This document shows positions 1 to 64,000 of a stretch of 64,000 nucleotides of DNA, in pieces; position 1 is the stretch's first letter; the number at the start of each line of letters is the position of its first letter. Source of the stretch: Alkalihalophilus pseudofirmus OF4 (GTDB taxonomy: Bacteria > Bacillota > Bacilli > Bacillales > Bacillaceae_D); NCBI RefSeq assembly GCF_000005825.2, contig NC_013792.1, forward strand, positions 1 through 64,000, read 5' to 3'. The translations under genes and the position numbers were made by a program. The notes under the pieces were generated by a model, which saw nothing but the letters and a program-made list of their open reading frames with translations, was not told where the DNA came from and searched no databases.

Positions 1-137
1 CTAAACCAGCTAATAGTTTGTCAACATTTTCAATAAAAAAATGAAATTACACATGCTATACTAAAAATGAGTATACCAAATAACCTACCAATCTGTACTT
101 TTTGGAAGGTCTTGGTCTATCTAGTTAGATATAGCTA

Positions 138-1376
138 TCAAGCTACATCTTGGAAAGGTGTTTTGCTTTTCAGTAAAGCATAAATCCAATGTAAGAGTTT
201 ATTGACACAAGCAATGACAGCGACTCTAAATGGTTTACCTTCTTCGCGTTTTTTATCGTAAAACTCTCTGAGTCTCTTGTTCCGTGCAATAATTTCGTCG
301 GTTGTCTTTTGCTTACGAGAATCTCTAATCCCGCATTGAACGGCCATAAATAAGGCATGTCTCAGTCTGGAAGAGCCTCTTTTAGTTATCCGATTAACGG
401 AAGCTGTAAACTTTCCTGAAGAGTAAACACTAGGGTCGACTCCAGCGAATGCAACCAACTTCTTTGGGTGATTAAACCGATCTATCTCACCGATCTCAGA
501 AGTAATCGTGGCGGCGATCTTTTCTCCAATTCCGGGAATAGATTGGATAATCTGATATTCTTCAATTTCTTTCGCAAGGGCATCTATTTCAGTTGCGATG
601 TTGGATAGGTGCTCTTGGTATTGAAGAACGATGTTCGTTAACATCTCCAAATTAAAAATATGACTCTCATACAAATTCTTTTGAAACGGGTTACGCAAGG
701 CAGCCTCTCGCAGCTTTTGTGCTTTTTCTATGGCCCACCTCTCAGAACGACTTTTACATAACGAAGCGATCTTTTCGACCAATTCAGACTCATCCACTTG
801 TAAGACAGCCTCTGAAGTTGGAAAAGCCTGCAGGGTTAATAACGATACCTTCGAATACAAACTACCAAATACGCCTCTGTATTCAGGAAACACCTGATCC
901 AATAAGGAATGGAGTTGTAGTTTCGTATTCGCCGATACTTCAGCGATCGTCTCTTGTTGTCTGGTTAAATTACGAAGATTTAAGAGTTGAATCCCTCGTT
1001 TTTTATAGGGTTCAAGCTCCTCCTTGTAGTAAAGCTCGCACAAATGATACGCATCAACGGCATCTGTTTTTACCTTGCGTAAGCTCGAACTTTTCGCTCG
1101 ATGCGAAATGAGTGGGTTGATGACAATATACACATACTTTTGGTCCTCCAGAAACTGAATCACAGGTAGATGATAATGACCTGTCGACTCTAAAACCACA
1201 GAAGGTGGTTGTCCTTGTGCTGCTTGTTCGACTTCTTGAAGAAATGCCAAGAATGTCTCGAGACCCTCACGATTATGTTTAATACTGAAACTCTTACGAT
1301 AAGGCTTTCCCTTGTCCAAGAAGGCTTGAACCTGACTTTCTCCTTTTGAGACATCCAGACCGATGACTGGATTCAT
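138..1376 (-). CDS. IS110-family transposase
   Basis: This 412-residue protein is a DEDD-type transposase of the IS110 family, which cuts and rejoins DNA through a RuvC-like N-terminal domain and a C-terminal transposase_20 domain. The N-terminus starts with the GLDVSKGE motif carrying the first catalytic Asp. A helix-hairpin-helix-like IPGIGEKIAATI segment lies near residue 280, and a following FAGVDPSVYSSG segment carries the conserved serine. The length is typical of the family and the frame is intact. A noncoding stretch of about 200 bases precedes the start, as in IS110 elements that encode a guide RNA there. Family assignment is firm; element ends were not resolved because IS110 lacks long terminal inverted repeats. 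Confidence 0.93.
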   Translation of the reverse strand: MNPVIGLDVSKGESQVQAFLDKGKPYRKSFSIKHNREGLETFLAFLQEVEQAAQGQPPSVVLESTGHYHLPVIQFLEDQKYVYIVINPLISHRAKSSSLRKVKTDAVDAYHLCELYYKEELEPYKKRGIQLLNLRNLTRQQETIAEVSANTKLQLHSLLDQVFPEYRGVFGSLYSKVSLLTLQAFPTSEAVLQVDESELVEKIASLCKSRSERWAIEKAQKLREAALRNPFQKNLYESHIFNLEMLTNIVLQYQEHLSNIATEIDALAKEIEEYQIIQSIPGIGEKIAATITSEIGEIDRFNHPKKLVAFAGVDPSVYSSGKFTASVNRITKRGSSRLRHALFMAVQCGIRDSRKQKTTDEIIARNKRLREFYDKKREEGKPFRVAVIACVNKLLHWIYALLKSKTPFQDVA

Positions 1377-1590
1377 TGTTTATCAACTCCTAGAAATAAA
1401 TTAGTCGGTAACCCCTAGAGCTTCTTGTAGTGTCATAGGTTCGCTTGTTAAACGGGATCATTTCTATGTCCCAACCAGCCTGAAACATGTTCATACAAGT
1501 AGGGGGCGAACAGTTTAGCTAACGGGATCGAGTCCCACGGGTGCGACGTTCTACCCCGACTACCGCTATCATATGACCATAAAAAATAAG
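1377..1590 (-). ncRNA. Candidate IS110 noncoding end (possible bridge/seek RNA)
   Basis: This stretch lies directly upstream of the IS110 transposase on the coding strand and carries no ORF. It can form several short hairpins, such as GGGATC...GAGTCCC around 1522-1533 and GGGA...TCCC around 1455-1473. Some IS110 elements encode a structured bridge RNA in the noncoding end next to the transposase. That role is inferred from position and foldability only, and the boundaries are approximate. Confidence 0.35.
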
Positions 1591-1667
1591 GTCAACCAGA
1601 AATATTTTCTTATCTGGCTAACCTTATATTACGAACGGGTGCTTTAGTTGAATAAGGTAATAAAATT

Positions 1668-1700
1668 GGACCACACATATTAGATATGTGTGGTCCTTTT
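1668..1700 (+). terminator. Rho-independent terminator
   Basis: A perfect 13-bp inverted repeat (GGACCACACATAT and its complement) with a 3-base loop is followed by TTTT. It sits between the IS110 element and the AbrB-like gene. The rest of 1591-1908 holds a second imperfect hairpin at about 1587-1629 and no gene. Confidence 0.85.
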
Positions 1701-1908
1701 AATTTCAACTGTTTCACTTATCTAACCTAAACAGAAGAAATCTGAGCGTTTTTACATGCCATTTACATTACCAATTGGTTGTTAATATATATGCTGAGTA
1801 GCATACTATTGACATAGTTATTTCTACTTTTCTCCTCGTCAACCGAACCCGTTATTTAGCAATCACTTCTTTTTTATATTCCAATTTTCAGTATCTACTT
1901 TCTTTTGC

Positions 1909-2172
1909 TTACCGATCCACCAATCCCTTGAATGTTTCATCATACGTATCCATCATTTCATTGACACTATCTAAAAAATCTTGGTCAACTTCCTTAGTGG
2001 CAGGAGACTTCTTTGATTTTTGAATGCGAATTTCATTGCCTTCCATATGAAAAGAAATATGATCCCCATAATTGATACCTAGATGCTGCACTACTTTTTG
2101 AGGGAGCATAATCCCTAACCCATTTCCAACATTTGTGATTTTACTTTCCACTTTCCCCACCGCCATTATCAT
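1909..2172 (-). CDS. AbrB/MazE/SpoVT-type DNA-binding protein (orphan antitoxin-like)
   Basis: This 87-residue protein has the SpoVT-AbrB swapped-hairpin fold signature: VTNVGNGLGIMLPQKVVQHLG followed by GDHISFHMEGNEIRIQK. Its acidic C-terminal tail (about residues 58-87) resembles the toxin-binding tail of MazE-type antitoxins. The start has GGAG about 10 bases upstream and a TATAAT box about 30 bases upstream on the minus strand; a second in-frame ATG two codons on is also possible. No toxin ORF (MazF, Doc or PIN) follows at 1700-1908, so it is either a solitary regulator or an antitoxin whose toxin has been lost. Confidence 0.8.
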   Translation of the reverse strand: MIMAVGKVESKITNVGNGLGIMLPQKVVQHLGINYGDHISFHMEGNEIRIQKSKKSPATKEVDQDFLDSVNEMMDTYDETFKGLVDR

Positions 2173-2428
2173 TATTTACGCTCCAAATATTCTTCCCATT
2201 ATAACAGACATATATATCGGCTACATACTTCCAACTTCCTTGTTAAGAACGCAGTCTTTTAAAGCCTCCATACGTAATCTAGATTGCAAGGGGGAGGGGA
2301 TTGATACCCCTTCTTAGTCTGATTTCCCGTCGACACCTTCGAATCAATCATACTTGTAATTCACAAAAATGTTGACTTTTCCCAACCGAACTATTAATAT
2401 AAATTCTCATATATATGAGGTGATATAA

Positions 2429-2830
2429 TTGACAAGAATTCTAATGATTATATTTTTAGGCTTCTTTCTTATTGTTGGTGCTGCATTACTATTGATAAAT
2501 GACAGAGTAAATGTAGGTTTAGAAGATTTGCAAGGCAAGGGTGAAGTAATTGAATCAATTACTTCACCTGATGAGAATTATACTGCTAATGTTTATCTTA
2601 TTAATGAAGGAGGGGCAACAACTAGGTTTCAAATTAGAGTAGCAATTTATTCAAATAACAATGATACTGCATATGAAAAGACTTTTGATGACAACACAAT
2701 TTATTGGGAATACGGTACAGGTGAAAAAACTACAGTTTTTTGGGTCGATAAAGAGACTATAAAAATAAATGATGTCACCTTAAATATTTTTAATGACACA
2801 TATAATTGGAAAAAAGACAGAATAGAATAG
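2429..2830 (+). CDS. DUF5412-family membrane-anchored protein
   Basis: The 133-residue product begins with one hydrophobic segment (residues 4-23), then an extracytoplasmic domain with SPDENYTANVYL, a GGATTRFQIRV segment, NTIYWEY and VFWVDKETIKIN. This pattern recalls the DUF5412 proteins of Bacillus. Function is unknown. Translation probably starts at TTG, six bases after a GAGGTG ribosome site at 2417-2422. It stands alone, between the AbrB-like gene on the other strand and a transposon remnant. Confidence 0.7.
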   Translation: MTRILMIIFLGFFLIVGAALLLINDRVNVGLEDLQGKGEVIESITSPDENYTANVYLINEGGATTRFQIRVAIYSNNNDTAYEKTFDDNTIYWEYGTGEKTTVFWVDKETIKINDVTLNIFNDTYNWKKDRIE

Positions 2831-2853
2831 ATTAATAATTGAACTTACTATCT

Positions 2854-2978
2854 GTGAACTACCCACCACTTACCACCCTTACGGGTTGCTTGGCGTAGTA
2901 CCCATCTATATGAACCAAGCTAACCCTCTTGTTCCAAGAGTTTGTATTTTTACTAGGCAATCGCTAACAAGCGAATTA
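2854..2978 (-). mobile_element. Remnant right end of an IS200/IS605 element (tnpB 3' tip plus right-end hairpins)
   Basis: On the minus strand this stretch closely matches the right end of the complete IS200/IS605 copy at 12140-13950. It carries the last TnpB codons (IRLLAIA then stop at 2953), the shared block CTCTTGGAACAAGAGGGTTA, and the terminal GTAAGGGTGGTAAGTG hairpin ending in GGTAGTTCAC. Similarity stops at the same base in both copies, which fixes the element boundary at 2854. The rest of the element is gone. Confidence 0.88.
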
Positions 2979-3038
2979 GCAGGATCCAAATCCATGCAGC
3001 GCGTAGGTAAGTTCAGAAGATACCTACCCTAAGCTCGT

Positions 3039-3113
3039 TTATCTTTCTTGAGCAGTAAAAAAGGCTTCAAGAGTTTTAATTCTACCTTCACGGATCTCAA
3101 TAGTACCTCTCAT
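3039..3113 (-). CDS. Possible 24-residue peptide
   Basis: A short ORF (MRGTIEIREGRIKTLEAFFT...) is preceded by GGGAG nine bases before the ATG. The frame stays open upstream to a TTG that would add about nine charged residues. It is charged and probably helical, and resembles nothing certain. It lies downstream of the HTH gene on the same strand. Coding status is doubtful. Confidence 0.25.
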   Translation of the reverse strand: MRGTIEIREGRIKTLEAFFTAQER

Positions 3114-3174
3114 GAGTTCTTTCTCCCTTTCTACCCTCAATTTCGCCTAGACCAGCTACATAAGCGACATTTAA

Positions 3175-3399
3175 CTAAATATCCCAAAAATCATTCATTT
3201 TAAGACCAGGATCAACTTTTCTGACGCTTTTCAGTATCTTCTTCATCACCGCAGGACTAGGAACATAATCGGCTTCATTGCAAGCCTTCGTCAACGTCCG
3301 TCTACTTACACCTGTCTCCTTAGAAAACTCTACCGTAGAGACACTATGCTTATCTATAAATTTTCCTAACTTACTTCTCTTTTTCCCTAATCCGAACAT
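3175..3399 (-). CDS. Small helix-turn-helix regulator
   Basis: The chosen start gives 74 residues and has a textbook AGGAGG eight bases upstream; longer in-frame extensions lack a ribosome site. Residues about 25-45 (VEFSKETGVSRRTLTKACNEA) read as a helix-turn-helix, followed by a basic C-terminal helix. Such small regulators are common on Bacillus plasmids and prophages. No target can be named. Confidence 0.7.
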   Translation of the reverse strand: MFGLGKKRSKLGKFIDKHSVSTVEFSKETGVSRRTLTKACNEADYVPSPAVMKKILKSVRKVDPGLKMNDFWDI

Positions 3400-3585
3400 G
3401 GTATCACGCCTCCTATGTGAACCATATTTGCCAAAAAAAAGAATACCTATACTCAAAATGAGTAAATTACTTCGCTTATTGTACAATGTCCTTCCCAACA
3501 AGACCCGATTCTAGAGGTCAATCTCCAAGGAGTGAAATTACTAGAGGGTTGACAGGTATGGAGTAGCGAGGAATATTAAAACCCA

Positions 3586-3619
3586 AAAAGTCGGCCCTAG
3601 GAATATAGGAACCGACCTT
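3586..3619 (-). terminator. Terminator of the Dps gene
   Basis: On the minus strand GGTCGGTTCCTA pairs with TAGGGCCGAC and is followed by TTTTT. It lies just past the Dps stop codon. Confidence 0.75.
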
Positions 3620-3642
3620 TCTAATGTAAAAAATGCTCATTT

Positions 3643-4077
3643 TTATATATTTAGAAATGCTTTTAACATCCAATTATTTTTTTGGAGTTTTTCGATCAAT
3701 CCAAGAAAAAGATCACTTGTAACTTCGTCGTTGTTTTGCTCAGCAATAATCATACCAGCTTTTAATTCATCGATGATTAAAGAAAAGTCTTTGATCACCG
3801 TTTGTACCATTTCTTCTGCACTTAATTGCTCAGTTGTTTCCTCAATTGATGCTAGTTGAAGGGACTCTTTTAACGTTGATATTGGTTTGCCATTATTAAT
3901 AAGTAATTGTTCTGCAAATTCGTCAATAATGGTAGCTACTTCCTCATATAACTCCTCAAATTTAGAATGTAAAGTAAAGAAGTGTGGCCCTTTCACATAC
4001 CAGTGAAAACGATGTAATTTCGTATATAATACGTTCCAGTTCGCAATTTGTTGGTTCATTACTTGTTCAAGTGTCAT
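3643..4077 (-). CDS. dps: Dps/MrgA-like ferritin-fold protein
   Basis: This 144-residue protein belongs to the Dps family of mini-ferritins, which oxidise and store iron and shield DNA from peroxide. The ferroxidase motif is visible: HRFHWYVKGPHFFTLHSKFEELYEEV, with the His and the D/E ligands of the intersubunit site (TIIDEFAEQL). The length matches Dps. A GGAGG site precedes the ATG. A perfect PerR-type operator lies at 4144-4158, in the promoter region, suggesting peroxide-inducible control as for mrgA of B. subtilis. It is monocistronic with its own terminator. Confidence 0.92.
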   Translation of the reverse strand: MTLEQVMNQQIANWNVLYTKLHRFHWYVKGPHFFTLHSKFEELYEEVATIIDEFAEQLLINNGKPISTLKESLQLASIEETTEQLSAEEMVQTVIKDFSLIIDELKAGMIIAEQNNDEVTSDLFLGLIEKLQKNNWMLKAFLNI

Positions 4078-4143
4078 GTGATATTCCTCCTAAGTGATTA
4101 TATTATTAATTATAATAAATAAAATTTAATAATCAATACTATA

Positions 4144-4158
4144 TTATAATTATTATAA
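4144..4158. promoter_or_regulatory. PerR-type operator
   Basis: The sequence TTATAATTATTATAA matches the Per box consensus TTATAATNATTATAA at every position. It lies 67 bases upstream of the dps-like start. The surrounding 4080-4419 stretch is AT-rich and holds no gene. Confidence 0.85.
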
Positions 4159-4419
4159 ATAACGGTTGTTTTCTTTCTATTGTGATCGAAATAATGTAGT
4201 TAATGGTGGTGAGAACACAGAAGAAACTATGCTGATCGGTATTGCCCATCCAAGTTCTTAACCTCTCATAAACAGAAAAGTTCAAATACTATCCTATCCA
4301 TTCCTTTCTAATTTCCCTTGTTATATAGTTAGTATTGACTAGGAATATATAGGTGTGTTGCACACCGCATATTGAGATATTGTGGAAGAATTTAGGTTGA
4401 GATCGAGAGGAGAAAAGGA

Positions 4420-6402
4420 ATGAAGGGTTTTATGAATGTATTTAAAGCATCATTAAAGATGAAGTTAATTATTTCTTTTGCCATTATTTTAATCGTACCG
4501 TCTGTTATTATAGGCATTTTAGCTTATAATGCCGCTAAAGATGCTGTGGAGGACGAAATTATTTCGGCCGCAGCACAGAAGGTAGATATCTTAGATATGA
4601 TCATCACTGATACAATTGATCCTAAGATGAATGACATGAACGTATTCTCTGAATCCACTACATCTGATTTATATGATGGACCAGAGAGTCCCGAATTAAG
4701 AGAACGCTTTTCACAATACGCTGCCTTACATCCGGAAGCGACGAGTATTTTTGTAGGGACAGAAGAAGAGGGGTTGTTTATTCAGGAGCCTGCTGTAGCA
4801 ATGGACCCTGATTATGACCCAAGAGAAAGAGGCTGGTACAGCGACGCTATATCCAATAGAGGAGATATCATTATTTCAGAGCCTTATATAGCCGCTGGAA
4901 CGGATGACATGGTTATTACCATTTCGAAAGCTATACAAGATGGATCTGGGGTTGTAGCAGTAAGTGTAGACTTAACTCATCTCCAAGCACTAGTAAATTC
5001 GATACAGATAGGTAATCAAGGATATGCGATCTTATTAGATGCCAACCAAATGTACATCGCTCATCCATTTGAAGACGGCGGTTCACAAGCAACTGAACCA
5101 TACTATGGAAGTCTATACAACCAGGAGAATGGTGAATTTTCATATGCTTCAGATGGAGATTCGAAGTACATGGTTTTTGAAACAAATGGGACGACGGGAT
5201 GGAAAGTAGCTGGTACTATGTTTGAAGAAGAGGTCGATCAAGCCGCACATCCTATCTTCCTTACAACAATTGCAGTAATTGCTATTTCAGTACTGTTAGG
5301 AGCGGTAGCCGTTTACTTTATAATCCGTTCTATTATCAGTCCAATCAGAATGTTAATTGACACTGCTGAAACAGTGAGCAGAGGTGACCTTACTCAAAAG
5401 ATAACTGTTCACTCTAAAGATGAAATAGGTCAATTAGGAACAGCATTTAATAATATGCAATCGAGCCTTAAAGAGTTAATACATGAGGTTGACTCAAGAA
5501 CGGATTTAGTGGCCGCTTCAGCGGAACAACTAACTGCCAGTTCCGAAGAAACAAGTGCTGCTACTTCACAAGTAGCTAGCTCTATCCAATTAGTTGCTAG
5601 TAGCGCAGAAAATCAAACAAACGGAATCGACAAGAACTCACAAGCAGTAGATGAAATAGCGATCGGTGTGGGAAGAATTGCAGAAAGTTCAATGAGTGTA
5701 GCTGAATTGACTCAACAGGCTACATTGCAGGCAGAGGAGGGGAATGAAGCCCTTCAAAACACAATTAGCCAAATGAATTCAATTGATGCTTCGGTTGCTG
5801 AATCTAATACTATGATACGTTCATTATCTGATCGTTCAAAGGAGATCACATCTATCCTAGATGTCATTACGGGAATTTCTGAACAAACCAATTTACTTGC
5901 TTTAAATGCGGCGATTGAAGCGGCAAGAGCGGGTGAACATGGAAAAGGATTTGCGGTGGTAGCTGGTGAAGTTCGTAAGCTTGCAGAACAATCTCAAGAC
6001 TCGGCTAAACAAATTTTTGAGCTGATTCAAGGTATACAAAAGGATACAGATAGTTCCGTACAAGTCATGTCAAAAGTAACGCATAATGTAAAAGATGGGA
6101 TGACGATCTCTCAGGAGGCAATGGATAAATTCAGAGAGATATTATCTAGCATGAGAAACATTACACCTCAAATGCAAGAGGTCTCTGCTACAGCTGAACA
6201 AATGTCAGCTGGAGTTCAAGAGGTAAATGCAACAGCAAGTGAATTAGCAAGCATTGCTACCAATAATGCAGCAACATCTGAAGAAGTGGCAGCGACAACA
6301 GAGGAGCAGTTAGCTGCTATGGAGGAAGTAGCAACCTCAGCTAAATCTCTTTCTGAAATGGCTGAGGAATTAAAACTATTGCTATCTAAATTCAAAATCT
6401 AA
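4420..6402 (+). CDS. Methyl-accepting chemotaxis protein with dCache sensor
   Basis: This 660-residue transmembrane receptor has TM1 at about 14-36, an extracellular dCache-type sensor at about 40-275 (with [12 protein letters not shown] and [16 protein letters not shown] motifs typical of Cache ligand pockets), TM2 at about 282-304, a HAMP domain to about 360 and a long signalling coiled coil. The hairpin tip [19 protein letters not shown], which contacts CheA and CheW, is intact. Glu/Gln pairs for methylation flank it. The ATG follows a GAGAGGAG site. No che genes are near, so it relies on chemotaxis proteins encoded elsewhere. Ligand unknown; dCache receptors of this type often bind amino acids. 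Confidence 0.95.
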
Positions 6403-6458
6403 ACATCCAGCCTAGCCATTACTAACCCTTGTTCCGGCCATATTTAATATTGCGTATT

Positions 6459-6498
6459 GACCCAACTATTCCGAGGAAAGGATTAGTTGGGTCTTTTT
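6459..6498 (+). terminator. Terminator after the chemoreceptor gene
   Basis: GACCCAACTATTCC pairs with GGATTAGTTGGGTC (one mismatch) around a short loop and is followed by TTTTT. Confidence 0.85.
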
Positions 6499-6646
6499 CC
6501 AATGTATAACTAGCTCCTAGCACATTTATATACCCATATTTATATACCCATATTGAGAAAAAAATTGCGCATAATGTACAAGGTGTTTCTCATATAAATA
6601 AGTAAGACGTAAAAAAAGACGTCACTTACAAGGAGAGTGTGTTTAC

Positions 6647-6751
6647 ATGAGCAAAGAGTTAGCAACAGAATTATTAAAAAGAAAAGACGTCTACCTTACC
6701 GAGAACGGGCGTCAGGAGTTAATTAGAATTGTAGAAAGGGAGGAGGGTTGA
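6647..6751 (+). CDS. 34-residue small protein
   Basis: The ORF MSKELATELLKRKDVYLTEN... has a strong AAGGAGAG site nine bases before the ATG. It is charged and helical. It ends in TGA overlapping the beginning of the next reading frame, so the two are probably translated from one message. Direct repeats ATTTATATACCCAT (two tandem copies at about 6526-6553) lie upstream. Function is unknown. Confidence 0.55.
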   Translation: MSKELATELLKRKDVYLTENGRQELIRIVEREEG

Positions 6752-7067
6752 GATCTATAGACCAACTGTACGTTATCCAGACACCTATAAGAAGTATGTA
6801 GATGACGTCTTTGAAGCTACTACATTAGATCGCAACCAAATTATGAGAGCTGCTTTATTTCAGGCAGCACTTTCCGAAGATTTTAATCGGATTATTCACG
6901 AACATTTGAAAGAAGGGAAGGAACTACCTAGACCACGATGGGGGGAAAGTGATGACTCCGTTTGGCTAGAAGCACCAGCTAAACAGAAGGTTATTACAGA
7001 AGAGAAGCAACCATTCTTGATTAGTCAGTCGAAAAAGAACGGGAAGATTAGTATTGTCATCACATGA
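6747..7067 (+). CDS. Small hypothetical protein with no canonical start codon
   Basis: The frame reads EIYRPTVRYPDTYKKYVDDVF, then TLDRNQIMRAALFQAA and PRPRWGESDDSVWLE, which looks like a genuine small globular protein. A GGAGGAGG ribosome site lies at 6737-6747, yet the frame has no ATG, GTG or TTG until ATG at 6843. That start would lose the first 31 residues of the conserved-looking N-terminus. GTT at 6747, perhaps a mutated GTG, sits where a start is expected. It may be inactive or use an unusual start. Function unknown. Confidence 0.45.
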   Translation, partial: VEIYRPTVRYPDTYKKYVDDVFEATTLDRNQIMRAALFQAALSEDFNRIIHEHLKEGKELPRPRWGESDDSVWLEAPAKQKVITEEKQPFLISQSKKNGKISIVIT

Positions 7068-7177
7068 TTCCTATATTTTTCTAAAGGTACTCCATGCTTT
7101 TGTCGCGGTATTGTAATATTTCCATGCTGTTGTGACCGCTGAGGAGAGGCAGCCATTCGTAATCGAATAAAAATTGG

Positions 7178-7208
7178 AGGACATTGCGAGGAGGCAATGT
7201 TCTTTTTA
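7178..7208 (+). terminator. Rho-independent terminator
   Basis: ACATTGC and GCAATGT form a stem around GAGGAG and are followed by TCTTTTTATT, about 110 bases after the preceding small gene. Confidence 0.75.
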
Positions 7209-7307
7209 TTTACACCACCTGTCCGTTAGATTATATCTAAACAGGACATTAGTTGTGGTAATATAATATCAGTTTAATATTATATGCTTTTGCTTTAAGG
7301 TAAGGAG

Positions 7308-7517
7308 ATGCTCATCATTAGCAAGTTTTTTAGCTTCTATTTTTTTGAGAAAATGGCTATTTTAAACCTTTTCTTAGTTATACCTACATGTATTTCACTC
7401 TCCTATTTAGGGATATTTCCTATTTTAGTGTACACGATGATTGCACTTGGAGTCTTGGTGAATTTTACAGGGATTGTTTTAACGACACCTCGCTTCGCAA
7501 AGAAATTAAGTAGTTAA
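7308..7517 (+). CDS. Small two-segment membrane protein
   Basis: The ORF gives up to 69 residues with two hydrophobic segments (about 17-37 and 38-58). AAGGAG directly abuts the first ATG, so the true start is probably a few codons further in, possibly at the in-frame ATG at 7353. A terminator follows. Nothing recognisable; function unknown. Confidence 0.4.
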   Translation: MLIISKFFSFYFFEKMAILNLFLVIPTCISLSYLGIFPILVYTMIALGVLVNFTGIVLTTPRFAKKLSS

Positions 7518-7578
7518 TTATAGCGATAAGTTGCGCTTTAACAGAGAAAAATTTCAATAATTAAAGAAAAGGTAAAAA

Positions 7579-7608
7579 TAAAAGCATACTAATTTAGTAT
7601 GCTTTTAT
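7579..7608. terminator. Bidirectional terminator
   Basis: AAAAGCATACTAA and its near-perfect complement TTTAGTATGCTTTT form a hairpin with A and T tracts on either side. It could stop transcription from both the small membrane gene on the plus strand and the LXG operon on the minus strand. Confidence 0.8.
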
Positions 7609-7651
7609 CCTTTATTTATGTAGTCTACAAATTATATAAGGTTGTAGACAG

Positions 7652-7810
7652 CTAAAAGAAATCTTTGACTGAATTAATAACAACCAGTATAGCAAACACT
7701 ACTAATACGGATGGTAAGATAGCTTTTTTTTTAATTTTCTTTTTGTTTGCATAGTGCGCTCCGAATACAATCCCCGCTGCAACTACAAGTAGACTTAGAT
7801 ATTCCTCCAA
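7652..7810 (-). CDS. 52-residue membrane protein, paralogue of the preceding gene (candidate LXG immunity)
   Basis: The frame begins with TTG (LEEYLSLLVVAAGIVFGAHYA...), ends KDFF, and starts one base after the stop of the gene upstream. GGATC lies eight bases before the TTG. It has two hydrophobic segments separated by a basic KKKIKKK loop. It aligns with its neighbour along the whole length: AAGIVFGAHYANKKKIKKKA versus FIAVGIVLLTHYFDKEKMPKKS, and LVVFAILVVINSVKDFF versus LMFVLLIIVNVIKDLI. The tandem pair lies directly behind the LXG toxin gene, where immunity genes are usual. The immunity role is an inference. Confidence 0.6.
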   Translation of the reverse strand: MEEYLSLLVVAAGIVFGAHYANKKKIKKKAILPSVLVVFAILVVINSVKDFF

Positions 7811-7811
7811 A

Positions 7812-7979
7812 TTAAATAAGATCCTTTATAACATTTACAATAATCAACAGAACAAACATGAGAGCAGAAGCTGGCACAATAGATTTTTTTGGCATCTTTT
7901 CTTTGTCAAAGTAATGCGTCAATAATACAATACCCACTGCAATAAATAATAGCATTATGTACTGAGTCACCCTAGTCAT
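7812..7979 (-). CDS. Small two-segment membrane protein (candidate LXG immunity)
   Basis: The likely product of about 52-55 residues starts at ATG 7979, overlapping the LXG stop codon, or at GTG 7970, which has better spacing from AAAGGATG. It has two hydrophobic segments around a charged FDKEKMPKK loop. A longer frame reaching 8054 lies inside the toxin gene and has no ribosome site. Its overlap with the toxin gene implies coupled translation. A membrane immunity protein would suit a membrane-active toxin, but this is inferred from position and topology. Confidence 0.65.
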   Translation of the reverse strand: MTRVTQYIMLLFIAVGIVLLTHYFDKEKMPKKSIVPASALMFVLLIIVNVIKDLI

Positions 7980-9357
7980 CCTTTCTCTTGCTAATACTAT
8001 GTGACCCATCTGGTTTGAGTGTAAATAAGAGTGGTTTGCTGTCTCTCCAATCATCAGGGTCTTTGCTCAGATAAAGCAATACTTCTTTTGTACCGCTGGT
8101 TGGTACAGGTGTGCCGGTGATGTAGCCCCAATACGGGATCTTTTCTTGTACAGCATACCCTCCAACACTTGCAATTACTGTCCCAGCACGTGAAGAATTA
8201 AAGGTTTTATCGGCTTTATCAAAGAGTTTATTCACTCCGGGAATTTTAGAAGCGGTTCGGCCCAACATATAAGATCCATAAACCGTCGTAGTCGCTTGAG
8301 CTGTTAACCCAACATAATAATTCACGGTTCCTTGCTGAGCATTTTGAGTGTAATAATAATAATCAGGATTATCCTTGAAAATGATAAGTTGGTCATCAAC
8401 AATTTCATATCTTACTGAAACGCCATCTACTGTTACACTTGAAGGCTCTTTACCCAAATAAGCCGCCGCATCAAAACTTTCCCCTTTGGTTATAGCCATT
8501 TTTCCATTGTCACTTTCCCATTTAATCTCCCCATTCCTCCATTCTTCCTTACCATCTTTATTCGTCGGAGTTAGTGCCGCATTTAACTGAGTGTAATAAG
8601 CTAATGGATTATGCCATTTGTCAAAAGTCACAGGAGACTTTGAAAGAAACAAAGGATTATGTGTGAATGGGTTTGATTGTCTATGCCTGCTAGCTAACGA
8701 TGAATTTAACAATAACGAGGCAGGGGAAAAATGTAGGGCTGTACCGTTAAAAGTAGCTTGCCCCTTAGAAACTTGAAACGCTGACTGAATCTCTTGTAAA
8801 TAATTATTCATGAGAGCAAGGTCTGCTTCAAGAGTATTTAGGCTTGTTGTGGTCTGATAATCTAATTCATTTAACTGTTCAACCGTGTCATTAGCTTGTT
8901 TTTTTGCTTCTATGATATCCTGCTGTACGTTTTTATCGGATAAAGGTGGTAAATAAACCAGGTCGGATACCGATTGCATCACTTTATTCGTTGATGAGGT
9001 CAGCTGAGAAGTGGCTTGCTCCAGTTGGGCTAAACCATTTTGGACGTCTATTTCAATAAATTGCTCTCGAACAACTCCCGAAGTAGATGGTTCATATTGA
9101 GAGATGGATTGTTTAATTTGATCTAAAGTTGAATCATATTGCAAAAAGCTCAAGTGTAGAAATTGAAGAAAAGGAAGGTGGCACTGCTCATAAAAAGAGC
9201 GGATTGCTGAAGCTGCTGCTCCAGTGAAGAGGTGTTTTGTTTGTAAAAAAGAAGTAATAGAAACCTCTACTTGATTAAGTTGTTCTTGTTGCTTACGAAC
9301 TTGTTGTTGGACCTCTTCAATTCCTCGAAGTAAATCTTCAACTACTAATAATTTCAT
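7972..9357 (-). CDS. LXG-domain polymorphic toxin (T7SS substrate)
   Basis: This 461-residue protein begins with an LXG-type helical domain (about 1-200: MKLLVVEDLLRGIEEVQQQV..., then long amphipathic helices), which targets toxins to the type VIIb secretion system. The C-terminal part (about 215-461) is unrelated to nuclease or NADase toxins I know. It has two Gly/Ala-rich hydrophobic stretches, GLTAQATTTVYGSYMLG and AGTVIASVGGYAVQ, resembling the glycine-zipper segments of the pore-forming LXG toxin TelE. A GAGGTG site precedes the ATG. No WXG-like Lap chaperone genes lie upstream. LXG assignment is firm; a pore-forming activity is inference. Confidence 0.8.
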   Translation of the reverse strand: MKLLVVEDLLRGIEEVQQQVRKQQEQLNQVEVSITSFLQTKHLFTGAAASAIRSFYEQCHLPFLQFLHLSFLQYDSTLDQIKQSISQYEPSTSGVVREQFIEIDVQNGLAQLEQATSQLTSSTNKVMQSVSDLVYLPPLSDKNVQQDIIEAKKQANDTVEQLNELDYQTTTSLNTLEADLALMNNYLQEIQSAFQVSKGQATFNGTALHFSPASLLLNSSLASRHRQSNPFTHNPLFLSKSPVTFDKWHNPLAYYTQLNAALTPTNKDGKEEWRNGEIKWESDNGKMAITKGESFDAAAYLGKEPSSVTVDGVSVRYEIVDDQLIIFKDNPDYYYYTQNAQQGTVNYYVGLTAQATTTVYGSYMLGRTASKIPGVNKLFDKADKTFNSSRAGTVIASVGGYAVQEKIPYWGYITGTPVPTSGTKEVLLYLSKDPDDWRDSKPLLFTLKPDGSHSISKRKDD

Positions 9358-9486
9358 CCTAACACCTCATTCCATTATTCCATTTAAATATTAACATAAT
9401 ATAGGAAATGGTGAAATTATTGTTAGTGAAAAAGATCACAAAATTTATACTTCAGTATGCACACGCATACTTAGTTCGTGAGCATA

Positions 9487-9807
9487 TTAATTTACTTTAA
9501 GAATGGAGGAATACTCTATGCGCACCCTAATATCATCTTCAGTTAAGATGGAAAGTTTCTGTTTCATGCCAGGTTTCTCAGAAATTGTACCAGTGACACT
9601 CTGTACTGACTCCAGGTCCCAATAATAGATGGTTGCTGGTTCCCCATATCTCATCTTCTCTTCAATCAAATAACCAATTTCGCTTAGTTCCTGCTCATCT
9701 AATTTGGGTCTGATCGGCCTTTTCTTTTCTTCTCGTTCCCTTCTAATCATTTCAATGTGCTCGGGTATGGCCATTTGAGTCCATTTAATCATGCCTCGAT
9801 ATTGCAT
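9487..9807 (-). CDS. YolD-like protein
   Basis: The 106-residue protein has the YolD signature: IKWTQMAIPEHIEMIRR near the N-terminus and a LDEQELSEIGYLIEEKM helix, followed by a beta-rich half (ATIYYWDLESVQSVTGTI). The start at 9807 is chosen because AAGGAAG lies eight bases upstream; a GTG three codons earlier overlaps that site. YolD-like genes usually accompany uvrX/yqjW-type polymerases. Here the two are divergent around a shared LexA-type box. The molecular role is not established. Confidence 0.85.
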   Translation of the reverse strand: MQYRGMIKWTQMAIPEHIEMIRREREEKKRPIRPKLDEQELSEIGYLIEEKMRYGEPATIYYWDLESVQSVTGTISEKPGMKQKLSILTEDDIRVRIEYSSILKVN

Positions 9808-9838
9808 CAATAACACTTCCTTATTTTTTCAGTTTATA

Positions 9839-9852
9839 AGAACGTAAGTTCG
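9839..9852. promoter_or_regulatory. LexA (SOS) box between the divergent genes
   Basis: AGAACGTAAGTTCG matches the Bacillus SOS box pattern CGAAC-N4-GTTCG except for its first base. It lies in the 96-base gap between the YolD-like gene and uvrX and could repress both. Confidence 0.75.
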
Positions 9853-9903
9853 GTATATACTAATTATAACGAATAATATCGGAGATTCAAGGGAGCGAGT
9901 GAA

Positions 9904-11178
9904 ATGAACTATGATCTTTTTCCAAAGCAGTCGTATTTATGTCTCGACGTGAAAAGCTTTTACGCCAGTGCCGCAGCAGTAAAAAGAGGCTTAGACCCTC
10001 TTCATTGTAAGTTAGCTGTAGTTGGAGACACCAAGCGACAAGGTAGTGTAGTCTTGGCAGCCACTCCTAAATTAAAAGAATGGGGGATAAAGACAGGGAG
10101 TCGATTATGGGAGATCCCTAAACACGAGGACATTCATATCGTCAATGCAGAAATGGAAGAATTTCTAATTATCTCCACAGAGATTACGAAGTTGATTGAA
10201 GAGTATGTGCCCCCAGAAGATGTTTGGTGCTACTCTATAGATGAATCATTCATAAAACTGACTTCTAAAAGGATGAAGGGAAGAGATAATCAAGAAGCTT
10301 TTTCAAGACATCTCCAAGAAGCGATAAAACTATCGTTCGGCTTAACTGTGGCCGTAGGTTCCTCCGAGTGCAATATGCTATTGTCTAAGGTTGCCCTAGA
10401 TATAGAAGCTAAGAAGAAACCCAATCATTTTGCTCATTGGGATCACGACGATGTTCCAAACAAACTTTGGCCCATTCAACCATTATCTGATCTATGGGGA
10501 ATTGGACGTAATATTGAAAAGAAGTTAATGAATATGGGGATTCGATCAGTAGGTCAATTAGCTCGAACTCCAGTAGATCGACTAGAAAAAGTGTTTGGTC
10601 GCGTCATGGGGCAGCAGTTGTATCAACACGCATGGGGTGTTGACCTTAGTGATATTCATAAGCCTGCTAAAATCAAGGCAAAGAGTTATTCTTCTGGGCA
10701 AATTCTACTCCGTGACTACCTAGGGGAAGAAGAAATTAAAGTACCTCTACTAGAACGCTGTGAGGAAATTGCAAGAAGAGCAAGGAAAGATCGCATGGCA
10801 GGGAGAACATTAAGTTTGGGTGTTGGTTATAGTCATGAGCAGGGTGGAGGAGGCTTTTCTAGACAATTGAAATTGTCCCATTCTACTAACATCACAATGG
10901 AGCTATATGAGCATTGTATGAAGCTTTTTAAACGTTATTATAATGGTATGATTATTAGGCAAGTCCACGTAAGTCTTAGTGATGTAGCGGACGACTCAGT
11001 GAGACAAATTTCATTATTCGAAGATGAAAAAGAAATCACCCGTAAAAGACAGCTGGGATACACGATGGATGCGATACGTGACCGATTTGGTTCAACAGCC
11101 ATATTACGGGCTAGTTCCTACACTAAAGCAGGTACAGCTCTACACAGGAGTGGTTTAATAGGTGGTCATAAAAAATAA
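9904..11178 (+). CDS. uvrX: UvrX-like Y-family DNA polymerase
   Basis: This 424-residue protein is a Y-family translesion polymerase of the UvrX/YqjW group. The palm motif LDVKSFYAS carries the first metal-binding Asp (residue about 15), and YSIDESFIKLT carries the Asp-Glu pair (about 110-115). A helix-hairpin-helix (LWGIGRNIEKKLMNMGIRSVGQLA) follows, then the little-finger domain. The length is full for the family. A GGGAGCG site precedes the ATG. The LexA-type box 50 bases upstream points to induction after DNA damage. Confidence 0.93.
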   Translation: MNYDLFPKQSYLCLDVKSFYASAAAVKRGLDPLHCKLAVVGDTKRQGSVVLAATPKLKEWGIKTGSRLWEIPKHEDIHIVNAEMEEFLIISTEITKLIEEYVPPEDVWCYSIDESFIKLTSKRMKGRDNQEAFSRHLQEAIKLSFGLTVAVGSSECNMLLSKVALDIEAKKKPNHFAHWDHDDVPNKLWPIQPLSDLWGIGRNIEKKLMNMGIRSVGQLARTPVDRLEKVFGRVMGQQLYQHAWGVDLSDIHKPAKIKAKSYSSGQILLRDYLGEEEIKVPLLERCEEIARRARKDRMAGRTLSLGVGYSHEQGGGGFSRQLKLSHSTNITMELYEHCMKLFKRYYNGMIIRQVHVSLSDVADDSVRQISLFEDEKEITRKRQLGYTMDAIRDRFGSTAILRASSYTKAGTALHRSGLIGGHKK

Positions 11179-11198
11179 ATGTAGGGGGAAGTAAAATA

Positions 11199-11392
11199 AT
11201 GGACGCTTTTATTGAAACAAGGAGACAGCTGATAGTGATTCTGAGCCTTTTCTTAGAACTTCGTATCAACCTACAACAGCATTTGAGGATTTAGTACAAT
11301 ATTTGCAAACCAAGCATCCTACCGTCGAGCCAGCACTCATTCGTGCAGTCGCCAAAACAGAAATTGAAGCCTATGAAGATGAAATTGTGTAA
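11199..11392 (+). pseudogene. Small frameshifted ORF after uvrX
   Basis: A strong TAGGGGGAAG site precedes ATG 11199, but that frame stops after 31 residues. A different frame is open from 11219 to the TAA at 11390, encoding ...FEDLVQYLQTKHPTVEPALIRAVAKTEIEAYEDEIV, which reads like the real C-terminus of a small helical protein. A one- or two-base indel near 11215-11235 would join them. Small genes in this position are common behind uvrX-like genes. Function unknown. Confidence 0.45.
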
Positions 11393-11407
11393 GGGTAGAT
11401 ACATTTT

Positions 11408-11923
11408 ATGATTAAGTCCTTTTTCGACTCTATGGATACATTGATCGAATCCCAGATAAATAGCTTGTCCTGTCATGGTTTGGCAACCTTGTATCATGAG
11501 TTTTTAGATGAACACTTGGTTCGATCCGGTACAGCAGAGAATTTGACTGGTTTAAGTGAGTTTCTCGTTATTCGGTACTTCACTTTCTTATTGAAAGATA
11601 ACCCAATTTATCGATTGGATGTAAATCAAACTATAAAGGGGAAAGAAGGCAAGAATAAGCCGGATATTGTGATTTACAAGCGAGATGACATGTTTGCGAT
11701 TATCTCCATTAAAGGGTCAAAAAGTGTGTCTCAAGCAGTACTTAAACAAGATTTAAGTAGAATCGATAATATACGACCAGAGGGAGTTAAGTCGATGTTA
11801 ATAAGTATGAGTTCTAACCATTCAAAGACTCCCTTCAATAGATATGATCACAAACTCCTCTATTTAAAGGATAACAGTAGCACATTAAAAGGTGAGATAG
11901 ATGGCTTTTTTTCCTTTAATTAA
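11408..11923 (+). CDS. Hypothetical protein with PD-(D/E)xK-like segment
   Basis: The 171-residue protein contains NKPDIVIYKRDDMFAIISIKG (about 83-103), which has the spacing of a PD-(D/E)xK nuclease core: PD, a short gap, then a hydrophobic strand ending in a Lys. The acidic residue expected two before the Lys is Ser here, so the site may be inactive or assembled differently. The N-terminal half is helical. It is downstream of uvrX on the same strand. No named family is recognised. Confidence 0.5.
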   Translation: MIKSFFDSMDTLIESQINSLSCHGLATLYHEFLDEHLVRSGTAENLTGLSEFLVIRYFTFLLKDNPIYRLDVNQTIKGKEGKNKPDIVIYKRDDMFAIISIKGSKSVSQAVLKQDLSRIDNIRPEGVKSMLISMSSNHSKTPFNRYDHKLLYLKDNSSTLKGEIDGFFSFN

Positions 11924-12005
11924 ACAAGGCGCTTGATAAGTCACTTCTACCGTAACTGAATATCATTTAGAGAATAACCAATTAGGGCTAAGAAGGGCTT
12001 TAGAA

Positions 12006-12037
12006 GGCAGTTGCATCCATTGCAACTGCTTTTTTTG
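12006..12037 (+). terminator. Rho-independent terminator
   Basis: GCAGTTGCA and TGCAACTGC form a 9-bp stem with a 4-base loop followed by seven T. It ends the uvrX-side transcripts before the IS200/IS605 element. Nothing else is seen between 11924 and the element's left end. Confidence 0.88.
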
Positions 12038-12298
12038 AGCCACTAATATAATAGCGGCTCAATTGTGGAGTATATCTAACGACCGATAGTTAATTCTAGG
12101 TGTAGAGGTGTCGTTATTTCTAGCCTTAACTAACCTTTTAACGAACTTCCGAAAGAAGTCTCCCTCTTCAAGCGTGTGAAGGGCATAGCCCAACGGTAAG
12201 GGGGAGACTTCTTTCGGTTGGGCGACAGCCCAAAGACTGTTACTTTCGAATGCTATATGGTATAGTCAGTCTTATAACGAATAAGGAATGATGTATCA

Positions 12299-12697
12299 AT
12301 GAAATTAGATAGTAATAATCATTCAGTCTTCTCGATGTATTACCATCTTGTTTTGGTTGTGAAATACAGAAGAAGCGTCATTGACGACACGATTTCAGAC
12401 TATGCCAAAAATAAATTTGTCTCTTTGGGCGAGAATTACAATATTACATTGGTCGAGTGGAACCACGACATTGACCACGTTCATATTCTGTTCAAAGCTC
12501 ACCCAAATACGGAATTATCCAAGTTCATCAACGCTTACAAAAGTGCCAGTTCAAGGCTTATTAAAAAAGAGTTTCCTTTTGTCCGAAAAGAGTTATGGAA
12601 AGAGATGTTCTGGTCAAGAAGCTTTTGTTTGTTGACGACTGGCGGTTCACCTATTGAAGTCGTGAAAAAATATATTGAAAATCAAGGAATGAAATGA
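12299..12697 (+). CDS. tnpA: IS200/IS605 Y1 transposase TnpA
   Basis: This 132-residue single-strand DNA transposase has the HUH motif (DHVHILF, about 60-66) and the catalytic tyrosine in VVKKYIENQ (about 125). N-terminal YYHLVLVVKYRR is typical of the family. Length and frame look intact. It would excise and integrate the element as a single-stranded circle at hairpin ends. tnpB follows after 11 bases on the same strand. Confidence 0.95.
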   Translation: MKLDSNNHSVFSMYYHLVLVVKYRRSVIDDTISDYAKNKFVSLGENYNITLVEWNHDIDHVHILFKAHPNTELSKFINAYKSASSRLIKKEFPFVRKELWKEMFWSRSFCLLTTGGSPIEVVKKYIENQGMK

Positions 12698-12708
12698 GGT
12701 GATTTGAT

Positions 12709-13821
12709 ATGGCTAAGCAAAACAAAGCGTATAAATTCCGTTTGTACCCCACAGAAGAACAGGAATTGGTTATCCGCAAAACCTTCGGTTGTGTTCGCTT
12801 TGTGTATAACAAAATGCTAGATGAACGAAAAGCGACTTATGAGTTACTGAAAGAGGATAAAGAAGTATTGAAAAAAGTGAAACATCCTACTCCCGCAAAG
12901 TACAAGCGTGAGTTTGAGTGGTTGAAAGAAGTAGACTCATTATCTTTAGCGAACGCTCAACTAAACTTGGATAAAGCGTATAAAGCCTTTTTCAAAGGCA
13001 ATGGTAAGTTTCCAAAGTTCAAAAGCAAACGACATAAACAAAGCTATACAACCAATGTCGTCAATGGAAACATTCAACTGTTGGACAGTCATATCAAATT
13101 GCCGAAACTCAAAATGGTTAAAATCAAACAACATCGAACCATTCCTTCGGAATGTATCATTAAGTCCTGTACCATTTCTTTGTCTTCATCAGGAAAATAC
13201 TACATCTCTATTTTGACAGAGTACGAAAAAGAGATTGAAAGCAAAAAAATTGAAAGTGTTGTAGGATTGGATTTTGCGATGAATGGATTGTTTGTCGATA
13301 GCGAAGGTAAGAAAGCCAATTACCCGAAGTTCTATCGTCAAATGCTCGACAAGTTAGCACAAGAACAACGCAAACTTTCTCGAAAGAAGAAAGGTTCTTC
13401 AAATTGGAACAAACAACGGATTCGAGTTGCCAGAATTCAAGAGAAGGTCGCCAATCAACGAAAAAACTTTCTTCACCATAAGTCAAAAGAATTGGTGTCC
13501 AATTATGATGCCGTCATCATTGAGGATTTGGATATGAAAGGGATGTCACAAGCCTTGAAGTTTGGCAAGAGTGTTGCCGATAACGGATGGGGGATGTTCA
13601 CTTCCTTCCTGAAATACAAACTAAATGAGCAAGGAAAACAACTTGTGAAAATCGACAAATGGTTTCCGTCAACAAAAACTTGTTCCTGTTGTGGAAACAC
13701 ACAACCAATGCCAATGAACCTTCGGTCATACATTTGCAGCTGCGGACTGCATCTCGATAGAGATGTCAATGCGGCAATCAACATCAAAAAAGAAGGCATT
13801 CGCTTATTAGCGATCGCCTAA
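12709..13821 (+). CDS. tnpB: TnpB RNA-guided nuclease
   Basis: This 370-residue TnpB protein is the RNA-guided nuclease ancestral to Cas12. The RuvC residues are present: Asp in VVGLDFAMNGLF (about 186), Glu in IIEDLDMKGM (about 271), Asp in LDRDVNAAINI (about 353). The zinc ribbon C-S-C-C-G-N ... C-S-C-G is also intact. The N-terminal KAYKFRLYPTEEQ is typical. TnpB keeps the transposon in place by cutting excised donor sites with a guide RNA read from the element's right end. All catalytic residues being present suggests it may be active. Confidence 0.95.
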   Translation: MAKQNKAYKFRLYPTEEQELVIRKTFGCVRFVYNKMLDERKATYELLKEDKEVLKKVKHPTPAKYKREFEWLKEVDSLSLANAQLNLDKAYKAFFKGNGKFPKFKSKRHKQSYTTNVVNGNIQLLDSHIKLPKLKMVKIKQHRTIPSECIIKSCTISLSSSGKYYISILTEYEKEIESKKIESVVGLDFAMNGLFVDSEGKKANYPKFYRQMLDKLAQEQRKLSRKKKGSSNWNKQRIRVARIQEKVANQRKNFLHHKSKELVSNYDAVIIEDLDMKGMSQALKFGKSVADNGWGMFTSFLKYKLNEQGKQLVKIDKWFPSTKTCSCCGNTQPMPMNLRSYICSCGLHLDRDVNAAINIKKEGIRLLAIA

Positions 13822-13966
13822 TCACCAAATATAAACTCTTGGAACAAGAGGGTTAGCTTGGTTGATTTCGTCAGCTATCAAAAGTGGCGATTACCCAAGA
13901 AGCCCCCACTTCAAGCAACCCGTAAGGGTGGTAAGTGGCGGGTAGTTCACTAAATATCCATCCAAA
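13790..13966 (+). ncRNA. Predicted omega RNA (reRNA) of TnpB
   Basis: TnpB guide RNAs come from the 3' end of tnpB through the right end and finish with about 16-20 bases of flanking DNA. Here that gives a scaffold with the conserved CTCTTGGAACAAGAGGGTTA block and the ACTTCAAGC...GTAAGTGGCGGGTAG structures. The guide would begin right after 13950 (TAAATATCCATCC...). The call follows from family knowledge and from conservation with the remnant at 2854-2978. The 5' end is a guess. Confidence 0.6.
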
Positions 13967-13978
13967 GAGGTAATGAAT

Positions 13979-14146
13979 ATGGACAATACCAATTTATTTA
14001 TTAGACCCATGCTCCTACATAAAGCCCCTAATAATGAACCACTACAGTCAAAAGATTATATTAATGAGGTTAAATTGGATGGTATTCGCCTTGTGGCATG
14101 TTTTTATAATCGAAAACGATTTTTTACTCGTCATGGTGTAGATTAA
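13979..14146 (+). pseudogene. ATP-dependent DNA ligase, 5' fragment
   Basis: The 55-residue fragment contains FIRPMLLHKAP and EVKLDGIRLV, the latter being ligase motif I with the lysine that is adenylated (KLDG). The frame runs to FFTRHGVD and stops where the Tn554-like element begins. Its continuation (TEVTSRFPEL...) is at 23904-24608. AGAGG lies nine bases before ATG 13979; ATG 13973 is too close. Homologous short ligases occur in prophages (YoqV) and LigD-type proteins. The fragment lacks most of the nucleotidyltransferase domain. Confidence 0.88.
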
Positions 14147-14318
14147 CTATACTATAATAATAGTAGAACAATTAGTATAATATATGAACCTATTCTATTA
14201 TTTTTTTACATACTAAAATTATTAAACAGATTTAAAAAGATTGGTTCAATATGTATAATATGTAAACGGTTCAGAGGGGGACATAGATGAAAGTTCAGGA
14301 AGTCTTATTGAAAATAAT

Positions 14319-15425
14319 ATGAAAAGATACATGTTACTGGATGACAAAGGGCTGCTAGTCCTTCCGGTGATGAAATACATAAAATACCTAGATACACGGG
14401 GAAAAAGCCCAAATACTCAAAAAACGTACTGTTATGCATTAAAGGAGTATTTTACATTCTTAGAGGATGTCAACCTGGGATATAAAGATGTAAGATTAGA
14501 AGATTTGGTGGACTTTATTGCATGGCTTCGGAATCCATACGGAATTAATAAAGCAGTGCCACTTCAACCAACTGAAGCCAGAAAAAAGGAAAACACTATC
14601 AATCTAATTCTTACAGCTGTAAATGGTTTTTATGACTATTTATATCGAAATGAAGAGTTAGATAAAGCCATGGTTGATTTAGTCACGAAAGAACAATTAT
14701 TTAAAGGGGCAAAGAGGGCATATAGAGATTTCCTCTACCATGTTAATCAAAATAGTCCTTCGCATAAAAACGTCCTGAGGGTCAAGAAGAGGAAAGTAAA
14801 GTTAAAAGTGTTGTCAAAAATGGAAGTTGAAATGCTCTATAATGGAGCAACGAATATTAGGGATAAGTTGTTAATACAAACTCTATATGAGACGGGCTTA
14901 CGAATTGGAGAATTACTTTCGCTTTTTATTGAGGATTTTATATTTGATCATAAGGGCGGTCATAGGATTAAGCTTGTTGACCGTGGTGAGCTTGAAAATG
15001 GTGCCAAACTAAAAACTAGCGAAAGGGAAATTTATGTATCGCAATCACTTATGGACCTATTAGACGATTATCTTTATGAAGTGATTGACGATCTTGATAT
15101 TGATACGAATTTCGTCTTTGTAAAATTAAAGGGAAAAAATATTGGACACCCAATGAATTATCAAAATGTTTCTGCTCTATTCAAACGGCTACGGAAAAAA
15201 GTCAAATTCAAGGTCCATCCACACCTTCTTAGGCATACTCACGCAACCATGTATTACAGACAAACTGGCGACATTAAACAGGTGCAAGAGCGTATAGGGC
15301 ATAGCCAAATTCAAACGACTATAAATTTTTATCTTCATCCTTCCGAAGAAGATATCCGAAATAACTGGGAAAAGGCTCAGTCAGCGTTTCAAATCGGCAG
15401 TAAAGAATATAGTAATGGGGAGTAA
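14319..15425 (+). CDS. tnpA: Tn554 TnpA-like tyrosine recombinase (5' frameshift likely)
   Basis: The 368-residue frame holds the full catalytic set: Arg in YETGLRIGELLSL, His-x-x-Arg in HPHLLRHTHATM, His in ERIGHSQIQTT and the nucleophile in INFYLHP. The real start is probably ATG 14287, ideally placed behind AGAGGGGG and reading MKVQEVLLK. That frame is broken at the AAAA run near 14311, where one extra A would join it to the main ORF. Without it, translation must start at internal ATG 14319, which has no good ribosome site. TnpA cuts and joins the transposon ends together with TnpB. Confidence 0.88.
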   Translation: MKRYMLLDDKGLLVLPVMKYIKYLDTRGKSPNTQKTYCYALKEYFTFLEDVNLGYKDVRLEDLVDFIAWLRNPYGINKAVPLQPTEARKKENTINLILTAVNGFYDYLYRNEELDKAMVDLVTKEQLFKGAKRAYRDFLYHVNQNSPSHKNVLRVKKRKVKLKVLSKMEVEMLYNGATNIRDKLLIQTLYETGLRIGELLSLFIEDFIFDHKGGHRIKLVDRGELENGAKLKTSEREIYVSQSLMDLLDDYLYEVIDDLDIDTNFVFVKLKGKNIGHPMNYQNVSALFKRLRKKVKFKVHPHLLRHTHATMYYRQTGDIKQVQERIGHSQIQTTINFYLHPSEEDIRNNWEKAQSAFQIGSKEYSNGE

Positions 15426-15429
15426 TGAA

Positions 15430-17520
15430 ATGAACCTAAATGAACATAAGAGAGAAACTGAGGATTCGTTCTATCAGCGATTGACGAAAGAACTTTCCTT
15501 TTACATTGAAAAGGTGAAAACCAAAGAGGGATTAACTAATCTTACTGTTAATGACCCATATTTTTTATTGAATGATACATGGAGTATCGAAAAACTAGCC
15601 ACCATCGAAAATTTTAAAGATGCGATTGCGAAGAAAAAATTTAATCGAACGAACGTTATTTTTAGGTTCAGTAATCCTCAAATTCTACTAGAAATGAAAT
15701 ATTTCGTCTTCCGGAAAATGTTCGATGATAACTGGACTATTAACACTTTATTTGTTCAAGGAAATTATAATTTAAAACAGTTAGGACTTTTTCTGGATGA
15801 AAAGTTTCCAAGATTGAATTCTATTTTAGATCTTGACATCGAAAAAGCTAATAAAAGGTGGATGATGTGGCTTCAGGAAAAGGGAATCGGTACACATACT
15901 AAGGATAAAAGATATGAGAATCCCGTTAAACGACCGGTAACAAGGTTTCTAAAGAGTGTTTATAATGATTTATCAAAACTACTTGATTTTCGGGATGAAT
16001 GGGAAAAAGAAGTTTGGGATGTGCGTAATCTAAACCAGAAATACGGGATTTATTATAATCATGCTCGTAGTCATGTGAGGCTAGATTTTACAGTTGTGAA
16101 ACAAATCCCCTTCCGTTTTGAAATACAAAAATGGCTGAAGTATCGCCTTCTTTCAAATGACTTAACTTGGGGTACAGCCGTTAATTATATGGTCAGCATT
16201 CCAAAGTTTCTGGATTTTATCTTTGAGTTAGAACCCACATGGAAAAATCTTAATGAACTTTCACGATCTCATTTTGAAGAATATTTGGACCTTTTACATA
16301 AAGAAAATGCCGAAAGGCAAAGAGTAACGTATTCTTATGAATACGTTACAAAAGCCATTTCTTCGGCAAATAAATTCCTTGAAGGTTTACAAACGATCAA
16401 TTCACCTTTAGCACCTAAAAAAGATGTTAGAATGATTATTTTTAGATATGACCGTCCTAAAAAGAAAAAGAAGTCAAAAAAAGTAAAATATATTCCTGAT
16501 TCTGTTTTACAACAACTATTTGACAATATTAATTACCTTCACGAGGAAGTACAACCTATTATATGGATAAGCTTTAAGACAGGATTAAGGGTGTCTGATA
16601 CCTTGAGGCTGACACAAGACTGTTTGTTGAGAATTGATGGAAAATACCAACTTATTTCAGACGTGACCAAAACATGTTTAAAAGATCATTCGATACCGAT
16701 AGATGATGAATTGGCAGATGTAATTGCGGTATTAATTAAGAATTCAAAGGAAAACAGTAACGAAGAAAACAATCCGCAAAACTACATATTCGTTCGCTAT
16801 CGAGGAGTCCGAAAGGGAAGACCGTACTCTGCCGATTGGATTGGTGAAAGACTTAATTCATTGGCGAAAGAGAAAAAGATTGTTGATGAAAAAGGAGAGA
16901 TATATCATTTCAGAATGCACCAATTTAGGCACACCTACGCTGTTAAAATGTTAAATAGTGGCGCAGATTTCTTTACAGTTCAGCAGTTATTGGCGCATTC
17001 CTCTCCGGAAATGACGCTTGTTTACGCAAGATTATTAGACACGACCAAGAGAAAAGTATTCGAAGAAGCAATGAAGCAAGGGTTGTTTAGTTTTGATGTG
17101 AACGGAGAAATGAAACAAATCAAGCCAAATGAAGAAATTCCTGAGGATATTTTAGAAGTCTTGTGGCGTGAACAAAAGTTAAGTGCTGTTGACAATCCTT
17201 ACGGAACTTGCCACGCTAGAATCAATGGAAATTGCCCACACGCAGAAGAACCTCCGTGTCTTACATGTAATGGCGGTAGCCCTTGTAAGGATCTCGCAAT
17301 AGGCTTTTCTGAATTAGACATCCAAAAATATGAGCTGCTTGTAAAAACTTCCTCTAGGACTATTGAAGTGTTGGAACAACGTGGTCGTCAAGATATTGCT
17401 GAAAAGAACAAAAAGAACTTGGAGCGATACCAAAATATCTTAAACACCATCCAATCCGGCAAATTTATTTTTGGACGTTTGGACAGCATTAAAAGAAAGC
17501 AGGGTTTGGCAAATGTCTAA
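15430..17520 (+). CDS. tnpB: Tn554 TnpB-like tyrosine recombinase
   Basis: The protein has about 696 residues from ATG 15430, which has GGGGAG seven bases upstream inside the tnpA stop region. The C-terminal half is a tyrosine recombinase with Arg in FKTGLRVSDTLRL, RMHQFRHTYAVKM, LLAHSSPEMT and the nucleophile in LVYARL. A Cys-rich tail (CHARINGNCPHAEEPPCLTC) resembles the zinc-binding tail of Tn554 TnpB. The N-terminal half is the large accessory part of this family. It overlaps the tnpC start by eight bases. Confidence 0.92.
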   Translation: MNLNEHKRETEDSFYQRLTKELSFYIEKVKTKEGLTNLTVNDPYFLLNDTWSIEKLATIENFKDAIAKKKFNRTNVIFRFSNPQILLEMKYFVFRKMFDDNWTINTLFVQGNYNLKQLGLFLDEKFPRLNSILDLDIEKANKRWMMWLQEKGIGTHTKDKRYENPVKRPVTRFLKSVYNDLSKLLDFRDEWEKEVWDVRNLNQKYGIYYNHARSHVRLDFTVVKQIPFRFEIQKWLKYRLLSNDLTWGTAVNYMVSIPKFLDFIFELEPTWKNLNELSRSHFEEYLDLLHKENAERQRVTYSYEYVTKAISSANKFLEGLQTINSPLAPKKDVRMIIFRYDRPKKKKKSKKVKYIPDSVLQQLFDNINYLHEEVQPIIWISFKTGLRVSDTLRLTQDCLLRIDGKYQLISDVTKTCLKDHSIPIDDELADVIAVLIKNSKENSNEENNPQNYIFVRYRGVRKGRPYSADWIGERLNSLAKEKKIVDEKGEIYHFRMHQFRHTYAVKMLNSGADFFTVQQLLAHSSPEMTLVYARLLDTTKRKVFEEAMKQGLFSFDVNGEMKQIKPNEEIPEDILEVLWREQKLSAVDNPYGTCHARINGNCPHAEEPPCLTCNGGSPCKDLAIGFSELDIQKYELLVKTSSRTIEVLEQRGRQDIAEKNKKNLERYQNILNTIQSGKFIFGRLDSIKRKQGLANV

Positions 17521-17893
17521 TTTTAATCGAAAAGAACAATTGAAAAAAATCCACGAGAGCCGCAAAGCAAATACGGCTTTAAAAGTGGACGGAGCAATCA
17601 AAAGGCTTATAAAAGCAAATGAAAGTATTAATTTTAACAGCGTGTCAAAGGAAGCCGGCATTGCAAAAGCAACGTTGTATAACAACGAGGACTTCCGTTC
17701 GAGAATTGAAAAATTAAGAAACCAACAATCACAAGTACCCACCCCGAAACAAGTGAAACAGGAAATGAATGAAAGCAACAAGGATGCCCTCATTGCATCC
17801 TTAAAAAGAAAAAATCAAAAACTGGAACAGGAAAACAAGCAATTAAGGAAGCAGCTGAAAGTTGCTTATGCAGATGTCTACAAAAAGTTATGA
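17513..17893 (+). CDS. tnpC: Tn554 TnpC-like accessory protein
   Basis: The protein is 126 residues from ATG 17513, overlapping the tnpB stop, which matches the 125 residues of Tn554 TnpC. It has a helix-turn-helix-like segment (INFNSVSKEAGIAKATLYNNEDFRSRIEKL) and a C-terminal coiled coil rich in Lys and Gln (KRKNQKLEQENKQLRKQLK). In Tn554 this protein stimulates transposition and affects orientation but is not essential. Confidence 0.88.
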   Translation: MSNFNRKEQLKKIHESRKANTALKVDGAIKRLIKANESINFNSVSKEAGIAKATLYNNEDFRSRIEKLRNQQSQVPTPKQVKQEMNESNKDALIASLKRKNQKLEQENKQLRKQLKVAYADVYKKL

Positions 17894-17992
17894 GGGAGAA
17901 CAACGTTCTCCCTTTCTTCTTGAACGAACGGGCAGTTTAATTGAATAAGAATCAGACATTGGGAATTGGGATAATCCAATTTTTTATTTTTC

Positions 17993-18057
17993 ATTCAAAT
18001 AAAGGTTTGAATATCATTTAAAAAAGGAGTATACTTTAATCAAACAAACATTTGAAT
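17993..18057 (+). promoter_or_regulatory. cad operon promoter with two CadC-type operators
   Basis: ATTCAAATAAAGGTTTGAAT (17993-18012) is an inverted repeat of the CadC/SmtB operator type. It overlaps a -35 box (TTGAAT, 18006-18011), spaced 18 bases from TATACT (18030-18035). A second TCAAA-N6-TTTGA repeat lies at 18040-18055, just before the GGGGGG ribosome site of the first gene. Metal binding by CadC should release both. The promoter precedes the methyltransferase, so that gene, cadC and cadA likely form one operon. Confidence 0.8.
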
Positions 18058-18073
18058 AATAAGGGGGGATTTT

Positions 18074-18667
18074 ATGGAATTAAATAAGTTAGAGTTTTAT
18101 TTGATGAATAATCCGATTAGACGTTGGTTACAAAAAAACGTTGAATTTAAAACTTTTAAGGGATTCTTAGATGAGCATAATCTTTCATTGGAGGGAAAAG
18201 TAGTATTAGATGCTGGTTGTGGATCGGGCTATAGCACAAAATTAATCCAACAATTCTCACCTGCTGAACTTGTAGGATTTGATTTAATGCCATCGCAAAT
18301 TGTAAAGGCGAAACAAAAATATCCGGAATTGGATTTTTTTGTTGGGAATGTGTTAGACACACAATTAGATTCTAATAAGTTTGATGCAGTTTTTGTTTTT
18401 GGGATTTTACATCATATTCCTAAATGGAAAGATGCTATTGGAGAACTTTATAGAGTATTAAAGCCTGGAGGGGTACTTTTAGTTGAAGATTTGAATAAAG
18501 ATGGCTCTCACTTCTTTGCAACTTATATGAAATTAGATCATCCCCCGGAAGCCTATTTTACTTGGGATGAGTTTACTCATCATCTTGAGGATACAGGATT
18601 CACTATTTTAGAACAAAGAAGGATTATCTCAAATGGAGTCGGGTCTTTCCTTTGTTTAAAAAGATAA
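18074..18667 (+). CDS. Class I SAM-dependent methyltransferase
   Basis: This 197-residue protein has the Rossmann methyltransferase motifs: VVLDAGCGSGYST (motif I, about 38-50), LVGFDLMPSQIVKAK (motif II) and VFGILHHIPKW followed by YRVLKPGGVLLVED (post I/III). The substrate is unknown. It lacks the cysteines used by arsenite methyltransferases. It is the first gene of the cadmium operon, directly behind the CadC-type operators, with cadC starting 35 bases after its stop. A link to metal stress is implied by position only. Confidence 0.85.
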   Translation: MELNKLEFYLMNNPIRRWLQKNVEFKTFKGFLDEHNLSLEGKVVLDAGCGSGYSTKLIQQFSPAELVGFDLMPSQIVKAKQKYPELDFFVGNVLDTQLDSNKFDAVFVFGILHHIPKWKDAIGELYRVLKPGGVLLVEDLNKDGSHFFATYMKLDHPPEAYFTWDEFTHHLEDTGFTILEQRRIISNGVGSFLCLKR

Positions 18668-18702
18668 TATTTAAAACATTTCATTGATAAGGAGTGGTCA
18701 GT

Positions 18703-19071
18703 TTGAGTAAAAAAGACAATTGTGAGATTTATTGTTATGACGAAGAAAAAGTCAATCGAATACAAGGGGAATTGCAAAAGGAAGATATTTTTAGTGTTGC
18801 CCAACTATTTAAAGCACTTGCAGATGATAACAGGGCAAAGATTTCTTATGCTTTATGCCAAGATGATGAGTTATGCGTATGTGATGTTGCAAATATCATT
18901 GGTTCCTCTGTGGCAACAGCTTCCCATCACTTACGAACTCTTCATAAGCAAGGGATTGTGAAGTATCGAAAAGAAGGAAAACTTGCGTTTTATTCGCTAG
19001 ATGATGAACATATTAAGCAGTTAATCGTTATTGCTTTGGCACATAAGAAAGAGGTGAAAGTAAATGTCTGA
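18703..19071 (+). CDS. cadC: CadC, ArsR/SmtB-family cadmium-responsive repressor
   Basis: Starting at TTG 18703 (AAGGAG eight bases upstream) gives 122 residues, the length of pI258 CadC. The metal-site cysteines are present: NCEIYC near the N-terminus and ELCVC in the alpha-3 region. A winged helix follows with [26 protein letters not shown]. The C-terminal [11 protein letters not shown] is nearly identical to known CadC. CadC represses the operon and is released by Cd, Pb or Zn. The stop overlaps the cadA start. Confidence 0.96.
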
Positions 19072-21238
19072 ACAACAAGCAAAATTATCTGAAGAAGAAA
19101 TGAAAACCTATCGCGTTCAAGGGTTTACCTGTGCAAATTGTGCAGGAAAGTTTGAAAATAATGTTAAAAAACTTCCTGGAGTTCAGGACGCAAAAGTAAA
19201 TTTTGGTGCGTCTAAGATATCTGTTTACGGAGATGCAACGATTGAAGAATTAGAAAAAGCCGGTGCATTTGAGAATCTTAAAGTAAATCCTGAAAAATCT
19301 GCCCGTCATGTTTCGCAAGAGGTAACCGATGATACAAAAGAAGAAAAAGTTCCATTTTATAAAAAGTATAGTACATTACTTTATTCAACTTCGTTCCTTG
19401 CTTTCGGTTATCTCTCCTACTTTGTAAATGGAGAAGAAAATCTTCTTACAACCCTATTATTTTTAGCATCAATGTTGGTAGGTGGATTGTCGCTTTTTAA
19501 AGTAGGTTTGCAAAACTTATTACGCTTTGAATTTGACATGAAAACCCTTATGACAGTAGCTGTTATAGGTGGAGCCATTATTGGTGAATGGGGAGAAGTT
19601 GCTATTGTTGTCATTCTCTTTGCTATCAGTGAAGAACTTGAACGATTTTCCATGGATAGAGCAAGAAATTCGATTCGTTCTCTAATGGATATCGCTCCTA
19701 AAGAAGCACTCGTTAGACGTAATGGTCAAGAAATAATGATTCATGTCGATGAGATTGCTGTTGGTGATATCATGATTGTAAAACCTGGTGAAAAAATAGC
19801 GATGGATGGTGTAGTTGTAAATGGTTACTCTGCCGTCAACCAAGCAGCTATTACGGGTGAATCAGTTCCCGTTGAAAAAACGGTTGACGATGAAGTATTT
19901 GCAGGTACTTTAAATGAAGAAGGATTACTTGAAATAAAAATAACGAAACTTGTAGAAGATACAACGATATCTAAAATTATTCATCTTGTAGAGGAAGCAC
20001 AAGGAGAACGCGCTCCTTCGCAGGCATTTGTCGATAAATTTGCAAAATATTACACACCCATCATTATGATCATTGCAGCATTAGTTGCTGTAGTCCCTCC
20101 CCTACTCTTAGGTAGTAGTTGGGAAACATGGGTTTATCAAGGATTGGCCGTTCTTGTTGTTGGTTGTCCATGTGCGTTGGTCATATCGACTCCGATTTCT
20201 ATTGTTTCAGCAATTGGGAATGCTGCGAAAAAAGGTGTACTTGTAAAAGGCGGAGTGTATTTAGAAGAAATGGGTGCTTTAAAGGCAATAGCATTTGATA
20301 AAACAGGTACATTAACAAAAGGTGTTCCCGTTGTAACTGATTTTGATGTATTGAATAACCAAACGAATGAAAAAGATTTATTGGCGATTATTACTGCACT
20401 AGAGTATCGTTCCCAGCATCCCCTTGCTTCAGCTATCATGAAAAAAGCAGAAGAAGAAAACATTTTATATTCTAAAGTACTGGTAGAGGATTTCTCATCT
20501 ATTACAGGTAAGGGTATCAAAGGAATTGTAAATGGGATGACATATTATATCGGTAGCCCGAAACTCTTTAGGGAATTATTAACTACTGATTTCGATAAAG
20601 ACTTAGAACAAAATATTACTGCTCTTCAAAATCAAGGTAAAACAGCAATGATTATTGGAACTGAAAAAGAAATACTTGGAATTATTGCAGTTGCTGATGA
20701 AGTCCGTGAATCAAGCAAGGACATTATTCAAAAGTTACATCAACTTGGTATCAAAAAGACTATTATGCTTACAGGTGATAACAAAGGTACGGCGAATGCA
20801 ATAGGAAGTCATGTTGGAGTATCTGATATCCGAGCCGATCTGATGCCTCAGGACAAATTAGAATATATAAAACAATTAAGGGCCGACTTTGGGAATGTCG
20901 CCATGGTTGGAGATGGTGTCAATGATGCACCTGCATTGGCAGCCTCAACAGTCGGTATCGCAATGGGTGGAGCCGGTACAGACACAGCCTTAGAAACGGC
21001 AGACGTCGCTCTAATGGGAGACGATTTAAGAAAACTTCCATTCACTGTAAAACTTAGCCGAAAAGCTCTTAATATCATCAAAGCTAACATTACTTTCGCC
21101 ATTGCTATTAAATTTATTGCCTTACTATTGGTTATCCCAGGTTGGTTAACACTTTGGATTGCCATCCTTTCAGATATGGGGGCGACCATTCTAGTAGCGC
21201 TAAATGGTTTGCGCCTAATGAGAGTGAAAGAAGAATAA
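19064..21238 (+). CDS. cadA: CadA, cadmium/zinc P1B-type ATPase
   Basis: The 724-residue efflux ATPase has one N-terminal heavy-metal domain (GFTCANC), then six to eight membrane segments, the transport motif VGCPCAL (about 370), the phosphorylation motif DKTGTLTKG and the hinge [10 protein letters not shown]. Size and motifs match pI258 CadA (727 residues). It exports Cd, Zn and Pb from the cytoplasm. It overlaps cadC by eight bases, showing coupled translation, and is followed by a terminator. Confidence 0.97.
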
Positions 21239-21250
21239 AGGAAAAGGGCT

Positions 21251-21288
21251 AAAAAGGCTTTCTAGACAGTTTGGAAAGCCTTTTTCTA
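21251..21288 (+). terminator. Terminator of the cad operon
   Basis: AAAAAGGCTTTC pairs with GAAAGCCTTTTT around an 11-base loop, directly after cadA. Confidence 0.85.
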
Positions 21289-21383
21289 AAATAATTTCAA
21301 ATAGTATTACTTCTTAATATCCATCCTAAATAAATATGGGAAGATTGGGTATAAGTAAATAACAGCTTCATATTACATATAGG

Positions 21384-21397
21384 TATCCATATGGATA
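21384..21397. promoter_or_regulatory. Perfect 14-bp palindrome before the Lpd-like gene
   Basis: TATCCATATGGATA is a perfect palindrome 65 bases before the start codon of the flavoprotein gene. It could be an operator for its separate control; no regulator is identified. Confidence 0.4.
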
Positions 21398-21461
21398 AAA
21401 AGAACTTTCATTGGAATTAAAATTAATTCTATTCTTTATCAAATCAAAGGAGGAAACTGAT

Positions 21462-22880
21462 ATGACTGTTGAAGGAAAAAGAGAAGTAGATTTGTTAGTT
21501 ATTGGTGCAGGTTCAGGAGGTTATGTAGCTGCTATACGTGCTGCTCAGTTAGGGAAAAAAGTGGTGTTGGTGGATAAAGCAGAGTTAGGAGGGGTTTGCC
21601 TTAATCGTGGATGTATACCTTCAAAGGCTCTTATCAGTGCTTCTGAACGAGTAAAACACATAAAACATGCTAATACAATAGGGATAAAGGTTTCAGGTGA
21701 AGTTAATGTAGAGATGCCAGAAGTAGTGAAATGGAAGGACGGTATAGTGAATAAACTAACGAATGGTGTTCAGACTTTGCTGAAAGGAAATGGTGTCGAA
21801 GTCATTAGTGGGGAAGCATATCTGACTGAACCCTTTGTTGTCAAAATAAATATTGGTAACCAAGAACAAGTCTTTTCATACAAAGACTTAATTCTTGCAA
21901 TAGGATCATTACCTACTGAGTTAAAAAGTATGCCATTTGATAGAAAAAGAATCATCTCTTCGACTGAGGCATTGACACTTCAGGAAGTACCGAAACATTT
22001 AGTTGTAGTAGGTGGCGGTTATATCGGTTTAGAGTTAGGAACTGCTTATGCCAAATTCGGAGCTAAAGTGACCATCCTTGAAGGATCAGATACAATTATT
22101 CCAGGTACGGACCCTATGCTGACAAGCGTAGTCAAACGTCATTTAAAGGAACATGGAATCACGGTCAAAACGAATGCTTTAGTCCAAGGCGGAGAAAATA
22201 CAGGCGATGAAGTAAACATTGAGGTTCAAATTAATGGAAAAGAAGAGATAATCAAGGGTGACTATTGCTTAGTTTCCATTGGAAGAAAACCGAATACAGG
22301 GAAAATGGGGTTGGAAAATATTGGGGTAGAACTTGACCGACACGGGTTTATTAAAATAAATGATAAATGTCAAACAAATGTTGAACATGTATATGCGATT
22401 GGAGACTGTGCTGGTGGTTACCTCCTTGCTCATAAAGCTAGTTACGAGGGTAAAATAGCTGCCGAAGTAATAAGTGGGCTAAAAAGTGTGATTGATTTTC
22501 AGGCAATGCCTTTTGTAATTTTCAGCGATCCTGAAGTAGCCTATACAGGTTTAACGGAGAAGGAAGCAAAGGAAAAAGGATATGAAACGGTTTCTAGTCG
22601 ATTTCCATTCCAAGCTAACGGTAGAGCCTTATCTGTTTCGGACGGTGATGGTTTCGTAAAAGTTGTAGCCGACAAAAAATCCAATCGAGTGTTAGGTGTA
22701 CAAATGGTCGGACCAGATGTATCATCCCTGATTGCTGAAGCAGTTTTTGCGATTGAGTGTGGAGCAACAGCAGAAGATCTCAGCCTTACGATACATGCAC
22801 ATCCAACTTTACCTGAGCCCTTAATGGAAGCTGCTGAAGGTGTTATGGGACATGCTATTCATATGTTAAATAAAATATAA
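21462..22880 (+). CDS. Dihydrolipoamide dehydrogenase-like flavoprotein disulfide reductase
   Basis: This 472-residue protein (start at 21462, behind AAAGGAGG) has the FAD Rossmann motif LLVIGAGSGGYVAA, the redox-active disulfide in GGVCLNRGCIPSKALI, the NAD-binding VVVGGGYIGLELG and the C-terminal HAHPTLPEP motif with the catalytic His-Glu. This is the architecture of lipoamide dehydrogenases (E3). No E1/E2 genes are near, and it lies between cadA and cadD inside the transposon, so its partner may be a lipoylated or thiol protein of the host, or it may act in redox defence against metals. It lacks the N-terminal heavy-metal domain and the C-terminal cysteine pair of mercuric reductase. Confidence 0.9.
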   Translation: MTVEGKREVDLLVIGAGSGGYVAAIRAAQLGKKVVLVDKAELGGVCLNRGCIPSKALISASERVKHIKHANTIGIKVSGEVNVEMPEVVKWKDGIVNKLTNGVQTLLKGNGVEVISGEAYLTEPFVVKINIGNQEQVFSYKDLILAIGSLPTELKSMPFDRKRIISSTEALTLQEVPKHLVVVGGGYIGLELGTAYAKFGAKVTILEGSDTIIPGTDPMLTSVVKRHLKEHGITVKTNALVQGGENTGDEVNIEVQINGKEEIIKGDYCLVSIGRKPNTGKMGLENIGVELDRHGFIKINDKCQTNVEHVYAIGDCAGGYLLAHKASYEGKIAAEVISGLKSVIDFQAMPFVIFSDPEVAYTGLTEKEAKEKGYETVSSRFPFQANGRALSVSDGDGFVKVVADKKSNRVLGVQMVGPDVSSLIAEAVFAIECGATAEDLSLTIHAHPTLPEPLMEAAEGVMGHAIHMLNKI

Positions 22881-23026
22881 TTAGAACAAGTTTGAGCATT
22901 AGAGTTGTCTAGAATAATAAAATCACGCCTCCCAACAATTTTTTTAATACATCTATATAAGAGTGTAAATTAAGGGGTTTTTAATATGAAGAAAAGTCCA
23001 CATCCCAAAACATTGGAGATGGAAAA

Positions 23027-23644
23027 ATGATTGTAACAATGCTTACAGCTGCTACGGTTTATGTGGCGACAGGAATTGATTATCTCGTTATCTTAATCCT
23101 CTTGTTTTCGCAAATAAAAAAAGGTGAGGTAAAACATATTTGGATAGGACAATATATAGGAACTGCGATTATTATAGGAGTAAGTCTTTTTGTTGCTCTA
23201 GGGGTTGCAAATTTAATTCCTCAGCAATGGGTTATAGGACTACTAGGGCTTTTACCACTTTACTTAGGTGTAAAAATATGGATTAAAGGAGAAGGTGATG
23301 AAGATGAAAGTAAGATTTTATCCTTATTCTCCTCAGGTAAATTTAATCAATTATTTGTGACGGTTACTTTCATTGTATTGGCTTCTAGTGCGGATGATTT
23401 TTCCATTTATGTACCGTACTTCACGACGTTAAATATGATTGAAATCTTTGTTGCTATTATTGTCTTTTTAATTATGGTTGGAGTTTTATGCTATGTCAGC
23501 TATCGTTTAGCTTCCTTAGATTTAGTATCGCAAAAAATTGAGAAATATGAACGTTGGATTGTACCAATTGTATTCATAGGGTTAGGGGTTTATATAATGT
23601 TTGAAAATGACACATTCGATGCTTTGATTTCATTTCTTCTTTGA
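23027..23644 (+). CDS. cadD: CadD-family cadmium resistance transporter
   Basis: The 205-residue integral membrane protein has about six hydrophobic segments and the CadD features TGIDYLVILILLFSQ near the start, GLLPLYLGVKIWIKGE in the middle and ASSADDFSIYVPYF in the fourth segment. Members of this LysE-superfamily group confer cadmium resistance in staphylococci. GGAG lies eight bases before the ATG. No cadX regulator accompanies it; a degenerate ORF follows. Confidence 0.92.
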   Translation: MIVTMLTAATVYVATGIDYLVILILLFSQIKKGEVKHIWIGQYIGTAIIIGVSLFVALGVANLIPQQWVIGLLGLLPLYLGVKIWIKGEGDEDESKILSLFSSGKFNQLFVTVTFIVLASSADDFSIYVPYFTTLNMIEIFVAIIVFLIMVGVLCYVSYRLASLDLVSQKIEKYERWIVPIVFIGLGVYIMFENDTFDALISFLL

Positions 23645-23678
23645 AGTGACAAATCCAAACAATAAAGGAGAACTTTTT

Positions 23679-23824
23679 ATGAATGTTGTTATAATCGGTA
23701 GGCCGACAGGCTGGTTAACAATGGGGAGGCACTCAAACAACATAAAATAAGTTTCATAGCGATTGCTAAAAAAATGTACAAGGTAAACAGTCGGTCTTCC
23801 GTAATGGGCACGATTGTTGAATAA
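23679..23824 (+). pseudogene. Degenerate small ORF near the right end of the Tn554-like element
   Basis: A strong AAAGGAG site precedes ATG 23679, which reads MNVVIIG and then loses its frame. A second frame from about 23711 reads ALKQHKISFIAIAKKMYKVN and ends at TAA 23822. A frameshift near 23705 would explain both. The joined product would be about 48 residues. It resembles nothing certain. Confidence 0.4.
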
Positions 23825-23830
23825 GGAGTA

Positions 23831-23880
23831 AAGGAGTGATACATATTAGTCATAACTAGTATGTATCACTCCTTATTTTT
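23831..23880 (+). terminator. Terminator at the transposon's right end
   Basis: AAGGAGTGATACATA pairs perfectly with TATGTATCACTCCTT and is followed by ATTTTTTATG. It insulates the cargo from flanking DNA. Confidence 0.88.
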
Positions 23881-23903
23881 TATGACTTTTTTTGATTTAG
23901 GTC

Positions 23904-24608
23904 TTGATAAAAACAGAAGTTACTTCACGATTTCCAGAGTTGCAACAAATTGAAATAGAACCAGGTACGGTGTTAGATGGAGAGCTGATTGTTACAGACA
24001 AAGAAGGGAAACCAGATTTTGAAGCAATGATGCGACGGTTTCAAACTAACTTAGTGAAAGATAGACAACAGGTACAATATGTAGTCTTTGATGTGATCTA
24101 CAGGAACAACCAGAATGTAAGTAGAATGCCTTTGGTAAAGCGGAAGGAACTGTTAGCAGATTTCTTAGGTCCTGACACCGAACTATTAGCTCAAATAAAG
24201 TATGTGATAGGTTACGGTAAAGAATTATATGACGCCATTAAACAGGAGCATTTAGAAGGCATTGTCCAAAAACAAGCACAGTCGGTTTATGAGATCGGAA
24301 AGCGCAGCCATTCGTGGCTGAAAGTGATCGATTATAATTTTGCAGAAGTAATGATATCTGGTTATTTAAAGAATAAGTTGGGTTGGTTGTTGCAGTTTGA
24401 TAATGGTGTATATGCAGGAATGATGGAATTAGGAATACCAAGTGAGGCTAAAAATGTCTTCTATTCAATTGCTTCCCAATTGATCACTCGTGAGAAAGAA
24501 AACGTTGTATATATAGAACCCATCATCCAATGCAAAGTAAAGTATCGAAATATGACTAGTAAGGGGCTTCTACGACTTCCAAGCTTTGTTGAATTTATAA
24601 TTCAATGA
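23904..24608 (+). pseudogene. ATP-dependent DNA ligase, 3' fragment
   Basis: The 234-residue frame begins in the middle of the nucleotidyltransferase domain (TEVTSRFPEL), with VLDGELIV (motif III), VFDVIY (motif IIIa), LEGIVQKQ (motif IV) and SWLKVIDYN (motif V), then a short OB-like domain. Motif I lies on the other fragment at 13979-14146. Joined, they make a ligase of about 285 residues, the size of small phage-type ATP ligases such as YoqV. As it stands the gene cannot make an active enzyme, since the adenylated Lys is lost. Confidence 0.88.
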
Positions 24609-24733
24609 GACTGCCTAAACAACATAGGAAAGAAACTATATAGCCATTTTTGAACCTTCAAAGAAATTTTAACGTTTTTTAAAAACACCTATACTTTCTT
24701 TACTAATTTTACTGGAGTTGATATTAGAAACGT

Positions 24734-24775
24734 AACAAAGCCCCTTTTCTAAGCATTAAAAATGGGGCTTTGTTC
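24734..24775. terminator. Bidirectional terminator
   Basis: ACAAAGCCCC...TTTT pairs with AAAATGGGGCTTTGT. It lies between the ligase fragment and the convergent LuxR-type gene and could serve both. Confidence 0.85.
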
Positions 24776-24784
24776 TTAACACTT

Positions 24785-25390
24785 TTAGACGGAGGCTCTA
24801 TTTACTTCAATAACCCTCTTAACGATTTCAATTTTATTTTTCACTCTTAACTTCTTCTTGATTCTACTAATATTATTATTGACTGTATGCACACTTATAC
24901 ATGCTTTGTTTGCTATTTCTTCAGTCTTGTACCCATTAAATAGGTAGTGGACAATATCTTTTTCAGTTTGGTTAAACGTAGAGAAAGGTTCTTGGGTGAA
25001 AGAAGGAGCCTCTTCATTCTCTTCCCCTTTTTGTACCTCTTTTAGGACTAGTTCTTGAAAGGTTAATGCTAAATAGGGGTGGTAAGTGACTGCTTTATTT
25101 AATTCTTCACCAAGAGTCTCCTTTATAGAAGGGATAACACTCGCCTCATGGTACGTTAAAATGGAATTAACTAATGCTCTCTCTTCAGGGTCTATAGCCC
25201 AAATAATCATTGAATCATTAAGTTCTTCAAGTAAGTCATCTATGAAAGAAGCAACGTGTTTCCATTTCAGATTTAGGTAATGTATTGTAATGGTTTGCGG
25301 TGTTTTTTTGAAATGACGTTTAATGGCAGGGGATAGTGAACGATGAGTAGTAATAACAGCAATGCGTGGAACAATAGGGCTTACAATCAA
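24785..25390 (-). CDS. LuxR-type transcriptional regulator
   Basis: The 201-residue protein ends with a GerE/LuxR helix-turn-helix: EKDIVHYLFNGYKTEEIANK then ISVHTVNNNISRIKKKLRVKNKIEIVKRV (about 140-195). The N-terminal 130 residues do not show the Asp pocket of a response regulator and are not recognised; RIAVITTHRSLSPAIKRHF at the start may be a degenerate receiver-like strand. TTG start with AAAGGAAG ten bases upstream. No cognate kinase is near. Targets unknown. Confidence 0.75.
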   Translation of the reverse strand: MIVSPIVPRIAVITTHRSLSPAIKRHFKKTPQTITIHYLNLKWKHVASFIDDLLEELNDSMIIWAIDPEERALVNSILTYHEASVIPSIKETLGEELNKAVTYHPYLALTFQELVLKEVQKGEENEEAPSFTQEPFSTFNQTEKDIVHYLFNGYKTEEIANKACISVHTVNNNISRIKKKLRVKNKIEIVKRVIEVNRASV

Positions 25391-25554
25391 CCTTATTCAA
25401 CTTCCTTTCTCAACCTCATTAGGCATACAAATATTCCCTAAATATAAAAAGAATAGTAACCCTTAAGAATATTAACCTATTTTGCATACTATAAGAAACA
25501 TGTCGAAAGTTGTATTTTATTGTTGAATAATGGTAATTGGGTAAACGGGGAAGA

Positions 25555-25878
25555 TTATTCTGTTGACGTTAAGTGGTTTAACATATCATGTGCGAGGAGT
25601 AGCATTTCGGTGTAATAATCAACTGGCAAATTTAAATTAGAGGCTGCAATATCAAAGGTTCGACGAGTATCGAGGTATCCATTTTTGGCTTTTTCTATCT
25701 CAACGCGTTTATCTTCGAAATAAATTTCTCGCAAATCGTCTGGCAAATAAAAGAGAGCATTTTGACGCTCTAGGTGTGTAATTAGTTCATCTACTTCATC
25801 TTGAAACTCTTCTTCTAAGAATGATAACCATTCTTCTTCGGGCAACTGTTTAAATCCATCTTCCATATCTTCATTCAT
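25555..25878 (-). CDS. Hypothetical acidic protein
   Basis: The 107-residue protein starts behind a perfect AAGGAGG site and is strongly acidic and helical in its first half (LPEEEWLSFLEEEFQDEVDEL). The second half (YLDTRRTFDIAASNLNLPVDYYTEML) may be a small helical domain. It is not recognised. It is monocistronic, downstream of the divergent SLH/MBL gene's promoter. Confidence 0.65.
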   Translation of the reverse strand: MNEDMEDGFKQLPEEEWLSFLEEEFQDEVDELITHLERQNALFYLPDDLREIYFEDKRVEIEKAKNGYLDTRRTFDIAASNLNLPVDYYTEMLLLAHDMLNHLTSTE

Positions 25879-26039
25879 CTGTCATTCCTCCTTATATAGC
25901 ATTTTTCGACACTCTCATTGTTTTTTCCTTTAATTAGTAAAATATTTCTTTACTACTAAGAAGAGCCTATTGGAAAATTATGTTGCTGAGCCTTTTCCAT
26001 GGTACGATAACACAGTAAAACAAATGAGGAGGATGAGAA

Positions 26040-27671
26040 ATGAATAATCGGAGTATATTTATTACTTTATTGATCGTATTAACTTTGATTGTTACACCGG
26101 TCAATGCACAGAGTAAATTCCCAGATGTCGCAAATACACACTGGGGAATCAATGAAATTAACTATCTATCTGAAAAAGGGATCATTAATGGGTTTCCTGA
26201 TGGAAGATTTGGCCCTACTAATAACGTGACTCGTGGGGATGCAGCAATCATGATAGCTGGTGCTCTAGGGCTGGAGTTAACAGGATCAAAAGCCCCTTTT
26301 AACGATGTTCCGAAAACTTATTATGCTCATGATGCCATTTCAGCTGTTGCTGCAGAAGGGATTATTGGGGGGTATAGAGGTAACTATTCTCCGCGTGATC
26401 CATTAACAAGGGGACAGATGGCCGCAATCCTTCAACGCGCCTTTAACTTATCTGGAACGTGGGACAGAGAGTTTAAGGATGTAGCCAACGATCATTTATT
26501 TTATTCTAGTATTCAAGCAGTAGCTTCTAATAATATTACGGTGGGATACCCCGACCTAACGTTTAAGCCAAGTAATCAAACGCAACGAGCTGAGTTCTCT
26601 GCCTTTTTAGCTAGAACTCTTGAAGAAGAATTCAGACCGAAGTTGGTATCACCATTACCAATCGACGACTTAGAAATTCACCACTTAGATGTAGGACAAG
26701 GTGACTCGACCCTTATCATAGCTCCTAATGGCAAAACCATTCTAATTGATGCAGGTACTCAAACTGCTGGACAACAAGTGGTAAGCTACTTAAAACAAGC
26801 GGGTATAACGACAATCGACCATCTTATTATCACTCATGCTCACGCAGACCATGTAGGCGGTGCTATTCAGGTGATGAATGAGTTTCAAGTAAATAATGTC
26901 ATAGACAGTGGGATTCCTCATACCTCCCAAACATACTTAAACTATTTAACGTATATTGATGAACATAATGTTCCGTTTGAAGTAGCAACAGTAGGTGACT
27001 CTATTAACCTAGATCCTTCACTAGATATTATAGTTGTAAATAGCGGGGAAGAAGGAGATAGTTTAAATGACGCTTCCGTTTCCTTGCACCTTACGTTTGA
27101 TTCATTCACATACTTAATTACAGGCGATGCAGAGGAAACAGCTGAGCACCGCATTGTAGAACAATTCAACGTACAATCTGACGTATTAAGAGTAGGGCAT
27201 CATGGATCTCGTACCAGCACGACTCCTTACTTCATTACAAATGTTCTACCACAAACGGCCATTATTAGCGTCGGTGAAGGTAATTCTTACGGACATCCCC
27301 ATCCAGAAGTATTAGATCGTTTAAAAGAGGTTGGAGTAGAAGATATTTTCACCACGATCGGTGGAAGTGTCATTGTCTATTCTGATGGTAATGACTATAC
27401 AGTAGAAAAACAAAACGGTAATGGGCAGCCCGGTTCGGATCCGATCATCGATGATCCAATCGACGAATCACCTTCTTACCCTATTAATATTAATACAGCT
27501 GGTTTTGAGGAGCTTCAGCATATTACGGGAGTAGGTGACGTTATTGCTCAAAGGATCATTGACTACCGTCAAGCGAATGGTCCATTTCAAGCGATAGCAG
27601 AGATTAAAAATGTTAGTGGTATTGGAGATGCAACGTTTGAAAGAATGAAAGACCAAATCACAGTACACTAA
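26040..27671 (+). CDS. Secreted SLH, metallo-beta-lactamase, helix-hairpin-helix protein (ComEC/ComEA-like domains)
   Basis: This 543-residue protein has a signal peptide (about 1-24), three S-layer homology domains (about 26-190) for cell-wall attachment, a ComEC-type metallo-beta-lactamase domain (about 205-455) and a C-terminal ComEA-like helix-hairpin-helix pair (ININTAGFEELQHITGVG..., about 480-543). The metal motifs are HAHADHVGG, a TGDAE Asp, GHHGS and a downstream His. The domains suggest a wall-bound phosphodiesterase acting on extracellular nucleic acid, with the HhH binding DNA. The next gene (DUF3006) starts 12 bases later and is a usual partner. Nuclease activity is an inference. 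Confidence 0.9.
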   Translation: MNNRSIFITLLIVLTLIVTPVNAQSKFPDVANTHWGINEINYLSEKGIINGFPDGRFGPTNNVTRGDAAIMIAGALGLELTGSKAPFNDVPKTYYAHDAISAVAAEGIIGGYRGNYSPRDPLTRGQMAAILQRAFNLSGTWDREFKDVANDHLFYSSIQAVASNNITVGYPDLTFKPSNQTQRAEFSAFLARTLEEEFRPKLVSPLPIDDLEIHHLDVGQGDSTLIIAPNGKTILIDAGTQTAGQQVVSYLKQAGITTIDHLIITHAHADHVGGAIQVMNEFQVNNVIDSGIPHTSQTYLNYLTYIDEHNVPFEVATVGDSINLDPSLDIIVVNSGEEGDSLNDASVSLHLTFDSFTYLITGDAEETAEHRIVEQFNVQSDVLRVGHHGSRTSTTPYFITNVLPQTAIISVGEGNSYGHPHPEVLDRLKEVGVEDIFTTIGGSVIVYSDGNDYTVEKQNGNGQPGSDPIIDDPIDESPSYPININTAGFEELQHITGVGDVIAQRIIDYRQANGPFQAIAEIKNVSGIGDATFERMKDQITVH

Positions 27672-27683
27672 AGGGTGAGGGTC

Positions 27684-27941
27684 ATGGAGAAGTACACAGT
27701 AGATCGGATAGAAGATGGTCAAATGGCCGTCCTTTTGAAACGTGATGACGAAAAAATCAGCAAAGATGTTTCTCTGGATGACCTTCCCAAAGGTATTTCA
27801 GAGGGGGATATCTTATCTATCCGATTTGATGAGCAGGGTAACATAGTGCAGGCTAAAATATTGAAGGTTGAGAAAGAAGCCGCTCTAAAGAAAGCTAATG
27901 ACTTATTAGAGAAGCTGAGAAATAAAAACAAAAAATCGTAA
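27684..27941 (+). CDS. DUF3006 protein
   Basis: The 85-residue protein (ATG 27684, behind AGGGTGAGG) has the DUF3006 pattern: YTVDRIEDGQMAVLL at the start, then LPKGISEGDILSIRFDEQGNIV. A basic coiled tail follows. Such genes commonly follow ComEC-like MBL genes in Firmicutes, as here. Function unknown. Confidence 0.85.
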   Translation: MEKYTVDRIEDGQMAVLLKRDDEKISKDVSLDDLPKGISEGDILSIRFDEQGNIVQAKILKVEKEAALKKANDLLEKLRNKNKKS

Positions 27942-27951
27942 TTATTCGTTC

Positions 27952-27980
27952 GAGCACTTACATTAGTAAGTGCTTTTTTG
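27952..27980 (+). terminator. Terminator after the DUF3006 gene
   Basis: AGCACTTAC pairs with GTAAGTGCT around ATTA and is followed by TTTTTT. Confidence 0.88.
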
Positions 27981-28053
27981 TACATGACCGGTAATGGCGA
28001 ACTCTAGGGTGCAATTCTTGTGGAGGAGCATACAACTAATGGAGGTGTATCTG

Positions 28054-28398
28054 ATGAGACTAAGCTTGAAAATTTTCTATTATCTATGTGTTATTTTAAT
28101 AGGGATTATACTTACTATTGCTATTTACAATTACCGATTAAATCTAGTAAGCGGTAGTAAAATAGAGAAGGACAGAATTTTACAAGAAACGATTTGGAGT
28201 TTACAAGAAGAGGGATATAATAAAGAGGATATTCATTTTGTTTATAGTGATTTCAATTATTATAAAGGTCAATCCTATGAAGCGTATGTAGCGTTTGAAG
28301 AGGATCATCAAACCTTATATATCTATACCTGGAATGATCCTAAGAGAAAAGAGTTTGTAAAAAGAGTAGGAGAAACTGGTAATACTTTAAATGACTAA
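28054..28398 (+). CDS. DUF3139-like membrane-anchored protein
   Basis: Translation from ATG 28054 (GGAGGTG upstream) gives 114 residues: one transmembrane segment (about 6-26), then an extracytoplasmic domain with IWSLQEEGYNKEDI, DFNYYKGQSYEAYVAFEEDH and YIYTWNDPKRK. This is the look of DUF3139 proteins. A longer frame from 27994 has no ribosome site. Function unknown. The following 487 bases (28399-28885) hold a possible hairpin at about 28536-28585 and the SOS-type promoter described below. Confidence 0.7.
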   Translation: MRLSLKIFYYLCVILIGIILTIAIYNYRLNLVSGSKIEKDRILQETIWSLQEEGYNKEDIHFVYSDFNYYKGQSYEAYVAFEEDHQTLYIYTWNDPKRKEFVKRVGETGNTLND

Positions 28399-28831
28399 AG
28401 CGTTTTGAAAAGATTCAGACGCACCTTGGTTACGATCACAATTGTAATTAATTAAAAAAGACCATTAGTAACCTCAAAATCTCTGTTGTTAATCTGTTGC
28501 CTATGATAAAAATAAATATTATCATTAATAATAACAGAACCCACCACGCCTCTTAGCAATGCGGACCAAGGTGGGTCATTTTATTTTTAAGGAGAAATAT
28601 AAAATAAATGGGATCTATTAATACCTGCACGGCTTGAAATACGTTTGATGAAGTATCTCATCTGGGCATTGCTCATTCGATGTGAGGATCGATCTGTGAA
28701 AAAATAGCAGGGGCAGCATCTTTCCGGTTGTGGATATACCGTTTTAAAATAAGGTCTTTGGAAGTTGTAACAAAGATGCCCGGCTAATTATTAATTATAT
28801 CCCTTGCTCTCCTATATTACTGAGCTTTTTT

Positions 28832-28857
28832 CGAACGTATGTTAGTATTAATATAAT
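28832..28857 (+). promoter_or_regulatory. LexA box and promoter of the SSB/Rad52-like operon
   Basis: CGAACGTATGTTAG (28832-28845) matches the SOS consensus CGAACRNRYGTTCG except for the A at position 13. A TATAAT-type -10 box lies directly downstream at 28852-28857. The start codon of the first gene is 29 bases further on. Confidence 0.72.
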
Positions 28858-28885
28858 CTGAAATTTCTCAAGGGAGGAAAATAAA

Positions 28886-29206
28886 ATGGACCAAGTGAAA
28901 CCTTTAACCTTTCAGATCGAAGAGATACAAGCTAGATTTGAATTATTTGTAAGCAACGTCTTCTTAAATGATGAAAATAACGTGGTGAGAACAGAGATAT
29001 TACCTAAGCTATGGGAAGTCTCGGTTCCAGAAAAAGATTTCAAAGTATTGGTCGAGTGTAAAAACATAGGGAATTGGCATGGAGTAGAGCAATGGTGTGC
29101 TGTAGTTACTGAGCCAAACGGAGATAGCTCTAATTTTCTCCTATTTGAAGAAGAAATCAAAGTGTGGTTAGAAGAACAGAGGAGAATGAGAGGGATAGAA
29201 TCTTGA
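28886..29206 (+). CDS. Hypothetical protein, first gene of the SSB/Rad52-like operon
   Basis: The 106-residue protein (GGGAGG upstream) reads LTFQIEEIQARFELFVSNVFL, then WEVSVPEKDFKVLVECKNIGNWHGVEQWCAVVTEPNG. It seems to be a beta-rich small domain with a helical C-terminus. It is not recognised. It begins the operon behind a LexA-type box, so a role in DNA repair is plausible from context. Confidence 0.65.
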   Translation: MDQVKPLTFQIEEIQARFELFVSNVFLNDENNVVRTEILPKLWEVSVPEKDFKVLVECKNIGNWHGVEQWCAVVTEPNGDSSNFLLFEEEIKVWLEEQRRMRGIES

Positions 29207-29219
29207 AAGGAAGATGCTT

Positions 29220-29543
29220 ATGGCTGACATTAATCAAGTAGTCCTGTCTGGCAGGTTAACTTCCGATCCACAACTCCACTACATTAATCGAAATAACGAA
29301 AAAGTAGCAGTCTGTAATTTCTCAATCGCTTCAAAGGATACACATGGCCGAACTTCCTTTATTAGCATTATTGTATGGCGTCAATATGGCGAGGCTGCAG
29401 CCAACTATCTAGAGAGTGGGCAGGATGTAACAATAGTAGGTAAATTGTATAGTCGCAAAGATCCGAAGTCATCTAGAACATTCATAGAGGTTCATGCTAG
29501 TGAGATAAAATATGGGAATAAACCAGGTGTTAATCATGAATGA
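29220..29543 (+). CDS. Single-stranded DNA-binding protein-like
   Basis: The 107-residue OB-fold protein starts at ATG 29220 (AAAGGAAG upstream), with NQVVLSGRLTSDPQLHYI, CNFSIASKD and the WRQYGEAAANYLESGQDVTIVGKLYSR core. It lacks the acidic C-terminal tip of housekeeping SSB, which recruits partner proteins. It overlaps the start of the Rad52-like gene by eight bases, so the two are probably made together, as in phage recombination modules. Confidence 0.9.
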   Translation: MADINQVVLSGRLTSDPQLHYINRNNEKVAVCNFSIASKDTHGRTSFISIIVWRQYGEAAANYLESGQDVTIVGKLYSRKDPKSSRTFIEVHASEIKYGNKPGVNHE

Positions 29544-30090
29544 TTTTAACGAACTTATAAATGGGCTATGTAGACCTTTTCCACCAGAAACATATCAACC
29601 TAGACATGATGGCCATGGAGTGTATATTCCTATTAGATATTATATCGAACGTCTTAATCAAGTCGCTAGCGACCACTGGTCACATGAACGAGTAGGAGAG
29701 CCTATATTTTATGAAGACGATAAATTTGTCCATACGGTAGTCAAAGTGACCATTATGGGCAGAAGTCATATGGGAGAAGGTTTTTCCAGATATCAGACAG
29801 ATGATAAAGGGAAAATCATAAATAGACATTATGCTATCCGTTCAGCAACAAAAGATGGCATTAGAGATGCTATTTCGTTCTTCGGGATAGGGAAAGACCT
29901 AGAGTCAGCTACTAAGCCTACAGCGGCTAAAGTAAAAGAAAACGAGAGAGTTGACCATTCAATACAGAAACTCATTTGTATAAAGTGTAATAGAGAGTTG
30001 AGTGACTATGAAGTGAGATTGCTTCAATCACACAAAGTAAAATTAACGTATTGCGAAGATCACATTCCATCCCACTTCTTAAAAAAATGA
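29536..30090 (+). CDS. Rad52/DdrA-like single-strand annealing protein
   Basis: The 184-residue protein, from ATG 29536, carries the Rad52-family pattern IPIRYYIERLNQVASDHWSHE, then a beta sheet (VHTVVKVTIMGRSHMGEGFSRY) and YAIRSATKDGIRDAISFFGIGKDL. A C-terminal CIKC...YCEDH segment may bind zinc. DdrA/Rad52 proteins bind and anneal single-stranded DNA. Coupling with an SSB-like gene and a LexA-type box supports a DNA-damage-induced repair role. Confidence 0.82.
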   Translation: MNDFNELINGLCRPFPPETYQPRHDGHGVYIPIRYYIERLNQVASDHWSHERVGEPIFYEDDKFVHTVVKVTIMGRSHMGEGFSRYQTDDKGKIINRHYAIRSATKDGIRDAISFFGIGKDLESATKPTAAKVKENERVDHSIQKLICIKCNRELSDYEVRLLQSHKVKLTYCEDHIPSHFLKK

Positions 30091-30130
30091 TAAAAGAAGC
30101 AATTTTAATCAGTAGGAAGGTTGTGTCAAA

Positions 30131-30520
30131 ATGATCGACTATTATAAGTTTGACGTAATGTTCTTTGATGAGGTCATTGCCTATGTAGATTTAAGACCTT
30201 ATGGAAGTGATAAACCATATGTTATTAATTATATTGAAGGATTTAACAAACAATTTTCCCCGAAACCCGAAGGAAACATCACAATAGTTGAATTAGAAAA
30301 ATGGCTAAAGTGGCGGGTGTTTCCTGAAACTAGGGTCAATGCTGATGAATTACTAGCAGCACTTGGTTTAAATAGCTATAACCGGTGGGCTATTGTTCGT
30401 AAAACACATGGTGTAATGGCTGATGATGAGATCTGGCTACGCTTTAAAGGTGAAACCTTGAAGCATCGTGATGTCACCCTGCGCAAATCTCTCTATTATC
30501 CAGATTCCCCCTCTATATAG
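30131..30520 (+). CDS. Hypothetical protein
   Basis: The 129-residue protein has an N-terminal beta-rich part (MIDYYKFDVMFFDEVIAYVDLRPYG), a central helical part with ELEKWLKWRVFPETRVNADELLAALGL and an ending GVMADDEIWLRFKGE. The ELLAALGL/GVMADDEIWLRF spacing recalls small proteins found with HipA-like modules, but the link is weak. GGAAGG precedes the ATG. It is probably the last gene of the SSB/Rad52-like operon. Confidence 0.6.
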   Translation: MIDYYKFDVMFFDEVIAYVDLRPYGSDKPYVINYIEGFNKQFSPKPEGNITIVELEKWLKWRVFPETRVNADELLAALGLNSYNRWAIVRKTHGVMADDEIWLRFKGETLKHRDVTLRKSLYYPDSPSI

Positions 30521-30820
30521 TCTCAAACTGAGAACTGGGATTAATACAGAAAATCTGTCATGGTAATCAGATCTATCGATATCAATTATAAGAGTGGCGG
30601 TGCAAATATTTATTTTGAAATTAGATAATCTTTAAGTATGTAATAGGTGGAGTTTTTCACCTGTTACTTTTAAAATTCGTGCTACAAGTATCTTGAGGGT
30701 AGGGGTCTTAATCTAAAAAGAAGTCATTATTTTATTGTTCGTATAATATAAATTTCATGAACAATTGGTGGTATAATTATTTTATAGTAAAAGTTAAATG
30801 TCGCCAATTGTACGTTGAAG

Positions 30821-30954
30821 CAAAGTCATATACATATGGGAACCGAAGTTATATACATAAGAGAAATTTCACTTAAATAGCATCATTATTCTCTATCTGT
30901 TGGGAATCAAAGTTATATACATACCGAAAGCGATGACGCAAACTCATATGCATT
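30821..30954 (+). repeat. Four direct repeats of CAAAGTTATATACATA upstream of the recombinase gene
   Basis: Copies at 30821-30836 (CAAAGTCATATACATA), 30844-30859 (CGAAGTTATATACATA), 30908-30923 (CAAAGTTATATACATA) and 30939-30954 (CAAACTCATATGCATT). Spacings are 23, 64 and 31 bases. They lie in the 549-base gap before the recombinase at 31070, which holds no gene. They could be protein-binding sites or decayed accessory recombination sites. Confidence 0.75.
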
Positions 30955-31069
30955 CTCGTGTGTCCTTTTTAAGAATAGTAATTGGTAAATCTTTTTTATT
31001 TATTCAATCAGCTATTTTATTTAATATTAGTGTAAAGGTCTTACTAAATAAAAAGGTTGGTTGATTACC

Positions 31070-32098
31070 ATGGCCCTTAGCTCAGAAAATAAAGATAAAA
31101 CATTAAATAGTTTTCCTTGGTTTGTAAAAGAATATTTTGATAACAGTAATCTAGTTACACAAACCAAAGAAGGTTATATTATTGATCTTCTAACATTTTT
31201 TAATTGGCTATCGAATTCAAAGCTAAATAACTGTTTAATTTCGGAAGTTTCTCTTAAAGATCTCCAAAATCTTAAGGCTCGTGATATAGTGCAATTTAAA
31301 AAATACTTAGAGACAAATATCTTCAATCCTAGAAATAATAAATCTGGTCTGAGCGATTCTGCAGTTTCACGCAAGCTATCTGCATTGAGTTCACTTTTTA
31401 ATTATCTAGCTTATAAAGCAGAGTTTGATGATGGTGAACCTTATCTGAATTACAATGCTGTCTCTCACATTAGAATAACCAAAGTTAAAAATGAAAATAT
31501 CAATAGTATTAAAAAGCTCGATGACTCACTATTTCTTACTGAAGAAGAATATAACAAATTCAGGACTTTTATAGTGAAAGATTATGAATTAATGATTAAG
31601 AACAATAGACAGTTGCTTTTATATCAGCGTAATAAAGAACGCGATATTGCCATTATATCTTTACTATTGGAAAGTGGATTACGTGTAAAGGAGCTCACTA
31701 ATCTGCAATTAGAGAATTTAGATTTAGAAAAAAATAAAATAATTACTAATGACTGCACTCGAAGCACTGTCGTCTTACCTGAACAAGCAAAGGTAGATTT
31801 AGAAAACTATCTTAAGGTTCGAAAGGTGCGTTATAATCCCAATGAAAATGTAGTTGATGTATTCATAACCAGGTATTCTCAAAGTGCGAAGTCACTTAGT
31901 GTTAGAGCAGTTCAAAATATAATCGACAAGTATGCTGAAGCTTTTGGAATGGTTGGACTTACTGCACAAAGACTAAGGTATTCTTTCGCGATTAATTTGT
32001 ATAAAAGAACAAATGATTTAAGATATGTTAATGATCAACTAGCTCAAAAATCTACAAATTTGAAATGGTTCTATAATAGTTTCGAGGACAATTTATAA
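31070..32098 (+). CDS. XerS-like tyrosine recombinase with degraded active site
   Basis: The 342-residue protein (ATG 31070) resembles its convergent neighbour over the whole length: FPWFVKEYFDNSNL versus LPWYVGEFIDHRRR, and LLESGLRVKELTNL versus LGSGLRLSEVVNL. In the catalytic box the Arg of ESGLRVKEL, the second Arg and the final Tyr remain. The HxxR His is Gln (AQRLRYSF), and the LGH His is also Gln (LAQKST). Loss of both histidines suggests weak or no catalysis. It may bind DNA without cutting and act as a regulator or partner. Convergent stop codons are five bases apart. Confidence 0.82.
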   Translation: MALSSENKDKTLNSFPWFVKEYFDNSNLVTQTKEGYIIDLLTFFNWLSNSKLNNCLISEVSLKDLQNLKARDIVQFKKYLETNIFNPRNNKSGLSDSAVSRKLSALSSLFNYLAYKAEFDDGEPYLNYNAVSHIRITKVKNENINSIKKLDDSLFLTEEEYNKFRTFIVKDYELMIKNNRQLLLYQRNKERDIAIISLLLESGLRVKELTNLQLENLDLEKNKIITNDCTRSTVVLPEQAKVDLENYLKVRKVRYNPNENVVDVFITRYSQSAKSLSVRAVQNIIDKYAEAFGMVGLTAQRLRYSFAINLYKRTNDLRYVNDQLAQKSTNLKWFYNSFEDNL

Positions 32099-32103
32099 CA
32101 TAA

Positions 32104-33192
32104 TTAAATTTCAGTCTTAGGTATATCCATATTATCAACAGCATTTTTCAAATCATCATTCTTAATGTGTGTATATATCATAGTTGTTTGAATAGAAGAA
32201 TGACCAAGTTGCCTTCTTAGTTTAGGTACATCATTTATTTCCCTATGGTATCTTGTTGCAAAAGAATGTCGCAGTTTATGAACTGAAAGAGAAGGTTTAC
32301 CATATGCAAGTGCATACTTTTCAACCATTTTTTCAATGGCTCTGGCACTTAACCTTCGAGATGTTCCCTTAGGTCCCATTGGAGCAGATACAAAAAGCGC
32401 TTTTACACCTTTCTCGACTTTATACCGTTCGGTTCTTACTGTTAGGTATTCCTGTAAATCGTCCATCGCTAATTTACTAAAATAAACGAATTGCTCTTTG
32501 TTCCCTTTGCGAATTGCGCGTGCTGTAAATTTGTTAAAATCGATGTCAGCCAAATCTAGGTTTACAACTTCGGATAGTCTAAGGCCTGAACCTAGAATTA
32601 ATGATATGATGGCTGTATCTCGTTCCTTATTTAAAATATGAAAGTTAAATATTTTTTTGTTGTTTTTATTTATTTGACCGTAATCGTGGGAGATGAACTG
32701 CCTAAAGGCTTCATATTCATCTCCCATGAGTATTTTCCCTTCCATTTTATTTGCAGTAGTTTCTATACTGTCTTTCATTACATTAAAATCTATTTTGGTC
32801 ATAACATTCCTGCTAATATATGGATTTAAATCAGGCGTTTCAGCTATATTTTGTAGATAATTGAATAATGATTTTAAGGCGGAAAGTTTACGGTTGACTG
32901 TAATTTCTTTGTTTTCCAATACATATTCTAAGAAACCTAGAAAACTTTCCATTTGTTGTACAGTTAATTTCTCCATTATTTCTAATGGGACCTCTTTGAT
33001 ATTACCTTGATAAATAGATTCAGATATAATCCAATTAAAGAAGATTTTAAAATCATGACAGTAATTCATCAGAGAACTCGAAGAAAGTTTTCTTCTCCTG
33101 TGATCAATGAACTCTCCTACGTACCATGGCAAATCCTTAAGTAACTGCTGCATTTTTATATAATGATTTTGTTGCTGTGAATTTATTGCCAT
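32104..33192 (-). CDS. XerS-like tyrosine recombinase
   Basis: This 362-residue protein has the full tyrosine recombinase set: Arg in LGSGLRLSEVVNL, Lys in IRKGNKEQ, VHKLRHSFATR, RRQLGHSSIQTT and the nucleophile in MIYTHI. The N-terminal DNA-binding domain (LPWYVGEFIDHRRRKLSSSS) is of the XerS type used by streptococci and some plasmids to resolve dimers with a single recombinase. A GAGGTG site precedes the ATG. A perfect 16-6-16 inverted repeat lies 50 bases before its start codon, suggesting that it carries its own recombination site and may autoregulate. Confidence 0.92.
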   Translation of the reverse strand: MAINSQQQNHYIKMQQLLKDLPWYVGEFIDHRRRKLSSSSLMNYCHDFKIFFNWIISESIYQGNIKEVPLEIMEKLTVQQMESFLGFLEYVLENKEITVNRKLSALKSLFNYLQNIAETPDLNPYISRNVMTKIDFNVMKDSIETTANKMEGKILMGDEYEAFRQFISHDYGQINKNNKKIFNFHILNKERDTAIISLILGSGLRLSEVVNLDLADIDFNKFTARAIRKGNKEQFVYFSKLAMDDLQEYLTVRTERYKVEKGVKALFVSAPMGPKGTSRRLSARAIEKMVEKYALAYGKPSLSVHKLRHSFATRYHREINDVPKLRRQLGHSSIQTTMIYTHIKNDDLKNAVDNMDIPKTEI

Positions 33193-33241
33193 ATAATCAC
33201 CTCATTTTAAGTAATTCTATAAATAAGTCTTAAATCCTTTA

Positions 33242-33279
33242 AATTTATTACGTAAAAACAACATTTTACGTAATAAATT
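33242..33279. other. Candidate recombination core site (16-bp inverted arms, 6-bp spacer)
   Basis: Arms AATTTATTACGTAAAA (33242-33257) and TTTTACGTAATAAATT (33264-33279) are perfect inverted copies around ACAACA. Two arms of about 11-16 bases with a 6-8 base centre is the design of tyrosine recombinase core sites. It sits in the leader of the intact XerS-like gene. Nothing shows it to be a terminator, as no T tract follows on either strand. Confidence 0.75.
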
Positions 33280-33457
33280 GAAGGTGATACTACATATAGA
33301 ATTTAGATTTGTTGTTATATGTTCAAAGCCAAAAAGTACGTACAGTAAAGACATGAATTTATGTACCAAAATCTTTAATTGTAATTACCAATCAAAACGG
33401 TTCCTTCTCCCTCCATAAACTGTTCTACTAGTACAAAATTTTATGTCTTAGAATTAC

Positions 33458-33509
33458 AATGTACATACGTTATTTGTTTTAATTTAGAGACAAAAAACGT
33501 ATGTACATT
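33458..33509. repeat. 13-bp inverted repeat AATGTACATACGT
   Basis: AATGTACATACGT (33458-33470) is repeated inverted as ACGTATGTACATT (33497-33509), 26 bases apart. TACGTAC and TTTATGTACC motifs nearby (33339, 33360) are similar. The stretch 33193-33892 carries no gene apart from these sites. Possibly a regulator-binding or accessory site. Confidence 0.6.
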
Positions 33510-33892
33510 TTTCGTTAGCATTTGATACTTGATATCTTGTACAGATTTTTATATCCTTTTACATTTATATTCATTCAGACTTTAAGCTTTTTCAATGTTT
33601 ATTTTTATGTTTGTATATAAGCTTTTGTATCTCAGAGTAATGCGATCATTCTCCATTTATGGTAGAAACACGCACCACTGTCCTGCTCATTTAATTTAAG
33701 TGTAACATTTCACAATCTAAAAGCCTATGAGATATCCTCAAAGGATGGTCATTATTCTACCATTGCACTAGTAAACCACTAGAAGTATTTTATAAGCGCT
33801 AGAACTTTTTTTAAAACATTACGTCTTTATTTCATATCTACAAAATGACTGAGTTGAAAATAGGTGTTTGCACCTGTTTGGACCTGTTTAAT

Positions 33893-34981
33893 TTAACTGC
33901 AAATAGGCTTTGCAAAAATCAATCGCCCTGTACTTGTTTGTAATGCCTTCGAAACAACAACAATTACATTCTGCCCTATATGTTCTTGGCCATCATCAAC
34001 TACGATCATTGTCCCATCATTAAGATAGGCAATACCTTGATGATATTCTTTTCCATGCTTTATAATTTGTACCTTAAGTTTTTCACCGGGTAGGACAATA
34101 GGTTTCATTGCATTTGCCAAATCATTAATGTTCAGAACCTTAATACCTTGGAGTTCGCATACTTTATTTAAATTAAAATCATTTGTAATGACGACACCTG
34201 GTAAAACTTTTGCTAACTTTACTAGCTTACTATCCACCTCTTGTATATCTGGAAATTTGCCTTCATAGATTTCAATTTCAACATTAGCATGTAAATTGTT
34301 TCGTATTTTATTAAGAATATCTAAACCGCGCTGACCACGAATTCGTTTTAATTTATCAGACGAGTCTGCAATATGTTGTAGTTCTCCTAACACAAAATCT
34401 GGAATAACTAATGTCCCTTCTATAAAACCCGCCTCACAAATATCTGCAATTCTACCGTCAATAATCACGCTCGTATCGAGAATTTTCATTTCTATTCTGT
34501 TTTTCTTATGTGCTCCTTCTTCCGCTTTCTTCTTGTCTTTACTGAAGTGTCTTGTTAAAGAAAATAAATTATTTAACTCATGACGTTTCTTAAATCCAAT
34601 CTGATAACCTAAGTAGCCAATAAAAATCGTTACAAAAATTGGTGAAATTGTACTTACAACAGGAATTTGAATGGCACTAATAGGAATTCCAATTAAATAC
34701 GCAACGATAAGTCCGAGAATCAATCCCATCGTACCAAATATCACATCCGTTACTGGTGCTTTAATTATGGATTCCTCCATTAGCTTCATTAAATTGACAA
34801 TATAATGAGTCAGCCCAAATGTCGTATAATAGAAAATAATTACTCCAAAAGCTGTACCTACATAAGGATTTATCAACCATAAAGGTATTTCTCTTAAAAC
34901 ATTACTAATTTCTGGAATGAATAAATAACCTAACGTTCCTCCAATAAATATAAATAATAAATGCACAAGACGGTTTAACAC
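33893..34981 (-). CDS. yacL: YacL-like membrane PIN/TRAM-domain protein
   Basis: The 362-residue protein has four membrane segments (about 5-25, 35-60, 77-97, 105-128), a PIN nuclease domain (about 163-280) and a C-terminal TRAM domain (about 295-355). The PIN acidic residues are seen in ILDTSVIIDGR, LGELQHIAD, VDSKLVKLA and VITNDFNL. This is the layout of B. subtilis YacL. In most bacilli yacL sits in the disA-ispD cluster; here it is alone, next to a cysteine synthase, so it is likely a second, acquired copy. Its physiological RNA target is not known. Confidence 0.92.
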   Translation of the reverse strand: MLNRLVHLLFIFIGGTLGYLFIPEISNVLREIPLWLINPYVGTAFGVIIFYYTTFGLTHYIVNLMKLMEESIIKAPVTDVIFGTMGLILGLIVAYLIGIPISAIQIPVVSTISPIFVTIFIGYLGYQIGFKKRHELNNLFSLTRHFSKDKKKAEEGAHKKNRIEMKILDTSVIIDGRIADICEAGFIEGTLVIPDFVLGELQHIADSSDKLKRIRGQRGLDILNKIRNNLHANVEIEIYEGKFPDIQEVDSKLVKLAKVLPGVVITNDFNLNKVCELQGIKVLNINDLANAMKPIVLPGEKLKVQIIKHGKEYHQGIAYLNDGTMIVVDDGQEHIGQNVIVVVSKALQTSTGRLIFAKPICS

Positions 34982-35600
34982 TATTTACCTCCTGCTTTTT
35001 CTTTTTGAGGAGTTTTCAACTTTCAACTTTCAACTGTTAGCTGATTTCTGGACTCCACTATCTATTGAACTACTTATAATGACAATTAGGGCACACAATA
35101 ATTTGTCGAGTTGATTTGCTAAATAGAGAAATAAAGGAGTTCTAACATTTCCGGCGAACTTTTATATATTAATTTACCATTTTTATTTGACTTCAGGAAA
35201 TTTAGGAAAATCCTATCATTCCTATCACTAGTTCAGAGATTAAACAAATAAAAAGGTCGGTATTTTGCATTTCAGATTATTATTACTGCTTTGTACGAAT
35301 TGGTCTTTATCTTAATTGTAGACAATAAATTTGAAGAAAACGTGAATTTAAATTTATTAGGGAATACTTATTTTCTTTTTAATATAGTGTTTCTGTTAAA
35401 TTGCTGATTTCATTAACTCATCTTTTAAAATCCTTTTTATTATTTTCTTGTGGTTAAATCGTGTTCTTCATTTTTAGCAATAATACTCATTGTTTCTTAT
35501 AAAAACCATTATGATAAATAACACGATATGAATTATAAAAAAGACAACCCTAGTCCTTTTTGGAACCAGAGTCGACTTGAACGTATATATTCGTAATGAA
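34982..35600. other. Intergenic stretch without recognised features
   Basis: The 619 bases between the yacL-like and cysK genes are AT-rich, with a tandem CAACTTT repeat (about 35016-35033). No convincing gene, hairpin or regulatory site was found. Confidence 0.5.
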
Positions 35601-36545
35601 TTACTCTTTTTCCTGAAATAATGCAGTAGATAAATATCTTTCTCCCGTATCAGGTAAAATAACAACCATAGTTTTGCCCTTGTTTTCAGGGCGTTTACCT
35701 AGTACAGAAGCTGCATGAAGAGCTGCACCGGAGGAAATTCCAACTAAGATACCTTCTTCCCTCGCAAGCTTACGCGCAGCTTCAAAAGCCTCCTCATTAC
35801 TAATCTGAATAACTTCATCATAGCTATCAACATTTAACACCTTTGGAACAAAACCAGCACCTATTCCTTGTATTTTATGAGGCCCCGGATTTCCTCCAGA
35901 TAAGACAGGAGATGCAAGTGGTTCAACGGCTACAGAAAGGAAAGATGATTTTCGTTTTTTTAGTACTTCTGAGACACCAGTGATCGTCCCACCGGTACCA
36001 ATCCCGCTAATTAGGATATCAACCTCTCCTTCAGTATCAGCCCAAATTTCTTCGGCCGTGGTTTTTCTATGGATTTCTGGATTAGCGGGATTATCAAACT
36101 GTTGTGGCATATACGCATTTGGTGTACTTTCAACTAGTTCGTTAGCTTTTTCAATTGCACCTTTCATTCCTTTTGCTCCCTCTGTTAAAACTAACTCTGC
36201 CCCTAGGGCTTTAAGAATATTACGACGTTCAATACTCATCGTTTCAGGCATAACGAGGGTACACTGATAACCTTTGGCTGCACATACATATGCTAGTGCA
36301 ATTCCCGTATTCCCACTGGTTGGCTCAATTATGACTGTCTCTTTATTAATGAAACCTTGTTCTTCGGCAACACTTATCATCGCAAATCCGATCCGGTCCT
36401 TGACACTAGACAATGGATTAAAGTACTCCAGCTTTGCTAAAACTTCAGTACATGTGCTGTCACTAATTTCGTTGAGTCTAACTAAGGGTGTTCTACCGAT
36501 TAACTCTGTGATGTTTTTAGCTATCTTCGGACGATTTAAATCCAC
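35601..36545 (-). CDS. cysK: Cysteine synthase (O-acetylserine thiol-lyase)
   Basis: The 314-residue PLP enzyme has the lysine in [15 protein letters not shown] (about 45), the [14 protein letters not shown] loop that binds substrate, [10 protein letters not shown] that cradles the phosphate, and a C-terminal [10 protein letters not shown]. It is full length for CysK. It makes cysteine from O-acetylserine and sulfide. A GGAG site precedes the ATG. It stands alone; a link to metal stress through thiol supply is possible but only suggested by context. Confidence 0.95.
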
Positions 36546-36768
36546 TATGAAACTCCTCCTTAGAATTAATATTTTAATTGTTCATATTTATCATAGGATT
36601 AAAATGTGTTGAAACTATGAAAGATATAAAAAATAATAAACTCTTTATGAAGAAACAAAACTTAATCAAACACCTTCAATTGTATCTGTGTTATCCCTAC
36701 TAATCCGGAAACTTTCTTCGGTTAGTTTATGTCTAAATAAGGTACTCTAAATAAGCTGACATTTACTG

Positions 36769-37281
36769 TTAATAGTTTTTACGTAATTTACTTTGCCTAC
36801 TTTTCCCATATCGCGTCATTCCTTGTGGCTTATATACTGACAAGATAATAGTTAAAAACAACACCACTAATCCACCCCCAGCATGAAGAAGTTGGCCCCA
36901 CAGACCATCAAAGTTAAAAGCACCAGTCTGATGGGTGATATTCGCTAGATAACTAACTGTCGGCATATTTAAAAGCAAAACAACAGTTGCAACTATGGTA
37001 AGAAGAAGTTTAAAGAGAATCCAATAATGCCTAAATAAGCCCCAGGCGGTCCCGAGTGACATGACAAGCCCAGTTAGAAAAGAAACGAGTGCTAATGGGA
37101 CAATGACATACCATCCAATAATCTCCATAGCACTCCACGCAACTCGCCCCGTTTGAACATCTTGCGTTGTCAATGCAGCTATTACGAGAGCTATGTATCC
37201 AAATACCGCTCCCAACCAGCCAACTGTAGATGTAATATGTATCGTGAGTGTTAATTTGCGAAACCATGGTACCATAATCAT
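36769..37281 (-). CDS. Membrane protein, DUF2269-like
   Basis: The 170-residue protein has four hydrophobic segments (about 12-38, 50-72, 85-108, 130-152). It begins KLTLTIHITSTVGWLGAVFG and contains SFLTGLVMSLGTAWGLFRHYWILFK. Such proteins are often near metal or redox genes in Bacillus. A GGAGGT site overlaps the end of the gene before it, and the ATG overlaps its stop, so the two are coupled. Function unknown. Confidence 0.75.
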   Translation of the reverse strand: MIMVPWFRKLTLTIHITSTVGWLGAVFGYIALVIAALTTQDVQTGRVAWSAMEIIGWYVIVPLALVSFLTGLVMSLGTAWGLFRHYWILFKLLLTIVATVVLLLNMPTVSYLANITHQTGAFNFDGLWGQLLHAGGGLVVLFLTIILSVYKPQGMTRYGKSRQSKLRKNY

Positions 37282-37475
37282 TAATAACTACCTCCGGACG
37301 CTAAATGGCGACCTGGTCCATGATCGCCTGTGAAGATCATTATGATAACTAGTACAGCTATGAGGATCACAATGATTCCTATTACCTTAACCCAGGTTGG
37401 TGTTCTATGGTTAGAATCAGAGCCGGAATTTTCCATATCCTTATCAATTTTAGTGTCTGATGAAAACTTTTTCAT
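37281..37475 (-). CDS. Small single-pass membrane protein
   Basis: The 64-residue protein has a charged N-terminus, one transmembrane segment (about 31-50, VIGIIVILIAVLVIIMIF) and a short GDHGPGRHL tail that could touch metal. GGAGG precedes the ATG. Its stop overlaps the start of the DUF2269-like gene, which shows coupled translation. Nothing is seen in the 456 bases upstream, to 37931. Confidence 0.7.
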   Translation of the reverse strand: MKKFSSDTKIDKDMENSGSDSNHRTPTWVKVIGIIVILIAVLVIIMIFTGDHGPGRHLASGGSY

Positions 37476-37931
37476 TTAGGTAACCTCCAAATTATAAACT
37501 ACAGTTAAGTATAACAATTTTTTATGAACATTCGATGAATAGATTTTCTCTTTTTAGCTATCAAAGAACAGATGGTTTATCGAATTTTTCTCTTTCATAT
37601 GTTATATCCTTTTTCCAATTCCACTAACAAAACACTTAATAATTTTTCATCAAGGAGACACAAACGTGTCGTTCTACAAACTTTCTACAAAATTTATTTA
37701 TAATATGTGGTTAGAATATAAAATCTAGAGGCGAAATCAAGGAAACTTAGATTTTTGTGATGACTACCTTAGGGAGAGTAATAGCTAAAAAGATATAAAG
37801 CAAACAAGAACGAATACTAGCTAATATCCGCATCTTGATATTTAAGGTCCTTACAAAAATTGCGTTTTCAAAATATGTGTATAGCTGATTTGTCAGACTT
37901 TTATAGCCTCAAAAAGTATAGGAGATGTATT

Positions 37932-39206
37932 ATGATATATGGAATAGAAAGCAGAAGGTTAATTTTTATTCGACATCTAGGCGTAGCGGTAATTTCCGCT
38001 ATATTGGTTTATTTGTTTTATCTATCTTATTCAGCATGGGGGGTTGTTCCTGCTTTATTCCCAGATTGGGGAGCTGATCATCCATTTTGGAGGGCATGGG
38101 CACATGCTGCATTTGTTCTTCTTTTCCTTACCCTGATCATTTCACCAGCTGCCACACTATGGCCCCCTATTAAACGATTGTATTCTTGGAGGCGTGAATT
38201 GGGTATATGGTTTGCTGTGTTATCTTTCGGACATGGTTACGCTATATGGGACCGTTGGGCACGCTGGGATGTGGCAAGATTATTTGGATTTGAATATATG
38301 GAAGACGTAGGTGGATATATTCTCTTTAGACCAGAAGTTGGCATAATGAACATGATGGGACTTATAATAGCTCCTATGATCATCTTACTTGTCGTTACTT
38401 CTTTTGACGGGGCAGTAAAGTTACTCGGAGCATCTGCATGGAAGTGGCTTCACACCACATTAGTACATGTTATTTTCTATATTGTTATGATTCGCGGTGT
38501 ATTGTATCTTTTTTATTTCTTTCAATATTCACCTCCTAACTGGCGGGCGTATCCTCCAATTTGGTTCTTATATGTTTTTCTTGGGATGGCTATTTTTGTC
38601 GTTTTACTTCAGGCGTGCGCCTTTACTAAGACTGTACTCCATCGGAGAGGACGCAAACAAAAGAATGGTATTATCCAGATAGCTGCAGTAATTAGTATAG
38701 CCATAATGTTTGCAATGCCTTTAGTGCTAATGACGGGAACGGTTGCGTATTTTGACAATCGAACGATAAAAGAACCACCCGAGTTTACCCAGGCCGCAGA
38801 AGATTATGCACAAAATTTTGAAATGGTTATCCATGAAGAAAACCAGAATATTTACATTTGGGCAAAAAACCTTGACAGTGCACCATACTTTCGCCAAATG
38901 ACCGAAATATCAGGGGAGAAGGTTCTGAACCAGATATACCGTTACGACGATCAGACTTTATATATGGAAGAACTAGATGCTGACATGGAGCTTGTTTGGT
39001 CTAAAATAGAGAATGTGAGACCAGAAGATATTGGAATTTTAGAAGTTGCCATAGAAACAGGGGGATGGGCAGAACAGTACGGAGCAGGAGAACACAAAAT
39101 TCCATTTTCTAGTGGAGAATTACAAGTCTCCATTCATAATGTAGGAGAAATCATTCCCGATGCGGTGTTTGAAATTCCCGATGATATTGAATTTAGTTCA
39201 CCTTAA
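37932..39206 (+). CDS. Ferric reductase-like transmembrane protein
   Basis: From ATG 37932 (AGGAGATG upstream) the protein has 424 residues. Seven or so membrane segments carry His residues suited to haem (AHAAFVLLFL, GHGYAIWDRW, LHTTLVHVIFY), as in the ferric reductase-like/MsrQ family. After TM7 (about 245-265) comes an extracytoplasmic domain of about 155 residues ending DAVFEIPDDIEF. The tail has no cytochrome signature. It may move electrons across the membrane to a metal or a periplasmic-side substrate, which is inferred from the haem-type core. Confidence 0.8.
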   Translation: MIYGIESRRLIFIRHLGVAVISAILVYLFYLSYSAWGVVPALFPDWGADHPFWRAWAHAAFVLLFLTLIISPAATLWPPIKRLYSWRRELGIWFAVLSFGHGYAIWDRWARWDVARLFGFEYMEDVGGYILFRPEVGIMNMMGLIIAPMIILLVVTSFDGAVKLLGASAWKWLHTTLVHVIFYIVMIRGVLYLFYFFQYSPPNWRAYPPIWFLYVFLGMAIFVVLLQACAFTKTVLHRRGRKQKNGIIQIAAVISIAIMFAMPLVLMTGTVAYFDNRTIKEPPEFTQAAEDYAQNFEMVIHEENQNIYIWAKNLDSAPYFRQMTEISGEKVLNQIYRYDDQTLYMEELDADMELVWSKIENVRPEDIGILEVAIETGGWAEQYGAGEHKIPFSSGELQVSIHNVGEIIPDAVFEIPDDIEFSSP

Positions 39207-39262
39207 TGAGGTATCCGTAAGTTAATTCTGAAATTATACATTGTAGTGTGGCTATATATGAA

Positions 39263-39313
39263 GAGCTTGTTTTTACAATCACATTGAATTTGTAGAGACA
39301 AGCTCATTTTTTT
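39263..39313 (+). terminator. Terminator after the reductase-like gene
   Basis: GAGCTTGT pairs with ACAAGCTC and is followed by ATTTTTTTC. The loop is long (27 bases). Confidence 0.6.
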
Positions 39314-39438
39314 CATAAAACATGGAATATAGGAATCGATTATAAATCCTTATTCATTACCAACAAATTACTTTCCCACAAAAAAACATTATAATTATAT
39401 TTCAACGTGTAACACGCTAACTAATTTAATAAAATTAT

Positions 39439-40811
39439 GGCTCTATACCAAAACATGTTCTTGACTAAGAGCCATACTGAATCCATTCTTCATTGCATTC
39501 TAATAAAATATGTTGTTTATAACACTCTTGGTTACGCGTGAAATAGTGACGACGTTGAAGTGCCTTGATTTTATTGTTTTTCCCTTCAACGGCCGCATTC
39601 GTAAAGCGTAATTGATGGTAATTACAGATTTCCTCTTGCCAATGAAGCATTGTTTTTAAACAGGATTCTACAATCGGATGCTCAATTGCTTTCCCTTGTG
39701 CCAACCATCTTTTGTAGCTTTTCTGGGCAATGACATAGGATGGACTACAGTCATACCAAGCAATAAAGGCTTCTTTCCATTCATACACTTGGCGAAGTAA
39801 TTTTGCATAACCTAACAGTCGTTTTAAGATATCCATTTCGTCTTGTGTGAGCTGGTCATGGCGCTTCCCTAATATACGGAAGTGTTTGCTTTACATCCGC
39901 TTTCGCAAAGGGGGAGAGGCTTTTTTGAACCAACTTTCGCGTATTTTGTAGAGCGTCCGTTACATAACGATTGACGTGAAAACGATCGGCAATTCGAATG
40001 GCATTTGGGTACATTTCTTTTACGAATGTATGATAGCCTTGCGCTAAATCCATGACGACAGCGACGGGATTAAGCGTCTGCCAAATCGGCTGCGCTTGAT
40101 AATAATCCTGTAATTCTGCAATCGTACGACCTGGGATGACATCTAAAAACGTGCCACCACGTAAATCGTGTAAGCCAGTGTTATAGCGATGTCCTTTACG
40201 AATCGCAAAGTCATCGATACCCAGTACAAGACCCGTACTCACTTTAGCCTGTTGTTCGCATCGTCTTTGAACGCGAACCGACTCCACTGCCATCCATTGA
40301 CGTACAACACGGTGAACCGTTGTTGGTGGTGTTTCAGAGAGGCGCACCGCATGGGCAATCGTCGCTCCTATCGCTTGTTTCGGTAACGTGGCTTCAAATG
40401 CCTTTGTATAGCGCTTTTTTGGCGCAACACAGTCGTAATGCCACACAAAATGGGCATGACAATCTTTGCATGTTAAACGGATTGCGGGTAGAAGTAAATA
40501 CACTCGCTTCCCAAACGCAGCGAGGTGACGTACTTTTCGTTGATATGCCGTGCCACGACGAATCGTTTGCGTTGATGCACAAACTGGACAAGGCTGTGTG
40601 GCATCAATCGGTGTCACTTCAATGAGCACTTGATCTTTTTCTTTTTGAATAGCACATACATTTAACTCTGGTAAATCGAGTAAAACCTTGATAGAATGGG
40701 AATGCATCTGTATACCTCGTTCTGTTGTTTGGTCGTACTTTCAACATTAACGGATACAGATGTTTTTTTGTATGCTTTTTTTAATGCAAGAACAGATTTT
40801 GGCGTTGAACC
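39439..40811 (-). mobile_element. ISL3-family insertion sequence with 8-bp target duplication
   Basis: The ends GGCTCTATACCAAAACATGT and, inverted, GGTTCAACGCCAAAATCTGT are imperfect 25-base terminal repeats ending GTTCTTG. Both ends are flanked by AAAATTAT (39431-39438 and 40812-40819), so the element of 1373 bp is bounded exactly. It contains one frameshifted transposase. Confidence 0.93.
39465..40707 (-). pseudogene. ISL3 transposase, frameshifted
   Basis: The N-terminal part (39856-40707) has the zinc finger CPVC...CKDCHAHF and the DDE residues in LGIDDFAIRKGH and VVMDLAQGYH. The C-terminal part (39465-39836) holds FTNAAVEGKNNKIKALQRR with the catalytic Glu. The frames part near 39870: the N-terminal frame runs YIREAP then stops, while GKRHDQLTQDE continues in another frame. 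Two bases are missing. The transposase should be inactive. Confidence 0.93.
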
Positions 40812-40870
40812 AAAATTATTTTTAAACTTTTGCTAGTCTCTAATTTACATAAGATTGAAATCCGAACTTT

Positions 40871-40905
40871 AAGAGGAGAGGTTGACATAGGAACCTCTCC
40901 TCCTT
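40871..40905 (-). terminator. Terminator of the copA-lipoprotein operon
   Basis: GAGGAGAGGTT and AACCTCTCCTC form an 11-bp stem, directly after the lipoprotein stop on the minus strand. Confidence 0.8.
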
Positions 40906-40908
40906 TTA

Positions 40909-42240
40909 TTAATGTCCTCCGTGGTCATCTCCACCTAATGAGACAATTTCCAGTTTTTCATCTAATATACCTTGAGTTGTAAATGGAATATCAGTAAATG
41001 TACCAATTATAAAGCCGTGGTTATATGGTCCTTCTGTTGGTTCTTCCTGAAATGCGGGTTTAACTTTGGCAAGATACTGATAAAGTTCATCTGTGATTTC
41101 ACCTTCATCTAACCAAATCATTGGAGCATGCTTCCCTAAATGAGCAAAAGGAGCAGCCGCAATGGCAAGTTCAGGTGTATTAGTTGATGAAAACACAAAA
41201 CCGTGCCCAGGACTAGTAATTCCCCAACCAAATCCTGTTTCAGCATCTTTATATGAGGCGAATTCAATGGATTGAGCTACTGGATTATCCCCTTCAATTC
41301 GGTGAACCGTTCCATACGTTTCTAACTCTTGAGCAATCTCATCAGATATAATATCTTCTGGTCCTACAAGATAGATCGTTACCCCATTCTCTCTTGCATT
41401 AAGAGCATCAATTGTTTCTTGAGGAATACCATCATTGTCTACATAAAGTAAAGATTCGTTCATGTGAGCAATCCAATTCCCAACAGAAATTGTATATTCT
41501 TTTGCGTCTTCCTCTGAAGAACCAATGATTACATTTGGATGAACTTCGTTAATGGTTTCTGTGAATTTTGCTTCAATGTTTCTAGCGAAATCAGCAGCAT
41601 TTTCACCTTGTACTTGTTCAACATTATAAGCGTTTAATTTATTAAATTCCGCTTCTGGAAGATCGCCAACCACAAGCACTTGAATATGTTCACTATTACC
41701 TTTTGGTTGTAGTCGATTAAGTTCATTTAAGACATCATCAGAAATTTCTCCGTCCCAATACAGCAATGGACCATCATTAGGATGGTGAACCAACGTTAGG
41801 GCGGCTAAGGAATATTGCCATTGATTTAAAGGAGCCAATATAACTGTCCCAGGTTGATTCTCCTCATGGGTTGCTGGCCAAACAGTTTGTGATACGTGAA
41901 TGGATAATTGGATAGGGTCGTTCTCGTTTATTCGAGTAATATTCTTAGTATTTACGACCTTTAATTCATCAGTTGCTAAATCATTTAGGTTTTCTGGAGC
42001 TTTTGCAGCTTCCTGTTCTAAATTAGATCTATCAACATCAACTGAATCGTTATGATGCCCTCCATGATCCATCTCTTCGTCCATACGATCCATTTCTTCG
42101 CCGTGATCGATATCCTGATCGTTTCCATGCCCTGCATGTTCTTCTTCGGCTTGGGTACAAGCGGCAAGAAGCATACTTAACAGTAAGAAGGTTACAATTA
42201 ACATCAACTTAGTAGCTTTTGCTTTTTTCAATTTATTCAT
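40909..42240 (-). CDS. His-rich lipoprotein with cell-wall-binding-repeat-2-like domains
   Basis: The 443-residue lipoprotein has a lipobox (LLAAC, Cys about 28) and a His/Asp/Met-rich N-terminus (HAGHGNDQDIDHGEEMDRMDEEMDHGGHH). Two to three CWB2-like repeats follow (motifs VLVVGDLPEAEFNKL, TIYLVGPEDIISDEIAQEL, PMIWLDEGEITDEL). It ends DDHGGH. The His-rich ends should bind Cu or similar metals outside the membrane. It follows copA after 58 bases, probably in the same operon, so it may take up or hold the copper that CopA exports. This use of CWB2-type repeats is unusual; function is inferred. Confidence 0.75.
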   Translation of the reverse strand: MNKLKKAKATKLMLIVTFLLLSMLLAACTQAEEEHAGHGNDQDIDHGEEMDRMDEEMDHGGHHNDSVDVDRSNLEQEAAKAPENLNDLATDELKVVNTKNITRINENDPIQLSIHVSQTVWPATHEENQPGTVILAPLNQWQYSLAALTLVHHPNDGPLLYWDGEISDDVLNELNRLQPKGNSEHIQVLVVGDLPEAEFNKLNAYNVEQVQGENAADFARNIEAKFTETINEVHPNVIIGSSEEDAKEYTISVGNWIAHMNESLLYVDNDGIPQETIDALNARENGVTIYLVGPEDIISDEIAQELETYGTVHRIEGDNPVAQSIEFASYKDAETGFGWGITSPGHGFVFSSTNTPELAIAAAPFAHLGKHAPMIWLDEGEITDELYQYLAKVKPAFQEEPTEGPYNHGFIIGTFTDIPFTTQGILDEKLEIVSLGGDDHGGH

Positions 42241-42298
42241 TCCTTTCTACTCATTAGCTTCTTTTATATCTCCTGCTTTTATCTTATCCTAATCAACT

Positions 42299-44761
42299 CT
42301 ACTCAATCGTTGATTTGAATTTTTTAAGTCTCAAAGTGTTTAACACAACTGAAACAGAACTAAATGCCATTGCTGCTCCGGCTAACATAGGATTTAGTAA
42401 AATTCCAAATAGAGGATATAGTAAACCGGCTGCAACTGGAATCAAGACAATGTTATACCCAAACGCCCACCCAAGGTTCTGCCAAATCATCTTCATCGTT
42501 GATTTAGATAGTCTAAGGGCCGTTACAACGCTTTTAATATCACCACGCATCAATGTGATATCAGCGGTTTCCATCGCAACATCAGTCCCCGTTCCAATCG
42601 CAATCCCTACATCGGCTTGTGCGAGTGCAGGAGCATCATTTATACCATCACCGACCATAGCCACCATTTTTCCTTCTCCTTGTAGTTTTTTTACTTCTTC
42701 TGCCTTATGTTCTGGTAACACCTCAGCAATATAGTTATCGATTCCGGCTTCCATTGCAATCGCTTTGGCCGTTCGTTTATGATCGCCTGTTAACATAATC
42801 ACTTCAATGCCCATCGATTTTAAAGCTTTGATAGCTGGGATGGTTCCTTTTTTCAATGTATCAGCTACTGCTATGATCCCTGCAAATTCCCCGTCAATCC
42901 CAACATACATGGGTGTTTTCCCTTGATCAGCTAATGCAATTGCTTTTTCTTCGTATAACCCCAAATCAATATTGTATTTACTCATCAGTTTGATGTTACC
43001 AATTAAGACTTCTTTGTTATTTAATGAGGCAAGTAATCCGTGACCAACAATCGCTTCGAAAGATTCAGGGTCATTTATAGGAAGGTCTTTTTCTTTTGCA
43101 GCTTCCACAATTGCTTCACCTAATGGATGCTCTGATGCAGTTTCAACTGATGCAGCCACTTGCAATAGTTCCTGTTCACTTACTATTTCAGTTGTAATGA
43201 TATCTGTTAGTTTTGGCTTGCCTTCCGTTATGGTACCGGTCTTATCTAAAACAACGGTCTTAATTTTATGGGCACGTTCTAAACTTGTAGCATTTTTAAT
43301 TAGGATGCCATTTTCAGCTCCTTTTTCTGTACCAACCATGATTGCCGTTGGTGTTGCCAAACCTAACGCGCAAGGACAAGCAATAATAAGAATCGCAATA
43401 AAGGTAGTTAATGCGAAAATTAGACTTGGGTCCGGACCGACAAAATACCAAACAATAAATGAGACCACCGCTATTAGTAAGACTGCCGGTACAAAGTAAG
43501 CAGAAATTAAATCAACGACACGTTGAATGGGAGCTTTCGAACCTTGAGCTTCATTAACCATTCGAATAATTTGTGCGAGTGCCGTCTCTTTCCCTACTTT
43601 TGTTGCACGAAAACGGAAACTTCCAGATTTGTTAATAGTCGCACCGATAACCTCATCTCCAGCTGCTTTTTCTACTGGGATAGACTCACCGGTTAACATG
43701 GATTCATCTATCGTAGATCTACCTTTCGTGACGACTCCATCGACAGGAATACGTTCGCCTGGTCTTACAATGATCTCATCATCAATCTTTACTTCATCAA
43801 CAGAAATTTCGAGTTCATTTCCATCTCTAATCACTCTGGCTGTTTTTGCTTGCAAACTCATTAATTTCTTAATTGCAGTAGAGGTTTGCCCTTTTGCTTT
43901 CGCTTCAAAGTAACGTCCTAAGAGGATAAGCGTCGTAATAACGGTTGTGACATCGTAATAAAGTTGGTACGGGAAACCCATTGCCGTAAGCTGATCTGGA
44001 AATAACGTCATCGCACCACTATAAAGCCACGCAGCTGACGTACCCATTGCTACTAATACATTCATATCTGCTGAACCATTTCTTAATACCTTATAGCTAT
44101 TTTTGTAAAATCTCCAACCAGGTACGAGTTGGATGTAACTTGTTAACACAAGTAAGAATAAAGGATTAGACAAAAATGTCGGTACCCATGCTCCCCATCC
44201 ATGCATCATGTGAGGGATGCTACCAACTAACACAACGGTTGTTAAGACGGCTGCTAATGTAAAATCTTTTAAAAGCTTTCTCGTTTCTACCTCTTGCTCA
44301 TCAGATTCTTCTCTCTGTTCATTTTCATTGATAATTGATGCTTCATATCCTATCTTTTCAATTCGTTTTATAACAGCTTCGGGATCTAATATTCCTTTTT
44401 CTCCTTCAACCTGAGCTTGATTAGCAGCCAGGTTCACATTAACAGATTGCACACCTTCTACTTTTGCAATAGCCTTTTCCACACGGGTAACACATGATGA
44501 ACATGTCATTCCCTTTACAGAAAATAGAACCTTTCTTCGATCATCGTTATCAATGGGCTTAGCATCATATCCAGCCTTCTCAATAGCCTTTATAATTGCC
44601 TCAGACATTTCTATTGTTTCATCCGCTTCAACTTGAGCTTGATTGGCTGCCAGGTTTACATTAACAGATCGAACACCCTCTACTTTTGAGATCATCTTTT
44701 CAACGCGATTGACACAAGAGGCACATGTCATTCCTTTTACCGAAAATATCATCTTACTCAC
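42299..44761 (-). CDS. copA: CopA, copper-exporting P1B-1 ATPase
   Basis: The 820-residue ATPase has two N-terminal metal-binding domains (GMTCASC and GMTCSSC), eight membrane segments, the [12 protein letters not shown] motif of TM6, DKTGTITEG phosphorylation, [11 protein letters not shown] hinge, and the GYN (TM7) and MAFSS (TM8) residues specific to Cu(I) pumps. It sends Cu(I) out of the cytoplasm. The ATG has an AGGGGAATC site. It lies 213 bases downstream of copZ and is followed by the lipoprotein gene. Confidence 0.97.
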
Positions 44762-44974
44762 CTGATTCCCCTCCTTTACAATTCGAATAATACTGTTATT
44801 GTGATCATATTTCCCCTATAGATTACCAAGAGAATGTAAAGAAAATATGTGAGATACATCACAGATTCTTCTTTGTTTCTATAAGTATCTTCATTTAGAT
44901 AAAGCTAATGAAAATAGTGAAGAAGGTCGTACTAAAATCGTGCGACCTCACTTATATGATCCCATGCAACTACT

Positions 44975-45181
44975 TCATTCTACATCATATCCTTGTTCTT
45001 CAATCTCATGAATAATTTGATCTAATGAAATAACATCAGAATCATAATTAAGGTTTACTTTCCCTTCAGACAGCATAACTTTTACTGAGTTGACACCATT
45101 TAACTTTCCTATATTGTTTTCTATTGTACTTATGCAATGCCCACATGACATTCCGTTCACTTTTAATGTTTTTTGTTCCAT
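44975..45181 (-). CDS. copZ: CopZ, copper chaperone
   Basis: The 68-residue HMA protein has the copper-binding GMSCGHC loop and a ferredoxin-like fold (TLKVNG... VNSVKVMLSEGKVNLNYD). GGGAGG lies eight bases before ATG 45181; a longer frame upstream has no support. It carries Cu(I) to CopA. A weak hairpin at 44923-44949 separates copZ from copA, so copA may be transcribed partly by read-through. Confidence 0.95.
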   Translation of the reverse strand: MEQKTLKVNGMSCGHCISTIENNIGKLNGVNSVKVMLSEGKVNLNYDSDVISLDQIIHEIEEQGYDVE

Positions 45182-45233
45182 TATTTTAGCCTCCCAAAAT
45201 GTTATGATATGATATTTTCTTTTCAAACTAAAT

Positions 45234-45262
45234 TTACCATACCCCCCTACGGTAATCAAGTT
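45234..45262 (-). promoter_or_regulatory. CsoR-type operator within the copZ promoter
   Basis: On the minus strand TTACC-GTAGGGGGGTAT-GGTAA has inverted ends and the G-tract of CsoR sites such as that of B. subtilis copZA. It lies between TTGATT and TAAATT, which are 17 bases apart and fit as -35 and -10. No csoR gene is present in the window, so the regulator must be elsewhere. Confidence 0.72.
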
Positions 45263-45481
45263 AATTGCTTCGTTGAAATTACTCCCCAAGCACTTCCATG
45301 CAGGGGAGTATTCGTTATGCAGAATTCTTTGATGTATAAAATACTTTACCCAAATTTTAAAAATGTATTCTTTAGTGGCTTTTTAATTGGAGGGATATAA
45401 GTTGCTAATCACACCAAGCATGAAAAACCTATGAATCTGATAAACGAAAGACATTTCGAATTTAATAATTGTATAAAAGCA

Positions 45482-45523
45482 AAAACCGAAAGTTCATTTG
45501 AAATTCAAATGAACTTTCGGTTT
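45482..45523. terminator. Strong bidirectional hairpin terminator
   Basis: A 20-bp perfect inverted repeat beginning AAACCGAAAGTTCATTTGAA, with A and T tracts on its flanks, lies downstream of the membrane gene at 45584. Confidence 0.88.
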
Positions 45524-45583
45524 TCTTGTACAAAGTACATATTTCATAGTGTCGGAGATAGGGGTTAAATACTGTTAGGATCT

Positions 45584-45928
45584 TCATTCACTCCAAAACG
45601 TAAAAAAAGCATGAATGACAATATTTATTAATGCTACGATTGCTACAACTACCCAATACTCCTCATTAACACCGTACGCAATAAGGATAGTTAACAATAT
45701 GCTTAGGCTAGCGTATACAAACTTATTTCTTTTCCTTTTAATCGACTTGGGAGAGTCTTTTTCAAGCTCATCTCTAAAGGCATCTAAAATAGAATCAACT
45801 TTCTTGTCAATATGGCCCTCTTTAATAAGAAATTGAACCATAGCGTCCTGGTCAACATTTTCAGCGGACAATTCTTGTTTAGTTTCTGAAATGACATGCC
45901 TTCTGACTATTTCCCTTAAATTACTCAT
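45584..45928 (-). CDS. Two-TM membrane protein coupled to the dCTP-deaminase-like gene
   Basis: The 114-residue protein is helical and soluble in its first 65 residues (LREIVRRHVISETKQELSAEN...), then has two closely spaced membrane segments (about 70-88 and 91-110). Its ATG overlaps the stop of the upstream gene by four bases, implying joint production. It is not recognised. Such a small two-TM partner beside a nucleotide-binding protein recalls the effector of an abortive-infection pair, though that is speculation. Confidence 0.7.
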   Translation of the reverse strand: MSNLREIVRRHVISETKQELSAENVDQDAMVQFLIKEGHIDKKVDSILDAFRDELEKDSPKSIKRKRNKFVYASLSILLTILIAYGVNEEYWVVVAIVALINIVIHAFFTFWSE

Positions 45929-46620
45929 TTATCCTTTTTGCCTTTCTTAAACTCTTTTCTCGCAATATCAGCTAACTCTTTTGCAGCTAACTTAATATGA
46001 GACATTAAGTGTTTACCTAAGTCACTGGCCATTTCTTCAGAAACTTTCTTAACTCCTTTTTCTTTAAGAAAATCTTGGATTTCATCATCTAAATGTAATT
46101 TAGAAATACTAACCTCTGTAGCGTCCATGTATCTTGCATCCTGCTTTTCATAAGGTTTTAGCGGTTCTGTTTTCAACTCGAATAACGCCAATTGACAAAT
46201 TTTAATACCAGGAATAAGTCTAAAACGAACGGGTGTATTGTTTACTGCAATTAGACTAATTTGTCCGCGATATCCGGGATTCATATAGTGAGCAGGACTA
46301 ATCATTAGACCCAGAGACTTTACTCCATACCGCTCATATATGCGAGCAGTCATATTATGGGGAACCTTTAAGAATTCATGTGTCTGAATCAAAACAGATT
46401 CTTTTGGTTCAAGCCAGAACTCATCTACAGAAATATCAAACTTTTCATAGTGATCCTCAGTTACTTCCTTACCTAGTATAATGGGCTCATTGGAAGAATA
46501 ACGTTTAACAACTGTATCCAACGTTAAGTTGATAGTCGCTCCTTCACAATACTCCGGATTATATGGTGTTATCAACTCTTCCTCTATTGCTAGGGTGTGC
46601 AAATCACGATCACTTAACAT
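45925..46620 (-). CDS. dCTP deaminase/dUTPase-fold protein with altered active site
   Basis: The 231-residue protein has the dCTP deaminase-like trimer fold: MLSDRDLHTLAIEEELITPYNP at the start, ARIYERYGVKSLGLMISPAHYMNPGYRGQ in the core and IPGIKICQLALFEL. In Dcd enzymes the catalytic Glu lies in the strand after PG-x-x-G (E. coli IVLEFYN). Here that strand is ISLIAVNN, so the Glu is absent. The serine and arginine of the RSSxxR motif also differ. The C-terminal 60 residues form a basic helix (KLAAKELADIARKEFKKGKK). It may bind nucleotides without deaminating them. Confidence 0.75.
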   Translation of the reverse strand: MLSDRDLHTLAIEEELITPYNPEYCEGATINLTLDTVVKRYSSNEPIILGKEVTEDHYEKFDISVDEFWLEPKESVLIQTHEFLKVPHNMTARIYERYGVKSLGLMISPAHYMNPGYRGQISLIAVNNTPVRFRLIPGIKICQLALFELKTEPLKPYEKQDARYMDATEVSISKLHLDDEIQDFLKEKGVKKVSEEMASDLGKHLMSHIKLAAKELADIARKEFKKGKKDK

Positions 46621-46921
46621 TCCTTCCTCCCCCTTTCCATTTTCATTTTGTTACCTTAATATTGCCATAAAAAATGAATTTTACAAGGGGGAACATGTGA
46701 ACTAATGTATAACCTTGAAATCTCCTCGCGTAATATCCATTTTTTCATTCTGCCATCAGTAGCATTGCATAAATAAATTCTACTAATGTCAAATCACTGT
46801 TTTTTGGTCGCTTAGATAAGTCTGAACATTCAGATTTTATGTTATTCAGGTCAAAGTGAAAAAAGGGCAACAGGTAAGTAAATGGTAGTCCTTATCCACA
46901 ATTTTACATTTATTATTTTTC

Positions 46922-48173
46922 CTAGTTAAACAGTGGATCGTACGTCAAGTCGTCTAGATGGCTCACCTCACCTTCTGCGAATTGGTGCTCGATTACTCGA
47001 AACTCTTGTTTCCAATTCTGTTTTCGGCGTCCTGTTGAAAAGCGTGTTGGTTGCCTAAAAAGCGAACGAAGAAAGGTGTCAAAGCCTTTAAACAACAGAT
47101 TCTGTAGGGTTTTCTTTATCTCGAGTAAAGGACCATTGTGCTGCAGCTGCTCTTGTAAAAGCACTTGTAAACAGTACGTGATGAGCGCGACCCAGATTTG
47201 ATTGCACACCGCATTCTCACTCTTTCCATAGAACGTTTTGAACGTGAGGTGCTGTTTCATCCATTTGAAAAAGGTCTCGATCTTCCAACGATAACGATAT
47301 AAGTCACCGATTTCTTCGGCAGATAAGTCAAAACAGTTCGTGACGATCATGACGACGTTTCCTTGACTATCTTGTGTCTCGATTAAGCGCAAGGGATGTG
47401 TCATTTTTGTCCCATTTTGCGAGTTACCTAGAAACACTTCTTGGTCTTTCACAATAGGTGAACCTGCTTGTGGAATTTGTTCGGATAGCACTTCGACCTG
47501 TGCGTTCTTCTTCAAACGAGTGATAAAGCGAACATCGTGTAAACAGAGATGATCAAATTGTTTATAGTCGATATAACCACGATCAAACAAGTGGATCGCA
47601 TCCGAATCCATTTCAATGAGATCTCCCATTTGAGTGCGGTCTGCATGCTTAGCTGGTAAAAGAATTCCTTTATCGGGTAAGGTCAACTCTTTGGTAACCA
47701 CGACTCGTAAATGAAGGCGAATCCCAGCTTTCGTTTTACGAAAAGTCGCCCAAGGGTACTGACTTACACTCATGCTCATCGTTGTTGAATCGATCACGTG
47801 TAAGCGACCAATCTCACGAATGATCGGCGATTGCTTCATCTTTGCTTGAATGTTCAACACGAGATAATGAAAGATCTTCTCAAATAACGTTGGGGATAAA
47901 TCACCCAATTTCCTTGAAAGCTGTGACGTGCTAATCGTATCAAATGCGAGTTGAACTTGAAGCTCTTCCTTATCTTTTAGCTTCTTTGACATTTGAGTTA
48001 AGCTTTTGGTTTCTTTCAATTGCGAAATGATCAGCAGTTGAAGAAACTTATAGGCTGTCAGCTTTTTCACGTATTTATCAAGGTCAATCACGTTAATTAG
48101 ATTGGAAAAAAGTATGTTCATCAATGACTTTTAGTAGTTCATTTATTGTAGATTTTATGGTATTCTTGTCCAT
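46922..48173 (-). pseudogene. IS4-family transposase, N-terminally frameshifted
   Basis: The main frame (46922-48124) encodes a 400-residue IS4 transposase with DDE residues in VIDSTTMSM and FDRGY, and the YRYRWKIETFFKWMKQ (Y-R-E) signature. The true start is ATG 48173, behind AGGAG, reading MDKNTIKSTINELLKVIDEH. That frame runs out at a T6 run near 48115. Removing one T joins it to SNLINVIDLDKYVKK. So the gene is broken by one base or was misread. IS ends were not resolved. Confidence 0.88.
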
Positions 48174-48462
48174 GTGAAGGCTCCTTTTAATTTGGATTTG
48201 GACAGAACTACCAAACCTAATTATAAGGAGTTTTTTTATGTCTTGAAACCATAAATTTCTACTCGAAACTACTTGACAAATTTTTAATAACTTTATGCAA
48301 AGCTAATGTTCTGCCATTAGTTTATTTGACAAAAAAGTGACCACATTTTTAACGAAAAGTGAACACTACGTTAAATGTAATCAAAATCTCTTTTAGTGAG
48401 GGGAGATAACATTTAACATATAACTATATAAAAAAGTTTTTAAAAATGTAGGGGGCAAGAAG

Positions 48463-48852
48463 ATGAAAAAATTTAAAGGTTTATTAGTACTGTCAATGAC
48501 GGCTTTTGTTTTAGCAGCTTGTGGTGGGGACACAACAACTGAAGAACCAGATACGTCGACACCGGAAGAAACTACAGAGGAAAATACTACAGAAGAAACA
48601 GAAGCTTCAGCAGTTGAAGAAGGTCAAGTATTCACACTGGAAGAACTTAGTGAGTATAATGGGCAAGATGGAAACCCCGCTTATGTAGCGGTTGACGGAG
48701 TCGTTTACGATGTTTCAGATATTGGAGCTTGGGAAGGTGGAGAACACTTTGGTGGAGTAATGGCTGGTGCTGACAACACAGAAGAAATTTCAGCATCTCC
48801 ACACGGCTCTTCTGTATTGGAAAACTTACCAATCGTCGGTACACTTGAATAA
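48463..48852 (+). CDS. Cytochrome b5-like domain lipoprotein
   Basis: The 129-residue lipoprotein has a lipobox (VLAAC, Cys about 20), an acidic Thr/Glu-rich linker (about 24-50) and a small cytochrome b5-like haem/steroid-binding domain: FTLEELSEYNGQDGNPAYVAVDGVVYDVSD, HFGG and SPHGSSVLENLPIVGTL. The two His (about 95 and 113) fit haem or ligand binding. GGGGGC precedes the ATG. Single transcript with a terminator. Role unknown; perhaps electron transfer on the outer face. Confidence 0.85.
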   Translation: MKKFKGLLVLSMTAFVLAACGGDTTTEEPDTSTPEETTEENTTEETEASAVEEGQVFTLEELSEYNGQDGNPAYVAVDGVVYDVSDIGAWEGGEHFGGVMAGADNTEEISASPHGSSVLENLPIVGTLE

Positions 48853-48867
48853 CAATAAGAATGAAAC

Positions 48868-48914
48868 AAGACACCTAGTTACGATTCAAACAATCGTAAC
48901 TAGGTGTCTTTGTT
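48868..48914 (+). terminator. Strong terminator after the b5-like gene
   Basis: AGACACCTAGTTACGATT and its exact complement form an 18-bp stem with a 5-base loop, ending in TTTGTTT. Confidence 0.9.
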
Positions 48915-49155
48915 TAAAGGTGGCGGGAGAGCCTTATTACAATCCCAGTGTTGTCTATAGTCTTGAGTTTTGGAGAAGTTCGTTAACAAAATAAACATTA
49001 GGGGCTGCAACTGACAACTTTGAGTTCCGCTCTAGTTAGCAATAGGTAAGCCTTTGAAGCCATCTCCAGCTTTTCCCCTGCTCCGCACCGAACGTGCTAG
49101 TTTCCCAGCATTCGGCGGTCCATCTAACGATGTATATTAAATTATAAGTTCTTCG

Positions 49156-50132
49156 TTACTTTTTGACGTGAGATGTTTCTACCTCTTCAAGCCCACATTC
49201 TATTCGAAATTGATTTATTTTCTTTATCATTAAGTTGTTAAAGTCGAATTTTTGTATTTCTGATACAATCATGTCCTTATCTTTACTGTGAATAAGCCTA
49301 TGTATGTCTTTATGTAGAATGCGAAGGTTGTTAAAGTTATCCGTTCCTCCAAGATGTTTGGGTAAATAATGGTGACAGTGAACATCATGGGCGGATAGAT
49401 CCCAACCTGTGATTTCGCATTTTCCCATTTTCATACTGAAACGACTAATTCGATTATCCAAATATTCAACCGTTCTGTTAGGAAGTGTTGCTTTCATCAG
49501 TACGCTGATTTCAGTTTCAATATCTGGTTTTAATTTATCATAGATTTTCTTTCTGCCTTCTTCTGTAAAGAGAGATAATGTTGGACTAAAGTTCATTGCA
49601 TTTACCGTTTTTACGTTCCCTATCGGGAACAGGTGAACAGTGGCGATTTTGAACGTTTTAAATCCTGTACTGTAAAACTTTTTATAGGTAGACGTAGGAT
49701 TAATTGGATGTCCATATTTCCCCACAGGACGAAGGCGATTGTACAGAAAGGCTTTTAGCTCGTAGGCAAGACGTGAGAATTCTGGATTGACTTGTGTAGC
49801 TCGGTTAAAATAGTTATGGATACCTAAAACAAAACTGTTAAAGCGTAAGGCATTTTGAATTGTAGGGGAGTCTTTAATTCTTCGGATGTGCATTTTAGCT
49901 TGTTCCTTGAGTTTCTCCCGTTTTTTGTGTTTAATGCCTGTGTGGGCAACTCTTTTCTTTCCTTTAATATCTGCCCTAATCGTGAAACCTAAGAATTCGG
50001 ATTCTCGTTTTCGCAAATTTACGATTTGCGATTTCTCTGGTGAAATATCTAGTTTTAATCGTTCCTTCAAGTACAATCTTACTGCGTGATACCACTTTTG
50101 AGCCGTTTTTCCATCTCGACAGAGAATTTTAA
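49156..50132 (-). pseudogene. Outer intron-encoded protein, C-terminal half (RT thumb, maturase and HNH endonuclease)
   Basis: The frame resumes after the nested intron at KILCRDGKTAQKWYHAVRLYL, runs through the RT thumb/maturase region (LGFTIRADIKG, FVLGIHNYFNRATQV) and ends with an HNH endonuclease (CEITGWDLSAHDVHCHHYLPKHLGG...RILHKDIHRL). The internal ATG at 50076 is not a real start. Together with the N-terminal half it would form a protein of about 610 residues. It is functional only if the nested intron is spliced out. Confidence 0.88.
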
Positions 50133-50172
50133 GGCAAGTAGACCACTGGAACTTCCCCAGTAGTCTCTCTCA

Positions 50173-50206
50173 GAACCGGACGTGAACCTCTCAGCTCATC
50201 CGGCTC
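50173..50206 (-). ncRNA. Group II intron domain V (inner intron)
   Basis: A 34-base hairpin opens GAGCCGGATGAGC and closes with ACGTCCGGTTC, with the AGC triad and bulge of domain V. It follows the RT2 stop by three bases. Confidence 0.85.
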
Positions 50207-50209
50207 CCA

Positions 50210-51454
50210 TTATTCAGCCGTAGGTTTGATACCTAAATCCCAGTGTTTGAAGAGTTCAGGATTTTGTTTAGAAATTCTGCCTAGAAAGTGTTCTGCCCTT
50301 TTCTTGTGTCGAGATAACTTTTTATATTTCCTTCTCGCCCACATAATTAAGGCTTTGTTTATGTGCCTTAAAGAGGAGTACATTTCAGATTTGTAGAACT
50401 TCCCATAGTAGTTAATCCACCCTTGAATTACAGAGTTAAACATATTAGATAGGTCTATGAGCTCCTTATCAGCCTTCAATTGTAGTTTCCAATCTCTCAC
50501 TTTTTGCTGAATTGATTTCTTAGATTTATTACTGATAGCTGGCGTGAAATTCACAAAATGCTTTCCCCACCTGTTCTTCGACAGCCTTGGTCTGAACGTG
50601 TATCCCAGAAAATCAAACGTTATGTTTTTATGGTCTTCTCTTCTGTCTGCATCTTTACAATATACAATTTTGGTTTTGGAAGGATGCAGTTCGAGTTTAC
50701 ATTCGTTCATCCTTTGGTTTAAGGATTCAAGCACTCTCTTTGCTTCTTCCTCTGTCTTGCAGTGGATGACTGCGTCATCTGCATATCTAGCGAACGGATT
50801 TCGTGGATGATTAATAGCCATCCATTTATCAAACGCATAGTGTAGAAATAAATTTGCTAGTACTGGACTAATGACTCCACCTTGCGGTGTGCCGGAGGTA
50901 CGTTCTTTTATTCCTTCTTTTGTTTGAAATGGTGCTGTTAACCATCTTTTGATGTACAACTTAACCCATTCTATGTCTGTATGCTTATCTACTGCTCTCA
51001 TCAGTAACTCATGGTCGATGTTATCGAATAAACCTTTAATATCAAATTCAAGTACCCAATTGTACTTCCAGCATCTTTTTCGAGTTGTCTCTATTGCTTG
51101 AATAGCGCTTTTCTTAGGTCTGTATCCATAGGAATCCTCATGAAAGAATGGTTCTACCAAAGGTTCGAAATATAATTTCACTGTCATCTGTGCAATTCTA
51201 TCCGCAACCGTTGGAATTCCAAGTGTCCTAATACCTCCAGCTTTCTTTGGTATTTCTACCGCTTTAACCGCTGGAGGAATGTAGCTTCCCGATGACATTC
51301 TGTTCCAAACTTTATACAGATTATCTTTTAGGTTCCTTTCAAATTCATCTATGGATTGCTCATCAATTCCTGCTGACCCTTTATTTGCTTTAACTCTATT
51401 AAAAGCTTCAAATACTATCTTTTTAGATATCGCATAAGGCTTTGTTTTATGCAT
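50210..51454 (-). CDS. ltrA: Inner group II intron reverse transcriptase/maturase
   Basis: The 414-residue protein has RT motifs KANKGSAGIDEQSID (RT0-1), FDIKGLFDNIDHELL (RT2), SGTPQGGVISPVLANLFLHY (RT4) and FARYADDAVIHC (RT5, catalytic YADD), then the X/maturase domain ending in a GIIM-like segment (LIMWARRKYKKLSRHKKR). It lacks an HNH endonuclease. It assists splicing and retrohoming of its own intron. The frame is complete and all catalytic residues are present. Confidence 0.95.
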   Translation of the reverse strand: MHKTKPYAISKKIVFEAFNRVKANKGSAGIDEQSIDEFERNLKDNLYKVWNRMSSGSYIPPAVKAVEIPKKAGGIRTLGIPTVADRIAQMTVKLYFEPLVEPFFHEDSYGYRPKKSAIQAIETTRKRCWKYNWVLEFDIKGLFDNIDHELLMRAVDKHTDIEWVKLYIKRWLTAPFQTKEGIKERTSGTPQGGVISPVLANLFLHYAFDKWMAINHPRNPFARYADDAVIHCKTEEEAKRVLESLNQRMNECKLELHPSKTKIVYCKDADRREDHKNITFDFLGYTFRPRLSKNRWGKHFVNFTPAISNKSKKSIQQKVRDWKLQLKADKELIDLSNMFNSVIQGWINYYGKFYKSEMYSSLRHINKALIMWARRKYKKLSRHKKRAEHFLGRISKQNPELFKHWDLGIKPTAE

Positions 51455-52005
51455 AAGTTCCTCCCAATTCGATGGTTGACTTGTTTATAAAACTGAATAA
51501 CATAACCCCTTTGCTCCTTCTCCGTTAGGAGATTTCATTGCTACTACGAGTTATTCCGCCCCTATACATGGTATTGGTACTCTGATTCTTGTGGGGCTTC
51601 CACTTGAAATCTCTCCCTTAGCATCCATGTCGTAGGTTCCCACGTTCCACACAAAAGCCTGTATTAAGTTCACGCCGCCTTTATACCAGTCACCGAACGG
51701 ACAGTAAAACAGGTTTCCTCCGAACTTATCCTGAGTTAACGACTCCCCCTCAGTTTTGATGACATTTCTACGCTTTCGATACTTCTTCAGCGGTTCAGTG
51801 GTTTTCGTCTCCTTAATACGTACCTGACAGTGTCCTGCACTGCCTTTTCCCTAACGCTCAATACCATAGCTTTTGACTAAAGCACCTTAGGGTGGTTTGA
51901 AATCTCCACCTGTATGGCGATTTCGAGGGGCCCACCCTCATCTTTTGTGCAGCATGTTACACTATGCAACTCTTCGAGTTGCTTTTGTGTCCCTTCGTGG
52001 CACAC

Positions 52006-52876
52006 AATCGTCCGCGTAACGGACGAGATACCCCTCTTTGAGATTTGTACGCTTCTTAGCGTATAGCTCACCTTCTCTTGTTTTATATTTATTTGTGAGA
52101 TGGAAGAATTCCCATTGTTCGGAAACCCAGTGGTCCAAGTCATTGAGTACAACATTTGATAATATTGTCGATAACAAACCACCCTGCGGTACGCCTTTAG
52201 ATGATACGCCTTCTTTATCAATTTCAGCTTTTAGCATTTTAGCAATGCAAGCTAGAACCTTTCTATCATGTATACCTAAGTTCCATAATTGTTTAAGAAG
52301 AAGGGTATGGTTGACATTATCGAAAAATCCCTTAATATCAACATCAACCACATAATGCAGTTGCGATTTATTGATTAAGAATTGTATTCTTGCCATAGCA
52401 TGATGAGTAGACCTTAACGGTCTAAAGCCGTAGCTATGTTTATAAAAGTGAGCTTCGGCGATTGGCTCGAGAACTTGTTTAAAACATTGTTGAATAATGC
52501 GGTCAAGAATACATGGAATGCCAAGTGGTCTAAATTTACCGTTTTCCTTTTCAATCCATTTTCTTCTGACCTTCTTAGGGTGATAGTTTTCTAGTTTTGT
52601 TTGGATAGTTTTCACTAACTCATTTTCCGATAGCTTTTTAATATCTTTGATGGTTTTCCCATCTGTACCAGGTGTTTTCGAACCTTTATTAGATTTCATT
52701 GTGCGGTAGGCTAGTAGAATATTTTCCCTTGATGTGATGATTTCATATAGATAATCAAAGGACTCGTTGTTACTAGCTCTTTCGTGTAAATCCGTAAAGG
52801 TTTCTGTCATATTGTAGTAATCCCAATATCTCAAAGTTGACACTGTGGCATCCCTCCTTATGAGTGATGTCCCCAC
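52006..52876 (-). pseudogene. Outer intron-encoded protein, N-terminal half (RT domain up to YADD)
   Basis: This part has RT0-4 motifs: SNKGSKTPGTDGKTI, FRPLGIPCILDRIIQQ, VDVDIKGFFDNVNHTLL, SKGVPQGGLLSTILSNVVLND, and ends GYLVRYADD at the junction with the inner intron. In the unspliced sequence it runs into 22 junk residues and stops at 51962. GTG 52876 is the longest start, ATG 52810 is the alternative. It would be restored by splicing of the inner intron. Confidence 0.9.
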
Positions 52877-53557
52877 ATTCCTACCCGATCGGTGTCATAC
52901 GTGTGAAGAAAATAATCGTTCTAATTCGCTAGACTTGGGGCTGTTCCTCCACTCCCATTACAGGAGATTCGCCAGTCGTACCCCTACCTTCGCAAGAATA
53001 AATGCATTTCAGCTTTTGCCTTATAGCAAACGTTTCGAATGACAGTCCTTGATTCAACGTTTCTTACTTCCCAAGTACCTTACAACGTAGCTATCCATTC
53101 TAAACGTAGGTGCTTCCTTTAAGCCTGCGAGCTTGATACCGCCATTGTTCGGTATAGCGTTTTTCAGAGGGTGCAGTTTTACTCGACACCACTCGCCCCA
53201 CCGTATGGTGGGACATAGCATTACACTATGTTCTAACTTTAGACCCTTAAATTCGGAAGTTTGTCAGTTCCTTTTGAATGGAACATTCTCACCATATCTA
53301 GTTTTTTAGCCATCCGGCATATCAGTTAACATACCTTTTCCATTGGAATGGCTCTAGTCTTCCTTCTGCCGACTCTACCTGTGCTTCGAACCCCATGAAC
53401 TGTCATTCATGACGCACGCAGGAGTCTTGATGGGATTGTTTCGGGAAACTTGGTTCCATCATTCCAATCCGCCGTTGTAAAGTTGAAGATTTTCTAGTAA
53501 ACTTCCTGTATTTTCACGCTAGAAAGCGTTTATAACAGAACTTGTCGCGTGCACCCG

Positions 53558-54083
53558 TTAATTGAATAAGTTAGTTTTTCTCCACGTCTCTGCTTTATCA
53601 TCAATTGCCTTAATATAATTGTTCTTGCCTTCTATATACTTAGTTATATTTGTAGGGGATTTCTCTGCCAATGTTTGTTTCAATTCACTGTACTTTATAG
53701 CTTCCTCTGGATGTGCAATCATATAATCCCTAAATGCTAAGTGACGAGCAATTTCTTCATTACCTTCTTCGTAAAAATGAACATGATGAGTTCTATTATC
53801 GCCACCCTTAATAAAAAAACGCCTTTTAGGAATTCCGTATTCACCCATCACTACAGAGCCTAATTGTTCCATCTGGCTATTGAACTTATCAACTTCACTA
53901 ATGTTAGTAACCTTAACCATAATATCAATTACTGGTTTAGCTTTAATATTTGGAATGGGTACTTCCAATATGATACACATTTAAAATTTCGTTTTTAAAC
54001 AAAGCTTTAAGTTTCTAACTTTCCTCCCGAACCATTTCTAACCATTCCTCACTATATGGTAAAACCTCAACTCTTCGCAACAT
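53558..54083 (-). pseudogene. GrpB-family protein pseudogene
   Basis: The C-terminal 140 residues are in frame (IPNIKAKPVIDIMVKVTN... FIKGGDNRTHHVHFYEEGNEE), with the GrpB/nucleotidyltransferase-fold pattern. Upstream, MLRRVEVLPYSEEWLEMVREES is followed by a TAG, then KLKALFKNEILNVYHIGST and a frameshift near 53960 into the intact part. So it has one nonsense codon and one frameshift. The outer group II intron lies directly after its stop codon. Confidence 0.85.
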
Positions 54084-54309
54084 AAATAATACCAGAAAAG
54101 GACTAATTGTTGTTCTTGTTTTTCATAGGGTTGTAACGGATTGGGGGTTAATATCTTGGAAGTGACGGACTAAGAGATTTGCTTGCAGTCGGTAGGCATT
54201 CAAGTATGGGGCGAAAATCCTTCAATTCGTTTCTCAGCTTTGTATGCTTCCCAGGCTTTGGTTAGTTGCACAGCTTGTTCCCTCCTATGTATTATGTGTA
54301 TTTTAGAGG

Positions 54310-54990
54310 AATTATTTCCATTAAAGATTACTTAGCTTTATCCAGCGAAGGATTAAAACCATCGAGTCTTGCTCATCGTGTTCGTTTTATCCGATCATTT
54401 TTTCGTTGGTTCACGAGGAAGGTCATATAACCACTAATCCTGCTGCCAAAATCACGGAACCAAAAGTAGGAAAACGAATCCCAAAGTTCTTAACAGAACG
54501 TGAAATTGAACATTTAAGGGAAGGTTGCCATACCCCGATGGAGAAGGCCTTGTTTGAGTTTATGTTTTCGACGGGATGTAGAATTGGTGAGATTGTTTCA
54601 TTAGATAAGGATTGTATTTAATGTTGGGAATCGTTCAGCGAGTGTAAGAGGGAAAGGAGATAAAGAGCGTGAAGTGTATTTTAATATCAGATGTGATATT
54701 TGGTTAAAGCGTTACCTTTAGTTGAACAACCTATTGGACGTTTTAAATAACTTTATTGTAAATGTAACAACTTTATTTGTATTTAAACGACTTTATTGTC
54801 AATCGACATTCATGACAACGATGGAAGATTTAGACTTTTTGAAGTTTTTGAAAACTAAGGAAGGTCTAGACCACACTTTCTGTTCCCTTGAAAAGATTTA
54901 TTGCCTGTTAGCATTCAGCAATTTATGAAGAAGGTCACGAAAAGGTCTTCTATATGCGAACGCACGTTGCACAAATAAAGAGGAAGGGTA
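54310..54990 (+). pseudogene. Tyrosine-type integrase pseudogene
   Basis: Fragments in several frames give KDYLALSSEGLKPSSLAHRV, a middle part EEGHITTNPAAKITEPKVGKRIPKFLTE followed by ALFEFMFSTGCRIGEIVSLD (core Arg), then RGKGDKEREVYFN (core Lys), and near 54910 SIQQFMKKVTKRSSI, the part before the missing HxxR box. Stops and frameshifts interrupt it, and a 20-bp-repeat array (54746-54808) lies in its middle. It is dead. Confidence 0.75.
54746..54808 (-). repeat. 20-bp-periodic array resembling a Tn7/Tn5053-type transposon end
   Basis: ACTTTATT occurs at 54750, 54770 and 54790, exactly 20 bases apart, within longer imperfect repeats (AACTTTATTGTAAATG, AACTTTATTTGTATTT, GACTTTATTGTCAATC). The last copy runs to a terminal CGACA. 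Read on the minus strand this is TGTCGATTGACAATAAAG and two further sites, the layout of TnsB/TniA binding sites at the ends of Tn7, Tn5053 and CAST elements. No transposase of that class is in the window. No matching second end was found. Confidence 0.55.
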
Positions 54991-55026
54991 CTCCTTCCTC
55001 TCATACTAAAAAATTATTTAGAGTTC

Positions 55027-55242
55027 CTAATTTGTTTCAGTCTCGTCGCTTCCATATGATTCCATAAAGTTATTGCATGCTTCCATCATATTCTCGCCTT
55101 CTAAGGAATTCATACCTTCCATCATATTCATCATGCCATGGTTTTCATTAGCTTGAGATATTCCTGAGAACCCCATTGTTCCTACGACTAAAACAGAAGA
55201 TAATCCAAATGAAAAGAGTAACATTTTCGTTTTTTTCCGCAT
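55027..55242 (-). CDS. Small secreted Met-rich protein
   Basis: From ATG 55242 (GAGGAG upstream) the product has about 71 residues: a signal peptide (about 1-32, ending ISQANE), then a short acidic Met-rich tail (HGMMNMMEGMNSLEGENMMEACNNFMES). Met and His clusters of this sort bind Cu(I) in secreted copper proteins. It stands near the SHOCT protein and copper genes but is separated from the former by an IS21 element. Copper binding is inferred. Confidence 0.65.
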   Translation of the reverse strand: MRKKTKMLLFSFGLSSVLVVGTMGFSGISQANENHGMMNMMEGMNSLEGENMMEACNNFMESYGSDETETN

Positions 55243-55530
55243 GTTATTCACTCCTCTTAATAATGTATTGAATTTATTTTACATTTTTAGTTTAGACTTT
55301 AATTTTGATGAAACTGTGATAAATACTGATTTAATTTAATTTTTTTCTTTTAAATACGTATATTTTTGTTCGAATTCACTTTGTGTTTACAGCCATTAAA
55401 TTGACCCAGTAATGCCATCTTTTTAACCCACCTCGGACATGGTTTTGACCCAAGAGAGACACGACTGACCCACCCTCCTATATAATGAAGGAGCACATAC
55501 GTGCAAATTTATTATATAGGAGGTTTTTTT

Positions 55531-57093
55531 GTGATTAAGTACCGAGAAATTTTAAGGCTTCACTCGCAGGAAGTCACACAAAGGGGGATAGCTTCAAGTT
55601 GTGGTCACTCTAGGAACACTATTAGAGAAATAATTAGACGAGCGGAAGAGAAGAGTATTCAGTGGCCAATTGAGAAGGAAGTGACAGATTTAGATTTACA
55701 AACGATTTTATTCCCGGAGAAGAAGCTTCCTTCGGACCATCGTCGAAAACCCGATGGCGAGTATGTTCATAAGGAATTAGCTAAATCTGGGGTTACACTC
55801 TCCCTTTTATGGGACGAGTACTCATTACAGTGCAGGGCAAGCGATGAAATCCCTTATAGTTATCGCCAGTTCTGTAGGTTTTACAACGATTATGCCAGGA
55901 AAACCAAAGCAACCATGCGAATCAAAAGAAAACCGGGGGAACACATGGAAGTCGACTGGGCAGGTAAAACCATGCATCTCACGAACAACCTAACCGGTGA
56001 AGAGATTCCTGTTTATATCTTTGTCTCTACATTACCGTGCAGCCAATATTCCTATGTAGAAGGGTTCTTATCAATGGATATAGAGAGCTGGATTACGGCT
56101 CATATTCATGCTTTTGAATATTATGGAGGAGTCACGAGAATTATTGTTCCTGATAACTTAAAGACTGGAGTAACAAAGTCTTCCCGTACCGACCCAATTA
56201 TTAATCAAAGCTACCAGGAAATGGCTGAATATTACCAGACTACTATTATCCCAGCACGTGTACGTCAGCCCAAGGACAAAGCAAGTGTAGAAGGTAATGT
56301 TGGCCATATATCAACTTGGATCATAGCCTCCCTTCGTAATGAAAAGTTCTTTTCTTTGGTTGAGCTAAACAAAGCGATTAGAGAGAAATTAGATGTGGTG
56401 AATACAAAATCTTTCCAAAAGAGAAAAGGGAATAGGCAGGAAGCATTCTTAGAAGAAGAAAAATTTGCATTGATTCCCCTGCCTCATTCACCATACGAGA
56501 TTGCGAGCTGGGCAAAGACCGTTGTCCAGCCCGATTATCATGTGAAAATTGATAATAACTATTACTCTGTACCCTATGATTATATCAAATGTACGGTAGA
56601 CGTTCGAGTAACGAGGAATATCGTTGAAGTGTTTTATAAGAATATTCGGATTGCTTCACATAAAAGGTCAAATAAATCAGGTGGGGATTTCAACACGATT
56701 CCTGACCATATGCCTAAGGACCATAGAAAGTATGCATCCTTTGATAGGGAATTTATATTAGAGTGGGGTGCCTCAACCGGCCCTTCCACTTTATTAACTA
56801 TTGAAAGAATCCTAGAATCTTATCCAACGGAAAAGCAGGGACTGAAATCCACCTATGCATTGATGAAACTGGCAGATAAATACTCTATTGAACGCATAGA
56901 GACAGCATGTGAAAGAGTACTATCTTATACACCAAGGCCAAAATTAAAAAGCATACAGACTATCCTGAAAACAGGACATGATAAATTACCATTAGAGGAC
57001 ACAGGCAAACAAATAAACACACAAAAAAATGATAACGCTTACGGATTTACTCGTGGCGCTGCTTACTATGGAGGAAAGAATAATGACAACTGA
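55531..57093 (+). CDS. istA: IS21 transposase IstA
   Basis: Translation from GTG 55531 (AGGAGG seven bases upstream) gives 520 residues. An N-terminal helix-turn-helix (VTQRGIASSCGHSRNTIREI) is followed by an RNase H-like DDE domain with MEVDWAGKTM (first Asp), IIVPDNLKTGV (second Asp) and KDKASVEGNVGHI (Glu). The frame is intact. It overlaps the istB start by 11 bases. Confidence 0.95.
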   Translation: MIKYREILRLHSQEVTQRGIASSCGHSRNTIREIIRRAEEKSIQWPIEKEVTDLDLQTILFPEKKLPSDHRRKPDGEYVHKELAKSGVTLSLLWDEYSLQCRASDEIPYSYRQFCRFYNDYARKTKATMRIKRKPGEHMEVDWAGKTMHLTNNLTGEEIPVYIFVSTLPCSQYSYVEGFLSMDIESWITAHIHAFEYYGGVTRIIVPDNLKTGVTKSSRTDPIINQSYQEMAEYYQTTIIPARVRQPKDKASVEGNVGHISTWIIASLRNEKFFSLVELNKAIREKLDVVNTKSFQKRKGNRQEAFLEEEKFALIPLPHSPYEIASWAKTVVQPDYHVKIDNNYYSVPYDYIKCTVDVRVTRNIVEVFYKNIRIASHKRSNKSGGDFNTIPDHMPKDHRKYASFDREFILEWGASTGPSTLLTIERILESYPTEKQGLKSTYALMKLADKYSIERIETACERVLSYTPRPKLKSIQTILKTGHDKLPLEDTGKQINTQKNDNAYGFTRGAAYYGGKNNDN

Positions 57094-57832
57094 TAATACT
57101 TTAACAAAGTTAAATGAAATGAGAATGTCTGCGATGGCAGAAACATTTAGAGAGCAATTGAGAAATCCGGAATATCAAGAACTTTCTTTTGAAGATCGAT
57201 TCGGCTTACTGGTTGATATCGAATGGTCCAGAAGGCAAAATAATAAACTGGATCGCCTCATCAAACAAGCAGAATTACGGGACACACAGGCATGTATCGA
57301 AGATATTGAATATCATCCGGATAGAAAGCTAGATAAGGCACAAATTTTGCGATTAGCAACTGGTAATTATATTGAAGAGCATCACAATATTATATTGATG
57401 GGTGCTTCGGGAAATGGGAAGACGTATTTAGCCTGCGCATTTGGCATCGCTGCATGTCGTCAATTCTATAAAGTAAAATATATTCGATTACCTGATCTTT
57501 TGGACGAATTGGCAATCGCAAGAGGAGAAGGAACGTACAGAAAGGTTATGAAAAAATACAAGAATATAAATCTACTTATTTTAGACGAGTGGCTATTAAC
57601 CCCTTTAAAAGAAACAGAGGCAAGAGACCTTCTTGAAATCGTAGAAGCACGCCACCAGCAGGGTTCAACTATCTTTTGTTCTCAATTTGATCCGAGAGGA
57701 TGGCATGAAAAAATTGGAGAAAGCACATTAGCAGACGCAATTTTGGACAGAATTGTGCACGATTCTTACAACATACTTATTGACGGTAATGCCTCAATGA
57801 GAGAACGTCATGGACTGGCGGTATCCAAGTGA
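57083..57832 (+). CDS. istB: IS21 helper ATPase IstB
   Basis: The 249-residue AAA+ protein from ATG 57083 (GGAGGAAAG upstream) has Walker A GASGNGKTYLAC and Walker B LLILDEWLLTPL, with arginine finger region RHGLAVSK at the end. It assembles on DNA and activates IstA. Intact. Confidence 0.95.
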   Translation: MTTDNTLTKLNEMRMSAMAETFREQLRNPEYQELSFEDRFGLLVDIEWSRRQNNKLDRLIKQAELRDTQACIEDIEYHPDRKLDKAQILRLATGNYIEEHHNIILMGASGNGKTYLACAFGIAACRQFYKVKYIRLPDLLDELAIARGEGTYRKVMKKYKNINLLILDEWLLTPLKETEARDLLEIVEARHQQGSTIFCSQFDPRGWHEKIGESTLADAILDRIVHDSYNILIDGNASMRERHGLAVSK

Positions 57833-58029
57833 TTCCTGAAGAAGTAGAACTCCGTATAGCAAGGTATTTCTTTCATATGTATTTACCGGATGACGTTATG
57901 AGAAAGGTGGAAGCGAAGCTATTGCCTACATGTACATGGAAAGATGAAGAGGATTTGAACCATGAGGAACTCGTTCGCTGGGCACTAGAGATAATTGATA
58001 AACAACTAGACGGTAAACGTTTTAAATAA
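57829..58029 (+). CDS. Small IS21-associated protein
   Basis: The 66-residue frame starts at GTG overlapping the istB stop and is charged and helical (EEVELRIARYFFHMYLPDDVMRKVEAKLLP). Short accessory ORFs after istB occur in some IS21 elements. Its role is unknown. A terminator hairpin (AACAGCCAG...CTGGCTGTT) follows at 58036-58073. Confidence 0.6.
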   Translation: MIPEEVELRIARYFFHMYLPDDVMRKVEAKLLPTCTWKDEEDLNHEELVRWALEIIDKQLDGKRFK

Positions 58030-58131
58030 GCTAAACAGCCAGTGGGAATGAAATACATCCCCCTGGCTGTTTATAAATCTACTAGTGGATCACTTCTGTC
58101 ATAGGTGGATCAATAACTTGTCCGAAGTGGG

Positions 58132-58386
58132 TCAAAAAGATGGCAGAGGTGGAACTAACTTATGTCCTTCTTCACTTTGCGTTAAATCTCCTTTTGCAAA
58201 CCGTTCTTTTAAAATTTGAAGTGATGTATCTTGGTCCCAATCTTGAGAATTATTGTTAGAATCCTTTTTATTTAAAAGTCTCATGACTAATACCAATCCA
58301 CCATAAATGATTAAACCTAATATAAGAATTACTAAGATCATGTACAAAATCATACCGAGATTCATCATTCCCCAGTTCATCATCAT
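58132..58386 (-). pseudogene. SHOCT-domain membrane protein, C-terminus cut by IS21
   Basis: The product starts MMMNWGMMNLGMI (Met-rich), has one membrane segment (about 12-36), and a SHOCT motif beginning SLQILKERFAKGDLTQSEEGHKL that is cut off. The final VPPLPSF comes from IS21 DNA. GGAGGTG precedes the ATG. Before the insertion it lay just upstream of the Met-rich secreted protein on the same strand. The truncation removes the last few SHOCT residues. Confidence 0.75.
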
Positions 58387-58665
58387 GATTAAACACCTCC
58401 AATTATTTAGACTAAATGATTCCTTAGATTAAATCCAAATTATCCTTGCTACTCAATTCAGTCACAATAATATATTTCTTATTTCAACTATCCTTCGTTA
58501 CTTTTATTTTAAAATATAAATGTGATAAAACTTTGATACATCTAAGAAAACAGTTTGCTAGTTTTGAAAAAAATAAAGAACTACTGTGTATAAACGCGAA
58601 TCCAAGGTTCGTGTGTCTCAATATTTACATAAATTAATATGTTTACTATCTTTATACACATGTAA

Positions 58666-59379
58666 TCAACCTTCTGTTAGGTAAGAGTCTAATAGAATAT
58701 TAGTTTTTTTCTGTATTCTTACTGTTACTTCATCATTAATTAACTGATGCTGAACTCCGCCATGTAGGGTTAAAGCTGCTTCTAAATGATCAGCATCCCC
58801 AATCGCCGTAATAATAAAAGGAGCTGATGAAATATTTCCGTCTACACTTATTACAGGCCCTATACATTGAATAAATGATGAATGTCTTAGGCGATACCCA
58901 TTTACGGCAATTGCTTCCGCTCCAGCAACATATAATTCTTGGACCACCTGTTGGATATGTCCTTCATGAACAATGTAATCATTCGGATTAGCCCCGTTAG
59001 GTAAATAGTCTGAATCCTCTAATGAGATTTCAATTCCTGGTCCAGTTACTTGCACTTGTCCTACAATCTTTCTTAACCTCTCTATGTCTTCGAGCAAATT
59101 TTCTGCTTTTTCTTCACTTTTTTCATTAACGGTGCTTAAGTTTTCTTCAAGTTCCCGTACCTGATATTGATATAACCTTAACTCCTCTTGAAGCATTTTG
59201 TTTAAGGATTGTTCCATGATGATTTGGTTTCTAAGTTCATTTTCCTGTGCCCATGTCGAATTCAATCTATTCAGAGGATCAAAGTTACCTGAATCTGTAG
59301 ACTCATAATTCACCACTAAAATAAAACCAGTCAAGAACAGGACAAAAAATAAAATAATATGTTTTCCCCTTATCTTCAA
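58666..59379 (-). CDS. DUF881-family membrane-anchored protein
   Basis: The 237-residue protein has a membrane anchor (about 8-24), a coiled coil (about 45-110, rich in Glu and Leu) and a DUF881 domain (about 112-225: VTGPGIEISLEDSD, QQVVQELYVAGAEAIAVNGYRL, CIGPVISVDGN). B. subtilis YlxW and YlxX are of this kind. Function in this family is unknown. It is likely a stand-alone gene; 59380-59649 holds nothing else recognised. Confidence 0.88.
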   Translation of the reverse strand: MKIRGKHIILFFVLFLTGFILVVNYESTDSGNFDPLNRLNSTWAQENELRNQIIMEQSLNKMLQEELRLYQYQVRELEENLSTVNEKSEEKAENLLEDIERLRKIVGQVQVTGPGIEISLEDSDYLPNGANPNDYIVHEGHIQQVVQELYVAGAEAIAVNGYRLRHSSFIQCIGPVISVDGNISSAPFIITAIGDADHLEAALTLHGGVQHQLINDEVTVRIQKKTNILLDSYLTEG

Positions 59380-59738
59380 TCTTCTCCCCCTCTTCTAAAA
59401 CTAGTTTTCAACCCAAGAATTCTTTAAGGGTCGCACACTCAAATGGATTAACCGAGTTTTATAAAAAACATAACCTTAGCTGTATGACATCTTGAGAATA
59501 GCGGTAGAATCATCATCATTTTGACACTACTAGAGAAATAATCTTTAATTACTTTAACATTATTTACCAATAAAAGTATAGTTATCTGACTATGTACAAA
59601 AGTAAACAGTGGAGAGAAGCATATTCATAGCCAGTAAAGGGCCCTTAGAGAAAAATCGTAAGCGTCAAATAACACACACATTCCAATAGGTATAAGCCCA
59701 TGCGATACTCTAATCAAGAACGATGAAAGGGTGTCGCT

Positions 59739-60059
59739 ATGAATCGTAAAGAAAAATACCATCTATGGAAAAACCGCATGGAAGACTTTGAAGCTAGCGG
59801 AGACACTATCCATGAATGGGTAGCCAAACAAGAAGAGATTACGGAGTATCAATTCCATTATTGGCGAAAGAAATTCAAGTCAGAAACAAACTCACAGTCA
59901 AACAACCAGATAAACAGTGGTTGGACATCCTTAGATGTCCCTACCTTTACCACTAACACAGCTATTGAGTTGAGACTAGATGATCTATCTGTCTATATCC
60001 CTGAAGATGTGAGTGAAGAACACCTTTGCCGTGTACTTCGGGTGTTGAGAAATGGATGA
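59739..60059 (+). CDS. tnpA: IS66 accessory protein TnpA
   Basis: The 106-residue protein has a helix-turn-helix (MEDFEASGDTIHEWVAKQEEITEYQFHYWRKKF) typical of IS66 TnpA. The stop overlaps the tnpB start region. Needed for transposition of IS66 elements, role not fully known. Confidence 0.88.
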   Translation: MNRKEKYHLWKNRMEDFEASGDTIHEWVAKQEEITEYQFHYWRKKFKSETNSQSNNQINSGWTSLDVPTFTTNTAIELRLDDLSVYIPEDVSEEHLCRVLRVLRNG

Positions 60060-60412
60060 TTAACCATCGTTCCATTGACAGAGTCTATCTTGCGAAAGGA
60101 AGTACAGACTTACGGAAATCCATTGATGGCCTTGCCGCAATCGTGCAAGAAAGCTTTCAATTAGATCCCTTCTCTCCCTGTCTCTTTGTTTTCTGCAATC
60201 GTCAACGAGATAAGATCAAAATCCTCCACTGGGAACATAATGGCTTTTGGCTCTATTATCGTCGCTTAGAAAAGGGGACGTTCACTTGGCCAGATGATTC
60301 TTCTTCCTCTCCGCAAATGATTAGCCACCGTCAGTTCCGTTGGTTACTTGACGGCCTTTCGATTGATCAAAATTCTGCACATCCAAAAGTGACCGCAGGA
60401 CGAGTCATCTAA
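60056..60412 (+). CDS. tnpB: IS66 accessory protein TnpB
   Basis: The 118-residue protein (ATG 60056, overlapping the tnpA stop) reads DRVYLAKGSTDLRKSIDGLAAIVQ, LFVFCNRQRDKIKILHWEHNGFWLYYRRLEKG, the IS66 Orf2 signature. Intact. An ATG at another frame start (60026) has no ribosome site. Confidence 0.92.
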   Translation: MINHRSIDRVYLAKGSTDLRKSIDGLAAIVQESFQLDPFSPCLFVFCNRQRDKIKILHWEHNGFWLYYRRLEKGTFTWPDDSSSSPQMISHRQFRWLLDGLSIDQNSAHPKVTAGRVI

Positions 60413-60461
60413 TGGATAAAATGAAAAAGCAAATCGTTGAGAGGTAGTGTATAATGAAAGT

Positions 60462-62042
60462 ATGAAAACAACAGAAACCACCTCTCGACGTACAACTGAA
60501 GAGTTAGAAGAACGTGTCTCATCACTTGAGAAACAGAACGCAGAGCTGACGGCAAAAATTAAATGGTTCGAAGAACAATTCCGTCTTAGTAAGCAACGCC
60601 AATTCGGTACTTCAAGTGAGAAGACAAACGCTGACCAGCTAGAGCTACCTCTTTTTAATGAAGCGGAGATCTCTGCTGATCCAACTATTGAAGAACCTAC
60701 GGTTGAAACGATTACATATAAACGTAAAAAGACCAAAGGGCAACGCGACATCAAACTTGAGAACCTTCCGAAGGAAATCATCGAGTATCGATTACCTGAA
60801 GAAGACCAGGTTTGTTCCTGCTGTAATGGAAACTTACATGAAATGTCGACAGAAATACGTCGTGAGTTAAAAGTGATCCCGGCAGAAGTAAAGGTCATTG
60901 AGCATGTTCAACATGTTTATTCATGTCGTCATTGTGAACGTGAAAACATTGAAACTCCTATCGTCAAAGCTTCAATGCCTAAACCAGTATTCCCTAAGAG
61001 TCTAGCTTCGCCATCTGCGATGGCTTACATCATGAATCAAAAATATGTAGAAGGACTTCCATTGTATCGGCAAGAACAGCAATTTGCGCGTCTCGGCGTT
61101 TCTTTGTCACGTCAAACATTAGCTAATTGGGTTCTTTATGGTGCTAATACTTGGCTAAACCTCATCTATAACCGGATGTATCAACATCTTATGGAGCGAG
61201 ATATTCTTCATGCCGATGAAACGACGCTGCAAGTGCTTCGAGAACCTGATCGAGCATCAACAGCTTCTTCCTATTTGTGGCTCTACCGTTCTGGGCAGGA
61301 AGGTCAACCGATTGTATTGTTTGATTACCAACAAACACGTGCAAGTAAACATCCTAGGAATTTTTTATCTCCTTTCCAAGGGTACTTACACGTGGATGGT
61401 TACGCTGGATACAACGGAATACCAAAAGTGAAGTTAGTTGGCTGTTGGGCTCATGCCCGTCGTAAATTCGATGAAGCTCTAAAAGCTTTACCTGAACAAC
61501 AACGGTAGAAAGATGTCACAGCCAAAGAAGGCCTGCAGTTCTGTAACCAACTCTTTGCGATTGAACGAGAAATCAAAGATTTATCTTTTGATGAACGTCA
61601 TCAAGTGCGACTAGAAAAAAGCCGACCACTTCTTGATGCTTTTTCAGTATGGCTTCGCATGCAGACACCAAAAGTGTTACCAAAGAGTGCACTTGGACAA
61701 GCGATCAAATACTGTCGCAATCAATGGGATAAGCTAAAAGCTTTCTTAGAGGATGGTAGACTGGAGATTGATAATAATAGAAGTGAGAGATCCATTAAGC
61801 CATTTGTCATTGGAAGGAAGAACTGGATTTTTGCCAACACTCCGAAAGGAGCGAAGGCTAGTGCTGTGACTTATAGTATTGTAGAAACAGCCAAAGAAAA
61901 TGGCCTTAATCCTTATCAATACTTGATGTACATTTTCGAGAAGCTACCCAATGTAGATGCGAGTAATGAGAACGCCATTGATCAGTTACTTCCTTGGTCG
62001 AATAGTCTTCCAACTCGCTGTCGTATTCAACATGATAAATAG
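60462..62042 (+). pseudogene. tnpC: IS66 transposase TnpC with internal stop
   Basis: From ATG 60462 the frame has an N-terminal leucine-zipper-like segment ([25 protein letters not shown]), a zinc-finger CSCC...CRHC, and the DDE core ([23 protein letters not shown]). A TAG at 61506 interrupts it. The same frame goes on, with GRLEIDNNRSERSIKPFVIGRKNW (catalytic Glu) and stops at 62042. A single base change would restore it. Stop suppression aside, the transposase should be truncated. Confidence 0.92.
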
Positions 62043-62244
62043 ATTATAAGTCAGTCCCCATCTTTTTTAATAGGTGGGGACTATTTGACGCTTACGAAAA
62101 ATCTAAGAACCCTTTCTGTGAGAAGCGTGACATTCTTTATACAGTTGTGTCGGCAATCAAAAACGAAGCATTACATATCGCCGGGCACTTGTATTTCATA
62201 TGGAATCATTAAGTTTTCGCCACTCGTTTTAGTGACATGAATAT

Positions 62245-64000
62245 TTAAATAGGTCTACCAGAACCATGTAATAGTCCACCAGTCACTTGAAAAGTCCCTT
62301 CCCCTAACGAAAACGCGGTTATCGTTCTGGTCATAAAAGGTGGCATAAAAAGCTCAACATCAACATTCTTTATATCTTCTGATTGATCAAATTTTATAAT
62401 TAAATCATTATATCCCATCTGAAATGGTGTCAGTGATACAGAGACATCAACAGGAGAATAAAGATCTGTGGGATAAATTCCTTGTTCAGCAGCCTTGGGT
62501 GACGTGTTGATCATTGATGCTGCAAAGAAAAGAATACTCATTCCAATAATGAGTTCGGTTCTTCCTAAGATAGCGGTAAGAGATGTATGATTATGATCAA
62601 TACCGCTTTTCAATAATCTCATTTGATAGAATCCTATAAAAGTTATAACTAGAAATAAAATCACCTTAAAAAGGAGAAACTGCCCCCAACTACTTATCAT
62701 TAAACTGTCCATAGTAAAAGAAGGAAGATAACGCAATAGCATTCCTATCCCTGTTAAACTCATAATAAATATACTTATAAGTGCATATTTGGAGAACTTT
62801 CGTCCATTTTCTTTTAGCCATTTTAAACCTTCCTCTTTAGGTATCATGACTATTAATGCAAACAATCCACCAAGCCAAATCGCAATAGAAAATAAATGCA
62901 AAGCATCTAACGTTATTGAGATAAGCCCACCATACCAATCTGATACAGCATGACCTGATAATGCCCACATCATAATCGTTCCAGCTAACAATAATACCTG
63001 TCCTATCATCGACCTAAGAAAAAATGCAATAAGTACAAGGACAAGTTGAAGGACCATGCCCCAAACAAATTGAAATTGAATAAACTCCACGACTGAAATA
63101 TTAGTAATTTCATCCTTCCGAATTGTAATAAGTAGTAGAAACCCTACAACACTCATGATGAAGAAGATCCGTTTCATCTTGTTCCACCGGTTGGTGTTTT
63201 CACTACCTTTTGAAATCAATAATTGAAAAACCATACTACCAAACAAGATGAAAACACCCAGATAGGACAGCCAACTAGCAAATTCAATCAATCCGACATG
63301 TTGCCATCCCCCCATTGAAACTCTTTTTCCCTCTGGAGGGGTAATAGATGTGACTTCATCCACTGCGAAGTAGAAAATTCCATTTTTACTTTTGTTATCT
63401 TTACGTACGTACCAATTAATTTCATATGTCCCTTTTGATAATTTCTTGTCTAGCTCTATTATATAGTGGGAAGCATCAGCTGGATTTACATAAGTTTCTC
63501 CTATCGGTGCTAAACTTTGATTATCATCATAGATCGCAAAAACCTCTAATTCTATCTCATCAGAGAACCATAGTTCAATTTTGTTTGGAGAAGTTGGTAC
63601 GATCTCCCCATCTGCTGGAGCGGATTGAACGAGGGTTAGATTTCTCCAATAATCTAATTCTGAAATTTGTTCCTTTTTAATTTCAAATTGGAAACGCTCT
63701 TTAATTTCATGTCCATCCATGGCAATTGCGAAAATCTCTAATGTATACCTGCCATCTGATAATAGAGTTTCAACCGGTAATGTTACTAAACGTTTGTCAG
63801 TAGGATCAATCACCGCTTTTCCGATTCGAACGTTTGATCCGATCGAATTGGTTAAGCGAATAGACTCTGAATAGACTTCTACAGGTTCAGCAAACAAAAC
63901 ACTAATACGTTCTGGTGAATGGTCCAATATTTCATTCATTCCCGGACTTATTTCTTTTATTTCTGAATGGGCTTCAACCGCAGTACCGTCTACCAGTGAA
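62245..64000 (-). CDS. ycnJ: YcnJ-like CopC-CopD copper protein, 5' end beyond the window
   Basis: The protein has a CopC domain at its start (AHSEIKEISPGMNEILDHSPERISVLFAEPVE), a second Ig-like domain, then a CopD membrane domain of about eight segments, and a short extracytoplasmic tail. The frame is open up to the window edge, with a signal-peptide-like end just before AHSEIK. The C-terminal tail is shifted: GSGR is followed by PI and a stop, whereas WTYLNIHVTKTSGENLMIPYE and VPGDM appear in another frame to TAA 62171. A four-base deletion near 62256 would explain this. YcnJ is implicated in copper uptake in B. subtilis. Confidence 0.85.
   Translation of the reverse strand, partial: SLVDGTAVEAHSEIKEISPGMNEILDHSPERISVLFAEPVEVYSESIRLTNSIGSNVRIGKAVIDPTDKRLVTLPVETLLSDGRYTLEIFAIAMDGHEIKERFQFEIKKEQISELDYWRNLTLVQSAPADGEIVPTSPNKIELWFSDEIELEVFAIYDDNQSLAPIGETYVNPADASHYIIELDKKLSKGTYEINWYVRKDNKSKNGIFYFAVDEVTSITPPEGKRVSMGGWQHVGLIEFASWLSYLGVFILFGSMVFQLLISKGSENTNRWNKMKRIFFIMSVVGFLLLITIRKDEITNISVVEFIQFQFVWGMVLQLVLVLIAFFLRSMIGQVLLLAGTIMMWALSGHAVSDWYGGLISITLDALHLFSIAIWLGGLFALIVMIPKEEGLKWLKENGRKFSKYALISIFIMSLTGIGMLLRYLPSFTMDSLMISSWGQFLLFKVILFLVITFIGFYQMRLLKSGIDHNHTSLTAILGRTELIIGMSILFFAASMINTSPKAAEQGIYPTDLYSPVDVSVSLTPFQMGYNDLIIKFDQSEDIKNVDVELFMPPFMTRTITAFSLGEGTFQVTGGLLHGSGRPI

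Follow-up and report, generated by a model that had tools for sequence, protein, structure and literature searches.

The DNA analysed here, referred to as the window, comprises 64 kb from the start of a contig of 285,222 b, one of three contigs of its genome (G000), and it contains two convergent, adjacent genes for related tyrosine recombinases of the XerS type, one of which has lost catalytic residues. The locus thereby raises the question of what a dead XerS is doing beside an active one, and whether the two make up a self-contained recombination module with a core site of its own, as a preliminary description had it. The features of the pair are the following:

31070..32098, plus strand: P0001, inactivated XerS paralogue (ATG at 31070, open frame from TTG 31061)
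32104..33192, minus strand: P0002, intact XerS (409.1 bits against NCBIfam model NF003462)
33242..33279, no strand assigned: perfect 16-6-16 inverted repeat of 38 bp in the leader of P0002
33247-33274, no strand assigned: 28-bp Xer-type core (11-6-11) within the 16-6-16 repeat

Both proteins pass the cut-off of the NCBIfam XerS model (267 bits), P0001 with a score of 268.6 bits. P0001 is 342 aa long and aligns with XerS from the N-terminus, leaving no TnsF-type N-terminal zinc-finger region, and its identity to eight XerS rows including P0002 is 30-35%. In an 18-row alignment the catalytic set of P0002 is complete (R, K, H, R, H, Y), and the same positions of P0001 hold R, N, Q, R, Q, Y. That is, the Lys has become Asn, the His residues of the HxLR and LGH motifs have both become Gln, and the two Arg and the Tyr are kept. 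Moreover, P0001 ends soon after the Tyr, so that the C-terminal tail is missing. If the two dead XerS proteins (P0001 and one from a relative, described below) are set aside, 15 of the remaining 16 rows retain all six residues, the sole exception being a Carnobacterium XerS with Q for the second His. The preliminary description had correctly recognized the convergent related pair, the complete catalytic set of the one enzyme and both His-to-Gln changes in the other, but it had missed the K-to-N change and the lost tail. An AlphaFold2 model of P0001 built from a 4-row alignment was poor (mean pLDDT 62.3).

Among 84,980 species genomes, matches to P0001 were found at six loci. Three of these, in Halalkalibacter wakoensis, H. 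okhensis and H. hemicellulosilyticus (G004, G005 and G006, respectively), are 100% identical over 345 aa, and the other three show 24-27% identity. At the DNA level 2 of 1029 bases of P0001 differ in each of the three other copies, with identical protein, and 10 of 1089 bases of P0002 differ in the two copies that cover it. Judging from these sequences, P0001 is not decaying fast. The preliminary description had raised the possibility that the paralogue is a simple pseudogene in all relatives; this was rejected because the gene is intact in 4/4 copies.

The inverted repeat in the leader of the active gene was likewise described correctly, and it stands out from its surroundings: none of 200 shuffles of the P0002 leader reached the 11-6-11 score of the core, and the window holds nine perfect repeats with 16-bp arms (the core repeat included) versus none in 20 block shuffles. 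When the site was looked up in other genomes, as had been proposed, the 28-bp core was found to be exact in two of them. It resembles the XerS/difSL system, for which the consulted part of PMC5357621 describes a 31-bp difSL with an 11-bp centre beside the gene, in that a single recombinase of about 356-362 aa has its site next to its gene. It differs in that the site of P0002 is a symmetrical 28-bp 11-6-11 arrangement, not in the 31-bp difSL format, and in that it is carried on a transposon (see below). Leader symmetry was also scored for other plasmid xerS genes: it stands out in Peribacillus (0/200 shuffles as good) and does not in Halobacillus (200/200) or Virgibacillus (198/200), so that not every xerS leader has a visible site. 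Two further features lie close by, a 20-bp inverted repeat (TGTACATACG...) at window 33458-33509 and a 54-b stretch at window 33575-33628 that is 77% like the transposon right end and is perhaps a remnant of an older internal end.

The larger context of the pair is given by comparison with the three Halalkalibacter genomes. DNA identity of 99.5-99.8% with them begins sharply at window 30805-30809; the shared sequence opens with TGTACGTTGAAGCAAAGTCATATACATA, and the left flanks differ in all four genomes. Further into the body, identity with the sister copies is mostly 95-99.9%, in parts 86-94%, and is broken by insertions. The corresponding features are:

30736..30763, no strand assigned: TGTTCGTATAA TATAAA TTTCATGAACA, a resident site of the Xer type (11-6-11) in the flanking DNA beyond the transposon
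30804..30808, no strand assigned: probable left half of a 5-bp target duplication, CCAAT, the right half of which is lost in the window's copy
30809..30954, plus strand: transposon left end, with terminus TGTACGTTGAAGC and boxes AAAGTYATATACATA at 30822, 30845 and 30909 and a weaker one at 30940
30809..64000, plus strand: transposon body within the window, pieces of which also occur in H. okhensis, H. hemicellulosilyticus and H. wakoensis

The sister copies show how this element is bounded on both sides. The right end in H. hemicellulosilyticus, ...TTATGTATATAACTTTGG...GATTCAACGTACA, mirrors the left end, and the same right end occurs in H. okhensis and H. wakoensis, with flanks equal to the left flanks. 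The target duplications are 5 bp long, CCGGC in H. hemicellulosilyticus, TTAGC in H. okhensis and TCATT in H. wakoensis. Boxes AAAGTYATATACATA are present at the right end too, in both orientations, and are putative TnsB-type binding sites; with three mismatches allowed, the box pattern occurs 11 times in the whole window against a mean of 9.9, which is not above chance. In H. okhensis the element continues into ORFs of 510, 538, 329 and 567 aa. The 567-aa ORF matches TnsB in the PDB (E 8e-5), and a profile of the 510- and 538-aa ORFs with their relatives matches TniQ (E 6.6e-5). The 329-aa ORF has an AAA domain and is assigned to TnsC by domain and position, its profile matching only Orc1/Cdc6 in the PDB. 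A TnsA-like ORF comes next in H. hemicellulosilyticus, and its profile matches PDB TnsA (E 5e-5). The sister copies thus carry TnsA, TnsB, TnsC-like and two TniQ-like genes, and two stops were seen in the TnsB frames on contig C55 of G004 and C55 of G006 within the alignment to the H. okhensis protein. Inverted ends, 5-bp duplications and tns genes together therefore identify a Tn7-like transposon, and window position 30809 is almost certainly the exact left terminus of such an element, more than 75 kb in size.

The window's own copy has lost the right end and the tns genes. It reaches contig position 106752, where an IS-like repeat replaces the remainder, a second copy of this repeat lying near 147 kb of the contig, and neither a right end nor a TnsB match was found in G000. 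A scan of viral contigs for the transposon terminus found none. A multicopper oxidase and a heavy-metal P-type ATPase are among the cargo, as are HMA and CopC/CopD proteins. The copies in H. okhensis and H. wakoensis lack an ISL3-type insertion sequence with split transposase ORFs that is located at window 39431-40812; the aligned pieces share 8 b at this point, which is what an 8-bp target duplication would leave. Two ORFs for reverse transcriptases of the group-II-intron type are also found inside the element (window 50210-52876).

It follows that of the module claimed in the preliminary description, the active XerS-like enzyme, the dead paralogue and the core site all stand, but the module is not self-contained, since it makes up the left-end portion of a Tn7-like transposon. 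The end of the transposon forms one limit of the pair, and for this reason the idea of a plain XerS module for dimer resolution was rejected. More broadly, that the pair is an independent XerS/site module of the plasmid for dimer resolution, together with a regulator, and is merely cargo of the transposon, is now highly improbable. xerS genes are indeed common on Bacillota plasmids: tblastn with P0001 gave 589 plasmid records, and the annotated ones among the 60 matches listed are all named xerS (a plasmid search by DNA similarity returned short matches only). However, the resident plasmid already has its own xerS at C2:110089, and a related transposon, in G390, also has an XerS just inside its left end. 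The preliminary description could not name the architecture, and for a Tn7-like element with an inactivated tyrosine recombinase there is a precedent in the literature, TnsF, which the sections consulted of PMC10293859 describe as the target selector of Tn6022, with a predicted contact to TniQ.

The positions at which the transposon has inserted point to a preferred target. Neither the terminus at 30809 nor the Xer-type site at 30736-30763 had been noted in the preliminary description, and the two are 44 b apart when measured from the edge of a 30-b version of the site. By symmetry alone this resident site is not significant (144/200 shuffles as good). The reverse complement of its left arm, TGTTCGTATAA, matches exactly the 11-bp arm that precedes xerS on contigs C2 and C3 and on a plasmid of the same species (G002). 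The xerS of the resident plasmid occupies C2:110089-111168, and on the G002 plasmid a homologous flank lies ~600 b before xerS. On C2, the Xer half-site in front of the resident xerS directly follows an ORF at 109180-110030, which may be a Xer-borne module; in its place the G002 plasmid has a different sequence of ~560 b.

The transposon of H. okhensis, like that of H. wakoensis, is flanked on the left by a resident xerS, whose product is 73-75% identical to P0002, and TTACGTCAAATTTATATTTTACGTAA in the leader of this gene is 62 b (H. okhensis) or 47 b (H. wakoensis) from the terminus. The H. hemicellulosilyticus insertion is near the end of a response-regulator reading frame, with no Xer-type site nearby. 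Counting all seven insertions with a readable left flank, including three in more distant relatives introduced below, the left end is 44-62 b from a Xer-type site in four (G000, G004, G005 and G101), and no such site is near the other three (G006, G390 and G064). The motif TTACGTMAAA-N6-TTTKACGTAA, with at most three mismatches, occurs in eight places in about 0.89 Mb scanned, namely in the element's own core (three genomes), at the resident sites of G004 and G005, at the G101 site and in the xerS leaders of G390 and G199; with four mismatches, three further places appear, all elsewhere (G004 C182, G105 and G126). The sites of the G000 plasmid have another type of arm and fall outside this motif. 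It seems very unlikely that the G004, G005 and G101 ends would have come to lie within 65 b of such rare sites by chance. Very probably, then, the transposon lands beside Xer-type sites, a behaviour that may be called Xer hunting, and the window's own site is the weakest case of it. Integration by Xer strand exchange in dif, as in an IMEX, was rejected: the ends are 44-62 b outside intact sites, and there are 5-bp duplications. A search of the open-access literature found no Xer-site targeting by a Tn7-like element and no XerS-type selector.

A search with TnsB gave matches in 15 of 397 genomes of the order, ten of them at 45-52% identity. The relatives with long enough stretches have TnsA, TnsB, TnsC and TniQ in a row (the G299 stretch ends within TnsC, and G340 was left out of the gene layout). 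Strong XerS matches are present in three of the ten genomes, G101, G390 and G199, with two in G199. One of the latter, directly behind TniQ2, is dead (H to Q, H to N and Y to L, with the K kept), and the only active XerS found in G199 sits on another contig. In G390, which belongs to the same genus, an entire element could be delimited (39.5 kb, with the duplication CGGGA); it carries an active XerS just inside the left end, with TTACGTAAAATATGAATTTGATGTAA in the XerS leader, and behind TniQ2 only a 24-residue remnant of a dead XerS. As we read the flanks, the G390 and G199 insertions are both behind the same flavin-reductase-like gene, and because of this shared location the two elements are taken to use another target. 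G101 has a 9.3-kb element with the duplication CATTT and a cadmium-type ATPase. No tyrosine recombinase ORF was found inside it, and its TniQ-side end is 48 b from ACTTCGTCAAA-ATTATA-TTTTACGTAGT, an active resident xerS being 1.9 kb away. The G064 element has the duplication GTCCA, with no Xer-type site found in 70 kb. Trusted ends were sought in G105, G126, G199 (left end), G236 and G278, and none was obtained. In G126 there are two TniQ genes and an intact TnsA, and a dead XerS was not found; the idea that two TniQ genes go with a dead XerS was accordingly rejected.

Outside this set, no XerS was found in the examined stretches of the relatives in pNY3A and P. rhizovicinus. In pNY3A (CP079755.1) the TnsB relative is 48% identical, with a SAVED/ThiF gene cluster alongside; this plasmid is labelled Klebsiella grimontii, but it carries genes that, judged by their annotations, are typical of Bacillota, and the label may be wrong. 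Of 15 beta-proteobacterial relatives, six have a recombinase within ~2 kb of the tnsA side (one of the six as an unannotated remnant visible only by tblastn), eight have none and one is unannotated. These recombinases were not counted as targets because they may be the transposons' own resolvases.

A role for the active enzyme is suggested by the state of TnsA. Its nuclease motif (E, D, ExK), the position of which was set by alignment with the relatives, comprises what we take to be the catalytic nuclease residues, as in Tn7 TnsA. The motif is kept in 8/8 other Bacillota-type rows (seven genomes and pNY3A). The TnsA of the window's element, as read from the G006 copy, has KIL in place of ExK, and the TnsA proteins of G199 and G390 have lost both the D and ExK; ExK is also lost in 9/9 aligned beta-proteobacterial rows. 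According to the surveys in the consulted portion of PMC8649781, loss of tnsA accompanies gain of a resolvase. Since TnsA is degenerate in both lineages, P0002 acting with the 28-bp core is probably a cointegrate resolvase, and the XerS inside the G390 element would also fit this role.

In the best tree P0001 and the dead XerS of G199 are apart, both on very long branches (2.5 changes per site), but a single clade is not rejected (p-AU 0.13), and to judge from these sequences the two may or may not share an origin. We tentatively regard the dead XerS as a putative TnsF-like target selector, a reading to which we give slightly less than even weight. It is favoured by the location of the G199 protein directly after TniQ2, and a protein derived from XerS could well bind Xer-type sites. 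Against it, G101 hunts without any tyrosine recombinase inside the element, which means that a dead XerS is not strictly needed for Xer hunting; G390, the sister of G199, keeps just its short remnant; and P0001 is at the opposite transposon end from tnsABC-tniQ and lacks the zinc-finger region of TnsF.

Some of the same observations bear on a different role, in resolution, with the dead XerS serving as an inactive partner, repressor or directional factor for P0002 at the core, and TniQ alone finding the target by sensing XerS-occupied sites, as Tn5053 does with resolvase-occupied res. P0001 adjoins and converges with P0002 and the core, G101 hunts with one TniQ and no recombinase, and dead XerS proteins occur where TnsA is degenerate, i.e. 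where resolution would be needed. Even so, a role in resolution seems rather unlikely, given that in G199 the dead protein is next to TniQ2 and not on the contig of the only active XerS found, and that the core is a perfect palindrome, at which a second protein is not needed. Quite improbable, too, is the reading in which the dead XerS has no function today and simply persists, as a relic or neutral passenger, from a copy that was once active. Such an origin would agree with the loss of most of the dead XerS of the G199 lineage from its sister G390 and with the long branches of both dead proteins. However, P0001 has diverged by ~65-70% from the aligned XerS rows and still has a full open frame without stops, its protein is identical in three other copies, and dead XerS proteins are present in two related transposon lineages.

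Under the selector reading, the following mechanism can be proposed. A degenerate TnsA would be unable to cut the second strand, so that transposition would proceed via a cointegrate, which P0002 acting at 33247-33274 would resolve. In the least certain step, proposed by analogy with TnsF of Tn6022, P0001 would bind Xer-type sites without cutting and hand them to one of the two TniQ proteins. The Xer loci of plasmids would thereby be marked for insertion, and the other TniQ would serve other (chromosomal) sites. XerS may thus have been turned into two tools, a cointegrate resolvase after the decay of TnsA and a dead marker by which Xer sites on other replicons become insertion targets, although we advance this double use only tentatively. 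The reading as a whole, in which the pair belongs to the left end of a Tn7-like transposon and this transposon hunts Xer sites by the proposed mechanism, we consider evenly balanced. The window's target site is weak by symmetry, three of the seven insertions have no site nearby, the examined stretches of the pNY3A and P. rhizovicinus relatives gave no XerS, and G126 combines two TniQ genes and an intact TnsA with no dead XerS found, all of which count against it.

Compared with known systems, the element shares with Tn7 the placing of TnsA, TnsB, TnsC-like and TniQ-like genes at one end, the presence of repeated boxes in the left and right ends alike, TGT...ACA termini and a 5-bp target duplication. 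Unlike Tn7, it has a degenerate TnsA nuclease motif, an active XerS with its site and a dead XerS at the other end, and Xer-type sites as targets, to which its left end is nearest. P0001 is like TnsF of Tn6022 in being a catalytically inactivated tyrosine recombinase within a TniQ-bearing Tn7-like transposon, but it is of the XerS type, keeps R, R and Tyr, has no N-terminal zinc-finger region and is not associated with a comM target. The Tn5053 family offers a third comparison; in the consulted part of PMC11406308, Tn5053 is described as targeting plasmid resolution sites, and its res hunting and the two-pathway lifestyles of Tn7 are summarised. Like members of that family, the element inserts close to a site-specific resolution site and has its own resolution system; it differs in its sites, which are of the Xer type, in its use of a tyrosine recombinase and in having retained a TnsA-like gene.

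The kind of element is thus known, and what is new here is a Tn7-like transposon that combines an XerS resolution module with a dead XerS and tends to land beside Xer-type sites. The way in which Tn7-like transposons locate plasmids is a question both open and of technical value, to which this element would add a new class of target, the Xer sites of plasmids, and a candidate selector descended from the enzyme to which the target itself belongs. If the reading is true, there would be a target selector built on XerS and separate from TnsF, and res hunting would have a counterpart that uses a tyrosine recombinase. A relative that still hunts Xer-type sites without a dead XerS (G101) provides a natural comparison. 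The link between TnsA decay and the gain of XerS resolution would extend the rule of tnsA loss and resolvase gain, as stated in the part of PMC8649781 consulted.

Elsewhere in the window, outside the transposon, the stretches 14319-17520 and 18074-22880 hold another group of genes. Two adjacent tyrosine recombinase genes (frames of 388 and 701-731 aa) are followed by methyltransferase, ArsR-type, heavy-metal ATPase and pyridine-nucleotide oxidoreductase genes, and the whole is possibly another mobile element.
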